64,000 bases of DNA from Lysobacter sp. (lineage in GTDB: Bacteria > Pseudomonadota > Gammaproteobacteria > Xanthomonadales > Xanthomonadaceae): positions 1,379,444-1,443,443 of the forward strand of contig JABFRN010000001.1 in assembly GCA_013141175.1 (NCBI GenBank), given 5' to 3'. How positions within the stretch are numbered: the first letter of the stretch is position 1; each line of letters begins with the position of its first letter. The notes beneath the pieces are model-generated. The model saw only the letters and a list, made by a program, of their open reading frames with translations. It made no database searches and was not told the DNA's origin. This document shows, piece by piece, positions 1 to 64,000 of the stretch. A program made the translations under genes and the position numbers.

Positions 1-159
1 CTCGCCCTCCGCGTGGGCTTCTTCCGTCTTGTCAGCCGATGTGGCTTCCACAGATGCTGCGGCTTTGGGGTTTTCGGAACAGGCACTTAGCGCGAACAAC
101 AGTGCTGCGGCCAGCGGTAGCAGGGTCAGTCGGTGATTCAGCATATTGGTGGCTCTCAT
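1..159 (-). CDS. RND efflux periplasmic adaptor, N-terminal fragment (CzcB-like)
   Basis: Only the first 53 residues lie in the window; the gene runs off the left edge. The start is chosen because its ATG overlaps the TGA of the upstream CzcC-like gene (ATGA, 4 bp), typical of translational coupling. Visible are a lipoprotein signal (MRATNMLNHRL, a hydrophobic stretch, then a lipobox L-S-A-C with the Cys near residue 27) and a following charged Asp/Glu/His-rich segment (KTEEAHAEGE). Membrane-fusion subunits of CzcCBA-type heavy-metal pumps have such a lipid anchor, often followed by a His-rich segment, and are encoded right after the outer-membrane factor. The conserved hairpin and barrel domains lie outside the window, so the family is inferred mainly from position. 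Confidence 0.6.
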   Translation of the reverse strand, partial: MRATNMLNHRLTLLPLAAALLFALSACSENPKAAASVEATSADKTEEAHAEGE

Positions 160-1433
160 GGGGTGCGCTCCAGATCGGCCCAGTCTTCAAGACGGCCGGT
201 GGCAGCGAGGTAGTCGGTGTAGGTGCGCCACAGGCGCGCTTGCAGTTCGGCGCCGGCCAGTTGTGTGTCCAGCGTCTGCTTGAGCTGCAGCAGATAGTCC
301 GCGGTCGACAATTCGCCCTCGCGCCACAGGCGTTCGAGCAGATCTGCACGGCGTTCGACGTCGGTCCCACGGCTGCGCTTCCAGCCATTCCAAGCCGCGT
401 ATGTCGCGGCGTAGCTGTCGGTGACGCGACGGCGGTCGGCGTCCAGCGCCAACCTCACGCGCTCCAACTCAGCTTGGGCGGCATGGACATCAGCTTGGGC
501 TGCTACCACTTCGGCTCGGTAGCTGTTGCGGACGAACAGCGGGACGGTGACCGTAACTCCGAAAACGTTGTCTCGGGGACCGCCAACGTCGTATTCCTTG
601 CGTCCACCGTATGCACCGATGGTCGGATCGGCGACACGGCTGCGTCGGGCCACCATGACATCCCGTTCTGCGGCCTTGGCGGCGGCATCAGCCACCAGCC
701 ATTCCGGTAAGGCCTGCAGATCGTTAGTCATCGGTTCTGGCGCCGGCAAATCGTCGGTCGATAGTGGCGCTGCCAAAATCGCCTCGACGTTGCCGCCGAC
801 ACTGCGGAACCGCGCCTCCGCATCGGCTTGATCAGCTAACAGCTGCGATTGCTCCGCCTGGGCCTCATCGCGGGCCAACTGTGCCAGATCGCGCTCCAGC
901 CCTGAAATATCATCGGCTGCGAACTGCTTTGCGGCCAACTCGGCAAAGCGTGTCACCAGTGCCAGCCGGCGCTCCCCGGTACGAACGCGCTGCTGCGAGG
1001 CGTGTAGATCCGCCAAACCGGTTAGCCATTGTCGAGCGAAATCGCGTCGGCGTATTCGTGCTTCGGCAGTGGCCAGATCGACGCGGGCGCTGGCGGCATC
1101 GCTTCGGGCGCGGCGTTTGCCGCTCACATCCAGCGTGAGATTTATCCCTGCACTAGTAGTGCGCTCGCCTCCCTCATCGTCGCCGGAGAACTCCAGCTCA
1201 GGGTTATACAGCGGCTGTCCCGCAGCATCGAGACGAGCGCGAGCCGCCGCCAGTTGGGCTTCGGTGGCGCGATAACTGGGATGTTGCTGCCATGCAGCTC
1301 GCAGCGCCTGACGAACAGGCGCGGTGGTGATGCCGGGTTCTGTGGCATTTGCCACGCTCAGACAAACGCTGCCGGCCAATACGGCCATGGCAGCGCGCGC
1401 GACAACACGTCGCGCCAAGTAAGAAAAGGGCAT
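156..1433 (-). CDS. czcC: TolC-family outer-membrane efflux protein, CzcC-like
   Basis: A 425-residue outer-membrane factor of a tripartite RND pump, which would form the exit duct for metal ions. The start at MPFSYLARR is preferred over a longer in-frame start because it gives a clean signal peptide ending in SVANA and has AGAGGA about 8 bases upstream. The protein shows the two internally similar TolC halves: long Ala/Arg/Glu-rich helical segments (APVRQALRAAWQQHPSY near the start of the mature protein, and the second-half repeat around RNSYRAEVVAAQADVHAAQAEL, quoted here only in part as RNSYRAEVVAAQADVHA). It follows a CzcI-like gene and overlaps the adaptor gene. Assignment to the metal (CzcC) branch rests on the CzcI-like neighbour. 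The substrate (Co, Zn, Cd or Cu) cannot be read from the sequence. Confidence 0.8.
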   Translation of the reverse strand: MPFSYLARRVVARAAMAVLAGSVCLSVANATEPGITTAPVRQALRAAWQQHPSYRATEAQLAAARARLDAAGQPLYNPELEFSGDDEGGERTTSAGINLTLDVSGKRRARSDAASARVDLATAEARIRRRDFARQWLTGLADLHASQQRVRTGERRLALVTRFAELAAKQFAADDISGLERDLAQLARDEAQAEQSQLLADQADAEARFRSVGGNVEAILAAPLSTDDLPAPEPMTNDLQALPEWLVADAAAKAAERDVMVARRSRVADPTIGAYGGRKEYDVGGPRDNVFGVTVTVPLFVRNSYRAEVVAAQADVHAAQAELERVRLALDADRRRVTDSYAATYAAWNGWKRSRGTDVERRADLLERLWREGELSTADYLLQLKQTLDTQLAGAELQARLWRTYTDYLAATGRLEDWADLERTP

Positions 1434-1497
1434 AGAAAGATCCTCTGAGTCGACAATGACCTTCAGTGACACGGCACTGAAAGCGTTTGTATTCGAC

Positions 1498-1890
1498 TCA
1501 GATGATCGGAGGACGGAGCTGGGCTTGCAGAGGAGGTTCTGGCGGCCGAGAACCAGCACCGGACGCGGGCATATGCCCTGTCATGAAAACAAAACAAGCA
1601 GGCACTACAGCGACATCCGCCACCTGATGGCAGGCACCGTGAGAACAACTGCTGGCGTGTGCCGATGGTGTTGGAACCGGATCGTCACCCGTACCCGTTG
1701 ACGGTGGTGCCTTCAGATTGGCGGCATACTCACCGGCCTCCTGACCAAAGCCCAGGTCAGCCATGTCATGACCGACGCAAGCCGCAGCTGCACCAATCTT
1801 CAACCCGAATAGAAGCAACACAAAGACTGCCAAGCGCGTCGAAGTGCGCAGCCGGTTGAGAAGTCGGGCGTTGGCTGGGGGGGCAAACAT
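1498..1890 (-). CDS. CzcI-like small periplasmic metal-resistance protein
   Basis: A 130-residue exported protein encoded 64 bp upstream of the CzcC-like gene on the same strand. The start MFAPPANARLL is chosen because a hydrophobic signal segment (RLAVFVLLLFGLKIGAAAA) follows at the right distance; an in-frame start 14 codons upstream exists but adds nothing recognisable. The mature part has a central Ser/Cys/His cluster (SCSHGACHQ) and a late F-M-T-G-H-M segment, both plausible metal ligands, and ends Pro-rich. CzcI-type proteins sit first in czcICBA operons and are thought to influence metal-dependent expression. The family call is from position, size and signal peptide, not from a diagnostic motif. 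It could also be an unrelated metallochaperone. Confidence 0.5.
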   Translation of the reverse strand: MFAPPANARLLNRLRTSTRLAVFVLLLFGLKIGAAAACVGHDMADLGFGQEAGEYAANLKAPPSTGTGDDPVPTPSAHASSCSHGACHQVADVAVVPACFVFMTGHMPASGAGSRPPEPPLQAQLRPPII

Positions 1891-2119
1891 CCTAGATAGG
1901 CTACAGGCAGATCCGTGCGTTACACAATACACAATTTCGTCGGAAGTAAGGCGTGTCCCGTCCGCAGACGGGTCGCAAGGCCGGGACCGCCCTTTCCAAG
2001 CAGCGCACTGTTACGCTACGCTGCGATCCGGCGTGAGAGAGCGTTTGGATTTCACGTGCTCTGGCTGCGCCAATTTCTTTCGTCGAATCTCTCTCGGACG
2101 GTATTTCCGCTGTCGCAGA

Positions 2120-4972
2120 TCAACGCACAGGCTCGGGTGCCGCAGAGGTTTCTTCCGGCACGTTGCCCGCCAACGCGCGCACCAGTTGGTCTGCGCGGAT
2201 GTACTTCCGCCAGGCGGCGTTGACGTCCTCGAGACTCAACTCGGTGATCCGTTGTTCGAGGGGCGCGTTGATTGCCCGCGCGCCGGTCCGCAGCGTCTGT
2301 AGCTGGCGGCCCAGCAGCAGGCCCGGCTGGGCGGCGAGGCGTCGTTGCTCCTGCAGATATCCGGTCTTGGCCAGCGCCAGTTCGTCAGCGCCAAACCCGT
2401 TGCGCTCGACCATCTCCAACTCATCGGCCAACGCGCTCTCTACGCGCTGGCGATCGCTCACCGCGAAGCTCGCGGAGGCGCGCCACGACGAGCTGGGCGC
2501 GGTGGCGTTCCAGTCGAGCTGGGACCACGCCCCGTAGCTCAGGCCTTCGCGCTCGCGCAGCCGGCGCCAGAGCCGGCCGCTGCCCTGCTGACCGAACATG
2601 CGATTCGCCAGCGCGAGCGCCAGCGCATCCCGCTCCCCCTCGCGCAGCGGCAGGAAGGCGGCCCAGCTCAGGAACGCATTGTCGGTGCCCGAACTCCGCC
2701 AGATCAGCGTTTTGGGCGCAGGCGCCTGCCGCTGTTCGTCGTCGACGAGTGCCGGCGCCCCAGCGCGATCGGCGGCCAACAACGGCTTCAGGTGGCGCTC
2801 CATCGCTTTCGCCACTGCCGCCGCGTCCATGTCACCGACAACGGCCATCCGCACTTCCCGCAGCGGCAGCAGCGCTGCCCTGGCCTGTTCGATGTCGGCC
2901 AGCCCGACGCGCTGCAGCGAGGCCATTTCCTCCTCGATCGTCGGTGCGTAGCGCACGTCGTTTTCCGCGTACGGTTTGCCGTGCCGCGACAGGAGTTCGT
3001 CGAGGCGTGCCGAGGGGTCCTGCGAGGCACGATCGAGCCTGCCCCGCCATTTCCGCTTCTCGCCCTCAAGCGCCGCCTCTTCGAAGCGGCCGGCCTCGAG
3101 CAGCGCACGCACCCGGGCCATCGCAGCATCGAACTGGCCGGTGCTGGTCTGGATGTCGATCAGCAGCTCCTGGCGGAAAAAGCCCACCGTCAATCCGGTC
3201 TCGATGCGGTCGAGTTCGAACTGGAACGCGGGTGCGCCGCCGGGCGTCGCGCGGTACGTACCGAGCATCGCGGCCATCAGGCCTGCGGCGCGCGTCTGCT
3301 CCTGCGATGACGTGGCCGCCAGCATCGGGATCGCCAGCCGGGCGAGCACCGCACCGCCGCGCTGCGGACGTCGCGTGACGGACAGCGCCAGGCGCCGGTC
3401 CGCGAGCATCCTGGTCTGGGGCCGGACTTCGGCCGCGGCATCGAAGGGCGCCGCCAACGTCTTGGCCGGGCGGGTCGCCCCGTTCGCTCCCGCTGGTTGC
3501 TCCGGCAATGCCACCGCACCGGTCGATGCCCGTGCCACCGGTGCGGCCGGGGCGCCGGTGGGAAGCAATGTCACCACCAGCGGCGTGCGGAGCCAGTCCG
3601 CTGCGACCCGACCCAAGTCCTCACGGGCGAGCGCCCGCATGCGCGCATAGTCGGCCAGATGCAGACGCCAGTCGCCGCGACCGGCCGCCTCGGACAGGTC
3701 TTCGGCCAGCCGCTCGGGGTCGTTGAATCGCCGCCGCCATTCCGCCATCCAGCCGTAGCGTGCCTGTTCGACCTGCTCCGGCGTCAGCGCAGCGGCATCG
3801 GCCAACGCCACGCGCAAGGCCTCGGCCACCGCTGCGGGCGCTTGCCCGGCCGCCGGCTGGGCGGCGAACAGCAGGGTGCCGCCGTCGGCCTGCTCACGTG
3901 CCTGTCCCAGCACCCTGGCGGCGATGCCGGCATCGACCAACCGCCGGTTCAGCAGCCCCGACGGCTCGCGCGTCAGGGCGTAAGCCAGCAGCCGCGCGGC
4001 GGCGGCGTCTCCGTCGCGCGCTCCTGGCCCCGGCGTTGCCGCCATGACGATGGGCCCCACGCCCGGCCGCGCCAGCGACAGCGACTGGGCGGTCGCGACC
4101 TCGTGCGACGGCCCCGGGCGGGTCTCTCCAGCGGGCTGCCCGGGTCCCTGCGGCAGGGCGCCGAAGTCCCGCGCGATGGTCCGCAAGGTCTCTTCGGTCT
4201 CGAACGCGCCTGTAACGACCAGCGTCGCCTTGTCCGGCCGATAGTGCTGGGCCCGCAACGCTGCCAGGCGAGGCGCGTCGAGCGATTCGATTTCGATCAG
4301 GCGTCCGATCGGCGCCCTTCCATACCCCTGGCCGGCATAGAGGGTCCACATCGATGCCTCGATCGCCACGCCCAGCGCCGAGCCCTGCGCACCTTGCATC
4401 TCGTTGCGGATCGCCCCGAGTTCGCCCGCCACCTGCCCGGGCTCGATCGCGCCGTCCGCGAGCGCTCCCGCCAGCCATTCGAGGTACCAGCGCTGCACTG
4501 CCGCATCCGCGGCGAAGCTGGCCATGAAGGTGGTCCGGTCATGCGACGTCGTCGCATTGGCGCGGATCCCGCGCTGCGCGATGGCGGCGGATGCACGCCC
4601 CTGGCCCAGGCGCGGCCTGAACATCAGGTGCTCGAGCACATGCATGGCCCCGCTCGCGCCCGCCGGGTCTTGCAGCGCGCCGGCCCGCACGGTGAGTTGC
4701 ACCGCGACGACCGGCTTCGACGCATCGGGCACCAGCAGTACCTGCAGCCCGTTGGGCAGCCGGTATTCGCTGATACCTTCGAGCGTCCGCACCGGAACCG
4801 GCTGCACGACAGCCGCTCCATCCCCTGCGGGAGCGGATGGGGTGACGGCCGACACCGGCAGCGAGGCCAACAGGCCGGCGGCGAGCAGGGCGGCAGCGCC
4901 CAGTCCAACCGTCCACCCGTGGGATCGGGCGCGCGCCCATGGGCGCGACGGCACGGCAAGGTTCAGGCGCAT
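2120..4972 (-). CDS. M16-family zinc metallopeptidase (full-length, two-half)
   Basis: A 950-residue peptidase with an N-terminal membrane segment or signal (about residues 21-43). The catalytic half carries the inverted zinc motif H111-V-L-E114-H115 and the third ligand E191 in N-E-M, exactly 76 residues later, as in the M16 family. A second, non-catalytic M16 half follows (about residues 500-930), so both halves of the clam-shell are in one chain. It is the last gene of the lanthipeptide operon and overlaps the SelO-like gene by 10 bp. M16 enzymes mature several RiPPs, so removal of remaining leader residues after C39 cleavage is a reasonable role here, but it is inferred from context. A general periplasmic proteolysis role is the alternative. 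Confidence 0.87.
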   Translation of the reverse strand: MRLNLAVPSRPWARARSHGWTVGLGAAALLAAGLLASLPVSAVTPSAPAGDGAAVVQPVPVRTLEGISEYRLPNGLQVLLVPDASKPVVAVQLTVRAGALQDPAGASGAMHVLEHLMFRPRLGQGRASAAIAQRGIRANATTSHDRTTFMASFAADAAVQRWYLEWLAGALADGAIEPGQVAGELGAIRNEMQGAQGSALGVAIEASMWTLYAGQGYGRAPIGRLIEIESLDAPRLAALRAQHYRPDKATLVVTGAFETEETLRTIARDFGALPQGPGQPAGETRPGPSHEVATAQSLSLARPGVGPIVMAATPGPGARDGDAAAARLLAYALTREPSGLLNRRLVDAGIAARVLGQAREQADGGTLLFAAQPAAGQAPAAVAEALRVALADAAALTPEQVEQARYGWMAEWRRRFNDPERLAEDLSEAAGRGDWRLHLADYARMRALAREDLGRVAADWLRTPLVVTLLPTGAPAAPVARASTGAVALPEQPAGANGATRPAKTLAAPFDAAAEVRPQTRMLADRRLALSVTRRPQRGGAVLARLAIPMLAATSSQEQTRAAGLMAAMLGTYRATPGGAPAFQFELDRIETGLTVGFFRQELLIDIQTSTGQFDAAMARVRALLEAGRFEEAALEGEKRKWRGRLDRASQDPSARLDELLSRHGKPYAENDVRYAPTIEEEMASLQRVGLADIEQARAALLPLREVRMAVVGDMDAAAVAKAMERHLKPLLAADRAGAPALVDDEQRQAPAPKTLIWRSSGTDNAFLSWAAFLPLREGERDALALALANRMFGQQGSGRLWRRLREREGLSYGAWSQLDWNATAPSSSWRASASFAVSDRQRVESALADELEMVERNGFGADELALAKTGYLQEQRRLAAQPGLLLGRQLQTLRTGARAINAPLEQRITELSLEDVNAAWRKYIRADQLVRALAGNVPEETSAAPEPVR

Positions 4973-6540
4973 GTGAGCTCCGGGTCGGTCAGGTGAATAT
5001 GGGTTTCTTCCGCAACGCCTTCATCGATGAAGGCGGCGATCGCTTCGCGCAGCGCCGGCAGATCCGCAGCGCTGGGATACCGGCCATCCAGGCGCACGTA
5101 GCACTCGTCCTTGAGCCGTTCGCGGTCGAGCCGTATCCGTGGCCTGGTCCAGCGCGCCCGGATCGCCCGGCGTGCCGCGACCGACGCATCCGATGCGTCC
5201 GGCATCACGGCCCCTGCCTCGCTGGCAATGCGCATCAGGTCGGCCTCCAGCCTGTCCAGCGCCGTCGCGCCGGGCATTGCGTGTGCCTGCCACGGCGTGC
5301 CCTCGAAGATCGACCACGCCTTGTGCCGCAATGGACGCAGCCAGAGGTCGAGTTCGCGCGCGAGGGGCGGGCCGGCCGGGCCCTTCAGCAAGGCTTGCGC
5401 ATCGACGTCCGCGAATCCCAACAAGCGCAGCAAGGTCGCGTACATGCCTTCGCCGTAGGCCCGGAGCACCTGGTCGCACGTGCGCGCCCGCCATATCCGG
5501 GCGGGTTCGCCATGGCCTGCGGTGAAGCGGAACCCGCATGCGACGCCATTGACGGTGTCGACGATGTCGCGAAACTCCTCGCCGCTGGGATGGTGTCCGG
5601 ATGCCACCCAATAGCGCGCCAGTGACGGCACCGCGGCGGTCGCGCCGAAGTCCAGCAGCCGGCCGTCGAGGGCGACATTGGAGGAGCTGACGCCCCCGTG
5701 CGGCAGACACAGCAGGTAGGTCGCTGCCAACTGCCGCGACCAACGCGCGAAGCCCGCCGTCAGTTGGTCCTGCAGCGGATCGGTTCCGCCGGCATGCCGT
5801 TCGAGCGCGGCGATCGTGCAACGCACGCGATGCGCATCCGCCAGTCCCGGCAACGCTTCGGTGCCTCGATAGAACGGTGCGCGCTCGAGATGCGCCGGCC
5901 GCAGGAACGCGCGACGCACCAGCAGACAGCAGCGTTCCGGCTTGGGTCCCTGATCGGTCTGCCACACCTGGACCGTGCCGGTCGCAATGATCGCCAGCGT
6001 GCGCACCGCGCCGTATGGCAATTCGCGATGCAGGATCTCGGCCAGCAACGATTCGCGGACGCACTCCTCGAGATACGCGCCGCCCGACGCATGCCCCACA
6101 TCGACGTCGCGGCCGATCAAGGGCGTCCGCCCCACGCCCTTCACGCAGTACGGGCCGATGATCGCAGCGCGACCGCTGCCGCCGTTGGTGCCGATGCCGC
6201 CGCCGCCATAGCGGTCGGCAGTGCCGGTCCGGTCGGGCGTCTCGCCATCCGCGCTGACCTTGTACGCGCAGGCCGCGAGCAGGTATGCGGTGTAGGCGGC
6301 GCGGTCGCCGTTCAACCGCGTCCAGGCCGGATCGGCTTCGGCTTCCTCGGTGTTCAACCAGAGCAGCGTTGCGCCCTGCAGCCTCGTCAGCGGCACCGGC
6401 ACATGACCATTCACCGGATCGAGCACATCCACCGCGACTTCGGCGTGTTGGCCAGCATCGAACAGGTTCATCGGGCGCGTCGACTCCAGGAGTTTCAGGG
6501 GCTCGGGGATTTCAGGGGAGATGCGTAAAGGGATAGCCAC
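4963..6540 (-). CDS. SelO/MchC-like protein (pseudokinase-fold, YdiU family-like)
   Basis: A 525-residue protein with landmarks of the SelO (YdiU) pseudokinase family, whose characterised members transfer AMP to proteins: K-G-V-G-R-T-P near residue 134, an R-E-S-L-L-A-E-I-L helix soon after, and the late catalytic-loop equivalent H-G-G-V-S-S-S-N followed by L-D-F-G near residue 290 (compare HGVMNTDN...DYG in SelO). MchC of class IIb microcin operons belongs to the same superfamily and is needed to finish the microcin post-translationally. The gene starts 3 bp after the HlyC-like gene and overlaps the M16 gene, so it is part of the operon. No signal peptide, so cytosolic. A role in modifying the lanthipeptide is inferred. 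The exact chemistry (AMPylation or a ligation intermediate) is open. Confidence 0.7.
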   Translation of the reverse strand: MAIPLRISPEIPEPLKLLESTRPMNLFDAGQHAEVAVDVLDPVNGHVPVPLTRLQGATLLWLNTEEAEADPAWTRLNGDRAAYTAYLLAACAYKVSADGETPDRTGTADRYGGGGIGTNGGSGRAAIIGPYCVKGVGRTPLIGRDVDVGHASGGAYLEECVRESLLAEILHRELPYGAVRTLAIIATGTVQVWQTDQGPKPERCCLLVRRAFLRPAHLERAPFYRGTEALPGLADAHRVRCTIAALERHAGGTDPLQDQLTAGFARWSRQLAATYLLCLPHGGVSSSNVALDGRLLDFGATAAVPSLARYWVASGHHPSGEEFRDIVDTVNGVACGFRFTAGHGEPARIWRARTCDQVLRAYGEGMYATLLRLLGFADVDAQALLKGPAGPPLARELDLWLRPLRHKAWSIFEGTPWQAHAMPGATALDRLEADLMRIASEAGAVMPDASDASVAARRAIRARWTRPRIRLDRERLKDECYVRLDGRYPSAADLPALREAIAAFIDEGVAEETHIHLTDPELTCA

Positions 6541-6543
6541 GGA

Positions 6544-7494
6544 TCAAAGGGCGTCCAGCGCCGCCACGCCGGTCCCCGTCAGCACCCGACGCAGTCCGGT
6601 ATGCAGCGCAGCGGCTTGCGCCGCGAGCGCCGACTGCGCGCCAGGAGCGGACGCCGCGCCTGCACAGGTCGCCGCCAGCACGTCGCCTTCGGAGTAGCAG
6701 GCCGGGCACAGCGCGGCGGCGCCGTGCTGCTGGAGCCGTGCCAGACCGTCGTCGGTGAGCAAGCCGTACGTCAGGAACGCCTCGGCGGCGCCATCGGGCG
6801 CGCGCACTTCCACGTATTGGCCCAGCCGCAGCGGCGTCACGAGCGCGTCGAGCAGTTCGGCGGGCTTCCGGTCCGCATGGACCGGATTGGCGCTCGCGAG
6901 CAGCAGCCAGTCGCCAAGCCGCCGGGCCTGGTCGAGCATTTCCAGGGCCTCGCCGCGCAGCTGCCCTCCACCGCCGTGCGCCAGGAAACCGCTGGCGGAT
7001 GCCGAAGGCACTGGCGCAGCGCTCAGGCGGAACGGCACCCGCAGCCGCTTGGCGGACCGCCAGCCCCGGTGCATCCGCGCATAGGCGATTTCGGCGACTG
7101 GCGACAGCGGCCCGCCGACAGCGGCACGCCGCAGCAACGCCCGCAGACCGACTTTGTGCAGGGCGAAATGCGCAATCCATGGCTCACCGCTCGCCGCGCC
7201 CGCCAGCTCGGCGGCATCGGCGCCGGCCAGCAGCGCTGCTTCGCCGGCCTCATCCAGTCGCTTCCACAGCAACGCGCCGGCCGGCCGGCCGTAGGTGTCG
7301 AAGTAGACCTCCACGCGCCCCTCGGCAAACGCATCGCAGAGTTGCCCGACATGCCAGCCGACACCGTGCGCGCCGGGCGGATTCTGCCCGGCCAGGCGCG
7401 GCAGCATCAGCCCGAGCAGCTGGCGCAGGCAGGCCGCCTTGTCCGAGGGGGCATCCAACGCGCGGCAGAGTTCCTCGAGTGTGTAGATGGTCAT
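6544..7494 (-). CDS. HlyC/RtxC-type acyltransferase-like protein, tandem domains (MchD-like)
   Basis: 316 residues from the start MTIYTLEEL, which has GAGGA a few bases upstream; longer starts read into non-coding sequence. Two HlyC-like segments can be seen. The first includes W-H-V-G-Q-L-C-D-A-F-A-E-G-R-V-E-V-Y-F-D followed by G-R-P-A-G-A. The second includes L-L-L-A-S-A-N-P-V-H, then G-Q-Y-V-E-V and A-F-L-T-Y-G-L-L-T, matching the S-x-L-H ... Q-Y-x-L ... W-A-x-L-S pattern of RTX-toxin acyltransferases, including the expected His. Microcin H47/M MchD proteins are related and work with MchC. Here the gene directly precedes the SelO/MchC-like gene, reproducing that pair inside a lanthipeptide operon. 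The donor and acceptor are unknown. Confidence 0.62.
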   Translation of the reverse strand: MTIYTLEELCRALDAPSDKAACLRQLLGLMLPRLAGQNPPGAHGVGWHVGQLCDAFAEGRVEVYFDTYGRPAGALLWKRLDEAGEAALLAGADAAELAGAASGEPWIAHFALHKVGLRALLRRAAVGGPLSPVAEIAYARMHRGWRSAKRLRVPFRLSAAPVPSASASGFLAHGGGGQLRGEALEMLDQARRLGDWLLLASANPVHADRKPAELLDALVTPLRLGQYVEVRAPDGAAEAFLTYGLLTDDGLARLQQHGAAALCPACYSEGDVLAATCAGAASAPGAQSALAAQAAALHTGLRRVLTGTGVAALDAL

Positions 7495-7627
7495 GCAGTC
7501 CTCGGCGCATCGAGACGGCCCGCGATCGCTGGAGGTGGCGCAGCCGGACCGACGGCCGACACCGGGCATCGTCCGCGCGGGCTGCCGGATGCATGGCGGG
7601 CATGGTCGGTGGACATTGGCGAAGTCT

Positions 7628-9724
7628 TCATTCGCGCGACAGGGCCTCCACCGGGCTCAGCGCCGCTGCGCGTTTGGCCGGCCAGGTTCCGGACAGGATT
7701 CCGACCAGCGCGGAGACGGTGAATGCGGCCACGAGGGCCGCCAGATCGACTTCCAGCCGCATCCGCGATTGGGCTGCGTTGGCGATCAGTGCGGCAACCG
7801 CGCACAGGACCAGGCTGATGACGCCACCGGCGCCGCACAGCAATACCGACTCGACCAGGAATTGGCTCCGGATGTCGGACTGCCTCGCGCCAATGGCCAT
7901 GCGGATTCCGATCTCGCGGGTGCGCTCGGTGACCGACACCAGCATGATGTTCATGATCCCGATGCCGCCCACCAGCAGCGCGATCGCCGCCACCAGGCCG
8001 AGCACCAGCGCCAGCACCCCCATCACTTCGCGCAGCGCATTGATGTCGCTGGCGGCGTTCCAGGTCTCGAAATCCTCCGCGCCGTGCAGTGACTTGAGCC
8101 GTTCGGTGATGCGCCGCCGGAGGTTCTCCGCCTGTTCGGGATCGGTGATGACAACGGTGAACTCGCGGGTCTCGAAGCGCGTGTCGAGCTTGGCCGCAAA
8201 GGCGGAGTGCGGAATCAGGAGTTCGCCGGTCGACTCGCGCCCGAAATTGCTGCCCGAGGCCGGCTCGAACAGCCCGATCACGGTGAACGGCAGCAGGGCG
8301 GGCGAGGGTGGCGCCGGGTCGCTTGCGATACCGGACATGCCGGCTTCCGCCGTGGGCGAAGACTCCACGGTCTCCGCCGACAGGAAAATGGTGCGACCGA
8401 TCACCCGCTCGCCTGGCCGGAACAGCGCTTCGCGGATCTTGTGGTCGATCACCACCACCTGCGCACCGTTGTCGAGTTCCACCGGCACGAACGTCCTGCC
8501 CTGCACGATGCTCAACCGGTTCACCTGCAGCGTCGACGACTGCGCGCCATGGACTTTGACGCGCGCGTCCTTCGCGCCCTGGCGCGCAGCCATGTCGCTT
8601 TTCATCTGGATCTGGACCGTCTTCACGCCATCCAGGCCGCGTACCGCATCGAGGTCCGAAGCGCTGAATGGCTGCGGCTGGCTACCGGGCGGCAGACGCG
8701 GGTTTCCGGTCCAGACCTTGATGCTGCTGTCGAAGAGCGCGCCCACTTCGTTGTCGATCGAGTGCTGCACCGCACCGCTGAGGGTCACCACGACCACCAC
8801 GGCCGTGATCCCGATGCAAACCCCGATCAGCGACAGCACCGAGCGCAGCCTGTGCCCGAAGATCGCCTGAATCGCGGAGCGCAGCGCCTCGCGCGCGCGG
8901 CCGACCGCCTGTCGCCAGGCCGGGAGCAACCGCGTGACCCTCGCGGCGGAGGCGGCATCGTCCCAGGCGAACAAGGGTTCCGCGTCGGCGGCGGACACCG
9001 GCGCGATGGCGGCGTCCGGCGAACTCGATACCGCCTCATTGCGGCGATCGGCGACGATGCGGCCGTCGGAGATCTCGACGATGCGTTGCGCGCTCGCGGC
9101 AAGCCCTCGCGCATCGTGGGTGACGACGATGACGGTATGTCCCTGCCGGTTCAGCGCTTGCAGGATCCGCAGCATCTCCGCGCCCGACTGCGAGTCGAGC
9201 GCACCCGTCGGCTCGTCGGCGAGCAGCACCTGGCCACCATTCATCAGCGCGCGGGCGATGGACACCCGCTGTTGCTGGCCGCCGGACAGCTCGGTCGGCT
9301 TGTGCCGCAGGCGGTCCCCGAGTCCGAGCCGCTCCAGAAGCGTTCCCGCCCGCCTCGCGCGCTCGTCGGCCGGGACGCCCGCATAGATGGCGGGCAGCGC
9401 CACGTTCTCGATGGCGTCCTGGTGCGGCAGCAGGTTGTAGCGCTGGAAAATGAAGCCGAACGTCTCGCGCCGGATCCGGGCGAGCTCATCGGCATCGAGG
9501 CCGGCGGTGTCGTTGCCATCCAGCAGGTAGTGGCCGGCGCTGGGGCGGTCCAGGCAGCCCAGCAGGTTCATCAGCGTGCTCTTGCCGGAGCCCGAGGCAC
9601 CGACGATGGCGACGAACTCCCCGCGTTCGATCGTCAGGTCCACGTCGACGAGCGCGCGCACTCTCTGCGTGCCGACGGCGTATTCGCGCGACACGCCGCG
9701 CAGCGCGATCAGCGGCGTGCTCAT
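7628..9724 (-). CDS. MacB-type ABC exporter (ATPase fused to permease)
   Basis: 698 residues. The N-terminal ATPase (about 1-235) has Walker A G-A-S-G-S-G-K-S-T, signature L-S-G-G-Q-Q-Q-R and Walker B L-L-A-D-E-P. A linker leads to the first transmembrane helix (near 285-310), a large periplasmic domain (about 310-560), and three C-terminal helices with the FtsX-like segment I-G-I-M-N-I-M-L-V-S-V-T-E-R-T-R-E-I-G-I. This is the MacB layout: a mechanotransmission ABC protein that drives substrate from the periplasm through an adaptor and TolC. Its start overlaps the stop of the adaptor gene (ATGA). In this operon it probably exports the mature peptide or gives self-immunity. No outer-membrane channel is encoded in the operon, so a chromosomal TolC would be needed. 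Confidence 0.92.
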   Translation of the reverse strand: MSTPLIALRGVSREYAVGTQRVRALVDVDLTIERGEFVAIVGASGSGKSTLMNLLGCLDRPSAGHYLLDGNDTAGLDADELARIRRETFGFIFQRYNLLPHQDAIENVALPAIYAGVPADERARRAGTLLERLGLGDRLRHKPTELSGGQQQRVSIARALMNGGQVLLADEPTGALDSQSGAEMLRILQALNRQGHTVIVVTHDARGLAASAQRIVEISDGRIVADRRNEAVSSSPDAAIAPVSAADAEPLFAWDDAASAARVTRLLPAWRQAVGRAREALRSAIQAIFGHRLRSVLSLIGVCIGITAVVVVVTLSGAVQHSIDNEVGALFDSSIKVWTGNPRLPPGSQPQPFSASDLDAVRGLDGVKTVQIQMKSDMAARQGAKDARVKVHGAQSSTLQVNRLSIVQGRTFVPVELDNGAQVVVIDHKIREALFRPGERVIGRTIFLSAETVESSPTAEAGMSGIASDPAPPSPALLPFTVIGLFEPASGSNFGRESTGELLIPHSAFAAKLDTRFETREFTVVITDPEQAENLRRRITERLKSLHGAEDFETWNAASDINALREVMGVLALVLGLVAAIALLVGGIGIMNIMLVSVTERTREIGIRMAIGARQSDIRSQFLVESVLLCGAGGVISLVLCAVAALIANAAQSRMRLEVDLAALVAAFTVSALVGILSGTWPAKRAAALSPVEALSRE

Positions 9725-10917
9725 CCCGCCTCCGGTACCGCCTCGTCGCCCGGCGCCGCAGGTGTGTCGCGCGTCTGCTGGGCGCCGTCCGCAGGCGAAA
9801 GCAGCACCCGCTCGCCGGCCCGCAGTCCTTCCAGCACCTGGGTGCGGGTCGCATCCTGCAGACCGATGCGCACCGAGCGGCGCTTGGTGCCGCCCTCGGC
9901 GGTCCAGGTGAACACCTCGTAGCGGCCATCGTCGCGGCGGTCGCCCAACGCGATCGACGGGATCGTCGGCGTGGCATCGATGGCGCCGCTCTCGATGAGC
10001 ACACGCACCGTCATCTGCGGCAACAGGACCCGGCCCGGGTTCTCGACCTCGAACAGCACGTTGTAGAACGACGCGTTGCCGCTCTTCTCCGGCACCGGCT
10101 GGATCACACGCACGTGGCCCCGCAGCGGCTGGCCCAGGCCGGACAGCGTGGTGAAGGAGGCCGCTTGGCCGACCTTGACCTTGAGCACGTCGGCCTCGGC
10201 CACCTTGGTGCGCACGGTCATGCGATCGATGTCGGCCAGCGTCAGCAGCACCGGGGTGGTCTGGCTGGCGTTGACGGTCTGTCCCTGCGCCACCACGATG
10301 TTGACGACAACGCCATCCATGGGCGCGGTGATCGCCGTACGCGACAACGCCAACCGGCGCTTGGCCAGCTCGGCATTGAGTCGGTCGAGCGTGGCGAACC
10401 GCCCCTTGTAGTCGGCGCTCAGGCTGCGCAGCTCGGCTTCCGCGTCATCCAGCGCAGCCTGCGACACCAGGCGGCCCTCGAACAGCTGGCGGTAGCGGCG
10501 GGCGTTGGCCTCGGCACGCTGGCGCAGTGCGTTGGTGGATTCCATGGCGCTGCGCTGCTCGGCGACGGCGGCTTCGGCCACCTGTACATCGCTCTGGGCG
10601 GTATCGGGATCGATGCTGACCAGCAGCTGGCCCGCGCGCACGGTCTGGCCGAGCTCGATGTGGATCGCCCTCACCTGGCCGCTGACCTGGGCGCCGACAT
10701 CGACCTCGGTGCTTGGCGTCAGCACGCCGGCGGCCTGCACCATCTGCCGCACGCCGGCGGTGGTGACCTCCGCGGTCTCTGGCGGCTCCGCGGAATCCGA
10801 ATCGAGCAGCGACATCGCAGCCGCGATGGCCGCGGTCGCAGCGACAGCGACCCAGAAGAGTCGGCGCGGCCGGAGCCAGGCGCGCCAGCGGGAGGGGCGT
10901 GGGTCGGAGGTCATCAT
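9721..10917 (-). CDS. MacA/HlyD-family periplasmic adaptor
   Basis: 398 residues with a single N-terminal membrane anchor (about 22-40), then the membrane-fusion order: lipoyl half (V-L-T-P-S-T-E-V-D-V-G-A-Q-V-S-G), a coiled-coil hairpin (about 100-190, V-A-E-Q-R-S-A-M-E and R-L-N-A-E-L-A-K-R), the second lipoyl half with I-T-A-P-M-D-G-V-V, then beta-barrel and proximal domains. It links a MacB-type inner-membrane ABC protein to a TolC-type duct. The gene overlaps the C39 exporter gene upstream and the MacB gene downstream by 4 bp each, so the three are translationally coupled. Confidence 0.9.
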   Translation of the reverse strand: MMTSDPRPSRWRAWLRPRRLFWVAVAATAAIAAAMSLLDSDSAEPPETAEVTTAGVRQMVQAAGVLTPSTEVDVGAQVSGQVRAIHIELGQTVRAGQLLVSIDPDTAQSDVQVAEAAVAEQRSAMESTNALRQRAEANARRYRQLFEGRLVSQAALDDAEAELRSLSADYKGRFATLDRLNAELAKRRLALSRTAITAPMDGVVVNIVVAQGQTVNASQTTPVLLTLADIDRMTVRTKVAEADVLKVKVGQAASFTTLSGLGQPLRGHVRVIQPVPEKSGNASFYNVLFEVENPGRVLLPQMTVRVLIESGAIDATPTIPSIALGDRRDDGRYEVFTWTAEGGTKRRSVRIGLQDATRTQVLEGLRAGERVLLSPADGAQQTRDTPAAPGDEAVPEAG

Positions 10918-13079
10918 GCGGTCGAAAGCTCGGCGAGTGCGGCGGTGCCGCCTTCAAGGGGGGACAGGGTGCCACCATCCAGCCGCAGCACGCGATGGGC
11001 ATCGCGGATGGTCGCGGGGCGGTGGGCGACGACGATCCTCGTCAGCGCCATGGCGCTGAGTTCGCGGCTGACGATCTGCTCGGCGACCAGGTCGAGGTGG
11101 CTGGTGGCCTCATCGAGCACCAGCACACGCGGCTGGCGATAGATCGCGCGGGCCAGGATGATCCGCTGCCGCTGGCCACCGGACAGGCTGCTGCCGAGGT
11201 CGCCGACCTCGGTGTCGAAGCCCAGCGGCAGCTGTATCACGTCATTGAGGATGCAGGCCTTGCGCGCGGCGTCCTCCATGCGGGCGGTGTCCGGTTCGGC
11301 CTCGAAGAAGCAGATGTTCTGCGCGACCGAGCCCGACAGCAGCAGATCGTCCTGCATCACCGCCGCCACCGCCCTGCGGTACGCAGCGATCCCCGAGGCC
11401 TCGATGGGCTTGCCTTGGTACAGCACTGCGCCGCGCGTGGGCGGCATCAGCCCGAGCAGCACTTTGAGCAGTGTCGACTTGCCGGAGCCGCTCGGACCGA
11501 CGATCGCCAGCATTTCGCCCGCGTCGACGCGCAGCTGCACGCCGCGGAGAATCCACGGTTCGGTGTCGGCGTAGCGGAACCAGACATCGCGCAGCTCCAA
11601 GGTCGGCGAACCGCCAGCATCGCAGTCGCCCGACGCATGCGCAGGCACCGTTCCGGGCGTCGACGCGGCCTCGTCCGGCACCTCGGCATCGACGCACTCG
11701 GGCGTTTCATCGGCGATATCGGCCAGACGCTCGAAGTGAAGCGTGAGCATGCGGAAGTCGCTGGCGTGATCGATGAAACGGCTCATCCTGGCGGTGAACT
11801 GGGCCTTGTAGGCCACGAAGGCGACCAGCATGCCGACCGTCATCCCCGCGCCCGGCGCGATCACCATCGCGGCGCCGAAGTAGAACACGGCGACAGTCTC
11901 GAGGCCGAAGATCAACGTGCTCAGGGCACCGAGCGTGCTGGTGAGCGTCGCGACGCGCGTGCGCCGCTCGCGCACCTCGCCGGCCAGCACCGCCCAGCGC
12001 GCGCCGCGTTCGCGCTCGACACCGAACAGCTTTAGCGGGGTGATCGCGCGCAGCGTCTCGACCAGGTGCGCTTGCTCCTTGCCGCTGAAGGCGAAGCCCT
12101 CCTCCGACGCCTGCAGCATCGGTTGCCAGGTCACCCAGCGCACTGCGGCGTAAGCGCCCACCGCCAGCACCACGATACCCGCGAGCAGCGGCGAGTAATG
12201 CAGCATGATGGCCAGCGCCGCCAGGCCGAACAGTGCGTCCAGCACCGCCTCCAGCGCAGTGGACGTGAGCGTGCGGCGGATATCCTCGGTGGCGTTGAAC
12301 CGGCTGATCACGTCGCCCAGGTGGCGATGCGCGAAAAAACGCACCGGCAGCCGGATCAGATGATCGAAGATGCGGCGCTTCCATTCGAACGAAAGCGTTT
12401 CGCCGAAGCGCACGGCGAGACGGCCGCGAGCCCAGCCGAGCATGGACTGGAGCGCGAAGAACGCAGCGAACGTCAGCGCAAGCACGTTCAACAGCTCCAC
12501 CTGCTTCTGCCCGATGACGCGGTCCACCACCCATTGGCCGAGCAACGGCGCCGTGAGCGCCGCCACCTCCAGCCCGAGCGAGATCAGCAGCAACAGCCCG
12601 ACCGAGCGGCCGAAGCCCGGAGTCGCCGCAACGTAGCGCCGCAGGGTCAGGCTGGGCGGTATGCGGGTCAGCGTCGGCTCGCCATCGGGCCACAGCTCCA
12701 TGGCATAGCCGGTGAAACCGCGCGCAAGCTGCGCCGGGGTCAGCACCCGGCGACCCACGGCGGGATCGAGCACGACCACATCGCCCCGACGGCCGACCGA
12801 CTGCAGCACGACGAAGTGGCGGTGCTCCCAGTGCAGGATGGCCGGCAAGCGCAGCTCGCCGAGGTCGGCCGGTGCCACCTCCACCGCTTGCGCGGCGAGC
12901 CCCAACGCGCCCGCGTCCTGCAACAGTCGCGCGAACGAGGTGCCCCGACTCGCCGATGGCAGCTGCCGGCGCAGGTCTCGAAGCGTGAATCGACGGCCAT
13001 GGGCGGACGCCACCATGGCCAGTGCGGCCAAGCCGCATTCGCCGGACTCGGCCTGCCTGACAAGCCGTACGCGCGTCAC
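10914..13079 (-). CDS. C39 peptidase-containing ABC exporter (LanT-like)
   Basis: 721 residues combining three domains. The N-terminal C39 peptidase (about 1-130) keeps the oxyanion Gln9, catalytic Cys15 (Q-A-E-S-G-E-C-G), His88 in H-R-H-F-V-V-L and Asp105 in V-L-D-P. Six transmembrane helices follow (about 160-440), then an ATPase with Walker A G-P-S-G-S-G-K-S-T, signature L-S-G-G-Q-R-Q-R and Walker B V-L-D-E-A. Such exporters cut leaders after a double glycine and move the peptide across the inner membrane. The precursor encoded two genes upstream ends its leader in R-G-G, a direct match. The start overlaps the LanKC stop (ATGA). A short Pro/Asp-rich insert (around residues 460-490) precedes the ATPase. 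Confidence 0.93.
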   Translation of the reverse strand: MTRVRLVRQAESGECGLAALAMVASAHGRRFTLRDLRRQLPSASRGTSFARLLQDAGALGLAAQAVEVAPADLGELRLPAILHWEHRHFVVLQSVGRRGDVVVLDPAVGRRVLTPAQLARGFTGYAMELWPDGEPTLTRIPPSLTLRRYVAATPGFGRSVGLLLLISLGLEVAALTAPLLGQWVVDRVIGQKQVELLNVLALTFAAFFALQSMLGWARGRLAVRFGETLSFEWKRRIFDHLIRLPVRFFAHRHLGDVISRFNATEDIRRTLTSTALEAVLDALFGLAALAIMLHYSPLLAGIVVLAVGAYAAVRWVTWQPMLQASEEGFAFSGKEQAHLVETLRAITPLKLFGVERERGARWAVLAGEVRERRTRVATLTSTLGALSTLIFGLETVAVFYFGAAMVIAPGAGMTVGMLVAFVAYKAQFTARMSRFIDHASDFRMLTLHFERLADIADETPECVDAEVPDEAASTPGTVPAHASGDCDAGGSPTLELRDVWFRYADTEPWILRGVQLRVDAGEMLAIVGPSGSGKSTLLKVLLGLMPPTRGAVLYQGKPIEASGIAAYRRAVAAVMQDDLLLSGSVAQNICFFEAEPDTARMEDAARKACILNDVIQLPLGFDTEVGDLGSSLSGGQRQRIILARAIYRQPRVLVLDEATSHLDLVAEQIVSRELSAMALTRIVVAHRPATIRDAHRVLRLDGGTLSPLEGGTAALAELSTA

Positions 13080-15847
13080 CGCGATGGTTCCTGCCCGGCA
13101 AGCGCACTCGGCGACGGGGCTTCGGCCGGCAGCAGTTCATCGAGGCTGAAGTGGAACGCCTCGCGGCCATGCAGCAGACGATCCAGCAACAGGGCGACGC
13201 CCGCAGTGCCATCGATGTAGGTCGCGGAGACGGTACCGCCCAGCCGGGCGGGCATTGCCGCGCCGCCGTGGGCGGCGACGCGGAAGTGACGCAGCGCCCC
13301 GGCGGTGCGCCAGGCCAGATCGGCATAGTCGGGACGCGCAAGGAAGGTCGCCGCGTCGAGCAGGCAGTGGGTCAGGCCCGCCAGCCCGGGGCCCAGTCCG
13401 GCACAGACGGTGTAACGCTGCGCCACGGTCGGCAGCGCTTCATGGATGAACTGCTCGAGCGCGGCGTCGCCGGTGAGACGGTGCAGCCGCAGCGCGACGC
13501 TGACGATGCCGGCCGTGCCCACTTCCAGATAGGGGTAGATGATGCTTGCATCGCCGCCCGTGGCCTGCTTCGGGAATCCGATCGAAACGCCGACCTTTCG
13601 GGAAAAGCCCAGATCGTGGCGCAGCCCGGCGAGCGCGGTGTCGAGCAGAACGGGGTCGCCCAGCGCGCAGTACGCGTAGGCCAGGAACAAGGCGATCCCG
13701 GTCGCGCCGTCGTGCAGACCGATCCGCAACGGCTCGCCGCTCGATTCCGTGGCCCCGGGCCAAGCCACGGTGGCGCCCTTCCATCGGGCGTCCTCGACCA
13801 GCACCGCGCAGATCTCGCGAACGCGGCGCAATGCGAGCTCGTCGCCGGTGCGCCGCCAGAGGCGCAACGACACCAGCCCGATCCCCGCCAATCCGTAGCC
13901 GAGCGAGCAGTCCGCGTACAGCAGCGGATGGTCGTCGCAGGCGGCCAGCAGCGTGGTGGCGGCCAGGTCGTCGCCCGCCTCCATGCAGGTCCAGGCACCG
14001 CCCACCAGCCCGTTCAACAAGCCGGGGGTCTCGGCTCCGGCCAGCAATCGTCGGTACACATGTCGGGCAAGGTCCCGGCCTGTGGGCATCCCCAACCTGC
14101 ACTGCACGAAGGCGATACCGGCGAGGCCGTGGTCGAAGGCGAGCAGTTTGTCCTCGTGGCCGGGATCCATCCCGAACAGCGGCTCCGCACGCGACAGGTC
14201 GACGTGCTCGCGCAGGAAGCCCGAGAGGTCGGCGAACAACGCCTGCAATTCCGCGCGCTCCGAATGTCGCGGCGCATCTTCCATCGCATGCGCGCGCGTC
14301 GCGTCGCTTCCGCGCAACAGCGCAAGCGCGTCCTGCAGGCTTTCGGCATCACCGGAAAGCAACCGCTTCGACGCGGCACCGTACGCGGGATCCAGACCGT
14401 AGTCCCGCTCGAGCGATCCGAACACCAGGTCGGCAAAGCCGTCCACAAGCGGCAGGTTGCAGGCGCTGGGGCAGAGCATCGCCAGCAGCACCGCGCCGAT
14501 GCCGATCACGTCGTCGCGCAGTTCCGCGACGGGACGGTTGAGGCGTTCGTTGAATGCGTAGCCGGGAGTGAACGCGTTGTGGCCCCGGTCGATGGCCGGG
14601 CGGAACGCGGTCTCGAAGTCGATCAGCACGAAGCGGCCGGTCGACTCGTGTTCGATGATGTTGTTCGTTGAAACGTCGCCATACACGACGCCGCGCGCGT
14701 GCATCGCCTGGACCTTGCCGATCAGATCGATGGCGACGCGATGCGCCAGTCCGAACCATGCGCCCAGGTCGGCTGCGGTCGACTGCGAATGCAGCGTCGC
14801 GCATTTGCCGACGATGATCTGGCGCAGGCTGCGCCCCGGCACATGGCTGATGACCAGGAACGAATGGCGCCATTCCTCGAAGAAATCGATGGCGCGCGGC
14901 GCAAGGTCCAGCCCGTCGAGCGTGCGAAGGACTTCGTATTCGCGCCGCCGCCGTACGACGGCATCCTGGCCATGGAGGTCGGGATCGGTGAACGGACGCG
15001 CCTCGCGCAGCACGAGCTGCTCGCCGCTCTCGCGGTCCCGCGCCAGATACACACCGCCGATGTTGCTCTGCTTCAGCACGCCGAGCACTTCGTAGCGACC
15101 GTTCAGCAGGACCGGACCTGCGACATCTTCCGACGGATCTTCCGTCCCGCTTGCCGGCGGGCCGTCGGCCGTCTCCGTGGACGCGTCCGCATCGAGGACG
15201 CAGGACGGCGTGCGCGCGAACGGCGGCACGACGAAGTTGGGCAGCCGCTGATCCTCGACGAAGCGGTAGTTGCCGTCCAGGACCAGGCTCTTGCGCTCGT
15301 GGAAGACGTTGACTTCGGAGAAGTTGTGGAAGCCCCCGTAACGGTAGGACAGCACCGACGAGTCCTTGTACGGGCTGTCCGAAAGGACGTAGGGGCCGCG
15401 CAGATCGCCGCAGGCGGCGTGCAGCGTCTCCAGCAGTTCGCCGAACAACTCGTCCGACGAAGGATAGATGGTGATGAACTTCCCGCCGGTTTGACGCGGG
15501 ACGTTCTTGGACAGCAGGCGCAGATGGCGCGCAGGGTCCGCGGCGAACTTGAATTCCGTCTGTCGCGCAGGCGCGATGGCGGTGACGATCTCGAGCGCGC
15601 GGACGGCATCCTCGAGCGTTGCGGAGAGATGGATCTTCCAGCCCTGGGTGAGACGACTGGGGATCGGGCTGACCACCTGGGTCCACATGTGGCCGGTCAG
15701 GAGACGCCAACGCCGCGGCAGGCGCGGCAGCACTACCGATCGGTAGTCTGCTTCCGGTTGATAGGCGGTATCGGGTTGATGGAAGAGCTGAACGGGGTGC
15801 GACATGCGGTACGACTCGGCGGCACAGTCATCGATAGGCCACGACAT
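13076..15847 (-). CDS. Class III lanthionine synthetase LanKC
   Basis: Up to 923 residues. The N-terminal lyase region (about 1-220) shows G-W-K-I-H-L-S-A-T, G-K-F-I-T-I-Y-P, G-P-Y-V-L-S-D and Y-R-Y-G-G-F. The kinase (about 245-510) has a glycine loop, the catalytic segment V-V-Y-G-D-V-S-T-N-N (Asp near 391) and L-I-D-F-E (Asp near 409). The rest is a LanC-like barrel of repeated G-x-x-G segments. No Cys-His-Gly or Trp-Cys-Tyr-Gly zinc site is visible (G-P-G-L-A-G-L stands where C-H-G-x-A-G is expected), which points to class III rather than class IV. It would phosphorylate and eliminate Ser/Thr in the precursor and cyclise to Cys. An in-frame start at 15805 (MSHPVQLF) is equally possible; neither start has a good ribosome site. 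It lies between the precursor and exporter genes. Confidence 0.88.
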   Translation of the reverse strand: MSWPIDDCAAESYRMSHPVQLFHQPDTAYQPEADYRSVVLPRLPRRWRLLTGHMWTQVVSPIPSRLTQGWKIHLSATLEDAVRALEIVTAIAPARQTEFKFAADPARHLRLLSKNVPRQTGGKFITIYPSSDELFGELLETLHAACGDLRGPYVLSDSPYKDSSVLSYRYGGFHNFSEVNVFHERKSLVLDGNYRFVEDQRLPNFVVPPFARTPSCVLDADASTETADGPPASGTEDPSEDVAGPVLLNGRYEVLGVLKQSNIGGVYLARDRESGEQLVLREARPFTDPDLHGQDAVVRRRREYEVLRTLDGLDLAPRAIDFFEEWRHSFLVISHVPGRSLRQIIVGKCATLHSQSTAADLGAWFGLAHRVAIDLIGKVQAMHARGVVYGDVSTNNIIEHESTGRFVLIDFETAFRPAIDRGHNAFTPGYAFNERLNRPVAELRDDVIGIGAVLLAMLCPSACNLPLVDGFADLVFGSLERDYGLDPAYGAASKRLLSGDAESLQDALALLRGSDATRAHAMEDAPRHSERAELQALFADLSGFLREHVDLSRAEPLFGMDPGHEDKLLAFDHGLAGIAFVQCRLGMPTGRDLARHVYRRLLAGAETPGLLNGLVGGAWTCMEAGDDLAATTLLAACDDHPLLYADCSLGYGLAGIGLVSLRLWRRTGDELALRRVREICAVLVEDARWKGATVAWPGATESSGEPLRIGLHDGATGIALFLAYAYCALGDPVLLDTALAGLRHDLGFSRKVGVSIGFPKQATGGDASIIYPYLEVGTAGIVSVALRLHRLTGDAALEQFIHEALPTVAQRYTVCAGLGPGLAGLTHCLLDAATFLARPDYADLAWRTAGALRHFRVAAHGGAAMPARLGGTVSATYIDGTAGVALLLDRLLHGREAFHFSLDELLPAEAPSPSALAGQEPSR

Positions 15848-15858
15848 GAATGTCGTGG
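15839..15858. promoter_or_regulatory. 20-bp palindrome over the upstream LanKC start
   Basis: Two perfect 9-bp arms (ccacgacat / atgtcgtgg) separated by 2 bp. It covers the first candidate start codon of the LanKC gene (15847), so in RNA it would sequester that start and in DNA it could be an operator. If translation begins at 15805 it lies in the leader instead. Function is inferred from placement only. Confidence 0.4.
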
Positions 15859-15891
15859 ACGCGGCATATCCGGTCGGTGGACGTCAGGAAA

Positions 15892-15915
15892 GCCATTGGC
15901 GGCGCCGCCAATGGC
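15892..15915 (-). terminator. Perfect 24-bp palindrome between precursor and LanKC genes (attenuator candidate)
   Basis: Two 12-bp arms (gccattggcggc and its complement) with no spacer, starting 11 bp after the precursor stop codon. On the transcribed strand it is followed by only three T residues, so complete termination is unlikely; partial termination or protection of the precursor mRNA 3' end is more plausible. Such intercistronic hairpins are common in RiPP operons, where far more substrate than enzyme is needed. Confidence 0.6.
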
Positions 15916-15926
15916 CCTCTTTTGAA

Positions 15927-16112
15927 TCAGCGGCAGCTCTGGCTGGAGGTGCTCCATTCGCTGCTGCCGACGCCACCGCAACCGCTGCTCCAGGTGCTCC
16001 AATCCATCGGCGATGCATCCATGCCGAAGGCTTCACCACCGCGGATGTCATTCAGTTTCTGCAGGGCGAGAACCTTCACCTTCTGGGCCTGTTGCGAGAC
16101 TTCATTCTTCAT
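15927..16112 (-). CDS. Lanthipeptide precursor peptide (LanA)
   Basis: 61 residues, with a strong ribosome site AAGGAG 7-8 bases before the ATG. The leader (1-26) is amphipathic (V-K-V-L-A-L-Q-K-L-N-D-I) and ends in R-G-G, a double-glycine site for the C39 exporter. The predicted core (27-61) is rich in Ser, Thr, Trp and Gly with only two Cys (45 and 60). It contains two copies of one pattern, W-S-T-W-S-S-G-C (38-45) and W-S-T-S-S-Q-S-C (53-60); each includes S-x2-S-x2-C, the labionin-type arrangement used by class III enzymes. Ser51-x2-Ser54-x5-Cys60 is a second possible register. The gene heads the operon and lies next to the LanKC gene. The rings and cleavage point are inferred. Confidence 0.85.
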   Translation of the reverse strand: MKNEVSQQAQKVKVLALQKLNDIRGGEAFGMDASPMDWSTWSSGCGGVGSSEWSTSSQSCR

Positions 16113-16899
16113 GGAATTGCTCCTTGGTATATGAGGCGTTGAGAAAACGAATGGAGCGAAAGCTCCATCGGTTGGCATGGACGCGCCAACGCGGGGCAGC
16201 AGATCGACGGTGTCGGTCCGCTGGCATCAGGTCAGGAGAGAATCAACTCGGGAGGACTTCAATTCGTTGCGACAGTCGACCTTCGCAAGCCAGCGTGCTT
16301 GGCGGTGAAACGGGTCGACTCAAGACGGTAATTCATCGCATTCATCCCTAAATGTTCTAGAGCAACGCAGCTCTTGGGCAGTAGCACCCATCCTTCTTCG
16401 GAGGACCGGCCCGATCATGCTCGGAGCCGGCCCTGCGGAATTCTTGCAGCCCGAGCATAGGAAATTTGAACAGCCGCTACAAGGGCTGTGGGCCGAAAGC
16501 TTGACGGGGCCCGTCCGGGGCGATCCGCCCGGGGCGAATCGCCCGCACGCATCAGCGGGATCTTCGGGCCGTACATCACGGCAACCACGGGTGCATGCGA
16601 ACGCCGACAGACCGGGTCCGCAGACTGCGTCCGTGCCCTGGCGCCAGACGGATATCTTCCTCGCGATGGAGGCCCGATCGTCCAACCAGCGCCTCGCCGG
16701 CCTGATCGGATCCGATCGCATCCACACCACACCGTCCTTGCGGCGTTCGAGCACGACGCGAGCCATGGGGCGACTGCACTCGTCTCCCGCAAGCGGGACG
16801 CGACGGTACCGGCTCCTCCCCGCGACTTGAAACCGCCCGAATCGCGCCCATCCTTGCGCCATCGCCAGACACGCATTCACACGCAAGGACACCCTACGG
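16113..16899. other. Intergenic region between the lanthipeptide operon and htpG
   Basis: About 790 bp without a gene I can support; reading frames here have no ribosome site and no recognisable product. It must hold the divergent promoters for the precursor operon (minus) and htpG (plus). No good -35/-10 pair was found for either. The htpG-proximal part is GC-rich with imperfect repeats of gggcgat/atcgccc around 16518-16546. Confidence 0.5.
16151..16168 (-). promoter_or_regulatory. Small hairpin in the precursor 5' leader
   Basis: Perfect 7-bp stem (atggagc / gctccat) with a 4-base loop, about 40 bp upstream of the precursor start. It could stabilise the leader mRNA or be a protein site. 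Nothing else identifies it. Confidence 0.3.
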
Positions 16900-18813
16900 A
16901 TGAGCACCGACACCCCCGCCGCGACCCCCACGGTCGAAACCCATGCCTTCCAGGCCGATGTGCAGCAGGTGCTGCAACTGGTCATCCATTCGCTGTACTC
17001 GAACAAGGACATCTTCCTGCGCGAGCTGGTATCCAACGCTTCCGACGCCTGCGAGAAGCTGCGCTTCGAGGCCATCGCAGCGCCTGAGCTGCTGGGTGAC
17101 GGTGGCGATCTGGCGATCGACCTGGCGGTCGACGCCGACGCGCAGACGCTGATCCTGCGCGACAACGGCATCGGCATGTCGCACGACGAGCTGGTGCAGA
17201 ACCTCGGCACGGTCGCGCATTCCGGCACGCGCCGGTTCCTCGACAGCATCGCTGCCGGGCAGAAGGTGGACGCGCAGCTGATCGGCCAGTTCGGCGTCGG
17301 CTTCTACTCGGCCTTCATCGTCGCCGACAGCATCGCCGTCACCAGCCGCCGCGCCGGCCACGACGACGCCTGGACCTGGCGTTCGACCGGCGACGGCCAG
17401 TTCAGCATCGAGCCCGCACCCGCCGACACCCCGCGCGGCACCACCCTGCAACTGCATATCCGCGAAGACGCCGGCGATTACCTGCAGCCGTGGAAGCTGC
17501 GCTCGCTGGTGCGCACGTATTCCGATCACGTCGGTTTCCCGATCCGCATGGCGAAGCCGGCGGCGAACGAAGACGGCGAGGCTGAAGCCGCGACCGAGCT
17601 TGAAGTCGTCAATCAGGCCTCGGCGCTGTGGACCCGGCCGAAGAACGAATTGTCGGACGACGATTACAAGGCTTTCTACAAACACGTGTCGCACGATTTC
17701 GCCGACCCGCTGGCGTGGACCCACAACCGGGTCGAAGGCAACCAGAACTTCACCTCGCTGCTGTTCCTGCCCGAGCACGCGCCGTTCGATTTCCAGTACA
17801 GCCGCGACGAGCGCAAGGGCCTGAAGCTCTACATCAAGCGGATCTTCATCATGGACGCCGCCGAGCAGATGCTGCCGGCGTATCTGCGCTTCGCGAGCGG
17901 CGTGATCGATTCCGACGATCTGCCGCTGAACGTCAGCCGCGAGCTGCTGCAGGAAAGCAAGCAGGTCGAACGCATCAAGGGCGCGCTGACCAAGCGCGTG
18001 CTGGACATGATCGAGAAGATCGCGCGCGACGAGCCCGAAAAGTACATCGGCTTCTGGAACGCCTTCGGCGCGACGCTGAAGGAAGGCGTGGCCGAGGACG
18101 CGACCAATCGCGAGCGCGTGCTCAAACTGCTGCGCTTCCCGACCACGCGCAGCGAGGCCGCCGACCAGCGCGTGTCGCTGGACGACTACATCGGGCGCAT
18201 GGCCGGGCTGCAGGAAGACATCTACTACATCACCGCCGAGAGCTGGAACGCGGCGCGCAACCATCCGAAGCTCGAAGCGCTGAAGGCGCGCGGCATCGAA
18301 GTGCTGCTGATGCACGAACGCATCGACGACTGGATGTCCGGCTACCTGCACGAATACGCCGGCAAGAAACTGCGCAACGTCGCCAAGGGCGAGATCGATC
18401 TGGACCAGCTCGGCGACGCGCAGGACAAGGCCAGGCAGGAGGAAACCGCCAAGGCCGCCGCGCCACTGGTCGAACGCATCAAGGCCGCGTTGGGCGACAA
18501 GGTGAAGGATGTGCGCGTGTCCAACCGCCTGGTCGATTCCGCCGCGTGTCTGGTCGTGGACGAATACGACATGTCGCTGCAGATGCAGCGGCTGTTCCAG
18601 GCCGCCGGTCAGGCCGCGCCGCCGTCGCAACCGATCCTGGAGATCAACCCGGAACACGCCCTGCTGCAGCGTCTGCATGCCGCGCCGGACGACGATGCGC
18701 GCACCGCCGATTACGCCACGCTGCTGTTCGAACAGGCGATGCTCGCCGAAGGCGGCCATCTGGACGACCCGGCCGCGTTCATCGCGCGGATGAACCGGTT
18801 GCTGGTGGGCTGA
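16900..18813 (+). CDS. htpG: Molecular chaperone HtpG (Hsp90)
   Basis: 637 residues, the usual length for bacterial Hsp90. The N-terminal ATPase has F-Q-A-D-V near residue 14, N-K-D-I-F-L-R-E-L-V-S-N-A-S-D-A with the catalytic Glu and the Mg-binding Asn, D-N-G-I-G-M, and the lid segment G-Q-F-G-V-G-F-Y-S. The middle domain has Y-I-K-R-I-F-I-M and N-V-S-R-E-L-L-Q, and the C-terminal dimerisation domain is complete. It is an ATP-driven cytosolic chaperone that helps fold and remodel client proteins under stress. The start follows AAGGA about 9 bases upstream. Its 3' end (18723-18814) is duplicated about 2.2 kb downstream at 20984-21075. Confidence 0.98.
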   Translation: MSTDTPAATPTVETHAFQADVQQVLQLVIHSLYSNKDIFLRELVSNASDACEKLRFEAIAAPELLGDGGDLAIDLAVDADAQTLILRDNGIGMSHDELVQNLGTVAHSGTRRFLDSIAAGQKVDAQLIGQFGVGFYSAFIVADSIAVTSRRAGHDDAWTWRSTGDGQFSIEPAPADTPRGTTLQLHIREDAGDYLQPWKLRSLVRTYSDHVGFPIRMAKPAANEDGEAEAATELEVVNQASALWTRPKNELSDDDYKAFYKHVSHDFADPLAWTHNRVEGNQNFTSLLFLPEHAPFDFQYSRDERKGLKLYIKRIFIMDAAEQMLPAYLRFASGVIDSDDLPLNVSRELLQESKQVERIKGALTKRVLDMIEKIARDEPEKYIGFWNAFGATLKEGVAEDATNRERVLKLLRFPTTRSEAADQRVSLDDYIGRMAGLQEDIYYITAESWNAARNHPKLEALKARGIEVLLMHERIDDWMSGYLHEYAGKKLRNVAKGEIDLDQLGDAQDKARQEETAKAAAPLVERIKAALGDKVKDVRVSNRLVDSAACLVVDEYDMSLQMQRLFQAAGQAAPPSQPILEINPEHALLQRLHAAPDDDARTADYATLLFEQAMLAEGGHLDDPAAFIARMNRLLVG

Positions 18814-18814
18814 G
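18723..18814 (+). repeat. htpG 3'-end direct repeat, copy 1
   Basis: The last 92 bp or so of htpG through its stop codon. It matches 20984-21075 with about three mismatches. The two copies bracket the effector gene in direct orientation. Confidence 0.9.
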
Positions 18815-18827
18815 CGAACGGATCAAT

Positions 18828-18921
18828 CCTCGCCGTCTCGCTCTGCGGCGGCGAGGTCGGCCTCCGGGATGGCATACCATTCCGGAGGCGCGCGCAGTAT
18901 CTGATGCGCTTTACTGCGCGC
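18828..18921. terminator. Cluster of three hairpins between converging genes
   Basis: Hairpin 1: 8-bp stem cctcgccg/cggcgagg (18828-18856). Hairpin 2: 8-bp stem gcctccgg/ccggaggc (18860-18889), extended by an inner atgg/ccat. Hairpin 3: 10-bp stem gcgcgcagta/tactgcgcgc (18890-18921), which overlaps the stop codon of the minus-strand gene. No long T run, so bidirectional transcript-end structures are more likely than a classic terminator. Confidence 0.5.
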
Positions 18922-20866
18922 GTGCCGTCGTTGCGACCATCGGCTGGAGGTTGTTGTTCGGCGAAATCAGCGCTTGCTGGCGCTGCTCTTCCAAAGCCGC
19001 GTCCGCTTTCTTGGTCGATTCCTCGACCGACGTGGTCACCGCCACCTCGAGCGGCACGCTCACACGTTTGCTCGACGGATCTGTCGGGTTGCCTTCGATC
19101 GCGATCAGCGTATCGTTCCGATTGTTCAGCACCACCGTGTTGATGTTGTTGAGCGGGGGAGGCCCCTCCATGGCGGCGGCGGTCACGGCGGCGGCGGCGC
19201 GACTGCGGTCGTTCTCGCTCATGCTGCCCCATGGAATATTCGTTCTCGCCGGGTCCGCCATGGCATTCCACACTTCGCTGTAGGTCGGAAAAGCAGGATG
19301 TGTGGATGCGGACATCGGCAATGTGCCCACCACACGGTCGTTAGGCACCAACTCAGGCGGATACATGCCAATCGGCGTACCGTAGGCATCCGCAGCAAGC
19401 ACTTTCTCGGTTTGCAGCGGCGGTTGGGGCTCGGTCTTCTCCACCGGGGGAAACGAACCGGATTCGCACGTCACTTGGCGTACCGTGGAGATTCCTTGGT
19501 GCATGCTTCCGCTAGGGACGCTTTCCGGCGACGAGACTTCGACCGGTGAGAGATTGAACGTGCACCCTTTTTCCTGCTCTTGCTTCGGATCGTACAGGTT
19601 GCCGGCGATCGCCCACGAATCGGCAACCGGAGCCGGTTCGGGGCTCGCCGTGCGATAGCGGGTGTTTTCGGCAAGGTCCTCGTCCTTCGGCCGGTAGTAG
19701 CCCAGTGACGGCGGATCTGAAAAGCGATCGCCGCGCTCCCTGAATTCATCGTTGTCGTACAGATACGGTCCCGGGAAGTGCATATGCGAATCGTGGATGA
19801 CATTGGTGCTGCCCAGGCCAAGATTCGTGTCCTCCGGCTTCAAGGACAGCAGCGGTTTCTCGAAGTCCACCAGATCATTGATGTAGTTCTTCGCCATGTT
19901 GGTGTAACGGACACCCAGACCGTTCGCGTAATACGCGTCTCCGAGATCGCCGTGCGCACCGGGAACCTCGAGATTCGCTCGCGTTTTGTCGGCGCTGAGA
20001 CCTTCCTCGATATGTTCCGTGCCCTCGAACGCCCGCCTGGTCTCATCCCGGGCCGAGAGCTGTAAACCCCCGACCACGGTAGGCGCCAAGCCATAGGGTT
20101 GACCTCCGCCGATCCACCCGCCGTCTTTGAGGTCGCCTTCGGACACAGGGTCGATGCCGATGTACGCTTGCTTCACGTCATCGCCCTTGGCGATGCCTGG
20201 TTCTTCTTTGTTGAACTTGATGCTCCCAGCTTTTACAAGGCCATCGTCCAGGGTCTCATAAGTAAAGTCGTCAGGATCATGAATCCCGCGCTCATGCACG
20301 AGATGGCCGAGCAGTGCCGCTTCTTCCGCGCCGCGGCTGAAGCCCATGGAGGCAAGACTGATTTCCGCTTCCGGGTACTTATCCTTCCATGCGGCGGCTT
20401 GTTTGCAGAACTCCACGTACATGGTTTCGGCCCGATCATCGGCCGAATAGCCTTCCGCGCCATCAGCCATGTTGTCGTAAGTTCTGGTCTGGGTGCCCGT
20501 GACGTACGCGGCGGCGATATGGGGGTCGCCGTAACCGGCTTTGATTTGGCGGTCGAGCTCTTCGTAGATCTGCGCTACGCCCGTGGGCGCGAAATTCTGG
20601 TCGTGCCTGTCGTTGCCCGTTCCGTCGAGGAAAGCGAAGAACACGAAGGCGTTGGGGTCGTCCTTGCCGGCCAGGACCGGGACTTGCATCTCGGCTTGCA
20701 GGCGCTTTCTGTCTTCGATCAGCGCAACATCGTTCGCTTTGATCCCTGCGTAAGGGCTGCCGTCCAAGGTCGCCTTGGCCCCCGTTTCGGGGTCGATCAC
20801 ATACGGATGCCCATGGACGAGGTCCGCCTCCGGTACCTTCCCGAGTTTCTCTTCTTCCGTCGCCAT
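18911..20866 (-). CDS. Tle1-like (DUF2235-type) lipase with XVIPCD-like tail; putative X-T4SS effector
   Basis: 651 residues, no signal peptide. The N-terminal alpha/beta-hydrolase region has F-F-A-F-L-D-G-T-G-N-D near residue 76, nucleophile elbow G175-F-S177-R-G179, a candidate acid D239 (I-G-I-D-P) and V-P-G-A-H305-G-D-L-G-D, matching Tle1-type phospholipases. The last 80 or so residues fit the XVIPCD pattern that directs effectors to the Xanthomonadales antibacterial type IV secretion system: N-T-V-V-L-N-N, L-I-A-I-E-G-N-P-T-D-P, V-P-L-E-V-A, and a Gln-rich end (E-E-Q-R-Q-Q-A). Ribosome site AGAGGA lies 8 bases before the start. It would attack membranes of rival bacteria. No immunity lipoprotein gene is visible beside it, and no T4SS genes are in the window. 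Copies of the htpG 3' end flank it, suggesting insertion. Confidence 0.75.
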   Translation of the reverse strand: MATEEEKLGKVPEADLVHGHPYVIDPETGAKATLDGSPYAGIKANDVALIEDRKRLQAEMQVPVLAGKDDPNAFVFFAFLDGTGNDRHDQNFAPTGVAQIYEELDRQIKAGYGDPHIAAAYVTGTQTRTYDNMADGAEGYSADDRAETMYVEFCKQAAAWKDKYPEAEISLASMGFSRGAEEAALLGHLVHERGIHDPDDFTYETLDDGLVKAGSIKFNKEEPGIAKGDDVKQAYIGIDPVSEGDLKDGGWIGGGQPYGLAPTVVGGLQLSARDETRRAFEGTEHIEEGLSADKTRANLEVPGAHGDLGDAYYANGLGVRYTNMAKNYINDLVDFEKPLLSLKPEDTNLGLGSTNVIHDSHMHFPGPYLYDNDEFRERGDRFSDPPSLGYYRPKDEDLAENTRYRTASPEPAPVADSWAIAGNLYDPKQEQEKGCTFNLSPVEVSSPESVPSGSMHQGISTVRQVTCESGSFPPVEKTEPQPPLQTEKVLAADAYGTPIGMYPPELVPNDRVVGTLPMSASTHPAFPTYSEVWNAMADPARTNIPWGSMSENDRSRAAAAVTAAAMEGPPPLNNINTVVLNNRNDTLIAIEGNPTDPSSKRVSVPLEVAVTTSVEESTKKADAALEEQRQQALISPNNNLQPMVATTARAQ

Positions 20867-20983
20867 CCGATAATCCTCTCGCCAGCCGTTCAGCCATCAA
20901 AACGCGCGTCCAGAATCTACCCGAATCCATCTCGTTTCGCACATGTGCTCTTGAGCGCTTGCTTTGCCGCAGCGAACCCTCGC

Positions 20984-21075
20984 CGCTGTTCGAACAGGCG
21001 ATGCTCGCCGAAGGCGGGCATCTGGACGACCCGGCCGCGTTCATCGCGCGGATGAACCGGTTGTTGGTGGGGTGA
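20984..21075 (+). repeat. htpG 3'-end direct repeat, copy 2 (no gene body)
   Basis: A near-perfect second copy of the htpG terminus, including the stop codon, without the upstream htpG sequence. It starts abruptly at gctgttcgaacag and is not part of any gene. It marks the far boundary of the segment carrying the effector gene. Confidence 0.9.
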
Positions 21076-21120
21076 GTTGAGGGCTGCGGTATCCGCTTTT
21101 TTCCAGCATTTCAAGAAAAC

Positions 21121-21207
21121 GTCGTCATCCCCGCGAACGCGGGGATCCAGTGACTTCCAGCTTCCGCGCAGCGCAAAGACACTGGGTTCCGCGTTCGCGG
21201 GAACGAC
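21121..21207. repeat. REP-like inverted repeat (cgttcccgcgaacgcggg family)
   Basis: Two palindromic ends (ccccgcgaacgcgggg and ttccgcgttcgcgggaac) with ggatccagtga/cactgggttcc inside. A second copy of the family is at 50897-50977. It occupies the otherwise empty 21076-21391 interval, along with the promoter region of the AraC-type gene. Confidence 0.75.
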
Positions 21208-21391
21208 GGGTAAAAGTACGATTCGCGCCAATCACAACGCTCCGGTTGATTGTCTAGGGGAATAAAGTGGGGATACCTCGGGCCGGGGGTCATGCCGCCT
21301 CGCGGCGGATGACCAACGACACGGGAACCCCGGCCGCGATGCGCGCAGACTGCAGCGCATATCTCCCATCCGGGTTCCCGCCGTCGCCACG

Positions 21392-22186
21392 ATGAAGATC
21401 TTCCGCAAGGGCATGTTCTACGGCGACGTCGCGCGGCGGCGGCGCGTCGGTGCGATCGAACTCGCCGAAATGCAGCCGACCGTGCCCGAGCACGAGATGG
21501 AAGCGCACAGTCACGACGATGCGCATTTCGTGCTGGTGCTGGCCGGAAAGTACGTCAGCAGCGCGCACGGCATGCCGGCGGTCTGCGCGTCGCCGGCGCT
21601 GGTCTACAACCCGCCGGGCACGACGCATCGCGACTGTTTCCGTGGACTGCAAGGTCGCTTCTTCACCGTCTCGATACCGGCCGCCGCCATCGCCGGCCGC
21701 GCATTGCCCACGCGCGCGCTCCGTTCCGACGCCTTCTCCGTACGCCACGCCCATGCGCTGCGCGATGCGCTGCATATCGACGACGACGCGTCCGCGCTGC
21801 AGATCGAGACCGGACTCGAAACCCTGCTCGACAGTCTGCAGCAGCGTCAGCGGATCGAACGCAACGATGGCCCCGCGTGGCTGGCGCGCGCCCGCGACCG
21901 GCTGCGCGACGACTGTACGCAATCGCCGCGCATCGACGAACTGGCACGGTTGGCCGGCGTGCATCCGGTGGCGTTCGCACGCACGTTCCGCCGCCGCTAC
22001 GGCCGTTCTCCGGGCGAATACCTGCGCGAATGCCGGCTGGAACGCGCCGCCGCGCTGCTGCACGACCGCAAGCGCCCGCTGCTCGATATCGCCGCGACGG
22101 CCGGCTTCAGCGACCAGAGCCACTTCAGCCGCGCGTTCCGGCAACGCTTCGGCTGCACGCCTACGGACTACCGGCGCCTGCGTTGA
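21392..22186 (+). CDS. AraC-family transcriptional regulator
   Basis: 264 residues. An N-terminal cupin-like sensing domain (about 1-110) contains H-E-M-E-A-H-S-H-D-D-A-H-F-V-L-V-L and Y-N-P-P-G-T-T-H-R-D, resembling the small-ligand barrel of AraC proteins. The C-terminal double helix-turn-helix (about 165-264) ends in the family signature I-A-A-T-A-G-F-S-D-Q-S-H-F-S-R-A-F followed by F-G-C-T-P-T-D-Y-R. The downstream serine hydrolase on the same strand is 360 bp away and separated by a repeat, so it is not clearly a target. The ligand is unknown. Confidence 0.92.
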   Translation: MKIFRKGMFYGDVARRRRVGAIELAEMQPTVPEHEMEAHSHDDAHFVLVLAGKYVSSAHGMPAVCASPALVYNPPGTTHRDCFRGLQGRFFTVSIPAAAIAGRALPTRALRSDAFSVRHAHALRDALHIDDDASALQIETGLETLLDSLQQRQRIERNDGPAWLARARDRLRDDCTQSPRIDELARLAGVHPVAFARTFRRRYGRSPGEYLRECRLERAAALLHDRKRPLLDIAATAGFSDQSHFSRAFRQRFGCTPTDYRRLR

Positions 22187-22365
22187 AATCCAGTCGCAAT
22201 GGTTCGATCCGTACAAATCGCGCACGCGCTTTGCTGCTAGTGTGGTGTCTCGAAAAAATTGAACTTGCGTGCGACTTGCGTGAAGCGGCTTCCGAGAACT
22301 TCCGAAACAACACCGAAGACGTTGGCGATGGTGCGCCTACTCTGTCGCGCAAATCCCTGTGCCTT

Positions 22366-22433
22366 TGTGGGAGGGGCTTCAGCCCCGACAGATCTTCAGC
22401 AGCAGAAGCGTCGGGCCTGAAGGCCCTCCCACA
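22366..22433. repeat. Dispersed palindrome (tgtgggaggggcttcagcc family)
   Basis: Two inverted arms of about 24 bp around a short loop. The same family occurs inside glyS at 54735-54799. It lies in the 22187-22547 intergenic interval upstream of the serine hydrolase. Confidence 0.8.
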
Positions 22434-22547
22434 GTGACGCTATCCGTTGTATCCAAGTCACTATTTTTGAAACACCACATCAGCGTATCGACATGTTTCA
22501 AGCAGCATGTTTCGAACAACGCGTTTCCCGCCATACGGAGTTCACCG

Positions 22548-23588
22548 ATGCACCGCTTTCTGATCGCACTGTCCTGTGTCCTCGCCGCCGCGCCCGCGTT
22601 CGCACAAAGCTCCGCCTTTGATGAGGTCACCCGCTCCGTCTCCGCAGGCGATTTCAAGCAGATCACCAGCGTGATCGTCGCCCGCGACGGCAAGCTGCTG
22701 TACGAACATTATTTCGACGACGGCGGCGCCGAAGCGCGGCGCAACACCCGCTCCGCGACCAAGACCGTCGCCGGCATGCTGCTGGGCATCGCGATCGCCG
22801 AAGGCAGGATCCCGAACGCGCAGGCGCCGATGCTGCCCTACCTGCACTATCGCGGCGTCATCGAGAACCAGGACAAGCGCAAGGCCAGGATCAGCTTCGA
22901 GGATCTGGCGACGATGTCGTCGCTGCTGGAATGCCACGACGAGAACCAGTATTCGCGCGGCAACGAAGAACGCATGTATCTGGTCGAGGACTGGGTGAAG
23001 TTCTACGTCGATCTGCCGATCCAGGGTTTCCCGGCATGGATGCCGAAGCCGGCGGACTCGCCCTACGGCCGCAACTTCCGCTACTGCACCGCAGGCGTGA
23101 CCACGCTCGGCGCCGCGATCCAGGGCGCGGTCGGCGAACGCCTCGACACCTACGCGCAGCGCACGCTGTTCGCGCCGTTGGGCATCGACAAACCCGAGTG
23201 GCAATTCTCGCCGCTGGGCTTGCCGCAGGCCGGCGGCGGTCTCGGCCTGCGCAGCCGCGACCTGCTCGCGCTGGGCCAGCTGTATCTCGACGGCGGTCGC
23301 CACGCCGGCCAACAGATCGTGCCGGCCGATTGGGTGAAGACCTCGGTCGCGCCGCACGCGCGCGTCGACGACGGCGTCGAATACGGCTACCTGTGGTGGC
23401 GCATGCAGTTCCCGGTCGCGGGCAAGGTATGGTCGTCGTACGCGATGAACGGCAGCGGCGGCAACAGCGTGCAGGTGTTTCCCGAACAGCGCGTCGTGGT
23501 GGTGATCACCACCACCAACTACGACGTGCAGCAGCCGCACCGGATCACCGCGAAATTGCTGATGGAGAAAATCCTGCCGGCGCTGTAA
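22548..23588 (+). CDS. Secreted serine hydrolase, beta-lactamase/PBP4* fold
   Basis: 346 residues starting at MHRFLIAL, chosen because a typical signal peptide (ending A-P-A-F-A-Q) begins there; longer in-frame starts would read through the upstream repeat. Catalytic S-A-T-K (S-x-x-K) lies near residue 65 in [11 protein letters not shown]. The usual Y-x-N is represented by Y-C-T-A-G-V, and an N-G-S-G-G-N segment near the end stands for the K-T-G/H-x-G box. Family members are esterases, D-aminopeptidases or penicillin-binding-like enzymes in the periplasm. The altered second motif makes beta-lactamase activity unlikely. It stands alone on its strand, so the substrate cannot be inferred from neighbours. 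Confidence 0.83.
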
Positions 23589-23911
23589 GCCCACGCGCAC
23601 GATCCGCGCTCCGCAAATCATTCTCACTCCGCACGATCGATATCGAGGATGGCCGGATTACGGACCCGATGTCGTTGTTGGACTTTGGTGAACATAGCCG
23701 TTCATCAAAACAAGGCGTCAAGTCTCGTGGCCCTTCCGACATGCCCGTTGGTCGGGATTCGATGACAAGTTGCATTGCGGGTGGGATGCGAGCCGCTGGG
23801 GTGCGGGGCTTTGGGGTGAAGTCGTTCGATGGCGGCCATGGGTCTGCATGGCGATATGGCGTTCAAAGATCGCGGCCGGGTCCGATCCCGGCGCGCGACG
23901 GTGATCAGAAT
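23589..23911. other. Intergenic region before the six-gene cluster
   Basis: 323 bp with no supported gene and no dispersed repeat recognised. It should contain the promoter of the following six-gene run. No convincing -35/-10 pair seen. Confidence 0.4.
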
Positions 23912-24844
23912 ATGAGCGATACCGACTCAATCGCCTCGCTGATGGACACGCTCCAGGAAGACACCCGGGCGTATACGGGCACCATCGTTCCGGTCAACGA
24001 CCGGAACTTCGATGGCGCAGGCATCGAGGATGCCGAGGCAGGCATGTCGCGGATGGCCACGCCCATGGACCTGCAAAGCGTGGCGGGAATCGCTCCGCCC
24101 TCTTCCTGGGAACAATTCGGCACCATCCTCATCCAGGATCTTCTGCCGCGCATCACTGCGGAAGATGTGCTCAAGCGTGTTGCCGGCTCGCTGATACCGG
24201 GCGGACCGCTGCTGTTCGAACCGATCTATGCGCGTGCGGGAACGACCATCGTCGGCAACCTTTCCGTGTTCGGGACGAGCGCCGGTCTGGCTTATTCCGA
24301 CTACATCGAAGAGTCGGCCACGGGGATCATCGATCTCGTGAAGAATGTCGCCAAATTCGCGCTCGACCAACAGGCGTTCACGGTGTCTCTCGGGATGCTG
24401 ACGCTGACGCTGCCGGCGCGCGCACTCCTGCAGACTGTTTTCGATCCACAGGCAAGTCTTGCGCAAGCCGTGATGAACGCGGATGCCGAAGCGCTGCTGG
24501 CGGAGATCGCGATGGCGATCTCCGCACTGCCCGGAGCCGACGCCAACCTTTCGATACTGCTCGCGATCGTGGACACCCTGCGCGGACTGCGCACCGCTTT
24601 TTTCGAATTCGTCAGCAAACCGCCTGGGGAACTTTTCGATCTGCTCGGTGAGCTCCCCCTTTTCGTCGCCGAGATGATGCGCGATCGCGTGCTGCAGAAA
24701 CAGCTGGAAGCGGTGGCGGACGATGCGGCGAAATTGGGTGAAGTGTTCGGCACGCTCGTCGGCTTCGTGATCTGGGAGGTCATCGAGGAAGTCGCGACAC
24801 TGGGCATGGGCAAGCCGCTCAAGCTACTCAAGATCGCGACTTGA
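23912..24844 (+). CDS. Unknown protein, first gene of DUF6603 cluster
   Basis: 310 residues, not recognised. The start MSDTDSIASLMDTL is chosen because coding character begins there; the ribosome site is weak. An acidic N-terminal segment (about 1-75) is followed by a mostly hydrophobic, helical remainder rich in Ala/Leu/Ile (for example L-L-A-E-I-A-M-A-I-S-A-L-P and I-L-L-A-I-V-D-T-L-R-G-L), with a Gly/Val-rich patch (T-T-I-V-G-N-L-S-V-F-G). It has no signal peptide and no clear transmembrane helix, only amphipathic ones. It ends 15 bp before the next gene, with four more behind in the same direction, so it is probably part of one operon. Confidence 0.75.
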   Translation: MSDTDSIASLMDTLQEDTRAYTGTIVPVNDRNFDGAGIEDAEAGMSRMATPMDLQSVAGIAPPSSWEQFGTILIQDLLPRITAEDVLKRVAGSLIPGGPLLFEPIYARAGTTIVGNLSVFGTSAGLAYSDYIEESATGIIDLVKNVAKFALDQQAFTVSLGMLTLTLPARALLQTVFDPQASLAQAVMNADAEALLAEIAMAISALPGADANLSILLAIVDTLRGLRTAFFEFVSKPPGELFDLLGELPLFVAEMMRDRVLQKQLEAVADDAAKLGEVFGTLVGFVIWEVIEEVATLGMGKPLKLLKIAT

Positions 24845-24859
24845 GGGACGGACCGAAGC

Positions 24860-25633
24860 ATGCCCAGAGCGCTCACCGCCGCCGAATACCGCGCTTTCGT
24901 GAGTGCGATGAGAACCTACATCCGCAAAGTGAAGATACGTCGGGCGCTGCTCTATCCGAAAATGGTCGCGAAGCAGATGTCGCCGGCGTTGGCGCGCGTG
25001 GCAAGGCAGGTGTCGACCTTCCACATCACGATCGCACAGGCGATGATCGGCCGGTACAGGAAGCTGCACATGCAGATGGGTACGCATGGCGGCATGACGG
25101 CGCTGGCGAAAGCCGAGAAGCTCGAACTCACCAAACTCTTCAAGCTTTCGCGCACGATGGGCGGAGAGGACGAATTGATGCGGGCGCTCGAGCTGCTGGC
25201 GCTCGACAGTCACCATATCGTTCCCGCTGCATCGTTCAGCCGTTTTCGCGCGATGCGCAAATTGTTCACCGATACCGATGCGATGCCGGCCGTGCTCATC
25301 ACCGTGCTTGAACATCGGGCCGGCATCAAACGACTGGAGGAGCTCGTGCCGGCCGGTGGGCTCGGGGTGATCATTTCGCAGAAATCGATCACCTCCGAAC
25401 TCACCGACGTCGTGTTGGCGCGCGAGCAGAAATTGATCACTGCGCTTGCCGGTGCAACCGGCACCGCTGCAGTCGCGATCGAAAAAACGCATGCGGAGGG
25501 CCTGATCGACGATCTGATCGGTTTCTACACCACCAAAACGCCGGACCTTCTGGGCAGCGGTGCCGGCAGCGTGCATGCCGAGCTGCTGAGCGTGCGCGCC
25601 CGGATCACCGCGTTGGCGAACCTGACGCCATGA
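24860..25633 (+). CDS. Unknown helical protein, DUF6603 cluster
   Basis: 257 residues, not recognised. The N-terminal half is strongly basic and helical (M-R-T-Y-I-R-K-V-K-I-R-R-A-L-L-Y-P-K-M), followed by a His-containing segment (A-L-D-S-H-H-I-V-P-A-A-S-F-S-R-F). S-H-H-I-V-P recalls the HNH-type endonuclease/toxin pattern of colicin-like proteins, but the rest does not support that, so it is only noted. The C-terminal half is moderately acidic. Separated by 15 bp from the gene before and 7 bp from the DUF6603-like gene after, so it belongs to the same transcript. Confidence 0.75.
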   Translation: MPRALTAAEYRAFVSAMRTYIRKVKIRRALLYPKMVAKQMSPALARVARQVSTFHITIAQAMIGRYRKLHMQMGTHGGMTALAKAEKLELTKLFKLSRTMGGEDELMRALELLALDSHHIVPAASFSRFRAMRKLFTDTDAMPAVLITVLEHRAGIKRLEELVPAGGLGVIISQKSITSELTDVVLAREQKLITALAGATGTAAVAIEKTHAEGLIDDLIGFYTTKTPDLLGSGAGSVHAELLSVRARITALANLTP

Positions 25634-25640
25634 GGCCTGC

Positions 25641-28600
25641 ATGAGCGGATCCCGTTTCGAAGCGGTGCTGCTGGACGAGCTGCAGGCGCTGATCGCTCCG
25701 ATCGCGGTGGACGATCTTTCCAAAGTCACGGACGCGTTCGCTTTCGTGGGTTGGGATGTCAACGAGCTGGCGGGTCTGGACGTCCCGGCGCTGATCGAAG
25801 TGTGTCGGACGATCGCCGAAGTGATCGAAGGCGCCGCCTCCGACACCGTGTCCTTGCCCGACATCGCGATCCGGTTGCTGGATCTGCGCGGGTCGCTGGA
25901 ATCGCTCGGACGATCGCTGTCGCAATGGTCGCCGCCCACGGGGCTTCCGGCGGACGCGGCGCTGCTGTTGGCCGAGGACGTGGTGCATGCGCTGATCGAC
26001 GCCTATCTGGCAACGCGGTTGCCGGCGCTGCGTGCGGGTCTGGTGCTGGCGGGCGTGTTGATCGTGGAAGAAGACGGCCGGGCGCTGTACGTGGGGACCG
26101 GGACGTCGCGGATCGTGCGTCAGGCACGCCGTCGGCCGCGCCTGAAGCCCGAGCGTCTGGGCAGCTTCGTGCAGGACCCGATCGGTACGTTGACGGGGCC
26201 GAGCTCCACAGGCCTTGCGGCTTCGGATGCGCTGGCGGACCTGTTGCTGCCGATGCTGGCGGAACTGTTGCGCGAACTCGGGCTGGCGGCCGATTACGGC
26301 AGTCTGGTGGCGAAGGCGGGAGTGCCGGCGGACGAGGCGGAACGCGCACGGCATTTATTGCAGATCTCGTTCTGGGCGCCGGGAGAAGACGCAGCCCCAG
26401 ACGACGCGCTGCTGCTGCAGCGCTTGCTGGTGGGCATCGCACCGGATACCCAGGACGGCGGCCGGCCGATGCTGATGCTGGCCAGCGCCGGTGCCTTCTC
26501 GGTGGAAGCCTCACGCCCGGGATTCATCGCAGGCGGTTCGTTGCAGGGACTGCCGAAAACCGTGCGCCTGGGGCGGTCGGGCATCGTCAGCAGCGATCCG
26601 AACGCACAACCGTCGTTCCGCGCCTACGTCTCGCGGCCCGGCACGTCCGGAGACCCGGCGCTGCGCATCGGCGAGGACGGCGGTCTGAACTTCACCATGG
26701 GTGGCATCAGGCTGGAGGCGGAATTCGCGCCCGGCCCGCCGCCGGATCTATCGATGCGTCTGACCCTGCGCGATCTCGCCTTCGGGCTGGCCGCCGACGG
26801 CAGGGACTCGTTTTCGTCGGAACTGTTGCCCGGCGCGTCGGACAGCATGTTGAGCGGCGACCTCTCGCTGGGGCTCTCGCTGCGCAACGGTGTGTCGCTG
26901 ACGGGTCGAGTCGAACTGGCGCGTTCGTGGAACAGCGTGCTGTCGACGCCGGTCTTCAGCATCGGGCCGGTGCGCGCAGGCGTGCGTTTCGATCAGGACG
27001 GCTTCGGGATCCGGGTCGAAGGCACGCTGGACACGACGCTGGGCCCGCTGTCGATCACGGTGCAGGATATCGGCTTGCGCTTCGATCTCGGCGGCAAAGC
27101 GCAAAGCGCGCCCGGGTCCGGTCTGATGCCCACCCTGCGCCTGTCCGGGCCCAAGGGCGTGGCCCTCTCCTTCGACCAGGGGCCGGTCAAAGGCGGCGGC
27201 TATCTGTTCTTCGATCCCGACCAGGCGATGTACGCCGGTGCGGTGCAGCTGTCGATCAAGGCGCTGTCGCTGAGCGCGGTGGGCGTGGTCACCACGCGGA
27301 TGCCCGACGGCAGCGACGGTTTCAGCATGCTGGTGCTGATCACTGCCGAATTCCCGCCGATCCAGCTGGGCTTCGGCTTCAGCCTGATCGGCATCGGCGG
27401 TCTGCTCGGCATCCATCGCGGCATGGAGCAGGACGTGCTGGCCGACCGGCTGCGCGAAGGCCGGCTGGGCTCGATCCTGTTCCCGCGCGATGTGGTCGCC
27501 AACGTGCGCACCATCATCGACGACATCCGCGCGGTGTTCCCGGCGCAGCGCGACCGGTACGTGTTCGGTCCGATGGTGAAGATCGGCTGGGGCGCGAACT
27601 CGCTGCTGGAAATCGACGTGGCGGTGCTGCTGTCGGTGCCCGCGCCGATCACGATCGCGATCCTGGGACGGGTGCGCGCGGCGCTGCCGACCAAGGACGA
27701 TCCGGTGATCGATCTGCGCCTCGAAGTGCTGGGCCTGATCGATCTGGGACGCGGCCGGCTCACGGTGGAAGCGCGGCTGGTCGATTCGCGGATCGCCATG
27801 TTCGCCGTCAGCGGCGGCATGGCGCTGCTGATTTCCTGGGGCGCGACCAAGGCGTTCGTGCTGTCGGTGGGCGGGTTCAACCGCCGATTCCTGCCGCCGC
27901 CGGATTTCCGCGCGCCGCCGCGACTGGCGATCGCGCTGTCGACCGGGGAAAACCCGACCTTCACGCTGTCGTCGTATTTCGCGATCACCTCCAACGCGAT
28001 CCAGTTCGGCGCCGCTGCCGATCTGCACGCGCAGGCCGATACCGCGCTGGGCCTGTTCAGCGTGGACGCCTATGCGCAGTTCGATGTGCTGCTGATCTTC
28101 GATCCGCCGTTCTTCGCGGCGGATCTGGCCGCCGGTGTCGAGATCAAACGCAATGGCGCGACCCTGTTCCTGGCGCGGCTGGAAGCCTCGCTGACCGGGC
28201 CGGAGCCGTGGCGGGTGGCCGGTGTGGTCGAGTTCCAGTGCATCGTGCCGCTGCGGATTCCGTTCGAGGCGATCATCGGCGAGCCCGCACAGCAGGCGCC
28301 GGCTGCCGGCCGCGAGTTCGCGCAGCTGGCGGAGCAGCTGGCGGCGGAGGTGGTGCGCGCCGACAACTGGACCGCGCTGCCGAAGGCCGAGGCCGAATCG
28401 GTGGTGACCCTGCGCAAGGTGGAGTCGGTGCCGGGAACGGTGCTGGTGCATCCGCTGGGCGGTCTGGGTTTCCGCCAGCGGCTGCTGCCGTTCGAGAAAG
28501 TCATCCGCAAATTCGGCACTTCCACGGTGATCGACCCGGCGAAGTTCGTGATCGAGCAGCTGGACGTCGGCGGCGCTGCGGTCGCGAAGCGCGAGGTCGG

Positions 28601-29051
28601 CGAGGATTTCGCGCCGGGCGAATTCGACGTGCTCACCGACGACGAGAAACTGTCGCGGCCGGCGTTCGAGACCATGACCGCCGGCGTCGAAGCGTCGCCT
28701 GCGGGGCTGTGGCTGCCGAACAGCCTGCTGGATCCGGCACCCGCGCGGTTCGACGAGACCGTCATCAACCCGACCGGCCCACTGCCCGGCCCGCGCCCGC
28801 AATCGACGCAGCCGGGACTGGGCTTCACCCAGGTCAAGCCCGGCTTGCAAGGCAATGCTGTCGTCCTGCCCGGCGCGATCGCGGTCAAGCCCGAGACCTA
28901 TGTCTTCGCCGAGCGCGACACGCTGACCACCCACCCGGGCGGCGAAGCCGGGCACGCGGTGCTGGACGACCGTCGGCGCCAGAACGACGGCGGGGGCGCA
29001 AATACCGTGCTGGTCCCGGCACATGAAGCCGTGGTGGTGGTGGAAGCATGA
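25641..29051 (+). CDS. DUF6603-type giant protein
   Basis: 1136 residues. The N-terminal 250 or so are helical; the middle (about 330-900) is a long run of short beta strands with alternating hydrophobic residues. It includes the hallmark G-F-G-F-S-L-I-G-I-G-G-L-L-G near residue 580, the following L-R-E-G-R-L-G-S-I-L-F-P-R-D and V-F-G-P-M-V-K-I-G-W-G, and L-S-V-G-G-F-N-R-R-F-L-P-P, which I recognise from proteins annotated DUF6603. The family has no established function that I know of. The C-terminus (about 900-1136) is Pro/Glu-rich and variable. No signal peptide. The repetitive beta region suggests an elongated structural or lipid-tunnel-like fold, but that is inference. It overlaps the next gene by 4 bp. 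Confidence 0.8.
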   Translation: MSGSRFEAVLLDELQALIAPIAVDDLSKVTDAFAFVGWDVNELAGLDVPALIEVCRTIAEVIEGAASDTVSLPDIAIRLLDLRGSLESLGRSLSQWSPPTGLPADAALLLAEDVVHALIDAYLATRLPALRAGLVLAGVLIVEEDGRALYVGTGTSRIVRQARRRPRLKPERLGSFVQDPIGTLTGPSSTGLAASDALADLLLPMLAELLRELGLAADYGSLVAKAGVPADEAERARHLLQISFWAPGEDAAPDDALLLQRLLVGIAPDTQDGGRPMLMLASAGAFSVEASRPGFIAGGSLQGLPKTVRLGRSGIVSSDPNAQPSFRAYVSRPGTSGDPALRIGEDGGLNFTMGGIRLEAEFAPGPPPDLSMRLTLRDLAFGLAADGRDSFSSELLPGASDSMLSGDLSLGLSLRNGVSLTGRVELARSWNSVLSTPVFSIGPVRAGVRFDQDGFGIRVEGTLDTTLGPLSITVQDIGLRFDLGGKAQSAPGSGLMPTLRLSGPKGVALSFDQGPVKGGGYLFFDPDQAMYAGAVQLSIKALSLSAVGVVTTRMPDGSDGFSMLVLITAEFPPIQLGFGFSLIGIGGLLGIHRGMEQDVLADRLREGRLGSILFPRDVVANVRTIIDDIRAVFPAQRDRYVFGPMVKIGWGANSLLEIDVAVLLSVPAPITIAILGRVRAALPTKDDPVIDLRLEVLGLIDLGRGRLTVEARLVDSRIAMFAVSGGMALLISWGATKAFVLSVGGFNRRFLPPPDFRAPPRLAIALSTGENPTFTLSSYFAITSNAIQFGAAADLHAQADTALGLFSVDAYAQFDVLLIFDPPFFAADLAAGVEIKRNGATLFLARLEASLTGPEPWRVAGVVEFQCIVPLRIPFEAIIGEPAQQAPAAGREFAQLAEQLAAEVVRADNWTALPKAEAESVVTLRKVESVPGTVLVHPLGGLGFRQRLLPFEKVIRKFGTSTVIDPAKFVIEQLDVGGAAVAKREVGEDFAPGEFDVLTDDEKLSRPAFETMTAGVEASPAGLWLPNSLLDPAPARFDETVINPTGPLPGPRPQSTQPGLGFTQVKPGLQGNAVVLPGAIAVKPETYVFAERDTLTTHPGGEAGHAVLDDRRRQNDGGGANTVLVPAHEAVVVVEA

Positions 29052-31688
29052 GCGTTCGATTCATCCGCTACGCGCGCCCGGCGATCGCCGCCGCCATCGC
29101 CCAGCAGCCCGGCCAGACCTCCGCGCGGATCCGCGCGAGCGTGTCCACCCGCCTGCACCTGCGCAACGAGCCGGACAGCGGCAGCGCTTCGACCTGGACG
29201 ACGCCCGGCGCCGCGCTGTCGGTGCTCGGGCCGGCGGACGTGGTCGGGCTGGCGCAGGACCAGATCCTCGCGCGCAGCCCGGCGCCGGGCGTGGCTGCGG
29301 CGGCGCCAGAACTGTTCGCATTCGTGGAGTTCGCGCGCCCGGACCTGCCCTGGCTGTTCACCCCGTACGCACCTTCGCCGGCACCCGCCGACACGCTGAC
29401 GCCCTGGCTGTGCCTGATCGCCGTGCCGGCGACGCTCGCCAGCGTGGGTGCGGGTCCGCACGGATCGGTGCTGACGCTGACGCCGGCGGCGCTGGCGCAC
29501 CTGCCGGATCTCGCGCACGCCGCCGAATGGGCGCATGTGCAGGAAGGCGGCGCGCAGGCAGGCACCGATCCCGACCCGGTCCGCGCCGGGGCACAGGCCG
29601 AGCCGGCGCGGTTCCGCTCGCGCCTGCTCTGCCCGATGGTGCTGCAGCCATCCACCGATTACCTGGTCTGCCTGGTGCCGACCTTCAAGGGTGGCGTGCT
29701 GGCCGGCCTCGGCCTGCCGGTGACCTTGAGCGACCCGGCGCTGCTCGGTCCCGCCTGGACTTCCACGCAGACGACAGCATTGGAATTGCCGGTCTACGAC
29801 CACTGGACGTTCACCACCGGCGTGCCGGGCAGCTTCGCCGCGCTGGTCGAACGCCTGCAACACTACGAACCGGACGGCGGCGCCAGTCGCCGCCTCGATG
29901 CCTCGATGCCGGCAGGCCCGGACGGTCCGGTCTTCGCCGATGCCGTCCTCGGCATCGACGCGGCGATGATGCCGGAACACCACGACCCGCTCGACGATGC
30001 GCCGGTCGCGTTGGTGAAACATCTGGCCGCGCGCCTCGCCGACGACACGCCATTGGCGCCGCCGCTCTACGGCCGCTGGCATGCGCGCAGCGCGCCGGAC
30101 CTGCCGCCGCAAACGCCCGACTGGTTGCGCACTCTGAATCTGCATCCGTCGCGGCGGGTCGCCGCCGGGCTGGGCGCGGAGGTGGTGCGTCGCCATCAGG
30201 AAGAGATGATGGCGGCGATATGGGAACAGGCCGGCGAGATCGAACGCGCCAATCAGCTGCTGCGCATCGCGCAGACCGCGAAGGCCGCCGCCGAAGCCCT
30301 GTTCGTCCGCCGGGTCGCCCCGGATCTGGGCCGCGCGCGCGACGGCCGGGATCTGGGCGCGCTGCTGTGGCTGGCGCCGATGCTGGACCATCTGCTGCTG
30401 CCATCCGGCCGCACCGCGCGCGCCGAGCTCGGGCCGGCGTGCCTGCCGGCGCTGGCGACCAGCGGCGCGTTCCGCAAAGCGGTGCGCGCGAACGGACCGC
30501 TGATGCGCCGGCTGCGCCGCGCGCGCGACGGACAGCCCGGCGGGCCGACGCTGCTGCTGCGGCTGGCCGACGGCGGTGGGCGACGGCCAGCCACGCCCGC
30601 GCCGGTACAGGCGGCGGTGCTGACGGCGGCCGAACTCACATCATTGGGACACCCACCGGCCCGGCTGTCGCGTTTCGATCCCCTGCGCCCGCTCGACCCC
30701 TGCGCCCGTTCCCGGTCCGCGCCTGCCGCCGCAACCCGCTGCGGTGTCAGTCCCGCCGATGCTGGAGGCCGCGCGTGCGCTGGCCGGCCGGCTCGCGAAG
30801 CCGCGCCCGCCCGCCGGCTGCCAGCCCTTTGGCCCGGCCGGCAGCGCGCCCCGGGAGACGTTTTTCGAGGGTGTCCTCGCCGCTGCCGATCCCGGCGTCA
30901 CCATCCCGCGACGGGTGCGTGCGCGGATCGCGGTGACACCCACTGCACCGATGCAGGCCTCGGCAACGGACGACACCCTCGGCCCGATCCTGCTGGCGCC
31001 GAAACTGCCGTGGCCGATGATGCGGCCACTGCTGGGTTTCGGCCGGGACTGGCTGGCGCCCGCACTGGAAGCCAAAGATGCGCCGGAGGAGTTCATCGCG
31101 GTGATGGTCTCCAATCCGGCCTTCATCGAAGCCTACATGGCCGGGCTCAACGACGAGATCGGCCGCGAAATGCGCTGGAGGGGCTTTCCCACCGACCAGC
31201 GTGGCACCGTCTTCGACCGCTTCTGGTCGGATCAGGGCGCGGAGTTTCCCGAACTGCATACCTGGCAGGGCACGCTGGGCAGCCATGCGCTCGGCGGCGG
31301 CGCCGCGCGGCTGGTGATCGTGATCCGTGGCGAGCTGTTGCTGCGGTTCGGCACCGCCGGTGTCTTTCTGCAGAAAGCCGCCGCCACCGCGCCGCTGTCG
31401 CCGCTGCCCGATCTGGGCGACCCGCAATCGACGCTTTATCCGCTGTTCTCCGGCCATCTGTCCGGCGGCATCGGCTATTTCGGCTTCGATCTGACCGCGG
31501 ACCAAGCCACCGGCGCCGTCGGCGGTGGGCCCGGCTGGTATGTGGTGTTCCAGGAACCGCCGGTCGATCTGCGATTCGGTGCGCCACGGCAGGGCGCGAG
31601 CACCGGCACGTCCGACCTTTTCGCACTCGCCGCGCTGCGCCTGCAGCAGCGCGTGTTCATCCACGCCGCCGCATTGCTTGGGCCGTAG
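29048..31688 (+). CDS. Unknown large protein, DUF6603 cluster (apparent frameshift near 30,700)
   Basis: Not recognised. The start overlaps the DUF6603-like stop (ATGA). The first about 550 residues (MSVRFIRYARPA...) are convincing coding sequence until about 30,690, where the reading changes to Arg/Ser-rich low-quality sequence. The next frame over then carries a Pro-rich linker (P-A-P-V-P-G-P-R-L-P-P-Q-P) leading into 314 good residues (P-M-L-E-A-A-R-A-L-A-G to A-A-L-L-G-P, stop at 31688). That downstream part has only a GTG at 30744 with no ribosome site, so one gene of about 880 codons with an indel near the run ctcgacccctg is the simplest reading. Two separate genes, or real decay, are alternatives. 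No signal peptide; the product looks soluble and is Ala/Pro-rich. Confidence 0.6.
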
Positions 31689-31703
31689 GACAGGATCCCG
31701 CCC

Positions 31704-34700
31704 ATGCCGACCCCCACCCAACAAACCCTGCAGGCGCTCGCCGTCCAGACCCGGGCGCGTCTGCGCAGCGCCGAAGCGAAACTCGGCGAACTGCGCGCCG
31801 CATATGCGCGCGGCGACCTCGACGCCAAGGCGATGCGCACCCAGGAAACCAAGCTGGTCGCGATCCGCGACGCGGCGGCGACCGCGCTGGACAAGGCCAA
31901 GGCCGATCTGCTCCGCGAAAGCGCGCGGCAGAACGACCCGATCGCGGCGACCGCGCTGGCGCGCGGCTGGCCGCTCGGCCTGCTGCCGGTGCGTCTGGAA
32001 ACCCGCTACCAGCGCGACACGCTGCTGGTGCGGATCTTCCCCGACGAGATCCACGTCGACAGCCACGACCCGGCGGTGACCGACGCCGAACGCAGCGCCT
32101 GGGAGCAGTTCCGCAAAGCGCTGGAAACCACCAGCGACACGCCGAAGATGCTCGACCTGTGGCTGCGGTTGGCACGCGATGTCGGCACCTCGCGAGCGCT
32201 GTATCTCGCCAGCCAGCGCTCGCTGCAGGGCGTGCCGGCGCGTCCGCCCGGCTATGCGCGCCCGCCGCGCGCGAGCCTGCTGCCGGAGCGTTTCGTCGCC
32301 CATGCCTGGGTCGATTCCCTGCAGACATCGCCGATCCGCGCGGAGGCGGCCCATCCGGTCCGCGAGCCGCTGGCGCTGGCCCCCGACCCGGCCAAACCGG
32401 GGGTGTCCGGCAGCACGTCGATGGATGCCGACACCGTCTGGATGACCTCGTTCCTGGAAGCCGAGCGCGCCGGCATGGCCCTGCGCATCGCCCTGCCCAA
32501 TGCCGCGTCGCGGGTGGTGCAGCTGGTCGTGCTGGGGGTGCGCGCCAGCGCCGACCCGGCCACCACCGCCGACGACTGGGACCGCCATCTCGGCGGGCAG
32601 GCGGTCGACGCCGGGCTGTCGCTGCCGCCGCCCGGCAGCGCCACCAATGCGCTGCCCGGCCAGCGCCCGCTGTTCTCGACCCGGCCCGATACGACCGCGC
32701 TTTACCACCGCGCGCTGGCGTTCAGGGTCCTGACCCCGACCGATCCCCGCGACGACCCGCGCCCGCGCCGCGAGCCGCCAAACGACCTCCGGGCGCCGGC
32801 CATGCGGGCCGCCGAAGCGCTGGGGCTCACACCCACGCTGTTCGGCCATCTCGAAGGCGCCGAAGACGACACCCTGCAGGCCGAAGCCGCGATGCGTGGC
32901 CTGCTGCGCGGCGCGTTCGAGACCGAACTGCGGGCCGCATTCGGCGACAGCGGCGCGGTGGCGACAGCGCTCGACCTGCTGTCCACGGAAGGCAGCGCGC
33001 TGGGTCCGTACCCGACGCTGATGGTGCGCAGCCAGCCCTACGGCGTGGTGCCGCTGGCGCTGGGCAACGATATCTTCGGCAATCCCGACCTGGACCGCAT
33101 GTGGTCGGTCGCCGATGCGCTGCGCGCCACCGCGTTCGCGCCCGCGAGCGGGCAGGTGCCGCGCATTGCCGGCGAAGTCCCCGCCGACCCGATCGAACGC
33201 ATGATCACGGTACTGCAGAGCGAGGGCATCGCGGTCGGCGCGGAGCTGCGGCTGGTCCTCGGCGCGTCGATGGCCTCGACCACGCTGGCCGGCGCGACCG
33301 CCGCGCTGCGCGACCGGATCGAACAGCAGCACATCGCCGCCCGCGACCTGCACGCCCAACTGGGCGGCGACCCGGGCAACCCGATTCCGATGACCGGACG
33401 CGTGCTGCTGGCGGAGGCCGGGCAGGCGCTGCCGCTGGTGATGCCCGCCGACCCCGGCCCGGCCGAAATCCCCGCGCAGTACCTGGGCATGCTGGCGAAC
33501 ACCGCCTCGCTCTGGTACCTGCTCGACTCCGCCCTGAGCGACTTCACCCCGCGCGCGCTGCTGTTCCACCTCGCCCGGGTCGCCCTGCTCGAAGCCGCCG
33601 ATATCGACTCCCGCGCCGTCCTGCTGGCCGAAGGCCTGGCCGTGGAAGCGGACTTCGAGGTCAAGGGCCAATATCGCGACCTCCGGACCCGGCTGCAGCT
33701 GCCCGCCCCGGCGCGTTACATCGCGCCCGGCCAGATCGCCTCCTTCGACGACATCCTCAGCGACCGCAGCAACACCTTCGGCGTTGTGCGCCAGCGCTTC
33801 GACGAGCTGCGCCAGCTTGCGGCGCTCGACCCCGCGCGTCTGGAGCTGCTGTTCGGCGCGGTGCTCGGCCTGTTCGCCAACCGCCTGGATGCGCTGTACA
33901 CCGCGCGCGCGACGAGCCGCCTCCATGCGCTGCGCGACGACAGTCGGTTGGGCCCGAGACCGGACGGCTTCGTGCGCGGCATCCAGCTCGGCGCCTTCGG
34001 CTGGCTCGGCGCGATTCCGCGCGCGGCCGGCCTGCGCAATGCCGGCTATGTGCTCGCCCCCAGCGTGCAGCATGCGATCGCCGCCGGCGTGCTGCTGTCG
34101 GCCGACCACGCCCGCCGCATCGACAACCCGTCCGGCCCGCGCGCCGACGACTACGCCGTGGAGCTGTCCTCGCAGCGCACCCGCGAGGCGCAGGCGGTGC
34201 TCGACGGCCTGCGCGAAAACCAGTCGCTGCCGGCGCTGCTCGGGTATCGCCTGGAGCGGGCGCTGACCCGGGCCGGCGGCACCGTGCCGGCGCTGGTGGC
34301 GCGGCTGCGCAAGCTCGCATCGACCGCCGCCGTGCCGGTCGAGACCGGCACGGCGGCGCGACCCCGACCGAAAGCGCCGCCGAAGCGGTCTGCGATGGCC
34401 TGGCGCTGGTCAGACTGGCCACGGCGGAGCTGACCGCAGCCGTGGACATCAACCGGCTCGGCAGCGACCTGCAGCAGCCGACACCGCTCGACAGCACGCA
34501 GAAATCCACGCTGATCGACGCGCTGGCCGCCCTGCGCGATCTGGTGGACGCAGTCTCCGACCTGCTGCTGGCCGAAAGCGTCTACCACCTCGCCAACGGC
34601 AACCCCAGCCGCGCCTCGGGCGCGACCGACATCCTCAGCGGCGCGGTGCCGCCACCGGACCGGCTGGAGATGCTGCAGCCGCCGGAGCGCGGCATCGCGG

Positions 34701-36096
34701 TGAATCACCGGGTACTGCTCGCCCTCGATCACGCCCGCACGCTGCGCGAAGGCTGGCCGTCGGGGTCGCCGCGCGGCCTGGCCGATCCCGATCTCGACAG
34801 CTGGTTGAACCGGCTGCTGCCCGCGCCGGAGAACATTCTGGTCCGGCTGCTGGGATCCGACGGCAGCACCAACAAGGTCGCCTCGCTGCGCGATCTGTTC
34901 GATATCTGGCCCGAGCGCGATCCGCCGCTCGGCGCGCTGGATCTGGCCTTCGATGTGATCGAGCCCGGCGCGGTGGCGCGCAGCGCGCTCGAAGCGCGAC
35001 TGGCCGCCGCCTGCGAAGCGCTGACCGGCGCCACCGGCCTGCCCTTCGCCTGGGATCGCGAGCGTGATTGGCCGGCGACCGCCTATTCGATCGCGGAAGT
35101 CAGCGCGATCGCGGGTGCGGCGCGCGCGGTGCTGGGCAATGCCCGGCCGCTGCAGCCGGACGATGTGCCGGGTGCGGTCGCGATCGATACCAACGACCTC
35201 GCCGCACGTCTGCAGGCCGTGTCGGACGCCGCGACCAGCGCAGGCAAGCGGCTGGACAAGGCCATCGGCAGCGCAGAGGAACGCCTGTCCGCGCGACGCT
35301 GGGCCGCCGCCTTCGGCCTGCCGGCACTGGCCGACACCGCCACCGCCGGGCTTGCCGCGCTGCGCGCGACGAACTCGACCGGCGCGTCACCGCCGCTGCC
35401 GACACCGCGCTGCCGCTGCGCGAGCGGATCGCGGCGCTGTTCGACGGCCAGCCGGTGGTGCCGCGCCTGACCGGCGTCGACACCGCGCTGATCAAGGGCT
35501 TCGCGGGCGACCTGAAAGTCGCACCGGTCGAGCTGCGCGGTTTCATCGCGAAAGCCTCGCGGGTCCGCCCCGCGCTGGCGGCGATGACTGCACTGGATGC
35601 GCTGGTGCTGCGCGCCGACGACCCCGGCACGATGCATCGCCTCGTGGTCTCGCAGACCCCGCGCGACCCGGGCGAGGCCTGGGTCGGCGGCCCCAAGACA
35701 CCGCGCCGTGGGCGCACATCGTTCGTCGCCTGGCGGCTGGCGAAAGGCGGCGCGCTGGACGATCCGGCGCAGAGCGTCAGCGCGCTGGTCCTCGACCGCT
35801 GGAGCGAACTGGTGCCGGCCGCCGAGGCCGATGCCGCCATCGCGTTCCACACCGATGCGCCGTCCACCACCGCGCCCAACGCGATCCTGCTGTGCGTGCC
35901 GGCGGTCAATCTGGAGTACTGGTCGGAAGCGCTGGTGCTGGAACACATCCTCGAAGCGCTGGCGCTGGCGAAAATGCGCACGGTCACGCCCGCGAATCTC
36001 GACGCCATCGCCCAGTTCGCGCCGCTGTCGCTGATCGACAACCGCCGCTACCAGACCAGTTTCGGCCACGTCGCGACCGAGGAATCCCCGACATGA
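31704..36096 (+). CDS. Unknown giant protein, DUF6603 cluster (two apparent frameshifts)
   Basis: Not recognised; about 1460 residues if restored. The start MPTPTQQTLQ follows AGGA and lies 15 bp after the previous stop. A coiled-coil N-terminus (about 1-80) precedes a large Ala/Leu-rich body. The first frame holds to about 34,360 (gcgaccccgac) and then continues as T-E-S-A-A-E-A-V-C-D-G-L-A-L-V-R-L in the next frame. That holds to about 35,370 (gcgcgcgac) and continues as L-D-R-R-V-T-A-A-A-D-T-A-L-P-L-R-E-R to the stop at 36096. Both breaks sit in short homopolymer or GC-dinucleotide runs, which favours assembly indels over decay. The stop overlaps the next start (ATGA), consistent with an intact operon. 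Confidence 0.6.
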
Positions 36097-37715
36097 GCGA
36101 CCCCACGACCGACCTCATCGCCCGCATCGAACCGATCCAGCGCGCCAGCGATCTGCGCCCCGGGCTTGCGGCGCGGCTGCTCGATCCGCTGTGGCTGCTC
36201 GGCCGGCAGTGGATGCTCGGCGAATTCGACGGCGAGGACGCCGGCACGCCGGTGTCGGTCGACTACACGCTGGGGCACTATCCGATCAGCCGGGTCCGCG
36301 CCGGCAACGTCGACATCAAGGTCGATAACCTCGGGACGCCGCTCGAACGCGCGATCGAATCGCTGCCCTCGGGCCGCAAGCACTGGACGCTGCAGCGGCG
36401 CGTCGAGACCGGTGCGCTGCTGGCGCAGCTGCTGTGCGACGCGGGTTACGCCGATGCCGCGCAAACACTGCTCGATGCATATTCGCTGGGCAAGGACACC
36501 GATCCGAACGATCAGGACGACACTCCCGCCGCACGGCTGGCCGCACTGGCGCGCGGCCGGGTAGCGGATGGCGAAGCTGTGCGCGAGGCGCTGCTCGCAG
36601 GCGCATTGCCCGGCGCGCTGCGCGCGCCTGCGATCGAAGCGGAAATCGCCGCCTGGAATGCACTCGTCACCGGCATGATCGAACCGCCTGCCGTCGAGGC
36701 CTGGCAGTCCGAGCGTCTGGAATACGCCGCCGAAATCGACTGCAGTGGGCTGAGTTCGCCGCTGCGGGTGTCGGAGCATCACGGCGATGGCCTGCGCTGG
36801 GCGTCGGTCGACATGACCAAGGCGCCCACCGCGCCGCCGCCGAAGAGCGTGACGATGCAGCGCACGCCGACCGCGCTGCGCTTCCGCGGCATGCCGCAGG
36901 CGCGCTATTGGGAATGCGAAGACGCCACGATTGATCTTGGCGCGGTGGACGCGCCCGCCGCCGAGCTGGGCCGCACCGCGATGCTGCAGATGGCGATGGT
37001 CTACGGCAACGATGTCTTCCTCGCGCCCGCGAACGTACCGCTGGGCACGCTGGCCGGCGTCACCGCCTTCAGCGTGTCCGACACCTTCGGCGATGTGCTC
37101 GGCCCGACCGCACTCACCGCCGCCACCCGCACCGGCACGGAGCCGGGTCGCGGCTGGGCGCTGTGGGCACCGCAGTGCGCGGGCGCACCGATGCCGTGGC
37201 TGTTCTTCCCGCCCGCACTGGCCGCGCCGCTGATCGGCGAGGCGGTCGACGACGCCCTGCTCGCCCGCGACGAAATGGCCAACCGGGTCTGGGCGATCGC
37301 GCGTCTGCTCGAAGGCGAAGACGGCCGCAGCCGCGCGCCGACCGTGAACGCCTCGCCCGACACCACGACGGCGACAAGCGCCGAAGACGATGCCGATTAC
37401 CGCTACCGAATGGCCAACGATGCGCCATCCGGCTGGGTACCGCTGTCGCTGCAGGTCACAGCCGACGGCCGCCGCCTGCTGCGAGAACGCAACGCCGCCA
37501 CCGACACCCTCCTGACCCGGCTGCTGCCGGAAGGCGCAGCGGTGTGCGACGAAGAAGTGGGCCGCGATGGCGTGAGCCTGCGCATCGAAAATGTCTACGC
37601 GCGTGGGAGCGATGGTGTCACGGTGGTCTGGACCCGCGTCCGTCGTTCGTCTGGTCGTGGTGGGGCTGCCAGTGGGTTGCGGTTTGATCAGGCGTTGCCG
37701 ATCAAGAAGCCCTGA
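36093..37715 (+). CDS. Unknown protein, last gene of DUF6603 cluster
   Basis: 540 residues, not recognised. The start is fixed by the ATGA overlap with the preceding gene; a longer reading of this frame begins inside the preceding coding sequence and is rejected. The N-terminus has a distinctive R-P-G-L-A-A-R-L-L-D-P-L-W-L-L-G-R-Q-W-M stretch (near residues 22-41), followed by G-E-F-D-G-E-D-A-G-T-P-V. The remainder alternates soluble helical and strand segments and ends basic (Q-A-L-P-I-K-K-P). No signal peptide or transmembrane helix. As the terminal gene of six co-directional genes it probably acts with the DUF6603-like protein. Confidence 0.78.
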   Translation: MSDPTTDLIARIEPIQRASDLRPGLAARLLDPLWLLGRQWMLGEFDGEDAGTPVSVDYTLGHYPISRVRAGNVDIKVDNLGTPLERAIESLPSGRKHWTLQRRVETGALLAQLLCDAGYADAAQTLLDAYSLGKDTDPNDQDDTPAARLAALARGRVADGEAVREALLAGALPGALRAPAIEAEIAAWNALVTGMIEPPAVEAWQSERLEYAAEIDCSGLSSPLRVSEHHGDGLRWASVDMTKAPTAPPPKSVTMQRTPTALRFRGMPQARYWECEDATIDLGAVDAPAAELGRTAMLQMAMVYGNDVFLAPANVPLGTLAGVTAFSVSDTFGDVLGPTALTAATRTGTEPGRGWALWAPQCAGAPMPWLFFPPALAAPLIGEAVDDALLARDEMANRVWAIARLLEGEDGRSRAPTVNASPDTTTATSAEDDADYRYRMANDAPSGWVPLSLQVTADGRRLLRERNAATDTLLTRLLPEGAAVCDEEVGRDGVSLRIENVYARGSDGVTVVWTRVRRSSGRGGAASGLRFDQALPIKKP

Positions 37716-38040
37716 GCGGGAGTTCGTGTGCGCCCGGTGCGTATCGGGCGTCGGCTCATTTTTTCCTTGCACCGATCAACGAGCGCCTTCGCGCTTTGCG
37801 CGACCGATCACCCATCGTCAGGCATCGACCCACGCATTCGACTCAGACAGCGTCGATACGTTCGATCAATCGAAACCCGGAAATTCATCGTCGCAGTGCA
37901 CAGCCATCGCCGCGCTTTTCGTAGGAGCGGCGGGAGCCGCGACGGGGGGTGAAATTGAGGTTGGGCTGGGGTGTGGGGGATGGGTTTAGTTTTGACGATT
38001 GCTTTTGACTCGCAACGACGTTGGCGAAATGAACCTGACC
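37716..38040. other. Intergenic region after the DUF6603 cluster
   Basis: No gene I can support. Composition becomes mixed and GC falls towards the accessory zone. It includes a short stem gtaggagcggcgggagccgcgac (37921-37943) resembling the gaggggcttcagcc repeat family. The direct-repeat word gaacctgacc ends it. Confidence 0.4.
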
Positions 38041-38185
38041 CGAATGGCACTTACTTAAGCCCTTGTCGCCGGATTTTCTGATTTCTGCGAAAGCTCCAAC
38101 CCAGCGATTTCAGTCGTTTACGGCCAACAAGGACCGTTGATCCCCGTCTTTTCTGGAGTGGCGAGGCTTAAGTAAGTGCCATTCG
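38041..38185. mobile_element. MITE-like element with 21-bp terminal inverted repeats
   Basis: Perfect 21-bp inverted ends at 38041-38061 and 38165-38185 (outer part cgaatggcacttacttaag) around about 103 bp of non-coding DNA. The word aacctgacc occurs just outside both ends (38032-38040 and 38186-38194) in direct orientation, as expected for a target duplication or a conserved extension. No transposase is encoded. The gggtcaggtt word is shared with the repeats at 41325, 43734 and 44089. Confidence 0.7.
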
Positions 38186-38220
38186 AACCTGACCCTTTTA
38201 CCCTCGGGTGGCCTTGCTCA

Positions 38221-39309
38221 TTAACGTAAGTCACTTATCGAAATGGGGCAAAAAAGGCGCCCAGTCTTAAAGCTTGACCGGCCCGCACCGCGACCTTCCG
38301 CTGTGAGCAAGCCATCTTCGCCTAACTTGTACAACTCGTTGTAGATGTTGACCTGCTGTTTCGCGAGACTAGGCCCCCGATGGACGCCAAGCATCGGAAT
38401 TGCACCTCCAGCTCGACCATGTGATCTCCACGTCTCGGTATCAGATTCGTAGCGCACTTCAAACAAATTATCGATCGCGCTTGTGGCGCGCGGCGCCCCT
38501 TCGTATGCACCTGGTTTGTTCGACCAATCATGGTCGCCCAAACGCACAACACAAACCTTCCCTTCATCTAGGGCTTTTATCAATAAGTCCTTTAGTGTGA
38601 TTTTCCTGGGTTGCTGAACATCCGGAATGTGCAACTTCGCCGGAGAAATCTCGAGTGTCTTACGTTGCGAAAATCCGCTAGCTGTTGATGCGGTAACAAC
38701 AAAGGCCGAGCCTGTCACGAGAGGAAACGTTAGAGGTCTTGAGTGCCCTGCACCCAAGGTTATAGGGGGCAATTTCGACATTTCTGGCGTAGTTCCCGAA
38801 GCCTCGACATTCACAGTTGTAGGACCCAAAGACCCAGATTCATTCGGCGGCGGTGTCCACCTGACTGTTACAAAAGCTTCTTTGTCGCTGTAATCATCGA
38901 TGATGATGTGAATGCCCGGCGCATTCGATCCACGCGCTAGACACTCCTTGTATACGGAATATGCAACTTCTGGGATTTCGCGGCGCACCAACAAGAATGC
39001 CTCGTCATATGAGAGGTCGAACCTGTTCACTTGAAGATATTCGCGTCGCTTCGCATCCCATTCTTGATAATTGCCGCTTGCTTCGATAGGGACGCCTTTG
39101 ATTGGAAATTTTGCCGACGCCGATCCTCCTCTTTTGAACTCCTGAAACGTTTTCTCATCAATTACCTTGAGGACCGCCATGTCCAACTGCTGAGAACTCG
39201 TTGAAATGGTGACGTTTGGAAGCAGTCCAGCGACGCACTCGTTGGGCTCGGCATAGACCAAATTTGGCGAGAAAACGGATAGTAAGAGCACGAACAGTAT
39301 TGGCTTCAT
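38221..39309 (-). CDS. Unknown secreted protein beside Pycsar
   Basis: 362 residues, not recognised. A clear signal peptide (MKPILFVLLLSVFSPNLVYA) precedes a mature domain with two-Cys character (C27 and C123 or so), then a beta-rich middle (F-V-T-V-R-W-T-P-P-P-N-E-S-G-S) resembling an extracellular beta-sandwich module. The C-terminal part begins at K-I-T-L-K-D-L-L-I-K-A-L-D-E-G-K. GC is visibly lower than in neighbouring core genes, suggesting transfer. It is divergent from pycTIR with 140 bp between, and lies next to the MITE-like element. Whether it belongs to the defence locus or is unrelated cargo cannot be decided. Confidence 0.72.
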   Translation of the reverse strand: MKPILFVLLLSVFSPNLVYAEPNECVAGLLPNVTISTSSQQLDMAVLKVIDEKTFQEFKRGGSASAKFPIKGVPIEASGNYQEWDAKRREYLQVNRFDLSYDEAFLLVRREIPEVAYSVYKECLARGSNAPGIHIIIDDYSDKEAFVTVRWTPPPNESGSLGPTTVNVEASGTTPEMSKLPPITLGAGHSRPLTFPLVTGSAFVVTASTASGFSQRKTLEISPAKLHIPDVQQPRKITLKDLLIKALDEGKVCVVRLGDHDWSNKPGAYEGAPRATSAIDNLFEVRYESDTETWRSHGRAGGAIPMLGVHRGPSLAKQQVNIYNELYKLGEDGLLTAEGRGAGRSSFKTGRLFCPISISDLR

Positions 39310-39449
39310 GAGCTTTACCCTGCGATGGGACAGTAAATCGTAAACGTACTCGCTAGCGACTTCCGGCCATCCCTAGGTCTGATCTGACTGGCTTGACTTG
39401 GGGAGTCTAGCCCCCATGCTAAGTAGGTCTAAACGCTTTAGGGGACCTA

Positions 39450-40361
39450 ATGATCGATCGGTTTCAAGGGGATGAAGGTCGGCGGCGCTTGGTCGCCGCC
39501 CTAACAGAACATAGACTGATAGCGAATCGACCGGAGCTGGCGGAACGGCTTGTCGCCGCAGGCGAGCTGATGGAGGTACCCGCGGGGACGGCCTTCATCA
39601 ATCAAGGTGACCAAGCCTCGGACGTTTTCTTCATCGTCGTCGGCAAGGTCGAAGTTCGGGTCAACGGCAAGCTTGTCGCGAACCGCTTCCCGGGCGACCA
39701 CATCGGAGAAATGGCCGCAATCGAGCCTTCGCAACCGCGGGCGGCGACGGTTGTCCCCGTCGAAACAACCGTCTTGCTCAAAGTCAGCGAGGCTGAATTC
39801 TCGGCAGCCGCGGAGCAGTTCCCCGACGTGTGGAGGCGGATTGCGGCAACCCTCGCCCGCAGGCTCGCGGAGCGGAATCATTTGGTAACGGCCCAGCGGG
39901 AGCGGGTTCGCGTCTTCATCGTGTCGTCGGCGGAGGCGCTTCCAATCGTGGACTTGCTCATCAAGCAATTCGAGCATGACCCCTTCTTGGCGGTTGCGTG
40001 GAAAAACGGCGTATTCCGGGCATCGAACTACACGTTGAACGAGCTAGAGGCGCAGTTGGATGACTCGGATTTTGCGATTGCCGTTGCCCAGCCGGATGAC
40101 GTAGTTATCACGCGCGACACGAAATGGCCGGCAGTGCGCGACAACGTGATCTTTGAGCTTGGCTTGTTCATGGGCCGACTTGGGCGGCGTAGAGCTTTCC
40201 TGATGGAGCCGCGGAATGCAGATATTCAGTTGCCCAGCGACTTGGCTGGAATGACGACGATCCCCTATCGCTATGAGAAGGGGAAAGATGCCGAGCACTA
40301 CATCGCGCCCGCGTGCGCAAGGCTCCGCGAATTGATTCTGGCGGCCGGAGCAAAGGACTGA
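39450..40361 (+). CDS. pycTIR: Pycsar effector, CNBD-TIR NADase
   Basis: 303 residues. The N-terminal cyclic-nucleotide-binding domain (about 25-140) has the phosphate-binding cassette G82-D-H-I-G-E87-M ... R97-A-A-T-V. The C-terminal TIR-like domain (about 152-300) starts V-R-V-F-I-V-S-S and contains R-D-N-V-I-F-E236-L-G-L-F, where Glu236 fits the NAD-cleaving glutamate of TIR effectors. In known Pycsar systems the cyclase product binds the CNBD and the TIR then depletes NAD, stopping phage spread by killing or arresting the cell. The cyclase gene follows 3 bp after this stop. A weak promoter-like TTGACT-17-ATGCTA (39393-39421) lies upstream. Regulation is expected to be by nucleotide binding rather than transcription. 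Confidence 0.88.
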   Translation: MIDRFQGDEGRRRLVAALTEHRLIANRPELAERLVAAGELMEVPAGTAFINQGDQASDVFFIVVGKVEVRVNGKLVANRFPGDHIGEMAAIEPSQPRAATVVPVETTVLLKVSEAEFSAAAEQFPDVWRRIAATLARRLAERNHLVTAQRERVRVFIVSSAEALPIVDLLIKQFEHDPFLAVAWKNGVFRASNYTLNELEAQLDDSDFAIAVAQPDDVVITRDTKWPAVRDNVIFELGLFMGRLGRRRAFLMEPRNADIQLPSDLAGMTTIPYRYEKGKDAEHYIAPACARLRELILAAGAKD

Positions 40362-40364
40362 TCC

Positions 40365-41060
40365 ATGGGACTGAAAAGTGATCTTGAAGAGTGGTGCTAT
40401 GACGTTTTCAGGTCGCAATGGTCGAGGCGTGATGGAACCAAGGTTCCCGATGAAGACTCAAAGCTTGGCCTAAAAAACGAGGCAATAGAGATTGAAGGCA
40501 CTGTCTTGTACGCCGACATGGCTGATTCAACGACGCTTGTAGATACCAAGACCGCTTCTCGGTCCGCTGAGATTTACAAAACCTTCCTCTATTGCGCTGC
40601 CAAGATCATTCGAGAACACAATGGGGTCATCACGGCGTATGACGGTGACCGGGTAATGGCCGTCTTCATCGGTGACTACAAAAATACCAATGCTGCGAAA
40701 GCAGCTTTGAAGATCAAATGGGCTGTCAATAACATTGTTATTCCCCAGATGAAGCGTGTCTATACGAGCGACGACTATGCGATTAAGCACGTTACCGGAA
40801 TCGACACCAGCAAGTTGTTCGTAGCAAAGACGGGGGTTCGAGGCGCAAATGACTTGGTATGGGTTGGACGAGCCGCGAACCACGCCGCAAAGTTATCCGC
40901 ACTCCCAGCTACGTACACCTACATAACGAAGTCCGTCTACGACAAGCTCAATGATGAGGCGAAACTGAGTGACGGGAAGAATATGTGGGAAGCCGTCACA
41001 TGGAATACGTTTAACAATGCCACGATTTACAGGTCACATTGGGGCTGGGTTTTCAACTGA
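40365..41060 (+). CDS. pycC: Pycsar pyrimidine cyclase
   Basis: 231 residues of class III nucleotidyl-cyclase fold. The metal-binding segment is V-L-Y-A-D51-M-A-D-S-T with the second aspartate in Y-D-G-D95-R-V-M-A-V-F. Further landmarks are G-V-R-G-A-N-D-L-V-W-V-G-R-A-A-N-H-A-A-K-L-S near residue 157-178. Stand-alone soluble cyclases of this size next to CNBD-TIR effectors are Pycsar cyclases, which make cCMP or cUMP in response to phage. The Xanthomonas type with a TIR effector makes cUMP, so cUMP is the better guess, though the base cannot be proven from the sequence. The 3-bp gap to the effector gene indicates one transcript. GC is lower than in flanking core genes, fitting a mobile defence module. 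Confidence 0.88.
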   Translation: MGLKSDLEEWCYDVFRSQWSRRDGTKVPDEDSKLGLKNEAIEIEGTVLYADMADSTTLVDTKTASRSAEIYKTFLYCAAKIIREHNGVITAYDGDRVMAVFIGDYKNTNAAKAALKIKWAVNNIVIPQMKRVYTSDDYAIKHVTGIDTSKLFVAKTGVRGANDLVWVGRAANHAAKLSALPATYTYITKSVYDKLNDEAKLSDGKNMWEAVTWNTFNNATIYRSHWGWVFN

Positions 41061-41324
41061 ACCCATAAGGCGTATTGAAATCTCTCGTAGGGCGGGTCTT
41101 GACCCGCCTATTGAAATGAATCGGCTGCTTCGTACCCGCAAGGCGGACGAACTTTCCGATGTCGCTGCATGCGAAGCGATTGTTGGCCAATTAGCGGTTC
41201 AAGACCCGCCCAACGGATCTCGGGGCCGGCCAGCTTTTTTAGATCAAGGCCGTAAGGCGTATACGTGTAGGGTGCATAAGCGAAGTGTCATGCACCATTC
41301 CGGGGGATTCGGCGGTTGCTACCA
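41061..41324. repeat. Repeat-rich gap after pycC
   Basis: Contains the palindrome ggcgggtcttgacccgcc (41091-41108) with a partial inverted copy (ttcaagacccgcc, 41198-41210), and a partial copy of the larger repeat family (about 41246-41319: gggtgcataagcgaag, ccattccgggggattcggcg). No gene seen. Confidence 0.6.
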
Positions 41325-41742
41325 AAAAATGGGGTCAGGTTGATTTACCCCAGCACCCGACATCACGCCAAAGCAAATGATGCGCCAAGGCAGCACCCTA
41401 TGTAGCAAGGCCGTAGGTCATATACGCGCAGGGTGCATAAGCGAAGCGTCATGCCACCAATGCCGGGGATTCGGTGGTTGCGATGCACGCTTCCCGGCTC
41501 GATAAAGCATGCAGCAAGTAGCCCGGGTAAGCGAAGCGCACCCGGGGATCTTCGTCGTTCATCCCGGGTGCGCTTCGCTTACCCGGGCTACGGCAAATCA
41601 ACACCGTGTGCATACTCTGGCCCAAAGCCGCCATCGCTGCATCGCTCCCGTCCACTCACCGCAAACGGTGCGCCGAGGCAGCACCCAATGGAATGGACAA
41701 TGCGGTGAACGTCCGATCGAGGGTCGCGTTGTCGGCACAACT
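41325..41742. repeat. Long dispersed repeat, copy A
   Basis: Begins with aaaaatggggtcaggttgat, continues with tttaccccagcacccgac, then a 74-bp inverted repeat at 41518-41591 (arms gtagcccgggtaagcgaagc...), and ends near ggtgaacgtccgatcgag. Other copies: 43734-44088 and 44089-44196 (B and C) and 45777-45885 (D). Frames through it are not protein-like. It fills most of the 41061-41882 gap. Confidence 0.8.
41518..41591. repeat. 74-bp inverted repeat, copy 1
   Basis: Arms beginning gtagcccgggtaagcgaagc and closing on a short spacer around cttcgtcgttc. The same 74-bp unit recurs at 43970-44043. In RNA it would form a very stable hairpin. Confidence 0.85.
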
Positions 41743-41882
41743 TTACGGCATCCTCATCAAGTGTCGTGACGGCGAGGAGCGCAGGCTCATCCTGCTCTGT
41801 AACGACCAGGACAACGGCCCCGGCGGCTTCGATCTGATCGACGGCACCCCGGTGAAATTTTGGTCAATACATTAGCGGCCCA

Positions 41883-42239
41883 TCAATCCTGCTGTTTGAG
41901 CGATGTTCTGATGATATGAATGCGTACAGGCGCATGGAGCATCGCTTCTGCCTTCTCACGTTTGGCAAGCACGCGAGCATCTTCTGCGGGCTCAGCATAC
42001 ACAGTCAGGACTGCGGCGTTCTCTGCCCGGTCAACATGTGTTCCCTGCAAGTTAGGGAACATAGCTTGTAGTTCGGGCAGCTTCTGGTCCAGCGCATGGC
42101 GGATCTCATCAGCCGTCGGCTGCGCGGGGCCGGCTGCAGTCACAGGCAATTTATCTTCATGTGGCAAGTGCTCAGACGCGCAAGCCGCAGTGCCAAACGC
42201 AAAAAAAACAATCGAAAAAAGCCATTTAAATGTTGGCAT
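41883..42239 (-). CDS. Stand-alone protease-propeptide-like secreted protein
   Basis: 118 residues from MPTFKWLFSIV, chosen because a signal sequence begins there (lipobox-like G-T-A-A-C) and GAGG lies 9 bases upstream; longer starts are possible. The mature part is similar to the propeptide of the S1 protease encoded just upstream: T-A-D-E-I-R-H-A-L-D-Q-K-L ... P-N-L-Q-G-T-H-V-D here, against T-Q-A-E-L-R-A-A-L-D-K-N-L ... P-T-L-Q-G-T-Y-T-D there, and H-A-P-V-R-I-H-I against D-I-P-F-R-V-R-L. Propeptides of alpha-lytic-type proteases fold and inhibit their enzyme, so this may act in trans as inhibitor or chaperone. That role is inference from the homology and adjacency (66 bp). Confidence 0.75.
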   Translation of the reverse strand: MPTFKWLFSIVFFAFGTAACASEHLPHEDKLPVTAAGPAQPTADEIRHALDQKLPELQAMFPNLQGTHVDRAENAAVLTVYAEPAEDARVLAKREKAEAMLHAPVRIHIIRTSLKQQD

Positions 42240-42305
42240 TTGAATCAGCCTCATGAGATCGAAACGGCGATAAGATTCGAGAAGACGTTTCAACAGGCCC
42301 CATAT

Positions 42306-43514
42306 CTAAGGACCGTACATCAGTTGCAAGCCAAGAGCAGAAATTCGATCTGTACTCGTGTACACGGCAAGAAGGCACTGGCCAATGCCTGGCCCAGAGG
42401 AAGCGCCAGAGGAGTGTATCCCCGCTGCAACGGAACCGATAAACCATGGGCCACCGCTATCGCCACCCGCACATGCGAGTCCAGTGCCTGAAGCTGGGGA
42501 GATGACAGCAATATAGGTGGCCGTGCAGGTTGCACCATTACAGGTGTAAGAGGTCGGCTGATAGTCCGTTGCGAACACATCGCCACAACTGTAGCCGCTA
42601 GCCACTCCATAGTGACAAATATTGTTGCCTACCGCCGTGCTCGCTTGTGTTCTACGCCCCGTTAGTGTCCTAAGGTTGGTGGCGCTGGCATAGAACTTCG
42701 GTTCATTAGTCGCATTGGTCGTATACCACTGCGCATCGTTGCTGGCATTGTATGCCTGTGCCTGATACGTCAGGCTGGCTGTGGCGCTATCCAAGCCGGT
42801 GTAAGAGACATTGCCGTTTGCGCAATGCCCCGCCGTCAGGACGCCGGTCGTAGTGCCAGTAGTCTTTTTTACGACGAATGTCGTCGTGCAGGTTCCGCCA
42901 TTGATTAACCCGCTACCTCGTACTGCATGCTGTACAAGTGGCGCTGGAATTAGGCGCACGCGAAAAGGGATGTCGAGTAAATGGCCGACAGCTTGCTGCA
43001 CTCTTTGTGTTTCATACTCCGTTCCGAATACATCTAGCACAACTTCGCCAGTCTTCACATCCGTGTAAGTTCCCTGCAACGTGGGAACGGCGGATTTGAT
43101 CTTTTCTAAATTTTTATCGAGTGCAGCTCGAAGTTCTGCTTGCGTATATTTCGAGTTAGGGATGAATTCGACCATCACCTTTTGAGTCCCAGCATCGAAC
43201 AAGCGTGAAGACTCAATCTGATCACTCTTCAGGCGCATCACAATCCGAAAGACAGGATCGTGCTCGATATACAAGCCAGCAAGCCGGTCTTTGTAAGCAT
43301 CCCGCAACTGTGCAATCAAACCAGCGATTTCCGATTCTTTTTTCAGTCTATTCAATGATGACTCCAAAGAAAGACCGCGATTAGCAGCATGAAATGCCGC
43401 GTCTTTAATGAGTGGGGCTTCAGGCTCGCCTGCCAATGATGGCGTCAATGTTGCAGCACAAGTTGCGAGTACTACAGCTACAGCGGGCAAGCAGAAAAAA
43501 GAGTTGTAGCGCAT
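42306..43514 (-). CDS. Secreted S1-family serine protease with N-terminal propeptide
   Basis: 402 residues: signal peptide (about 1-28), a propeptide of about 165 residues (E-L-R-A-A-L-D-K-N-L, P-T-L-Q-G-T, then I-P-F-R-V-R-L-I), then a trypsin-fold domain. Catalytic His is in T-A-G-H-C, Asp probably in S-N-D-A-Q-W-Y, Ser in G-G-D-S-G-G-P-W. Several Cys pairs (T-C-T near the start of the mature domain, C-N-G-A-T-C, and G-L-A-C ... G-Q-C) would form disulfides. The layout matches alpha-lytic/streptogrisin-type proteases, which Lysobacter-like bacteria secrete to digest or lyse prey. The gene for a propeptide paralogue follows on the same strand. The pair is bracketed by copies A and B of the long repeat. 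Confidence 0.88.
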   Translation of the reverse strand: MRYNSFFCLPAVAVVLATCAATLTPSLAGEPEAPLIKDAAFHAANRGLSLESSLNRLKKESEIAGLIAQLRDAYKDRLAGLYIEHDPVFRIVMRLKSDQIESSRLFDAGTQKVMVEFIPNSKYTQAELRAALDKNLEKIKSAVPTLQGTYTDVKTGEVVLDVFGTEYETQRVQQAVGHLLDIPFRVRLIPAPLVQHAVRGSGLINGGTCTTTFVVKKTTGTTTGVLTAGHCANGNVSYTGLDSATASLTYQAQAYNASNDAQWYTTNATNEPKFYASATNLRTLTGRRTQASTAVGNNICHYGVASGYSCGDVFATDYQPTSYTCNGATCTATYIAVISPASGTGLACAGGDSGGPWFIGSVAAGIHSSGASSGPGIGQCLLAVYTSTDRISALGLQLMYGP

Positions 43515-43733
43515 CGATATAGTCCTTTATTTTTTGTCGTCTAACTGAACAGACGCGACGTCATGACGGCAACAATCACGTGTGCACATATTTGATAGCA
43601 CAACTCCAAGTCAAAAACTACCGCTGCCACGCGATGTCAAGGTCTTCTCGATTTTTCGTTCAGACGCCACGCCTTCACCTACCAATACAGCCTGCTCGCC
43701 GCTCCAAGTCTGCCAACGACGCACGATCACATC

Positions 43734-44088
43734 AAAAATGGGGTCAGGTTGATTTACCCCAGCACCCGACACCACGCTAAAGCAAACGGTGCGCCAAGGC
43801 AGCACCCTATGGAGCAAGGCCGTAGGACACATACGCGCACGGTGCATAAGCGAAGCGTCATGCACCATTCCCGGGGATTCGGCGGTTGCGATGCACGCTT
43901 CCCGGCTCGGTAAAGCATGCAGGATGCAGTGTTGTATCGTGCATCCGAAATGTCGGCAGCAAGTAGCAAGTAGCCCGGGTAAGCGAAGCGCACCCGGGGA
44001 TCTTCGTCGTTCATCCCGGGTGCGCTTCGCTTACCCGGGCTACGGCAAATCAACACCGTGTGCATGCTCTGGCCCAAAGCCGCCATCG
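43734..44088. repeat. Long dispersed repeat, copy B
   Basis: Starts aaaaatggggtcaggttgat like copy A and follows it through the 74-bp inverted repeat (43970-44043) to ggcccaaagccgccatc, with an extra insertion around 43918-43965. With copy C it fills the 43515-44161 interval, which carries no gene. Confidence 0.8.
43970..44043. repeat. 74-bp inverted repeat, copy 2
   Basis: Same unit as 41518-41591, apparently identical in sequence and length. Confidence 0.85.
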
Positions 44089-44196
44089 AAAATTGGGGTC
44101 AGGTTGATTTACCCCCGCACCCGACATCACACCAAAGCAAACGGTGCGCCAAGGCAGCACCCTACGGCGTGGACGATGCGGTGAACGTGCGATCGC
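44089..44196. repeat. Long dispersed repeat, copy C (truncated)
   Basis: Immediately follows copy B: ttggggtcaggttgatttac, then accaaagcaaacggtgcgcc and gatgcggtgaacgtgcgatc. It lacks the 74-bp palindrome. The last codons and stop of the FG-GAP gene lie inside it. Confidence 0.75.
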
Positions 44197-45688
44197 GTCC
44201 AATACGCGCGCCAGCGCCCCGTGTCGGGCCTTCTCTGACATTGGCGCCCGCATCGCCGTTGTGCTGGCGCACGAGCGGTGATGCCAAGTGCGCCGCTACG
44301 AGCCCCGAACCCTCCACCGCGACTGCCGGCAATCGGCAATTGGCGATGCGCGGGCGGGGGGCGCATCCTTGGCCGTACAACAGCACGGGCGACTGACTCA
44401 ACCGGGCGATCACCAGATCGCCGCACCCGTCATGGTTGAGGTCGCCTGCCGCAAAGTAGTTGAGCCGACCCTGGAACTGATAAGCCTCAACGACGTTCTC
44501 GGGTGTGAAGCCAGTTCCCGTCTGAAGGTAGTAGCCGATGTAGCCCCACCCGCTGTGCGCCATCGCCAAGTCGGCCCGGCCATCGCGGTTGAGGTCGGTG
44601 GTGATGAGTAACCCGGAACCTCTTTGCCTCGCGATCTCGAGGCTCGGCGCGAGGTTGCCAAGCGAATCCTGCAGGTACAGGCGCAGGTTTGCGCCATCCC
44701 TCGCTTCATCCAACGCCAGGTCGCCGCGACCGTCCCCGTTGAAATCGCCGACTGCGAGTGATGACGTATGGTTGGAACCCAGTGGCAGGGAGAGCACCAC
44801 CGGCGCGGCATACCCCCCTGATGCCAATGCCGGGTAGATCTGGAATTCCTCGAACGGCCTGCTGAAGATCGTGGCGAGAATGAGATCATCCAGGCCGTCG
44901 CCGGTGACGTCGCCCGTCGTGCGAACCGCAGATGAGGGCAGCGGCAGCATCGATACACGCTCGATGAGACCACGACTGTTGCCATGGATGACCGTGGCCG
45001 ATGTATCGCTCGAGTCGACGAGAACGTCGAGGTAACCGTCGCGATCGACGTCGGTCACGACCAAGTCTTGGGGAAAGCCGGCCACAGTCGTGCTCGACGT
45101 GAACGTGCCATCCGCGTTCGAGCGGAGCAGCATGACGCCATTGCCGGTGGAGGTAACGATGTCGCCTACACCATTGCGGTCCAGGTCGGCGATCAAGAGC
45201 TGGTATGCGAGATTGTTGCCCGAGTCCCCGATCTTGACGGCCGCATCGAGGTGGCCATCGCCGCGCTGGTAGGCGGCGTAGATCTCCGTGCGGGTATCGA
45301 TCGGGTTGGGTGTGAAGCGCCGGGACAGGAATACTAGGTCGTCCCGTCCATCGCCGGAGACGTCGCCCACGGCGATGGAATACGCCTGACTGGCCGCCGG
45401 ATCCGAGAGGAATTCCGGCGCAGTCATCGAGTACGTCGGCTGCTCAAGGGACACCGTCAGCATCGACGGAGGTGTGACGCCTGCCCGACCGCGTGGGCGT
45501 GCACTGAACGTCGCGCCTACATGCGGGCGGGCGTGAGGCTCCGCGCTTGCCGGAACGCTGGCCCGTGAAATGGAGGGCCGGCGGACGAGGTCGGCCAAAC
45601 CCTGCGAAGCCCAGACCAGACCAGCGCATAGACCGCTGGCTACGAGCACCAAAACCGCAGCCGATCGCCTGTTCACTTCCACCTCCAT
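44162..45688 (-). CDS. FG-GAP/VCBS repeat protein, secreted
   Basis: 508 residues. An N-terminal membrane segment (about 10-30, A-A-V-L-V-L-V-A-S-G-L-C-A-G-L) acts as signal or anchor, and a low-complexity Pro/Arg stretch follows. From about 100 there are seven or so FG-GAP units, each with a calcium-binding loop such as G-D-V-S-G-D-G-R-D-D, D-L-D-R-N-G-V-G-D, D-V-D-R-D-G-Y-L-D, G-D-F-N-G-D-G-R-G-D, D-L-N-R-D-G-R-A-D and D-L-N-H-D-G-C-G-D, predicting a seven-bladed propeller. Such proteins are extracellular or surface-bound; the partner is unknown. The C-terminal about 60 residues after the last blade are unlike the rest, and the final codons come from repeat copy C, so the original end may have been replaced. 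Confidence 0.82.
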   Translation of the reverse strand: MEVEVNRRSAAVLVLVASGLCAGLVWASQGLADLVRRPSISRASVPASAEPHARPHVGATFSARPRGRAGVTPPSMLTVSLEQPTYSMTAPEFLSDPAASQAYSIAVGDVSGDGRDDLVFLSRRFTPNPIDTRTEIYAAYQRGDGHLDAAVKIGDSGNNLAYQLLIADLDRNGVGDIVTSTGNGVMLLRSNADGTFTSSTTVAGFPQDLVVTDVDRDGYLDVLVDSSDTSATVIHGNSRGLIERVSMLPLPSSAVRTTGDVTGDGLDDLILATIFSRPFEEFQIYPALASGGYAAPVVLSLPLGSNHTSSLAVGDFNGDGRGDLALDEARDGANLRLYLQDSLGNLAPSLEIARQRGSGLLITTDLNRDGRADLAMAHSGWGYIGYYLQTGTGFTPENVVEAYQFQGRLNYFAAGDLNHDGCGDLVIARLSQSPVLLYGQGCAPRPRIANCRLPAVAVEGSGLVAAHLASPLVRQHNGDAGANVREGPTRGAGARIGRDRTFTASSTP

Positions 45689-45776
45689 TTTGTCATCCGA
45701 GCGAAGTATATCGGCTGGTGTTGGGGGCGCCTGAACCTACCAGCGAAAGCGCTATTCGCAGCGTAGACGGTGCGGG

Positions 45777-45885
45777 GAAATGGGGTTAGGTCGATTTACC
45801 CCATCACCCGACACCACACCAAACGGTGCGCCAACCGTGGACAATGCGGTGAACGTCCGATCGAGGGTCGCGTTGCCGGCACAGG
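45777..45885. repeat. Long dispersed repeat, copy D (short)
   Basis: gaaatggggttaggtcgatt, then cacccgacaccacaccaaac and gcggtgaacgtccgatcgag. Degenerate relative to copies A-C and lacks the palindrome. Part of the gene-free interval 45689-46131. Confidence 0.7.
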
Positions 45886-45920
45886 TCGATCGTCGCAGCG
45901 TTATTTGCGCATCGCGAAGA

Positions 45921-45999
45921 GCGCCCCTCATCCGGCGCTTCGCGCCACCCCGGATCGAGTCCGGGGCAGGCTCTTCTCCCCGCAAGGCGGGGAGAAGGG
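45921..45999. repeat. Dispersed hairpin repeat (cccctcatccg / ttctccccgc family)
   Basis: cgcccctcatccggcgcttcg followed by an inner hairpin ccccggatcgagtccggggc and cttctccccgcaaggcgggg. Relatives are at 54101-54300 and 56565-56669. Confidence 0.7.
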
Positions 46000-46131
46000 A
46001 GACCTCGTGGAAAGCCGATTGGGGAAACCGATTGCGGTCCGTGTGGTCTTGATTGGCGATGTTGGAAATATCGACTCTGGCGCGAAAGCACTCAAGAACA
46101 TCCCCTCGACACTACGTGGCCCGGGCACGCC

Positions 46132-46818
46132 TCATTCCGGGAACACATCGATCCCGTTCATGCGGATCGGCAGCTTCGACAGATTCCAGTTGTTTCCTGC
46201 GATCTGTTCCTTCCAGGCTTTGGTCCGGTAATTGCTCTTGCGCACGATCGGGCGGTGGTGATTCGATAGCCAGGCGTGCCGCACGCGGACGTACGCTTCG
46301 ATCCATTTTTTTTCGTTCCCGCCCAACAACGGCGGATTTTCGGCGAAGCGCTGGCGCAGGAGCCAGAGGATACCGCCGCTGTGGATGAAGGAATCGTAGA
46401 TCACCAGGGCCGAGAGCGGCAGGACGAAGCCGTGATCGTCGGCCCAACGCATCGCCGGCGTGAAATACACCTGTTCGAAGAAGCGGTCCTGGATCTCGCG
46501 CATGATCGGGTCTTGCCGGCCCGCATCACGAAGCAACGATTTGAAGCGGCTGTCGTCGATCAGCGGGACGCTTCCCACCTTGTCCGCATAGGCCGCCAGT
46601 GCCGCACTGAACAGGCCGCCTGCGGCAACGTACATCTTCACCAGCGTGCGCAGGTTGCCGTACTCGGTGGTCTGGGCGCGGCCGTAGGTGATCTGCCGGA
46701 TATCGTGCGGCCCATCCGCATAGATCACGAGCGCGCCGTAGTCGCCGCCCGGCTTGCCGGTTTCGATGGTGTTGATCACTCGTTCGATCAGACTTCTCTG
46801 CTGCTGCGTCAGATGCAT
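46132..46818 (-). CDS. GH46-type chitosanase
   Basis: 228 residues, close to the family's catalytic-domain length. Landmarks: I-N-T-I-E19-T-G near the N-terminus (candidate general acid), D-G-P-H-D-I-R-Q-I-T-Y-G-R-A-Q-T-T-E-Y-G-N-L, L-V-I-Y-D-S-F-I-H-S-G-G-I, G-G-N-E-K-K-W-I and N-W-N-L-S-K-L-P. GH46 enzymes hydrolyse chitosan with an inverting Glu/Asp pair; D26 or D35 would be the second residue. No signal peptide is visible, which is odd for a secreted glycosidase, so either another export route is used or it acts in the cell. The upstream 45689-46131 interval holds only repeats. Confidence 0.8.
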   Translation of the reverse strand: MHLTQQQRSLIERVINTIETGKPGGDYGALVIYADGPHDIRQITYGRAQTTEYGNLRTLVKMYVAAGGLFSAALAAYADKVGSVPLIDDSRFKSLLRDAGRQDPIMREIQDRFFEQVYFTPAMRWADDHGFVLPLSALVIYDSFIHSGGILWLLRQRFAENPPLLGGNEKKWIEAYVRVRHAWLSNHHRPIVRKSNYRTKAWKEQIAGNNWNLSKLPIRMNGIDVFPE

Positions 46819-46930
46819 GACGTCTCTCCTTGCGTCGGGCTGCGCGAAATGCTTTTGGCCGAGCGGCCATGTCTATCGACAACGGAAACGCGGCGCTGAA
46901 CAGGCCATCCTCAGCAGAGGCCGTGACTGT

Positions 46931-49900
46931 CTAGCGTTCCTTCCGCCAATTCACCGAGCCGCGGCTCTCCACCGTGCTCGATTCGATTTCGATATCGAAG
47001 CCTTTGCGCAACAGATACTTCAACGTGATCACCTGGCCGGTGCCGAGCAGCGATACGCCGTAGCTCACGTACAGGCGCGGCGACAGGTATTTGCCGATGC
47101 CGACCACGGAACCGCCGAGCGCGCGCGATTCGCTGACGCCGGCATCGTCCAGGCCGATCTTCGCGCCGAGCTGCGAGGCCAATAGATTGCCGGCCGACAG
47201 CGCGGCGGTCGCGGCGCTGAGCTGGCGGTTCTCGTCGGCGCTGGCGCTGGACAGCGGACGGCCGAGGGTGAGATACGCCAGCGCTTCGGATTCGCTGGTC
47301 GCCGGGTCGCTCCACACTCCGGCGATCGGCGAGGAGGCGCGACCGCGCACATCGATGCCGGCGGTGACGCTGCCCACTTCGCGTTCGGCGCGGATATCGA
47401 TCACCGGATCGCCGAACGCGGTGTTCGACCACAGCAGTCGGCCTCGGGTGATCTGCAGGTTCTGTCCGTAGGCGCGATAACGACCGTCGACATCGAGCGA
47501 ACCGGTCGCCACGGTTTCGCGGCCCGGGCGCGCGCGCATGCGCACGCTGCCGCCGAGCGTGCCGTCGAGGCCGAAACCGTGCAGACGCACGTCGTCGCCC
47601 ATCGTGAGCGCGAGATCCAGATCCAGCGGCGTGCTGCCGGTGCGTTCGGGATTCGCCGGATCCAGCACCACCACGTCTTCCGACGCCGACACGCCCGAAT
47701 CCAGTCCTTCCAGATCGATCTTCGCGCTGGCGACGCGAACGCTGCCGGCGACCGCGATCGGCTGGCCTGCGGCGTAACGCACCACCACGTTCGGATCGAT
47801 CACCGCGCGCAGTTCGCGGGTGTCGGAGATCAGCACGTTCTCGCCGACCAGCGCGAGCCGCAGCGGCGTGTCGTCGCTTTGCCAGCCCAGCGTGCCGTCG
47901 ATCCGCAGCCTGCCCTCGCCGCTGCTGACGCTGCCGGAGATGCGCGCGGTGCCGTCGGCCTGCGCGTCCAGACGCGCTTCGCCGTCGCGCAGGCTCAAGG
48001 CGAGCGCCGGCATTTCGGCGCGGAACGCCGTGAGCTGCGCCTGCCCGCCCAGCGTCGGCTGCGCGCGCGTGCCGCCCAGCGCGATGCGTCCGTTCAAGCG
48101 GCCCTGCGGATCGACGATGTCCGGCGAGAACAGTTCGAGCCAGGTCAGTTCGGTCGTATCGATCTCGATCTCGCCGCGCAGCGGCGCGTAGTCGTCCCAG
48201 CCGGTGGCGATCGTGCCGGCGACGCGACCGTCCGGTTTCAGCGCGCTGCGGACATCGGCTTCGATCCGCTGCGGGTCGAAGCGCGCATCGATCTCCAGAT
48301 TCGCGTAGCCGAGGATTTCGCGACGGCTGCGCGCATCCAATGCGAGCCCGCCATCGGCGGAGCGCACGCGCGCGGTGCCCTGCCAGCTGTCGCCGCGCGG
48401 ACGCACCTGCGCATCCACATCGACCGTACCGCGCAGCAGCCACGCACGACGGTCGTCGCGCTCCGGCAGATAAGGTGCGAGCAGCGCCAGCGGCAGCGAT
48501 TGTCCGCGCACGTCGGCGCGCGTCGGCCAATCGATATCGGCGCACAGCGAACCGGCGCGGTCGGCGGTCGCGAAGCAACTGGATGCGATCTGCAGGCGCA
48601 TCCCGCGCGGCGACGGCGTCGCACTGAACCGCGCGGGCGACTGCAGCGCCCATGCCGGGCCGGTGGTCGGCGCGAAGCGCAGTGCATTCAGCGCGCCCGC
48701 CCACTGCGTGCCGCGTTTCGCCACGTTGCCGGCAAGCACCAGCGCGCCGAATCCGGTGTCGGCATCGCCGTCGATGCGCAGTGCTTCGACCGCGCCGCGC
48801 GCGTCCAGATGCAGACGCGCGAACGCGAGCCCGGCGTCGACATTCTCACCGTCGATGCTCAACGCACCCTCGGCGCCGCTGCGCCACGGCAAACGCCCGC
48901 GTGCGCGCAGCGATCCCGCGCGCCAATCGTCCCAGCGCAGCGACTGGCCGGAGAGATCGACATCGATGTTCGGCTGCATGCGCGCGCCGGTGAGTTTGAG
49001 CGTACCGCGCAGCACGCCTTCGCCGGTCGGCAGCAGATCGTTCAACTGCAGCGGCGAGAATTTGGCTGCAACGTCCAGCGTATCGGCGACGCGACCCTTG
49101 GCATCGATGCGACTGCCACCGAGTCCCAGCGCGATCTCGCCCTCGAAGTCGGTACTTTTCGCGCCGACGGCATCGCCTCCATTCGCGGGCAGATGCGCGA
49201 GCACGTTCGCGCGTCCGCTCAGGGCGCGTCCGCGCAGGCGACCGCCGAGTTCGTCCGCTTCCACGCGCACATCGAGTCCGCCGTCGCGGCGCGTCTCGCC
49301 GTTCGTACGCAGGCGGCCGTTCACGGCGCCGCGCCAGTCGGGCAGGAAATAACCCGGATCGAAACCCGCCAGCCGCGCATCGGCCTGCCAGCGCAGCGTC
49401 GGTTGCCACCAGAGCTGGCCGCTGCCGTCGAGACGCCCGGTCGGCATCGTTGCGCGCAGCGTGTCGACATGCGCGGTCTTGTCGTCGCCGCGCGCTTTCA
49501 GCGCGACCACCGCGCGTTCCTTGCCGCGCAGGAGGGTCGCGTCGCCCTGTGCGGTCCAGTCGCGCAAACGGCCGGCCAGCTTGAAATCGCCGTCGCCGAC
49601 CACTGCGACCGCGTCCTTGGTATCGCCCTGCCAGCGCAGTTTGCGCGCCTGCACGGTGCCGTCGAAGCGCGCATCGGCGGGATGGTTGAAATCGGCGCGA
49701 CCGTTCGCCGCGACCGTGCCGCCGAGCAACTCCAGCGACAGCGGCGACAGCAACAACACCTGGCCGTCGACCGAAATTTTCGATGGCAGCACGGTCGCCG
49801 CGAATTCTTCCTTCGATGCGTCGCCCTGCGCGACGCGGCCCTGCACGTTCGCATGGCCGCCGACGCCGTCGGCGCGCAGATCGAACGCGTACGACGCGGA

Positions 49901-50869
49901 ATCGTCGTCGTTGCCGAGCAGCGCGGCGAGCGTCACCGCCGTGCTGTCCGCCTCGAAACGCCAGCGCGGCTGCGCTTCGCCTTCCAGCAGCAATCTTGCC
50001 TTCACCGGCGCGGGCGCGTTGCCGGCGAGCGCGATATCGAGTTTGCGCAGATCGCCGCGCGCGGCCAGACCCAGGCGGGCCGGTGTGCGTCCCGCCGCAG
50101 CCGGCAGCACCGCGCTCGCGGTGAGATGCATGCGATAGCGGTCGCGCGGTGCGTAGTCGCCGTGCGCGGTGAAACGGCCGCGATCGCTGTCGGCGACGAT
50201 GCGTTCGAGATGCAGGCTGCCCTCTTCGGCGACCAGTCCGCCGCGCACCTTGTGCAGATGGATGATCGATGTCGGCTGCGGTTCGGTCGCGCGCAGTACG
50301 CGCAGATCGTCGATCTCGATCGCGTCGGCTTCCAGCGCCAGCGGCGGCGCGATCGCGGGCAGCGATTCCGGCCAGCGCGGCAGCTCGAACGGCTCATCGC
50401 TCTCGGGCAGCACCAGCGTCGCGCCGGACACGTTCATGGCTTCGAGTCGCAGACGGCGACCCAGCAGCGGCTGCAGCATCGGATCGAGCACGACGCGTTT
50501 CGCGGTGAAGATGGTCAGCAGCGCGGTCTTGCAGCCGGGCCACGCGACCGGCTCGCCGTCTCGGTCCGGACAGCCGCGATGCACGTAGCGCAGATCGTGC
50601 AGGGTCATCGGTCCCGAGGCCGGACCTTCGGCGCGCGACCAGGTCAGCTCGTCGCCCTCCGGCAGACGTTCGACGATCTGGTTCAACAGCACATCGCGTC
50701 CGCGCAAGGTGTTGAACAGGAAATACAGCAGCAGCGCCGCGAGCACGCTCATGACCACGATCGACAGCAGGCTGCGCGTCGCCAGCCAGCGCGCGCGTGC
50801 GCGACGACGCGTACGCAGCTCGACGATGCGCGCTTCGCGTTCTTCCGGCGTGGACGGGCGTTCGCTCAT
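46931..50869 (-). CDS. tamB: Translocation and assembly module inner-membrane protein TamB
   Basis: 1312 residues from MSERPSTPEER; the next in-frame ATG upstream adds six residues and overlaps the terminal part of a repeat. One N-terminal transmembrane helix (about 35-55, L-S-I-V-V-M-S-V-L-A-A-L-L-L-Y-F-L-F) anchors it. The rest is a very long beta-taco of repeated strands, and the C-terminus has the DUF490/TamB ending with F-G-D-P-V-I-D-I-R-A-E-R near 1200 and G-V-S-L-L-G-T-G-Q-V-I-T-L-K-Y near the end. It spans the periplasm and works with TamA in outer-membrane biogenesis. tamA lies 144 bp upstream, with a REP-like repeat between. Confidence 0.93.
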   Translation of the reverse strand: MSERPSTPEEREARIVELRTRRRARARWLATRSLLSIVVMSVLAALLLYFLFNTLRGRDVLLNQIVERLPEGDELTWSRAEGPASGPMTLHDLRYVHRGCPDRDGEPVAWPGCKTALLTIFTAKRVVLDPMLQPLLGRRLRLEAMNVSGATLVLPESDEPFELPRWPESLPAIAPPLALEADAIEIDDLRVLRATEPQPTSIIHLHKVRGGLVAEEGSLHLERIVADSDRGRFTAHGDYAPRDRYRMHLTASAVLPAAAGRTPARLGLAARGDLRKLDIALAGNAPAPVKARLLLEGEAQPRWRFEADSTAVTLAALLGNDDDSASYAFDLRADGVGGHANVQGRVAQGDASKEEFAATVLPSKISVDGQVLLLSPLSLELLGGTVAANGRADFNHPADARFDGTVQARKLRWQGDTKDAVAVVGDGDFKLAGRLRDWTAQGDATLLRGKERAVVALKARGDDKTAHVDTLRATMPTGRLDGSGQLWWQPTLRWQADARLAGFDPGYFLPDWRGAVNGRLRTNGETRRDGGLDVRVEADELGGRLRGRALSGRANVLAHLPANGGDAVGAKSTDFEGEIALGLGGSRIDAKGRVADTLDVAAKFSPLQLNDLLPTGEGVLRGTLKLTGARMQPNIDVDLSGQSLRWDDWRAGSLRARGRLPWRSGAEGALSIDGENVDAGLAFARLHLDARGAVEALRIDGDADTGFGALVLAGNVAKRGTQWAGALNALRFAPTTGPAWALQSPARFSATPSPRGMRLQIASSCFATADRAGSLCADIDWPTRADVRGQSLPLALLAPYLPERDDRRAWLLRGTVDVDAQVRPRGDSWQGTARVRSADGGLALDARSRREILGYANLEIDARFDPQRIEADVRSALKPDGRVAGTIATGWDDYAPLRGEIEIDTTELTWLELFSPDIVDPQGRLNGRIALGGTRAQPTLGGQAQLTAFRAEMPALALSLRDGEARLDAQADGTARISGSVSSGEGRLRIDGTLGWQSDDTPLRLALVGENVLISDTRELRAVIDPNVVVRYAAGQPIAVAGSVRVASAKIDLEGLDSGVSASEDVVVLDPANPERTGSTPLDLDLALTMGDDVRLHGFGLDGTLGGSVRMRARPGRETVATGSLDVDGRYRAYGQNLQITRGRLLWSNTAFGDPVIDIRAEREVGSVTAGIDVRGRASSPIAGVWSDPATSESEALAYLTLGRPLSSASADENRQLSAATAALSAGNLLASQLGAKIGLDDAGVSESRALGGSVVGIGKYLSPRLYVSYGVSLLGTGQVITLKYLLRKGFDIEIESSTVESRGSVNWRKER

Positions 50870-50896
50870 GCGCAAACACTCGCGCAACCACCACCC

Positions 50897-50977
50897 GTCG
50901 TTCCCGCGAACGCGGGAACCCAGCGACTTTTTCGTCCTTCAACAAAGACACTGGGTTCCCGCGTTCGCGGGAACGAC
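50897..50977. repeat. REP-like inverted repeat, second copy
   Basis: cgttcccgcgaacgcgggaa at one end and gttcccgcgttcgcgggaac at the other, with an imperfect middle. Same family as 21121-21207. It lies between tamA and tamB and would form a hairpin in their shared mRNA. Confidence 0.8.
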
Positions 50978-51013
50978 CTGCTGTTTTGACCGGGCGGATT
51001 CGCCTTCATGGAT

Positions 51014-52818
51014 TCACAGATCCGCGCCGAGATTGATGTGCAGCGTGAACGACGAATCCGGATCGTCGAGACCGCGCCCGACATCCACGCGCAGCGGCCC
51101 GACCGGCGATTTCCAGCGCAGGCCCAGACCGACACCCTTGCGCCAGCGGTCGAGCTGGCCATCGAAGGCATTGCCGCCGTCGACGAACGCGGCGAAGCCC
51201 CAGCTGTCGTTGAGGTATTGCTCGTACTCGACATTCGCGGCGACCACGTTCTTCGCACCCAGCGCATACGCTTTGCGTCCGGGGCTTGCCGCAATGCGCG
51301 GACCGATTTCGCGGTACTCGTAGCCGCGCACGCTGCGGTCGCCGCCGGCATGGAAACGCAGCGTCGGCGGAATCTCCACGAGTGCATTGGTATAGGTCGC
51401 GCCGACTTCACCGCGCACGATCAGGCGGCTGCGTGCGCCCAATCCCTTGAACCAGCTGCCGCGCACGTGCAGCTGCAGGAAGTTCGCATCGGAGCCCGCG
51501 CCCTGCAGGCCGCCGCGCAGGGTCGCGGTGGCGCCGAAGCCGTCGCGCGGCTGGATGCGGTCGTCGGCCTTCACGTATTCGGCGACGAGTGAGGGATACA
51601 GATAGGTCGACTGCCGGTACAGCGTGACCGGCCGCAGCAGGCTGTCGTAGTCGTAGGCCCAGCGCTCGCGCAGCGCATGTACGGAAGCGACCAGATTCAG
51701 TTCGCGGTTGTACTGCCCGCTGCGGCTGAATACCGCTTCGTAGCGGCGGGTATCGATGTACTCGGTCTGCTCGTCGTAGGCCTGCAGGCTGGTGGTGTAC
51801 CAGCCGTCGCGCCACGCGAACGCGGGAATGCGGTGCTGCAGGGTCAGGGTCTTGCGCTTTTCGGCGTAGTCGAGCTGCGCCAGCGCCTTGTGTCCGCGCG
51901 AATTCAGATAGCGCCGCTCCAATCCCAGCGACACGCCGGCGCCGCTGTCGGTACCGTAACTCAAGCCGGCGCTGTAGATGCTGCGCTTGGCCGGGGTCAG
52001 ATGCACTTTCACCGGCACGCGGCCGTCGATGGCGTTCTCCGGCTGCGGTTCGATATCGATGCGGCTGAAATAATCCAGACCGCCCAGCGATTTGCGCAGC
52101 CGGTCGAGGCGCCCCTGATGGTAGTAATCGCCATCTTTCCAGTACACGAATTCGCGCAGCAGCGCATCGCGGCGATGACCGGCTGCGGCGTCTGCTCGAA
52201 CGTGATCTCGCCCATCTCGTAGCGGTCGCCGCTGTTCCAGCGCAGATCGATATCGGCCGCCTGCTCCGCGCGCGTCACCTCGACCCTGCGCGCGGCGAAA
52301 TCGGCGTCGAAATAACCGCGCTCGGCGAGACGGCGGGTGATGAAGGCCTTGCTCTGTTCGTAGCGGGCGTGCTCGAAGACATCGCCGACCCTGGGCGAGA
52401 ACGCGTCGAGTTCTTCCTTCAGATAGCGGTCGCCGTCGCCGCCGCCTTCGATCGCGACCCTGGCGCTGCGCACCCGCACCGGTTCGCCGGCACGCACGGT
52501 AATCGTGACGCTGACCGGCGCTTCGTCGGCGAGCGCGGCACCGCCGCCGCTTTCGCCGATCGCGATCTCCGGCGAGTAGTAGCCGAACGGCTCCAGCGCT
52601 TCGCGGGTTTCGTCCTCGGCCACGCGCAGCAGGTAGTCGAGCCGCGCATCCGACACCTGCTTTCCCCTGGCGTCCTCCAGCGACAGCGCGGCGCGCACGT
52701 TGGCGGTCATGGCGTCGTCGAGACCATCGATACGGACATCGGCGATCTTCGCCGCATGCGCGACGCCGCAGAAGGTCAACAACACTGCGGCGATGGCGGG
52801 GCGGGGGGCGGGGGGCAT
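51014..52818 (-). CDS. tamA: Outer-membrane assembly factor TamA (frameshift near 52,180 as read)
   Basis: BamA/Omp85-family barrel protein, about 600 residues if restored. The start MPPAPRPAIAAVLL gives a signal peptide ending G-V-A-H-A-A. POTRA domains follow (K-I-A-D-V-R-I-D-G-L-D-D-A-M, V-R-V-R-S-A-R-V-A-I-E-G). At about 52,180 (cgcgatgcgctgctgcgcga) the frame changes: the upstream frame reads P-Q-P-V-I-A-A-M and the good continuation R-D-A-L-L-R-E-F-V-Y-W-K-D-G-D is in another frame. The barrel then runs intact to the C-terminal strand (F-T-L-H-I-N-L-G-A-D-L). It exports and assembles outer-membrane proteins with TamB, whose gene follows. The break is at a GC-rich repeat and is more likely an indel in the data than a true null. 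Confidence 0.82.
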
Positions 52819-53001
52819 CGAGACAGGATACCTGCAGCCGCCGGACCCTCGGTGAATGTCGGCGGACTCGATGCGCATCGGTCGCGCCCGTCGTGCAGAA
52901 CGCCATGCGTCGAAGAGCATGCATCGAAGAGAGGGCGGAAGCGCCGGCACGGGGGTACCGGTGCTTCCGGGTGCGAGGCGGCGGAGGCCGCTTCGACGTT
53001 G

Positions 53002-53370
53002 CTACGGCAGAAGGATGTCCTGCTGCGTACACACGGCAGTCACCCATTCGGTGGTGGCCAGCACGTTGAAACTGGCGTCGTACACCAGCAGTCGTGCGGG
53101 CATCGTCCCGGGATAGCGCAGGCAATAGAAGGTGCAGATGTTCTGGTTGGTGCAGTCGGCCGGGAAGATCGCGTCCACGCCGTTGGAGTCGAACTGGTAC
53201 ATGAAGGTGACCGGGCCCGAATCGCTGGCGGCATCGCCGAAACAGGCGTTGCTCTGCAGCGAACAGTCGATGTAGGCGTCGGTGGCGGCGGAGGCGATGC
53301 CGGGCGCGGCCAGCGCCAACAGCAGGGCCGATAGTTTGACGACGACGGCAGTCCGAAGAATGCGCTTCAT
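53002..53370 (-). CDS. Small Cys-rich secreted protein, unknown
   Basis: 122 residues with a strong AAGGAGAG ribosome site before MKRILRTAVV. A signal peptide ends near A-S-A-A-T. The mature part has six Cys (I-D-C, N-A-C, A-D-C, N-I-C, F-Y-C, T-A-V-C), which fits three disulfides, and no recognised domain. It is likely periplasmic or extracellular. The gene stands alone: tamA starts 183 bp downstream on the same strand after a short gap with no other feature. Confidence 0.75.
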   Translation of the reverse strand: MKRILRTAVVVKLSALLLALAAPGIASAATDAYIDCSLQSNACFGDAASDSGPVTFMYQFDSNGVDAIFPADCTNQNICTFYCLRYPGTMPARLLVYDASFNVLATTEWVTAVCTQQDILLP

Positions 53371-53531
53371 GGGTATCTCTCCTTGAAAAGTCGAGTCTGT
53401 CTCCGCGGCCATCTCCGTGGCGTTGGCTTCCCCGCAACGGGGCGCGCGAAGCGCCGCATCAACGACGCGGCGACGTCGATCCTAACAAGCGCCGTTGCGC
53501 GCGGAATGGGTGTGCGTCACATCCGACGCGA

Positions 53532-53975
53532 TCAGGGCGCAGCGTCCGCCGTGATCAGGGCATCCCCGCCATATTTCTTGACGCAGGCCTTGATCGGACT
53601 CTCGCCCTTCACCTCCACCGACCAGGGGCGGACCGCATCCGGCGCCGCATAGTTCGCGATCAGTGCGTAGCGGACGCAAGGCTTCATCTCGAGCGTGAAC
53701 GGCAGGGTCGCCAATTCGCCGTACTTGCCGCGCTTCAGACTTGCGACCTTCAGGCGTTGCGCGCCCGGCGGCAGCTTGTACAGCGTGGCGGTGTCGATAT
53801 CGATGGCGCCGTTGATCGAGACCAGCATGACGTCGTACTCGCCGAGATCGTCATCGGCGACACCCGCGACGCGGATTTCCGCCCAGGGTTGGTCTTTGCC
53901 GGCCATGGCAGATGGCGCAGTTCCCAAGCCGACAAGCGCGGTCGCCAGCAACAGCCAGAAAGAACGGTTCAACAT
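53532..53975 (-). CDS. Small secreted protein, unknown
   Basis: 147 residues. A signal peptide (MLNRSFWLLLATALVGLGTA, cleaved near S-A-M-A-G) is followed by a beta-rich mature part (W-A-E-I-R-V-A-G-V, Y-D-V-M-L-V-S-I-N-G-A-I-D) and two Cys (K-P-C-V and K-A-C-V) likely paired. It resembles short periplasmic proteins of unknown function; I recognise no family. Same strand as the Cys-rich protein gene, 161 bp upstream of it, so not clearly an operon. Confidence 0.72.
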   Translation of the reverse strand: MLNRSFWLLLATALVGLGTAPSAMAGKDQPWAEIRVAGVADDDLGEYDVMLVSINGAIDIDTATLYKLPPGAQRLKVASLKRGKYGELATLPFTLEMKPCVRYALIANYAAPDAVRPWSVEVKGESPIKACVKKYGGDALITADAAP

Positions 53976-54100
53976 GATGGCAACGTCGTGGTTCGGAGGC
54001 CGTCACGTTATCGGGTCGAGATGACAGAACGCGGGACACGGGATGTCATCCGCGCGACGGATTTCCGGGATGTCGTCGGCAACGCAAGCGCGAAGAGCCG

Positions 54101-54300
54101 CCCCTCATCCGCCCTTCGGGCACCTTCTCCCCGCACGATGCACGGGGAGAAGGAAAAAACGCAGCGCCTACTGCTCTCCTTCTCCCCGCACCGCGGGGGT
54201 GAAGAGGCGTGCTTGCGAGCCATTGGCTCGCGCGCCGATGAACGCCCGAGCGCTATGCGCGAGGGCCGGACGAAGGTGGCGCGAAGCGCCGGATGAGGGG
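54101..54300. repeat. Dispersed hairpin repeat (cccctcatccg ends), 200 bp
   Basis: Inverted ends cccctcatccg (54101) and cggatgagggg (54300), with inner hairpins ccttctccccgcacgatgca/cggggagaagg and gcgagccattggctcgcgcg. Lies just after the glyS stop (54305 on the minus strand), where it may end the transcript. Confidence 0.75.
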
Positions 54301-54304
54301 ACGA

Positions 54305-56542
54305 TCAGACCGAAAGGTGCTCGATCGCAGCGACGCTGCCCAGACGATCCGCAAGACGCTGCAGCAGGGCGAGGCGGTTGCTGCGTACGGCTGCGTCGTC
54401 GGCGTTGACCATGACCTTTTCGAAGAAGGTGTCGACCTGCGGGCGCAGGCGCGCGAGTCGGCCGAGGACGGCGACATAGTCGCGGGTCTTCAGCACGTCG
54501 TCGGTGTCGGCGATGGCCTGCTCCACCGCCGCGTGCAGATCGCGCTCGGCGTCTTCGGCGAACAGCGCGGTGTCGACCGTGGCCGGAATCGCGATGTCGG
54601 CTTTCTTCAGGATGTTGCGGATGCGTTTGTTGGCGGCGGCGAGGGCTTCGGCTTCCGGCAGTTTGGCGAATTCGCCGATGGCTTTGAGGCGGCGGTCGAA
54701 GTCGAGGAGGGAACCCGCATGATTGGCTCCGGCAGTCGTGGCTGAAGCCCCTCCCACAAGTGCCGCACCGCTTTCTGTGGGAGCGGCTTCAGCCGCGACC
54801 GGACGCATCAGCGCCGCCACGGCTTCGAACTGCTGCGGGGTGACGCCTTGATCGGCGTAGTAGGCGCGGAGGCGGTCGAGGATGAAGTCGAATACCTCTT
54901 GGGGGCGAACATTCGGAGTGAGTTTGCCTCTCGCATGAACAACCATAGCCCCGTTTGCCGTCTCAATTTTTTTCTTGAATTCGATTTCGTCAACTGATGT
55001 GTCGAGAATTTCGTACGTCTTGAACAGAACGAGGGACAGCCCAATGTCGATGTTGTTTTCAATTATCGTTCTGGCTAACCCCAATGCATTGCGCCGCAGC
55101 GAAAACGGATCTTTATTGCCAGTGGGTTTGAGATCTGCCTTGAACCCACCCGCCAATGTATCCAACCTCTCCGCAATCGCCAGCACCTGTCCCAACTTGC
55201 TCGGCGCAATCGCATCGCCCGCGAATCGCGGCATATACGCTTCATCGATGGCTGCAGCCACTTCCGCCGACTCACCCGCAGCAGCGGCGTAGTAACGCCC
55301 CGCAATCCCCTGCAATTCCGGAAACTCGTTGACCATACGCGACTGCAAATCGGCCTTCTCCAATTCCGCAGCGCGACGCGCCAACTGCGGATCGACACCC
55401 ACTTCTGCGGCAATACTTTCCGCCAGCGCCGCGACGCGCTGCACCTTGTCCCACACGCTGCCGAGCTTGGCCTGATACGTCACCGTCTTCAGCCCCTCGT
55501 TCATCGAGGCAAGCCCTTGCTTCAGATCCTCGACGAAGAAGAACTTGGCATCGGCGAAGCGCGGACGGATCACGCGTTCGTAGCCTTTGCGGACTTCGCT
55601 TTCGTCCTTCGATTCGATATTGGCGATGCCGATGAAGTGCTCGGTGAGCTTGCCTTCTGAATCCAGCACCGGAAAGAATTTCTGGTTTGCTTCCATCGTG
55701 GCGATCAGCGCTTCCTGCGGCACCGCGAGGAATTCGCGCTCGAATGCGCACAGCACCGCTTTCGGCCATTCGACCAGGCACTGCACCTGTTCGAGGTTGT
55801 CGTCGGTGATGCGCGGCGTGCCGCCGACTTTCAGCGCGGCGCTTTCCACTTCGGCGACGACGCGGGCGCGGCGTTCTTCGGGATCGACCAGCACTTTCGC
55901 GGCGCGCAGGGCATCGATGTAATCGTTCGGGGTGCCGATCCACACGGTTTTTTCGTGATGGAAACGATGGCCGCGGCTCATGCGATCCGCTTTGATGCCG
56001 AAGACGTCGGCATCGACGACCGTATCGCCCAGCAGCAGCACCAGCCAGTGCGCGGGGCGGGCGAAACCGTAGTCGTGATCGCCCCAGCGCATCGGCTTGG
56101 GAATGGGCATGGCGGCCAGCGCTTCTTTCAGGATGTCGGGAAACAACGCTGCAGTGCGCGCGCCGGGCGTGACCGCGCGATGCACGAAGCGCTCGCCCTT
56201 CTGGTCGGTGGTCTTCTGCAGCGTGGTCCAGTCGATGCCGGCCTTCGCGGCGAAGCCTTCCAGCGCGCGGGTCGGCTTGCCTTCGGCATCCAGCGCGATG
56301 TTGAGATACGGGCCCAGCACTTCGCTGCGCTGTTCGGGCTGCTCCACGGCGACGCCGGGCAGCAGCACCGCGAGCCGGCGCGGCGTGTACAGCGGTTTGG
56401 CGCCTGTGCGGTCGAAGGCGATGCCGCGTTTCTGCAGCGCGTCGATGATGCCGTCGAAGAATGCTTGCGCCAGACCCGGCAGGGCTTTGACCGGCAGTTC
56501 TTCGGTGCCGAGTTCGATCAGGAGGGGTTTCATATCGCTCAT
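54305..56542 (-). CDS. glyS: Glycyl-tRNA synthetase beta subunit
   Basis: 745 residues; the family is usually about 690. The N-terminus [11 protein letters not shown] and the [15 protein letters not shown] segment near residue 150 are diagnostic, and the C-terminal anticodon-binding region (about 610-740) is complete. It pairs with GlyQ (57681-58586) in the alpha2beta2 enzyme that charges tRNA-Gly. About residues 582-603 are encoded by an intergenic-type palindromic repeat (54735-54799), which accounts for part of the extra length; the Ala/Gly/Thr-rich result looks like a flexible linker. Start at [21 protein letters not shown] three codons later is an alternative. A GST and a cupin gene lie between glyQ and glyS. 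Confidence 0.97.
54735..54799. repeat. Dispersed palindrome inside glyS
   Basis: Same family as 22366-22433: arms cgtggctgaagcccctccca and tgtgggagcggcttcagccg. It is read in frame with no stop, adding about 22 codons to glyS. Confidence 0.85.
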
Positions 56543-56564
56543 GTTGCAGCTCTTTTATGCTTTT

Positions 56565-56669
56565 CCTTCTCCCTGCGGGAGAAGGTGCCCGAAGGGCGGA
56601 TGAGGGTACGGGGGTGCGGGTGCGGCGCCGCTTGCGCCGTACCCTCACCCCAACCCCTCTCCCGGGGGA
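56565..56669. repeat. Dispersed hairpin repeat between cupin and glyS genes
   Basis: ccttctccctgcgggagaagg and a GC-rich centre, then accctcaccccaacccctctc. It includes the last codons of the cupin gene (E-S-P-L-P-P-G-E-G-L-G). Confidence 0.7.
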
Positions 56670-56995
56670 AGTGGGGATTCCATTTCTGGGCCGTAGAACA
56701 GCACCCAGGTGACGAAGTCGTCGCTGAAATCGAGAAAACGGTGTTCGACGCCGGCCGGAACGAACAGCAGTTCGCCGCTGGCGAAATCGCGGGTCTCGCC
56801 ATCGCAGAAAAACCTGCCGTGACCAGCGACGACCACATAGACCTCGTCGCGGGTGTGCGGCGTCTGCGGGTCGTGACCGCGCGGCGCGTAGATCTCCACT
56901 TCCAGACTGCCGTGCGCGAACACCTGCGCGAACCGCGGCGATTCGCCGAGACGCTGCGCGAGTTCCGGCGTCAGGCGCGCGGGCAGCGGATTCAT
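56645..56995 (-). CDS. Cupin-domain protein
   Basis: 116 residues. The start overlaps the GST stop (ATGA). It is a single cupin: first motif H-T-R-D-E-V-Y-V-V-V-A-G-H-G near residue 47, second L-L-F-V-P-A-G-V-E-H-R-F near 77. The His/Glu residues would bind a metal. The C-terminal tail (P-L-P-P-G-E-G-L-G) is encoded by a dispersed repeat and is probably dispensable. Co-transcribed with glyQ and the GST gene; the substrate is unknown. Confidence 0.8.
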   Translation of the reverse strand: MNPLPARLTPELAQRLGESPRFAQVFAHGSLEVEIYAPRGHDPQTPHTRDEVYVVVAGHGRFFCDGETRDFASGELLFVPAGVEHRFLDFSDDFVTWVLFYGPEMESPLPPGEGLG

Positions 56996-57684
56996 GCGCT
57001 TGCCGCTCCGGTCGCATTGGGCTGGAAGAACGGCGCGTAATAGCGGCGGAACACGGGCAGCGCTTCGTAGCGCGCGACGCGTGCGCGCAGCGCCGGATAC
57101 GCGTCGAGCGGTTCGGGCACGGCTTCGTGCGCGTAGGTGACGAAGCACGCGAGGGTGATGTCGGCCTGGGTCATTCGGCCGTTGCCGGACGCGCCACCGA
57201 TCAGCCAGTCGCGATCCGCAGCGGCGGCGCAGACCTTGTCGAGTTCGCCGAGCGCACCGCGCATCTGGGTGCGGCAGCGTTCGAGATAGGGCGCATGCCA
57301 TTTCTCTTCCGGGCGGAACACGCGCTCGCCGACGATCTGCAGCGCTTTTTCCACCGCGCCGGTGGCGAAAGCGAGGATGCGCAGCGCTTCGCGACGCTGC
57401 GCGCCCGGCGGCGGCATCAGCGCGCGTTCGGGGCCGACGAGATCGTCGAGGTGTTCCAGGATCATCGCCGACTCGGTCAGCGCTTCGCCGCCAGCGGGCA
57501 CCAGCACCGGCACGCGGCCGAGCGGGCTGTATTCGCGGATACGGTCGAAATCCTTGCCGACCGACCAGTCGCGGTGCTCGAACGGCTGATCGAGCAGGCT
57601 CATGCTGATCGCGACGCGACGCACGAACGGCGAGTCGAACATGCCGATGAGCAGGGTCGGGGGCGGGGTCGAGGTCGCGCTCAT
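56992..57684 (-). CDS. Glutathione S-transferase family protein
   Basis: 230 residues. The N-terminal thioredoxin-like domain starts [16 protein letters not shown] and has the glutathione-binding P-L-G-R-V-P-V-L-V and E-S-A-M-I-L-E-H segments. A helical C-terminal domain follows (about 95-225). It conjugates or reduces with glutathione in the cytosol; the true substrate is unknown. The start overlaps the glyQ stop and the stop overlaps the cupin start, so the three are coupled. Confidence 0.88.
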
Positions 57685-58586
57685 GCGGCGGCCTTGTCCT
57701 GCTTACAGCCGGGAAACCCGAGTTTTTCGCGCTGCGCGAAATAACTTTCGGCCACGGCCTGCGCCAGCTTGCGCACGCGCAGGATGTAGCGCTGGCGTTC
57801 GGTCACCGAAATCGCGCGGCGCGCATCGAGCAGGTTGAACGAATGCGAGGCCTTGCAGACCTGGTCGTAGGCCGGCAGCGGCAGGCCGAGTTCGACCAGC
57901 TTCAGCGCTTCGGCTTCGCAGGCGTCGAAGCGATGGAACAGTTCTTCAACGTTCGCGTGCTCGAAGTTGTAGGCGCTCTGTTCGCGCTCGTTCTGCAGGA
58001 ACACGTCGCCGTAGGTCACCGGGCCCTGCGGGCCGACGGTCCAGATCAGGTCGTAGACGTTGTCGCAGTTCTGCAGGTACATGCACAGGCGTTCGAGACC
58101 GTAGGTGATCTCGCCCAGCACCGGTTTGCACTCGATGCCGCCGGCCTGCTGGAAATAGGTGAACTGGGTGACTTCCATGCCGTTCAACCACACTTCCCAG
58201 CCGAGACCCCAGGCGCCGAGGGTCGGCGATTCCCAGTTGTCCTCGACCAGACGCAGATCGTGCACCAGCGGATCGACGCCCAGCGCCTTGAGCGAATCGA
58301 AGTACAGCTCGACGATGTTGTCGGGATTGGGCTTCATCACCACCTGGTACTGGTAGTAATGCTGCAGGCGGTTGGGGTTCTCGCCGTAGCGGCCGTCGGT
58401 GGGGCGGCGGCTGGGCTGCACGTAGGCCGCGTTCCACGGCTCCGGGCCGAGGGCGCGCAGGAACGTGGCCGGATGGAAGGTGCCGGCGCCGACTTCGAGG
58501 TCGAGGGGCTGGATCAGCACGCAGCCCTGGGCCGCCCAATAGGCGTTCAGACGCTGGATGAGCTCTTGGAAGGTCGGTCCCTGCAT
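57681..58586 (-). CDS. glyQ: Glycyl-tRNA synthetase alpha subunit
   Basis: 301 residues, the expected size. Starts [10 protein letters not shown]; longer in-frame starts read into the divergent promoter region. Family signatures: [21 protein letters not shown] near the N-terminus, [19 protein letters not shown], and N-V-Y-D-L-I-W-T. It carries the catalytic core that forms glycyl-adenylate, with GlyS completing tRNA recognition. Confidence 0.98.
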
Positions 58587-58683
58587 GGAAAGGCGCTGGC
58601 GGTATGGGGACTGGGTAGTATAAGCGGCACTCCCCACCGACCTGCGGCGCACCGCAGCGTTGCCCAGCCCAGAATCCGCTGCC

Positions 58684-59439
58684 ATGACCCGCCACCCCAA
58701 CCGTCGTTTCCTGATCATCGAAACCGGGCAGCCGATCGATACGCTGCGCCGCCACGGCCGTTTCCCGCACTGGATCCGGGTGGCCGCAGGGCTGTCGGCG
58801 GACCAGGCCGATACGGTGAACGTCCAGGCGGGCGAGACGCTGCCGGCCGGGGGCCACACCTCGAAGGGCGAAGCGCTGACCGGGGTGATCGTGACCGGCT
58901 CCAGTTCGATGGTCACCGACCGCCATCCCTGGAGCGAGCGCACCGCCGACTGGCTGCGCGACCGGCTGGACGCGGGCATGCCGATACTGGGCATCTGCTA
59001 TGGCCACCAGCTGCTGGCGCACACGCTGGGCGGCGAGGTCGACTACAACCCGCAGGGACGCGAAATGGGCACGGTCGCGGTGGATCTGCATCCGCACGCC
59101 GGCGAGGACCCGCTGTTCGGCCCGCTGCCGATGCGTTTCCCGGTCCAGGTCAGCCACCTGCAGAGCGTGCTGCGACCGCCGACCGGCGCCACGGTGCTGG
59201 CCCGGTCCGACCAGGACGCCTGCCAGGCGTTCCGCTGGCGCGATCACGCCTGGGGTCTGCAGTTCCACCCCGAATTCAGCGTCGATCACATGCGCGGCTA
59301 CGTGCACGCGCGCCGCGAGGCGCTGCAGCGCGAAGGCCAGTGCCACCGGCGCATGGCGAAGGACGTGAAGCCGACGCCGCAGGCGCGCGGCGTGCTGCGA
59401 CGCTTCGTGCGCCACGCCGCTACACTGCGCGGCCACTGA
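58684..59439 (+). CDS. Class I glutamine amidotransferase (GMP synthase-like)
   Basis: 251 residues from MTRHPNRRF (an earlier ATG at 58660 gives eight more residues). The triad is present: nucleophile Cys in G-I-C-Y-G-H-Q, and His and Glu in F-H-P-E-F-S. Such stand-alone domains hydrolyse glutamine to supply ammonia or cleave gamma-glutamyl bonds (for example catabolism of glutamylated amines). It diverges from glyQ with about 97 bp between and is followed by a membrane-protein gene 24 bp downstream. Confidence 0.88.
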
Positions 59440-59463
59440 TCCACACCCACCACGAGGACGACG

Positions 59464-60348
59464 ATGGAAATTCGCAAGGTACCGGCTGCCGCCGGTGCGG
59501 AATGGCTGCTCGGCGCGTTCCGGCTGCTGCGCAAATCGCCGATGGGTTTCGGGCTGCTGGCGCTGGTCTATGCGGGCCTGTCGTTCGTGCTCATTCTGAG
59601 CATGCAGTCCGCGCCCGCCGTGGGCGGCGCGCTGCAGCTGATCTTTTTCATCATCGGCCCGCTGCTGATCGCCGGGATGATTTTCGCGGCGCATGAGGTC
59701 GACGAAGGCCGCGAAGCCTCCCCGGCGCATCTGCTCGCGGCGATCCGCACCGGCCGGGCCGGGCGCGTGATCAGCACGCTATTGCCGCAGGTCGCCGTGT
59801 TGCTGGTCTGCCTGGCGCTGCTGTACGTGATCGTCGGCGAGGCGAACGTCGAAAAGTTGCTGGAACTCTCGGTGAAGCTTCAGACCGAGGCGCAGACCAA
59901 GGGCGCGATCGACCCCAACCTCATGACCGCCATGATCGAGGAGCTGCCGCTGGGGCGTCTGTTCCTGTGGATCGTCGCGGTGTTCGCGATCGGCATCGGC
60001 GCCATTTTCTTCACGCTCACCATCGTCCCGGACATGATGTTCACCGAGGTACGTCTTGTGGAAGCGATGAAGCGGAGCTATCGCGCCTGCACGCAGAATG
60101 TGCTGGCGTTGCTGCTGTTCCTGATCATGGGCTTCGTGGTGATGATCGCGTTCAGCGTCGGCCTCGGCATTTTCGGCGCGCTTGCCGGGATGGTCGGCGG
60201 CGACAAGGCGATGCTGTTCGTGAATTCGCTTGGCAACGGGGTGTTCGTCGCGTTTCTTGCGGGTGCGATGTATTTCGCGTGGAAGCAGATGTTGGGGGAT
60301 GGTCCGACGGCGACGCTGGTCGAGGAGACTTCTGGCGTCGCGATGTGA
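59464..60348 (+). CDS. BPSS1780-family membrane protein
   Basis: 294 residues with six or so hydrophobic helices (about 30-50, 55-80, 105-125, 170-195, 215-240, 250-275). N-terminal I-R-K-V-P-A-A-A-G-A-E-W-L is typical of the BPSS1780 family of predicted inner-membrane proteins with no proven function. The ribosome site is in cacgaggacgacg before ATG. It shares a likely transcript with the amidotransferase gene. Confidence 0.83.
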   Translation: MEIRKVPAAAGAEWLLGAFRLLRKSPMGFGLLALVYAGLSFVLILSMQSAPAVGGALQLIFFIIGPLLIAGMIFAAHEVDEGREASPAHLLAAIRTGRAGRVISTLLPQVAVLLVCLALLYVIVGEANVEKLLELSVKLQTEAQTKGAIDPNLMTAMIEELPLGRLFLWIVAVFAIGIGAIFFTLTIVPDMMFTEVRLVEAMKRSYRACTQNVLALLLFLIMGFVVMIAFSVGLGIFGALAGMVGGDKAMLFVNSLGNGVFVAFLAGAMYFAWKQMLGDGPTATLVEETSGVAM

Positions 60349-60373
60349 GGGGTTTGCTTCGGATATCGGTAGT

Positions 60374-60970
60374 CATGGTGTGCAGGTAAAGCCTGGCACC
60401 TTTTTCGCGCTGGGGCGCGAGTTACTTTCTTTGGCGCAAAGAAAGTAACCAAAGAAAGCACTTCAAATCCAATTCAAACCTGCGGTCTGAGGCGAAGCCG
60501 GGATTTTTCGATGAGACATCCCTGTCTCATCGAAAAACGGCGCACGTCCTGTGCGCCGCCCTCCGGGTCTGCAACCTAATCAGACGACACCGTAGTCTGG
60601 ACGTTGGTGGGACGATGTGGATTGCTGGAGTTTCGGCAACGAGCGGATGGCTTCATCACATGGCGAAACTGTATTCCATGAGAGATTAGGCTAGCGACAG
60701 AGCTATTGCTTGAATGCCAATAGAGGGCAACGTCCCAATGATCTTGCAGACGCGGCACGCTATCCCTCGATCGGAGACCCGGAGGGCGATGCACAGGATG
60801 TGCATCGTTTTTCGATGAGACAGGGATGTCTCATCGAAAAATCCCGGCTTCGCCCCAGATCGCAGGTTTGAATTGGATTTGAAGTGCTTTCTTTGGTTAC
60901 TTTCTTTGCGCCAAAGAAAGTAACTCGCGCCCCAGCGCGAAAAAGGTGCCAGGCTTTACCTGTACACCAT
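60374..60970. repeat. Long inverted repeat, arms about 170-195 bp
   Basis: The stretch 60374-60540 is nearly the reverse complement of 60805-60970, and weaker pairing continues to about 60571/60776. Each arm contains its own palindromes (ttactttctttggcgcaaag with its partner, and tttttcgatgagacatccct with its partner). About 200 bp of unpaired sequence lies between. No coding frame. It fills the 60349-61049 gap. Confidence 0.9.
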
Positions 60971-61049
60971 GGCTCGCCGACATACAAAGTCGTTTCGCCA
61001 GAACGAACCCTGCGCAGAGACACCACCCGCACGAACCAAGAAACCCCGC

Positions 61050-61406
61050 TTATTTCCCCTGCGGCGGCGCCGCAAGTTCCTTCGCGTCAAGCACATCGTC
61101 GCGATTGCGATCCTGACGTTTGAACATCTCCGCAACCCGCGTGCGATGCGCCTCCCGGGTCAGCGGCTTGCCGCGACCGCCGGGCTGTTCCTCCGGCGCC
61201 AGCAGACCATCGCGGTTGCGGTCCATATTGTCGAAGGCATAACTCAGCCAATCCTGATACTCGATCAACGACACCTTGCCGTTGGCATCCGTATCCATGC
61301 GCTGCAGATAGTCGCCGGTCCCCTGGACCTGCGCATGCGACACGTCGACAACGCCGCAGAGGGCGGCAAGCGACAGGGTGGACACGATCGACGACAGGGG
61401 CGACAT
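61050..61406 (-). CDS. EF-hand calcium-binding protein, exported
   Basis: 118 residues from MSPLSSIVST, chosen because a signal peptide ending in S-H-A-Q starts there; in-frame ATGs 18 and 26 codons upstream are possible. Three EF-hand loops: D-T-D-A-N-G-K-V-S-L-I-E near 38, D-R-N-R-D-G-L-L-A-P-E-E near 62, and D-R-N-R-D-D-V-L-D-A-K-E near 99. The third has Asp at the usual Gly position. Probably periplasmic and calcium-binding, with no known partner. Divergent from ynbA. Confidence 0.85.
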   Translation of the reverse strand: MSPLSSIVSTLSLAALCGVVDVSHAQVQGTGDYLQRMDTDANGKVSLIEYQDWLSYAFDNMDRNRDGLLAPEEQPGGRGKPLTREAHRTRVAEMFKRQDRNRDDVLDAKELAAPPQGK

Positions 61407-61493
61407 CCGCGCAGACTGCCCGGATCGCCGCCTCGATGCAATCCGGCGGCGTGTTGGCATCGCATGCCGTGTCTGTGGAATCATGGCCCCGCC

Positions 61494-62096
61494 ATGTCGA
61501 TCTACGCCCTCAAACCCAGATTCCAGGCGCTGCTGCGCCCCGTCGTCCGCCGTCTGCACGGGTTCGGCGTCACCGCCAATCAGGTCACGCTGGCGGCCTG
61601 TGCGATCTCGATCGCGCTCGGCGTATGGCTGTATGCCGCCGCGCCCGGCACCCGGGCCTTCCTGCTGGTGCCGCTGTGGATGTTCCTGCGGATGGCGTTC
61701 AATGCGATCGACGGCATGCTGGCGCGCGAGTTCGGCCAACAGTCGAAACTCGGCGCCTATCTCAACGAACTCACCGATGTGATCGCCGATGCCGCGCTGG
61801 CGCTGCCGTTCGCGGCGGTTGCGCCCTTCGCGCCGGTGTGGGTGGCGACGTTCGTGGTGCTGGCGGGACTCGGCGAATTCGCGGGCGCGCTCGGGCCCAC
61901 CCTCGGTGCGAGCCGACGTTACGACGGCCCGATGGGCAAGAGCGACCGTGCCTTCGTGCTCGGCGCCATCGCCTTGTGGATCGGGGTCGCGGGCCTGCTG
62001 CCGGTGTGGGCGGCGTGGCTGTTTCCGGCGCTGTGCGCGCTGACCGCATGGACCATCGTGCGTCGCGTGCGCAATGGCCTGCGCGAGGCGCATTGA
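61494..62096 (+). CDS. ynbA: CDP-alcohol phosphatidyltransferase, YnbA-like
   Basis: 200 residues, same size as Escherichia coli YnbA. Six hydrophobic helices. The CDP-alcohol motif is N-A-I-D-G-M-L-A-R near residue 71, followed by K-L-G-A-Y-L-N-E-L-T-D, so two of the four conserved aspartates (D-x2-D-G-x2-A-R-x8-G-x3-D-x3-D) are Asn, as I recall for the YnbA branch. It would make a phospholipid from a CDP-linked lipid; its product is unknown. It is followed by a YnbC-like gene, 161 bp on, giving the ynbA-ynbC pairing without ynbB between. Confidence 0.82.
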   Translation: MSIYALKPRFQALLRPVVRRLHGFGVTANQVTLAACAISIALGVWLYAAAPGTRAFLLVPLWMFLRMAFNAIDGMLAREFGQQSKLGAYLNELTDVIADAALALPFAAVAPFAPVWVATFVVLAGLGEFAGALGPTLGASRRYDGPMGKSDRAFVLGAIALWIGVAGLLPVWAAWLFPALCALTAWTIVRRVRNGLREAH

Positions 62097-62257
62097 CCAC
62101 CGCCCTGTCCACCGATCTCCACCCAACGTGCTTGAGCCGGCGGTATCGAACTTCGATACTCCACGGATATCGCGCAACCGCGCGTCCGCCGCGCTCCCGA
62201 CACTGCGTGCTGCGTTGTCGGAATCCCCACTTTTCCCGCGAGGAACGCTGAACCCCC

Positions 62258-64000
62258 ATGTCGGCCCCCAGACACTGTACTGAACACACGTTCGCCACCC
62301 ACGACGATGTCGCGCTCTTCTACCGGCACTGGCCCGCGCAGGGCGACGCGCGCGGCGCCATCGTGCTGATCCATCGCGGCCACGAGCACTCGGGACGGAT
62401 GGCGCATCTCGCCGACGAACTCGACCTGCCGGATTTCGATGTCTTCGCCTACGACATGCGCGGCCACGGGCGTTCGCCCGGCGTGCGCGGCGACAGCCCG
62501 AGTTTCGCGACCTCGGTGCGCGACCTGCAGACCTTGGTCGATCACATCGCCACGATCCACGGCGTCGAGATCGCCGATCTGATCGTGATCGCGCAGAGCG
62601 TCGGCGCGGTGCTCGCCAGCACCTGGGCGTACGATTACGCGCCGAAGATCCGCGGGCTGGTGCTGGCGTCGCCGGCGTTCAAGGTCAAACTCTATGTGCC
62701 GTTCGCGCGCCCGGGCCTGGCGCTGATGCGCAAGCTGCGCGGCAATTTCTTCGTCAACAGCTACGTGAAGGCGAAGCTCCTCACCCACGATCCCGAACGC
62801 ATCGCCAGCTACGGCACCGACCCGCTGATCTCGCGACCGATCTCGGTGAACATCCTGCTGGGCCTGTACGAAGCCGCCGACCGCGTGGTCGCCGATGCCG
62901 CCGCGATCACCTTGCCGGTGCAGCTGTTGATCTCGGGCAGCGACTGGGTGGTGCACCACGCGCCGCAGCATCGTTTCTTCGAACGCCTGAGCAGCGCGCG
63001 CAAGGAAAAACACGAGCTGCCGGGATTCTTCCACGACACCCTCGGCGAGCGCGACCGCAAGCAGGCGACCGACCGGATCCGCAGCTTCGTGCTCGGGCTG
63101 TTCGACGACCCGCCGGCAGCGGTTTCGCTGCGCGACGCGCATCGCACCGGCTGCACCGCCGACGAATCGCGCGCACTGGGCAAGACGCTGCCGTGGTACA
63201 CGCCGCGCGGCGCGTACTGGGCGCTCACGCGCGCATCCCTGAAACTCGGCGGCCGGCTGTCGCGCGGCATCGCCCTGGGCCACGCCACCGGTTTCGATTC
63301 GGGCAGCACGCTCGACTACGTCTATCGCAACCAGGCGCAGGGCGTTCCGCTGGTCGGTGTCGCCATCGATCGCACCTATCTGGATTCGATCGGCTGGCGC
63401 GGTATCCGCATCCGCAAGACCCATGTCGAGGAACTGCTGCGCAAGGCCTTCGCGCGGGTCCATGCTCGCGGGCTGCCGCTGCGGGTGATGGACGTGGCCG
63501 CAGGGCACGGCCGCTATGTGCTGGACGCGATCACGACGAGCGACATCAAGCCGGATTCGATCCTGCTGCGCGATTACAGCCCCATCAACGTGCGCGACGG
63601 TCGCGCGCTGATCGCCGAACGCGGCCTCTACAGCATCGCGCAGTTCGTGCAGGGCGATGCGTTCGATCGCGACGATCTGGCGCAGGTGTCGCCAGCACCG
63701 ACGGTGGCGGTGGTGTCGGGGCTGTACGAACTGTTTCCCGACAACGATCAGGTCGCCGCGTCGCTGGCGGGCATCGCCGCGGCGGTGCCGCCGGGCGGCT
63801 GTCTGGTCTACACCGGCCAACCGTGGCACCCGCAGCTGGAATTGATCGCGCGCGCGTTGACCAGCCACCGTCAGGGCCAGGCGTGGGTGATGCGCCGACG
63901 CACGCAGGCGGAGATGGATCAACTCGTCGAAGCCGCCGGCTTCCGCAAGCTCGAACAGCGTATCGACGGGTTCGGCATCTTCACCGTGTCGCTGGCGGTG
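62258..64000 (+). CDS. ynbC: YnbC-like alpha/beta hydrolase fused to a class I methyltransferase (partial)
   Basis: 581 codons to the window edge, no stop seen; E. coli YnbC is about 585, so nearly all is present. The hydrolase half (about 1-300) has the oxyanion-hole segment I-V-L-I-H-R-G-H-E-H-S-G, Y-D-M-R-G-H-G-R-S-P-G, and a nucleophile elbow I-A-Q-S-V-G-A. The second half (about 390-581) has an SAM-binding V-M-D-V-A-A-G-H-G-R-Y segment and P-G-G-C-L-V-Y-T-G-Q-P-W. The substrate is unknown, probably lipid-related given ynbA. Ribosome site gaggaa lies about 13 bases upstream. Confidence 0.85.
   Translation, partial: MSAPRHCTEHTFATHDDVALFYRHWPAQGDARGAIVLIHRGHEHSGRMAHLADELDLPDFDVFAYDMRGHGRSPGVRGDSPSFATSVRDLQTLVDHIATIHGVEIADLIVIAQSVGAVLASTWAYDYAPKIRGLVLASPAFKVKLYVPFARPGLALMRKLRGNFFVNSYVKAKLLTHDPERIASYGTDPLISRPISVNILLGLYEAADRVVADAAAITLPVQLLISGSDWVVHHAPQHRFFERLSSARKEKHELPGFFHDTLGERDRKQATDRIRSFVLGLFDDPPAAVSLRDAHRTGCTADESRALGKTLPWYTPRGAYWALTRASLKLGGRLSRGIALGHATGFDSGSTLDYVYRNQAQGVPLVGVAIDRTYLDSIGWRGIRIRKTHVEELLRKAFARVHARGLPLRVMDVAAGHGRYVLDAITTSDIKPDSILLRDYSPINVRDGRALIAERGLYSIAQFVQGDAFDRDDLAQVSPAPTVAVVSGLYELFPDNDQVAASLAGIAAAVPPGGCLVYTGQPWHPQLELIARALTSHRQGQAWVMRRRTQAEMDQLVEAAGFRKLEQRIDGFGIFTVSLAV

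Follow-up and report, generated by a model that had tools for sequence, protein, structure and literature searches.

What peptide would be made by an operon that encodes both a lanthionine synthetase and a pair of enzymes of the kind until now tied to siderophore microcins? The question is raised by a 64,000-nucleotide stretch of DNA from a Xanthomonas-family bacterium, the whole of which is called the window here. Eight genes run along its minus strand from position 16112 to 2120 in the layout of one operon (Table 1), in the order precursor, LanKC, C39 exporter, MacA, MacB, HlyC-like protein, SelO/MchC-like protein and M16 peptidase. An initial annotation, made from the sequence alone, had described this run with overlaps of 4-10 bp. 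The description held, with four of the seven junctions overlapping (4, 4, 4, and 10 bp). The HlyC-like and MchC-like genes are 3 bp apart, the precursor and LanKC genes 79 bp, and the MacB and HlyC-like genes 58 bp, or 133 bp if the later HlyC-like start is used. Each of the eight reading frames is open, and little space separates one gene from the next.

Table 1. Features of the operon, listed in the direction of transcription.
Feature	Position	Strand	Basis
Precursor peptide, 61 aa	15927..16112	-	NF038154 match; core motif common to related LanKC loci
Inverted repeat, perfect, 12-nt	15892..15915	.	Between precursor and LanKC genes
LanKC, class III lanthionine synthetase	13076..15847 (alternative start 15805)	-	NF038151, RamC_N, Pkinase, LANC_like
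C39 peptidase-containing ABC exporter	10914..13079	-	Peptidase_C39, ABC_membrane, ABC_tran over cut-off; exporter tree
MacA-like periplasmic adaptor	9721..10917	-	Profile matches
MacB-like ABC transporter	7628..9724	-	ABC_tran, MacB_PCD, FtsX over cut-off
Two-domain HlyC/MchD/MceI-like acyltransferase	6544..7569 (alternative start 7494)	-	MchD-profile matches; domain 1 model
SelO-superfamily MchC/MceJ-like protein	4963..6540	-	SelO 33.1 bits; MchC relatives; YdiU/SelO-fold model
M16 metallopeptidase, signal-like N-terminal segment	2120..4972	-	Peptidase_M16 and M16_C over cut-off

Outside the operon, htpG starts at 16900 and diverges from the operon. Downstream, 560 bp past the M16 stop, lies an outer-membrane efflux gene (156-1559), after which a CzcB-like start can be read by eye. 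The outer-membrane factor was rejected as a ninth gene on account of that distance and that start. A sigma-70-like promoter was looked for and none was found. Iron control was tested with the Fur-box consensus; it was rejected because the best upstream match (10/19) is no better than shuffled sequence (mean 10.4). The inverted repeat might form an attenuating hairpin, but this is inferred.

The precursor gene is preceded by AAGGAG at 16125-16120, which resembles a ribosome-binding site. Its product has a leader of 26 residues (MKNEVSQQAQKVKVLALQKLNDIRGG), with Gly-Gly at 25-26, and a core (EAFGMDASPMDWSTWSSGCGGVGSSEWSTSSQSCR) carrying two S-x-x-S-x-x-C motifs. The core contains ten Ser, two Cys and no Lys, and its unmodified monoisotopic mass is 3659.43 Da (3587.39 after four dehydrations). 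It ends S-S-Q-S-C-R, with a single residue past the last Cys; the precursors of five related clusters have 6-11 residues past theirs. The precursor passes the class III lanthipeptide model NF038154 (25.0 bits, cut-off 22). When the core was shuffled 200,000 times, two S-x-x-S-x-x-C motifs came up by chance in 607 cases, whereas a pair of W-[S/T]-T-x-S-x-x-C motifs never did. A check of precursor conservation, proposed with the initial annotation, found the W-S-T-x-S-x-x-C motif beside all five of the most similar LanKCs (24 others were compared), and the possibility of a chance open reading frame was rejected on that recurrence. One criterion for a class III cluster, a class III-type precursor next to a LanKC, is met. 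The published criteria for class IIb microcins (PMC11634061) are not. Three of the four were applied and the precursor fails each: it lacks the expected serine-rich C-terminus with Ser as the last residue, it has two Cys and not fewer, and its Gly-Gly lies outside the first 15 residues, within which a GG or GA leader end is expected. Class IIb identity was therefore rejected.

The kinase/cyclase is a genuine LanKC with all three domains. RamC_N (157.7 bits), Pkinase and LANC_like all exceed their Pfam cut-offs, which meets the second class III criterion (lyase, kinase and cyclase domains in one LanKC), although the score against the curated model NF038151 is 541.6 bits, below the cut-off of 575. 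In an alignment with 18 relatives, the lyase lysines and the kinase motifs GDVSTNN and DFE are kept. The beta-3 kinase position has Arg and not the usual Lys, as it does in four of the 18. The five most similar LanKCs among the 24 come from two Xanthomonadaceae, Iodobacter and two Deinococcus; in the tree the window LanKC groups with the Xanthomonadaceae pair (L141/L143) at 100/100 and then with the Deinococcus pair at 98/98. The domain matches, NF038151 score, motifs and tree together led us to reject the proposition that this protein is not a LanKC. One correction to the initial annotation is that LanKC is not rare in this family, where 17 of 297 genomes, the window's own included, carry one.

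What if the cluster is decaying, or only recently assembled, and has no active product? The end branches are long (1.61 against a median of 0.5 for LanKC, and 2.26 for the C39 exporter in its own tree), and none of ten other same-genus genomes sampled has both LanKC and MchC. Against this, no frame is interrupted and the genes lie close together, the ring motifs of the precursor are exact, and LanKC, the peptidase and the SelO-like enzyme have all kept their motifs. We consider such an inactive cluster very unlikely.

The tailoring pair is where the locus departs from a lanthipeptide cluster. MchC forms a SELO subfamily and MchD/MceI is HlyC-like (PMC3281104). The window's SelO-like protein scores 33.1 bits against Pfam SelO (cut-off 22.8). 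Its model (pLDDT 85.1, pTM 0.88) matches nine PDB entries at E < 0.001, eight titled YdiU or SelO and the ninth 'uncharacterized protein'. The nearest MchC relative found, at locus L184, is 44.5% identical. Four residues that we equate with the active site of SelO are conserved among 40 aligned MchC proteins: Lys134 in 39, Glu163 in 38, Asn288 in 40 and Asp297 in 40. SelO fold, MchC-type sequence and these kept residues, whose catalytic roles are taken over from SelO, place the protein in the MchC/MceJ subfamily. An ordinary housekeeping SelO was rejected because the relatives found are MchC-type.

The partner is harder to place. Its Pfam HlyC score is 18.8 bits, below the cut-off of 25, and it has two MchD-profile matches, of 2.4 bits (domain 1) and 15.4 bits. 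The model of domain 1 (pLDDT 80.4) has as its best PDB match 4WHN, a toxin-activating acyltransferase. The two domains were aligned apart because the full-length alignment is poor. Alignments with MchD proteins are weak (8-20% identity), and by eye both domains are without residues common in single-domain MchD proteins. HlyC proteins carry a catalytic His/Asp pair; the His also appears, by eye, to be absent from some divergent MchD rows. When the sequences of the tailoring proteins were searched against the PDB, one gave two chance-level matches and the other none. An HlyC-type fold and a gene beside MchC, the criterion for MchD/MceI, are both present, with the fold seen for domain 1 only. The two genes adjoin, and the MchC/MchD kinship of the pair is supported by sequence, gene order and fold. 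The microcin side of the initial annotation held for the enzymes, one of them proving to have two domains and a sub-cut-off Pfam score; the peptide itself fails the three class IIb criteria applied.

Does this combination occur elsewhere? A joint neighbourhood search, also proposed at the outset, found LanKC in 0 of 71 other MchC loci and MchC or MchD in 0 of 24 other LanKC loci. Among the genomes sampled there is no second operon with both, nor was a closely similar or otherwise identical locus found. Of the two refuting outcomes named beforehand, a kinase that is not LanKC and a precursor absent or unconserved, neither was seen, although the latter lacked identical loci to compare. MchD-profile matches occur in 66 of the 71 MchC loci. 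In a separate comparison of gene content that took in 66 MchC loci, 44 have a C39-exporter cluster and 20 a cluster including annotated family-2 glycosyltransferases. In Albitalea, SelO-like (19.7 bits, below the 22.8 cut-off), HlyC and esterase domains share a single open frame. In the same-genus sample, G006 has two LanKCs on other branches and G009 has MchC. Class-wide searches returned the window genome only, 1/369 for MchC (1e-8) and 1/369 for LanKC (1e-30). This contrasts with the family samples, and scoring was confined to the top 2-4 candidates in each genome.

These tallies are samples, and some collections may lack records close to the genome from which the window comes. A collection scan with two short peptide patterns missed MchC loci that the genome search found in the family. 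Flanks reach about 10 kb at most, nine MchC loci out of the 71 fall short of 12 kb, and LanKC loci L173-L175 span only 5.6 kb each. Could a LanC or LanKC lie just beyond the MchC flanks? A search for LanC gave 15 places. Ten, in short loci L106-L115, have no blastn overlap with MchC loci, and eight larger stretches (three places in G737, and G747, G742, G720, G721 and G508) have no MchC match. The place in G631 is L141, that in G715 is on a different contig from MchC locus L042, and the second in G730 (C33, 19883 on) lies beyond the 11,573 bases of the MchC contig. G740, G734, G744 and the first G730 place were compared by blastn only, with linkage visible within about 11 kb. The search left out L039, and the extended G646 contig (4,806 bases) is also outside the sample. 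With no linkage among the places compared, the idea was rejected.

Such rarity could mean that two functionally separate neighbours are present, namely a lanthipeptide cluster (precursor, LanKC, C39, MacAB) and a downstream HlyC/SelO/M16 unit with another target. In favour are the gap between MacB and the HlyC-like gene, the absence of MchC/MchD-LanKC neighbours in the other loci examined, and the full LanKC found elsewhere in the genome in five of 67 MchC-bearing genomes. However, the genes share a strand and are tightly spaced, and MchC/MchD pairs elsewhere occur with C39 exporters and double-glycine peptides. A loose double-glycine scan of the minus strand (2000-16900) gave eight matches, of which only the known precursor was judged credible. 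Separate units seem unlikely.

The reading we favour, with moderate confidence and without biochemical data, is that the operon combines a class III lanthipeptide with a second, microcin-type modification. The further modification inferred initially is supported as a reading, although what points to it is the set of genes present. The product would most likely be a class III lanthipeptide that is activated at its C-terminus and linked there to some unidentified partner. LanKC would bind the precursor through its leader, phosphorylate and eliminate core Ser/Thr, and close the two S-x-x-S-x-x-C units into labionin or lanthionine rings. The MchC-like enzyme would use ATP to convert the carboxylate at the C-terminus into an acyl-adenylate, and its two-domain partner would pass the peptidyl group to an acceptor hydroxyl or amine, by analogy with MceJ/MceI on E492. 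The C39 exporter is expected to remove the leader behind Gly-Gly and to carry the product out of the cell. MacAB, its MacB-like transporter in particular, may serve export or immunity, and the M16 peptidase (HVLEH at residue 111, and Glu191) may trim or clear the peptide, in processing or self-protection. Gene identities, operon layout, core-motif conservation, the MchC-like fold with its conserved residues and the HlyC-type fold of domain 1 rest on sequence or models; every reaction, the order of steps, ligation, cargo, acceptor and bioactivity are inferred.

Several observations count against this: the long branch, sub-cut-off score and beta-3 Arg of LanKC; the sub-cut-off HlyC-like protein with its 2.4-bit match and model for domain 1 only; and the lack of both a glycosyltransferase in the operon and a closely similar locus. 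It remains possible that the pair acts otherwise on the same peptide, with no outside cargo: it might AMPylate or fatty-acylate the N-terminus or some side chain, or tie the C-terminus to a core Ser as an intramolecular ester. AMP transfer is the activity of SelO proteins and acyl transfer that of HlyC proteins, and the fold matches agree. The core offers ten Ser and the operon has no cargo-making gene. Neither an IucA/IucC gene nor an EntE-type gene scoring over cut-off is present in the genome, so the known kind of siderophore cargo is without evident source; NRPS condensation domains do lie near 0.87, 1.11-1.13, 2.06 and 3.17 Mb of it. Against this rival, the SelO-like protein falls among MchC proteins by similarity, the characterised pair of that subfamily is a C-terminal ligase, and the core has no Lys, for which reason plain Lys acylation was rejected.

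Within the favoured, ligation-type reading there is a bolder version to which we would not quite commit: two labionin rings, with the C-terminal Arg, directly behind the last ring, ligated to a siderophore, a sugar, a lipid or the like, a small molecule by means of which the peptide would enter target cells. Lanthipeptides enter Gram-negative cells poorly, a problem that such Trojan-horse conjugation, if real, would address. If true, it would also connect two routes to peptide antibiotics that have been regarded as distinct, demonstrate that a ligase of the MchC/MchD type can take a lanthipeptide with closed rings as substrate, and make MchC/MchD a portable C-terminal peptide ligase across RiPP classes. 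The operon is a compact system for testing the chemistry of SelO-fold MchC proteins.

How does the locus compare with known systems? Class III lanthipeptides, of which labyrinthopeptin is an example, have labionin or lanthionine rings made by LanKC. The operon shares their one-protein lyase (RamC_N), kinase and LanC-like cyclase, precursor model and S-x-x-S-x-x-C motifs. It differs in its C39 exporter, in the added MchC/MchD-like pair, MacAB and M16, and in a core that stops one residue past the last Cys. L141 and L143 (Xanthomonadaceae), L187 (Iodobacter), and L157 and L158 (Deinococcus) have LanKCs 34-38% identical to the window's and its W-S-T-x-S-x-x-C motif, but no MchC or MchD match. Unlike the operon here, L141/L143 have a 260-269-aa protein without a Pfam match and HlyD before the C39 exporter. 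In class IIb siderophore microcins (MccE492, H47, M), MceJ/MceI modify microcin E492 at its C-terminus with a glucosylated siderophore, the complex attaching salmochelin to Ser84 (PMC6071977). The operon resembles these in its HlyC-like and SelO-like pair (MceIJ/MchCD), double-glycine leader and C39-type exporter. It departs from them in its LanKC, two-domain HlyC-like protein, lack of a glycosyltransferase in the operon, two Cys, 26-aa leader and terminal Arg in place of Ser. L184, a cluster in G976, contains HlyD-, C39-, glycosidase- and glycosyltransferase-like genes with MchD, MchC and M16. It differs in lacking LanKC and in its candidate sugar enzymes, which were labelled by reading their sequences, but it contains the closest MchC found and, like the operon here, a two-domain MchD and an adjoining M16 gene.

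Linkage of LanKC, the kinase/cyclase gene, to an MchC gene has been seen in the window only. This is shown for the samples surveyed and is not a claim about all genomes. The initial annotation had proposed searching for LanKC and SelO/HlyC-like genes together, and outside the window that search yields no linked pair in 71 MchC loci and 24 LanKC loci. The 71 distinct loci come from plasmids (5), a scan of a collection of genome contigs (49), the family sample (10) and the order sample (7), leaving out G646 and three duplicates of collection loci (L094, L100, L178). MchC occurs in 14/297 family-sample and 16/398 order-sample genomes; the samples overlap and the genome carrying the window is in both. 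A LanKC profile at E 1e-3 finds nothing in the 71 loci, 66 of which have MchD matches. From the opposite direction, six-row MchC and MchD profiles at E 0.01 find nothing in a first set of 18 LanKC neighbourhoods (17 from 16 family genomes, one from the order), and neither do larger profiles in 24 LanKC loci (the 18 plus L157, L158, L187 and L173-L175).

Among 67 genome handles with MchC, three genomes being counted twice, 27 match a LanKC model at E 1e-15, mostly via kinase domains, as do 6 of 14 control genomes. Only five of the 67 (G631, G715, G772, G789, G923) are above the LanKC cut-off, and there LanKC lies on a different contig from MchC or more than 1 Mb away; for G715 a separate look at the contig bore this out. 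LanC-like genes occur in 12/60 MchC-bearing handles, and none of these was seen overlapping the MchC locus.

The genome carrying the window is one contig of 4,155,120 bases. The eight minus-strand open reading frames of the initial annotation were found at the positions it gave; overlaps of 4-10 bp, claimed for most of the genes, are present at four of the seven junctions. A ribosome-binding-site-like AAGGAG belongs to the precursor gene, and the precursor/LanKC interval contains a perfect 12-bp inverted repeat. By inference, this repeat could shift expression towards the precursor over the enzyme. As for the neighbours, the efflux gene and the CzcB-like start look like a metal-efflux operon with no relation to the lanthipeptide finding, and the Tle1-like protein, judging by its domains, resembles an interbacterial secretion-system effector.

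Coordinates of the operon, its surroundings and features of comparison loci
Feature	Location	Strand	Remarks
Eight-gene operon	window 2120-16112	minus	precursor, LanKC, C39 exporter, MacA, MacB, HlyC-like, SelO/MchC-like, M16
P0002	window 4963-6540	minus	SelO/MchC-like protein
P0003	window 6544-7569	minus	two-domain HlyC/MchD/MceI-like protein
Outer-membrane efflux gene	window 156-1559	minus	downstream of operon, followed by CzcB-like start (read by eye)
htpG	window, from 16900 on		divergent, upstream of operon
Tle1-like/XVIPCD protein	window 18911-20866	minus	near operon; 651 aa; phospholipase domain (PF09994), C-terminal X-Tfes XVIPCD domain (PF20410)
260-269-aa proteins of sister clusters	L141:7562-8371; L143:7826-8608		between LanKC and HlyD; no Pfam match
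Albitalea terrae single open frame	L047:4152-7445		combines a SelO-like domain (under cut-off) with HlyC and erythromycin-esterase domains

One way the original reading could have failed is if the kinase/cyclase were not LanKC. The expected domains and motifs are present. RamC_N, kinase and LanC-like domains all lie in one protein of 923 aa. An alignment with 18 relatives shows its lyase lysines conserved, as are the kinase motifs GDVSTNN and DFE; its score against NF038151 (541.6 bits) is below the cut-off of 575. The beta-3 Lys is replaced by Arg, as in 4/18 aligned relatives. In a tree of 20 rows (the broken relative L147 left out, two Deinococcus rows put in) it pairs, on a long branch, with the LanKCs of the Xanthomonadaceae loci L141/L143 (support 100/100), and the Deinococcus rows join next (98/98). 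LanKC had been described as occurring mainly in actinobacteria and firmicutes. At E 1e-30, a search of 297 sampled host-family genomes recovers it in 17, the window's own included, and LanKC by itself is therefore not unusual there.

Another way it could have failed is through a precursor missing from, or altered in, loci that are otherwise identical; the loci compared here are merely related. When 24 other LanKCs are ordered by BLAST score against the window's, the top five are L141, L187 (Iodobacter), L143, L157 (Deinococcus sp. QL22) and L158 (D. gobiensis). A scan of short LanKC-adjacent peptides for W-[S/T]-T-x-[S/T]-x-x-C succeeds at all five, each time as W-S-T-x-S-x-x-C, with no credible match at the other 19. 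Matches in L016, L047, L136, L145, L154, L169/L183 and L189 look spurious by eye, and L173-L175 have L-x-L-Q peptides with cores of another type. There are two copies in L141, L143, L157 and the window, and one in L158 and L187. This class III precursor family reaches across Deinococcus, Iodobacter and Xanthomonadaceae; the Deinococcus members are annotated as class III lanthipeptides.

The window precursor has a leader ending in Gly-Gly, with a K-V-L-A-L-Q segment of the kind that looks like class III leaders, and a core with two copies of S-x-x-S-x-x-C. An 18-nt direct repeat at 45-nt spacing points to internal duplication. As a counterpoint, of three precursors tested it alone passes the NF038154 cut-off of 22 (L141, 18.6 bits; L143, no match). 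It has one residue after the last Cys; related precursors have 6-11.

The presumed tailoring pair is P0002 and P0003. P0002 scores 33.1 bits against SelO (cut-off 22.8). By tblastn it matches 21 plasmid records, including MchC-annotated genes of Salmonella and Pantoea and SelO-family genes of Vibrio and Photobacterium that adjoin toxin-activating acyltransferase genes. At E <0.001 the PDB returns nine matches to its AlphaFold model (pLDDT 85.1, pTM 0.88, 40 alignment rows): eight whose title is YdiU or SelO and one "uncharacterized protein". P0003 is weak against Pfam HlyC (18.8 bits, under the cut-off of 25). A profile built from 49 MchD proteins matches it twice, scoring 2.4 and 15.4 bits; as sole search target, the whole protein reaches E 2e-8. 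Domain 1, excised and aligned with 17 MchD rows, gives a model (pLDDT 80.4) with three PDB matches at E <0.001, all of them chains of 4WHN, a toxin-activating acyltransferase; GNAT proteins come next. The fold evidence covers domain 1 only, and the MchD alignments are weak for both domains.

What might the pair do? MchC is a distant SELO subfamily and MchD/MceI is HlyC-like (PMC3281104). The MceJ/MceI complex joins salmochelin to Ser84 of microcin E492 (PMC6071977), and MceIJ-type ligation reportedly follows an acyl-adenylate route (Nolan and Walsh). By analogy, P0002 and P0003 would activate the modified core's C-terminus and then pass it to an unidentified partner. There is no glycosyltransferase gene in the operon, and the genome has no IucA/IucC gene and no EntE-type gene above cut-off among 24 matches. 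NRPS-type genes do exist, because 11 of 12 condensation-domain matches are above cut-off. The SelO-like/HlyC fusion of Albitalea terrae favours the view that MchC and MchD act together.

The exporter may have a separate history. The window's C39 exporter stands apart from those of L141/L143 and groups with those of L101 (a same-genus MchC locus), a LanC locus of G747 (the Duganella radicis genome) and an Albitalea MchC locus (support 97/98 and 95/96, long branches). This weakly suggests that LanKC and precursor on the one hand, and exporter and MchC/MchD on the other, are of different origin.

Class III clusters are known from Lysobacter (PMC11451712) and from Pseudomonadota (PMC9576775). No description of this gene set was found in the open-licence literature searched, in line with the initial annotation, which knew of no described product.

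A context set of 66 MchC loci (two duplicates; L044 without an MchC call there), labelled from member annotation or sequence, has clusters of C39 exporters (44), HlyD-like (38), family-2 glycosyltransferase-like (20) and radical-SAM-like (16) proteins. Precursor candidates are Gly-rich double-glycine peptides, from a loose pattern with many chance ORFs. L021, L022 and other loci, many from Vibrionaceae, combine MchC/MchD with a radical-SAM-like gene and Gly-rich VDGGG peptides, perhaps representing more hybrid RiPP types.

M16 matches occur in only two of the 71 other MchC loci, L069 and L184. Of the MchC proteins compared, the one nearest to the window's (44.5%) is in L184 (genome G976), with an M16 gene adjoining. 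HlyD- and C39-like genes occur there too, together with glycosidase- and glycosyltransferase-like ones; apart from C39, M16, MchC and MchD, these labels were read from sequence. L184 has no LanKC, and it is like the window operon in its MchC, two-domain MchD and M16 genes.
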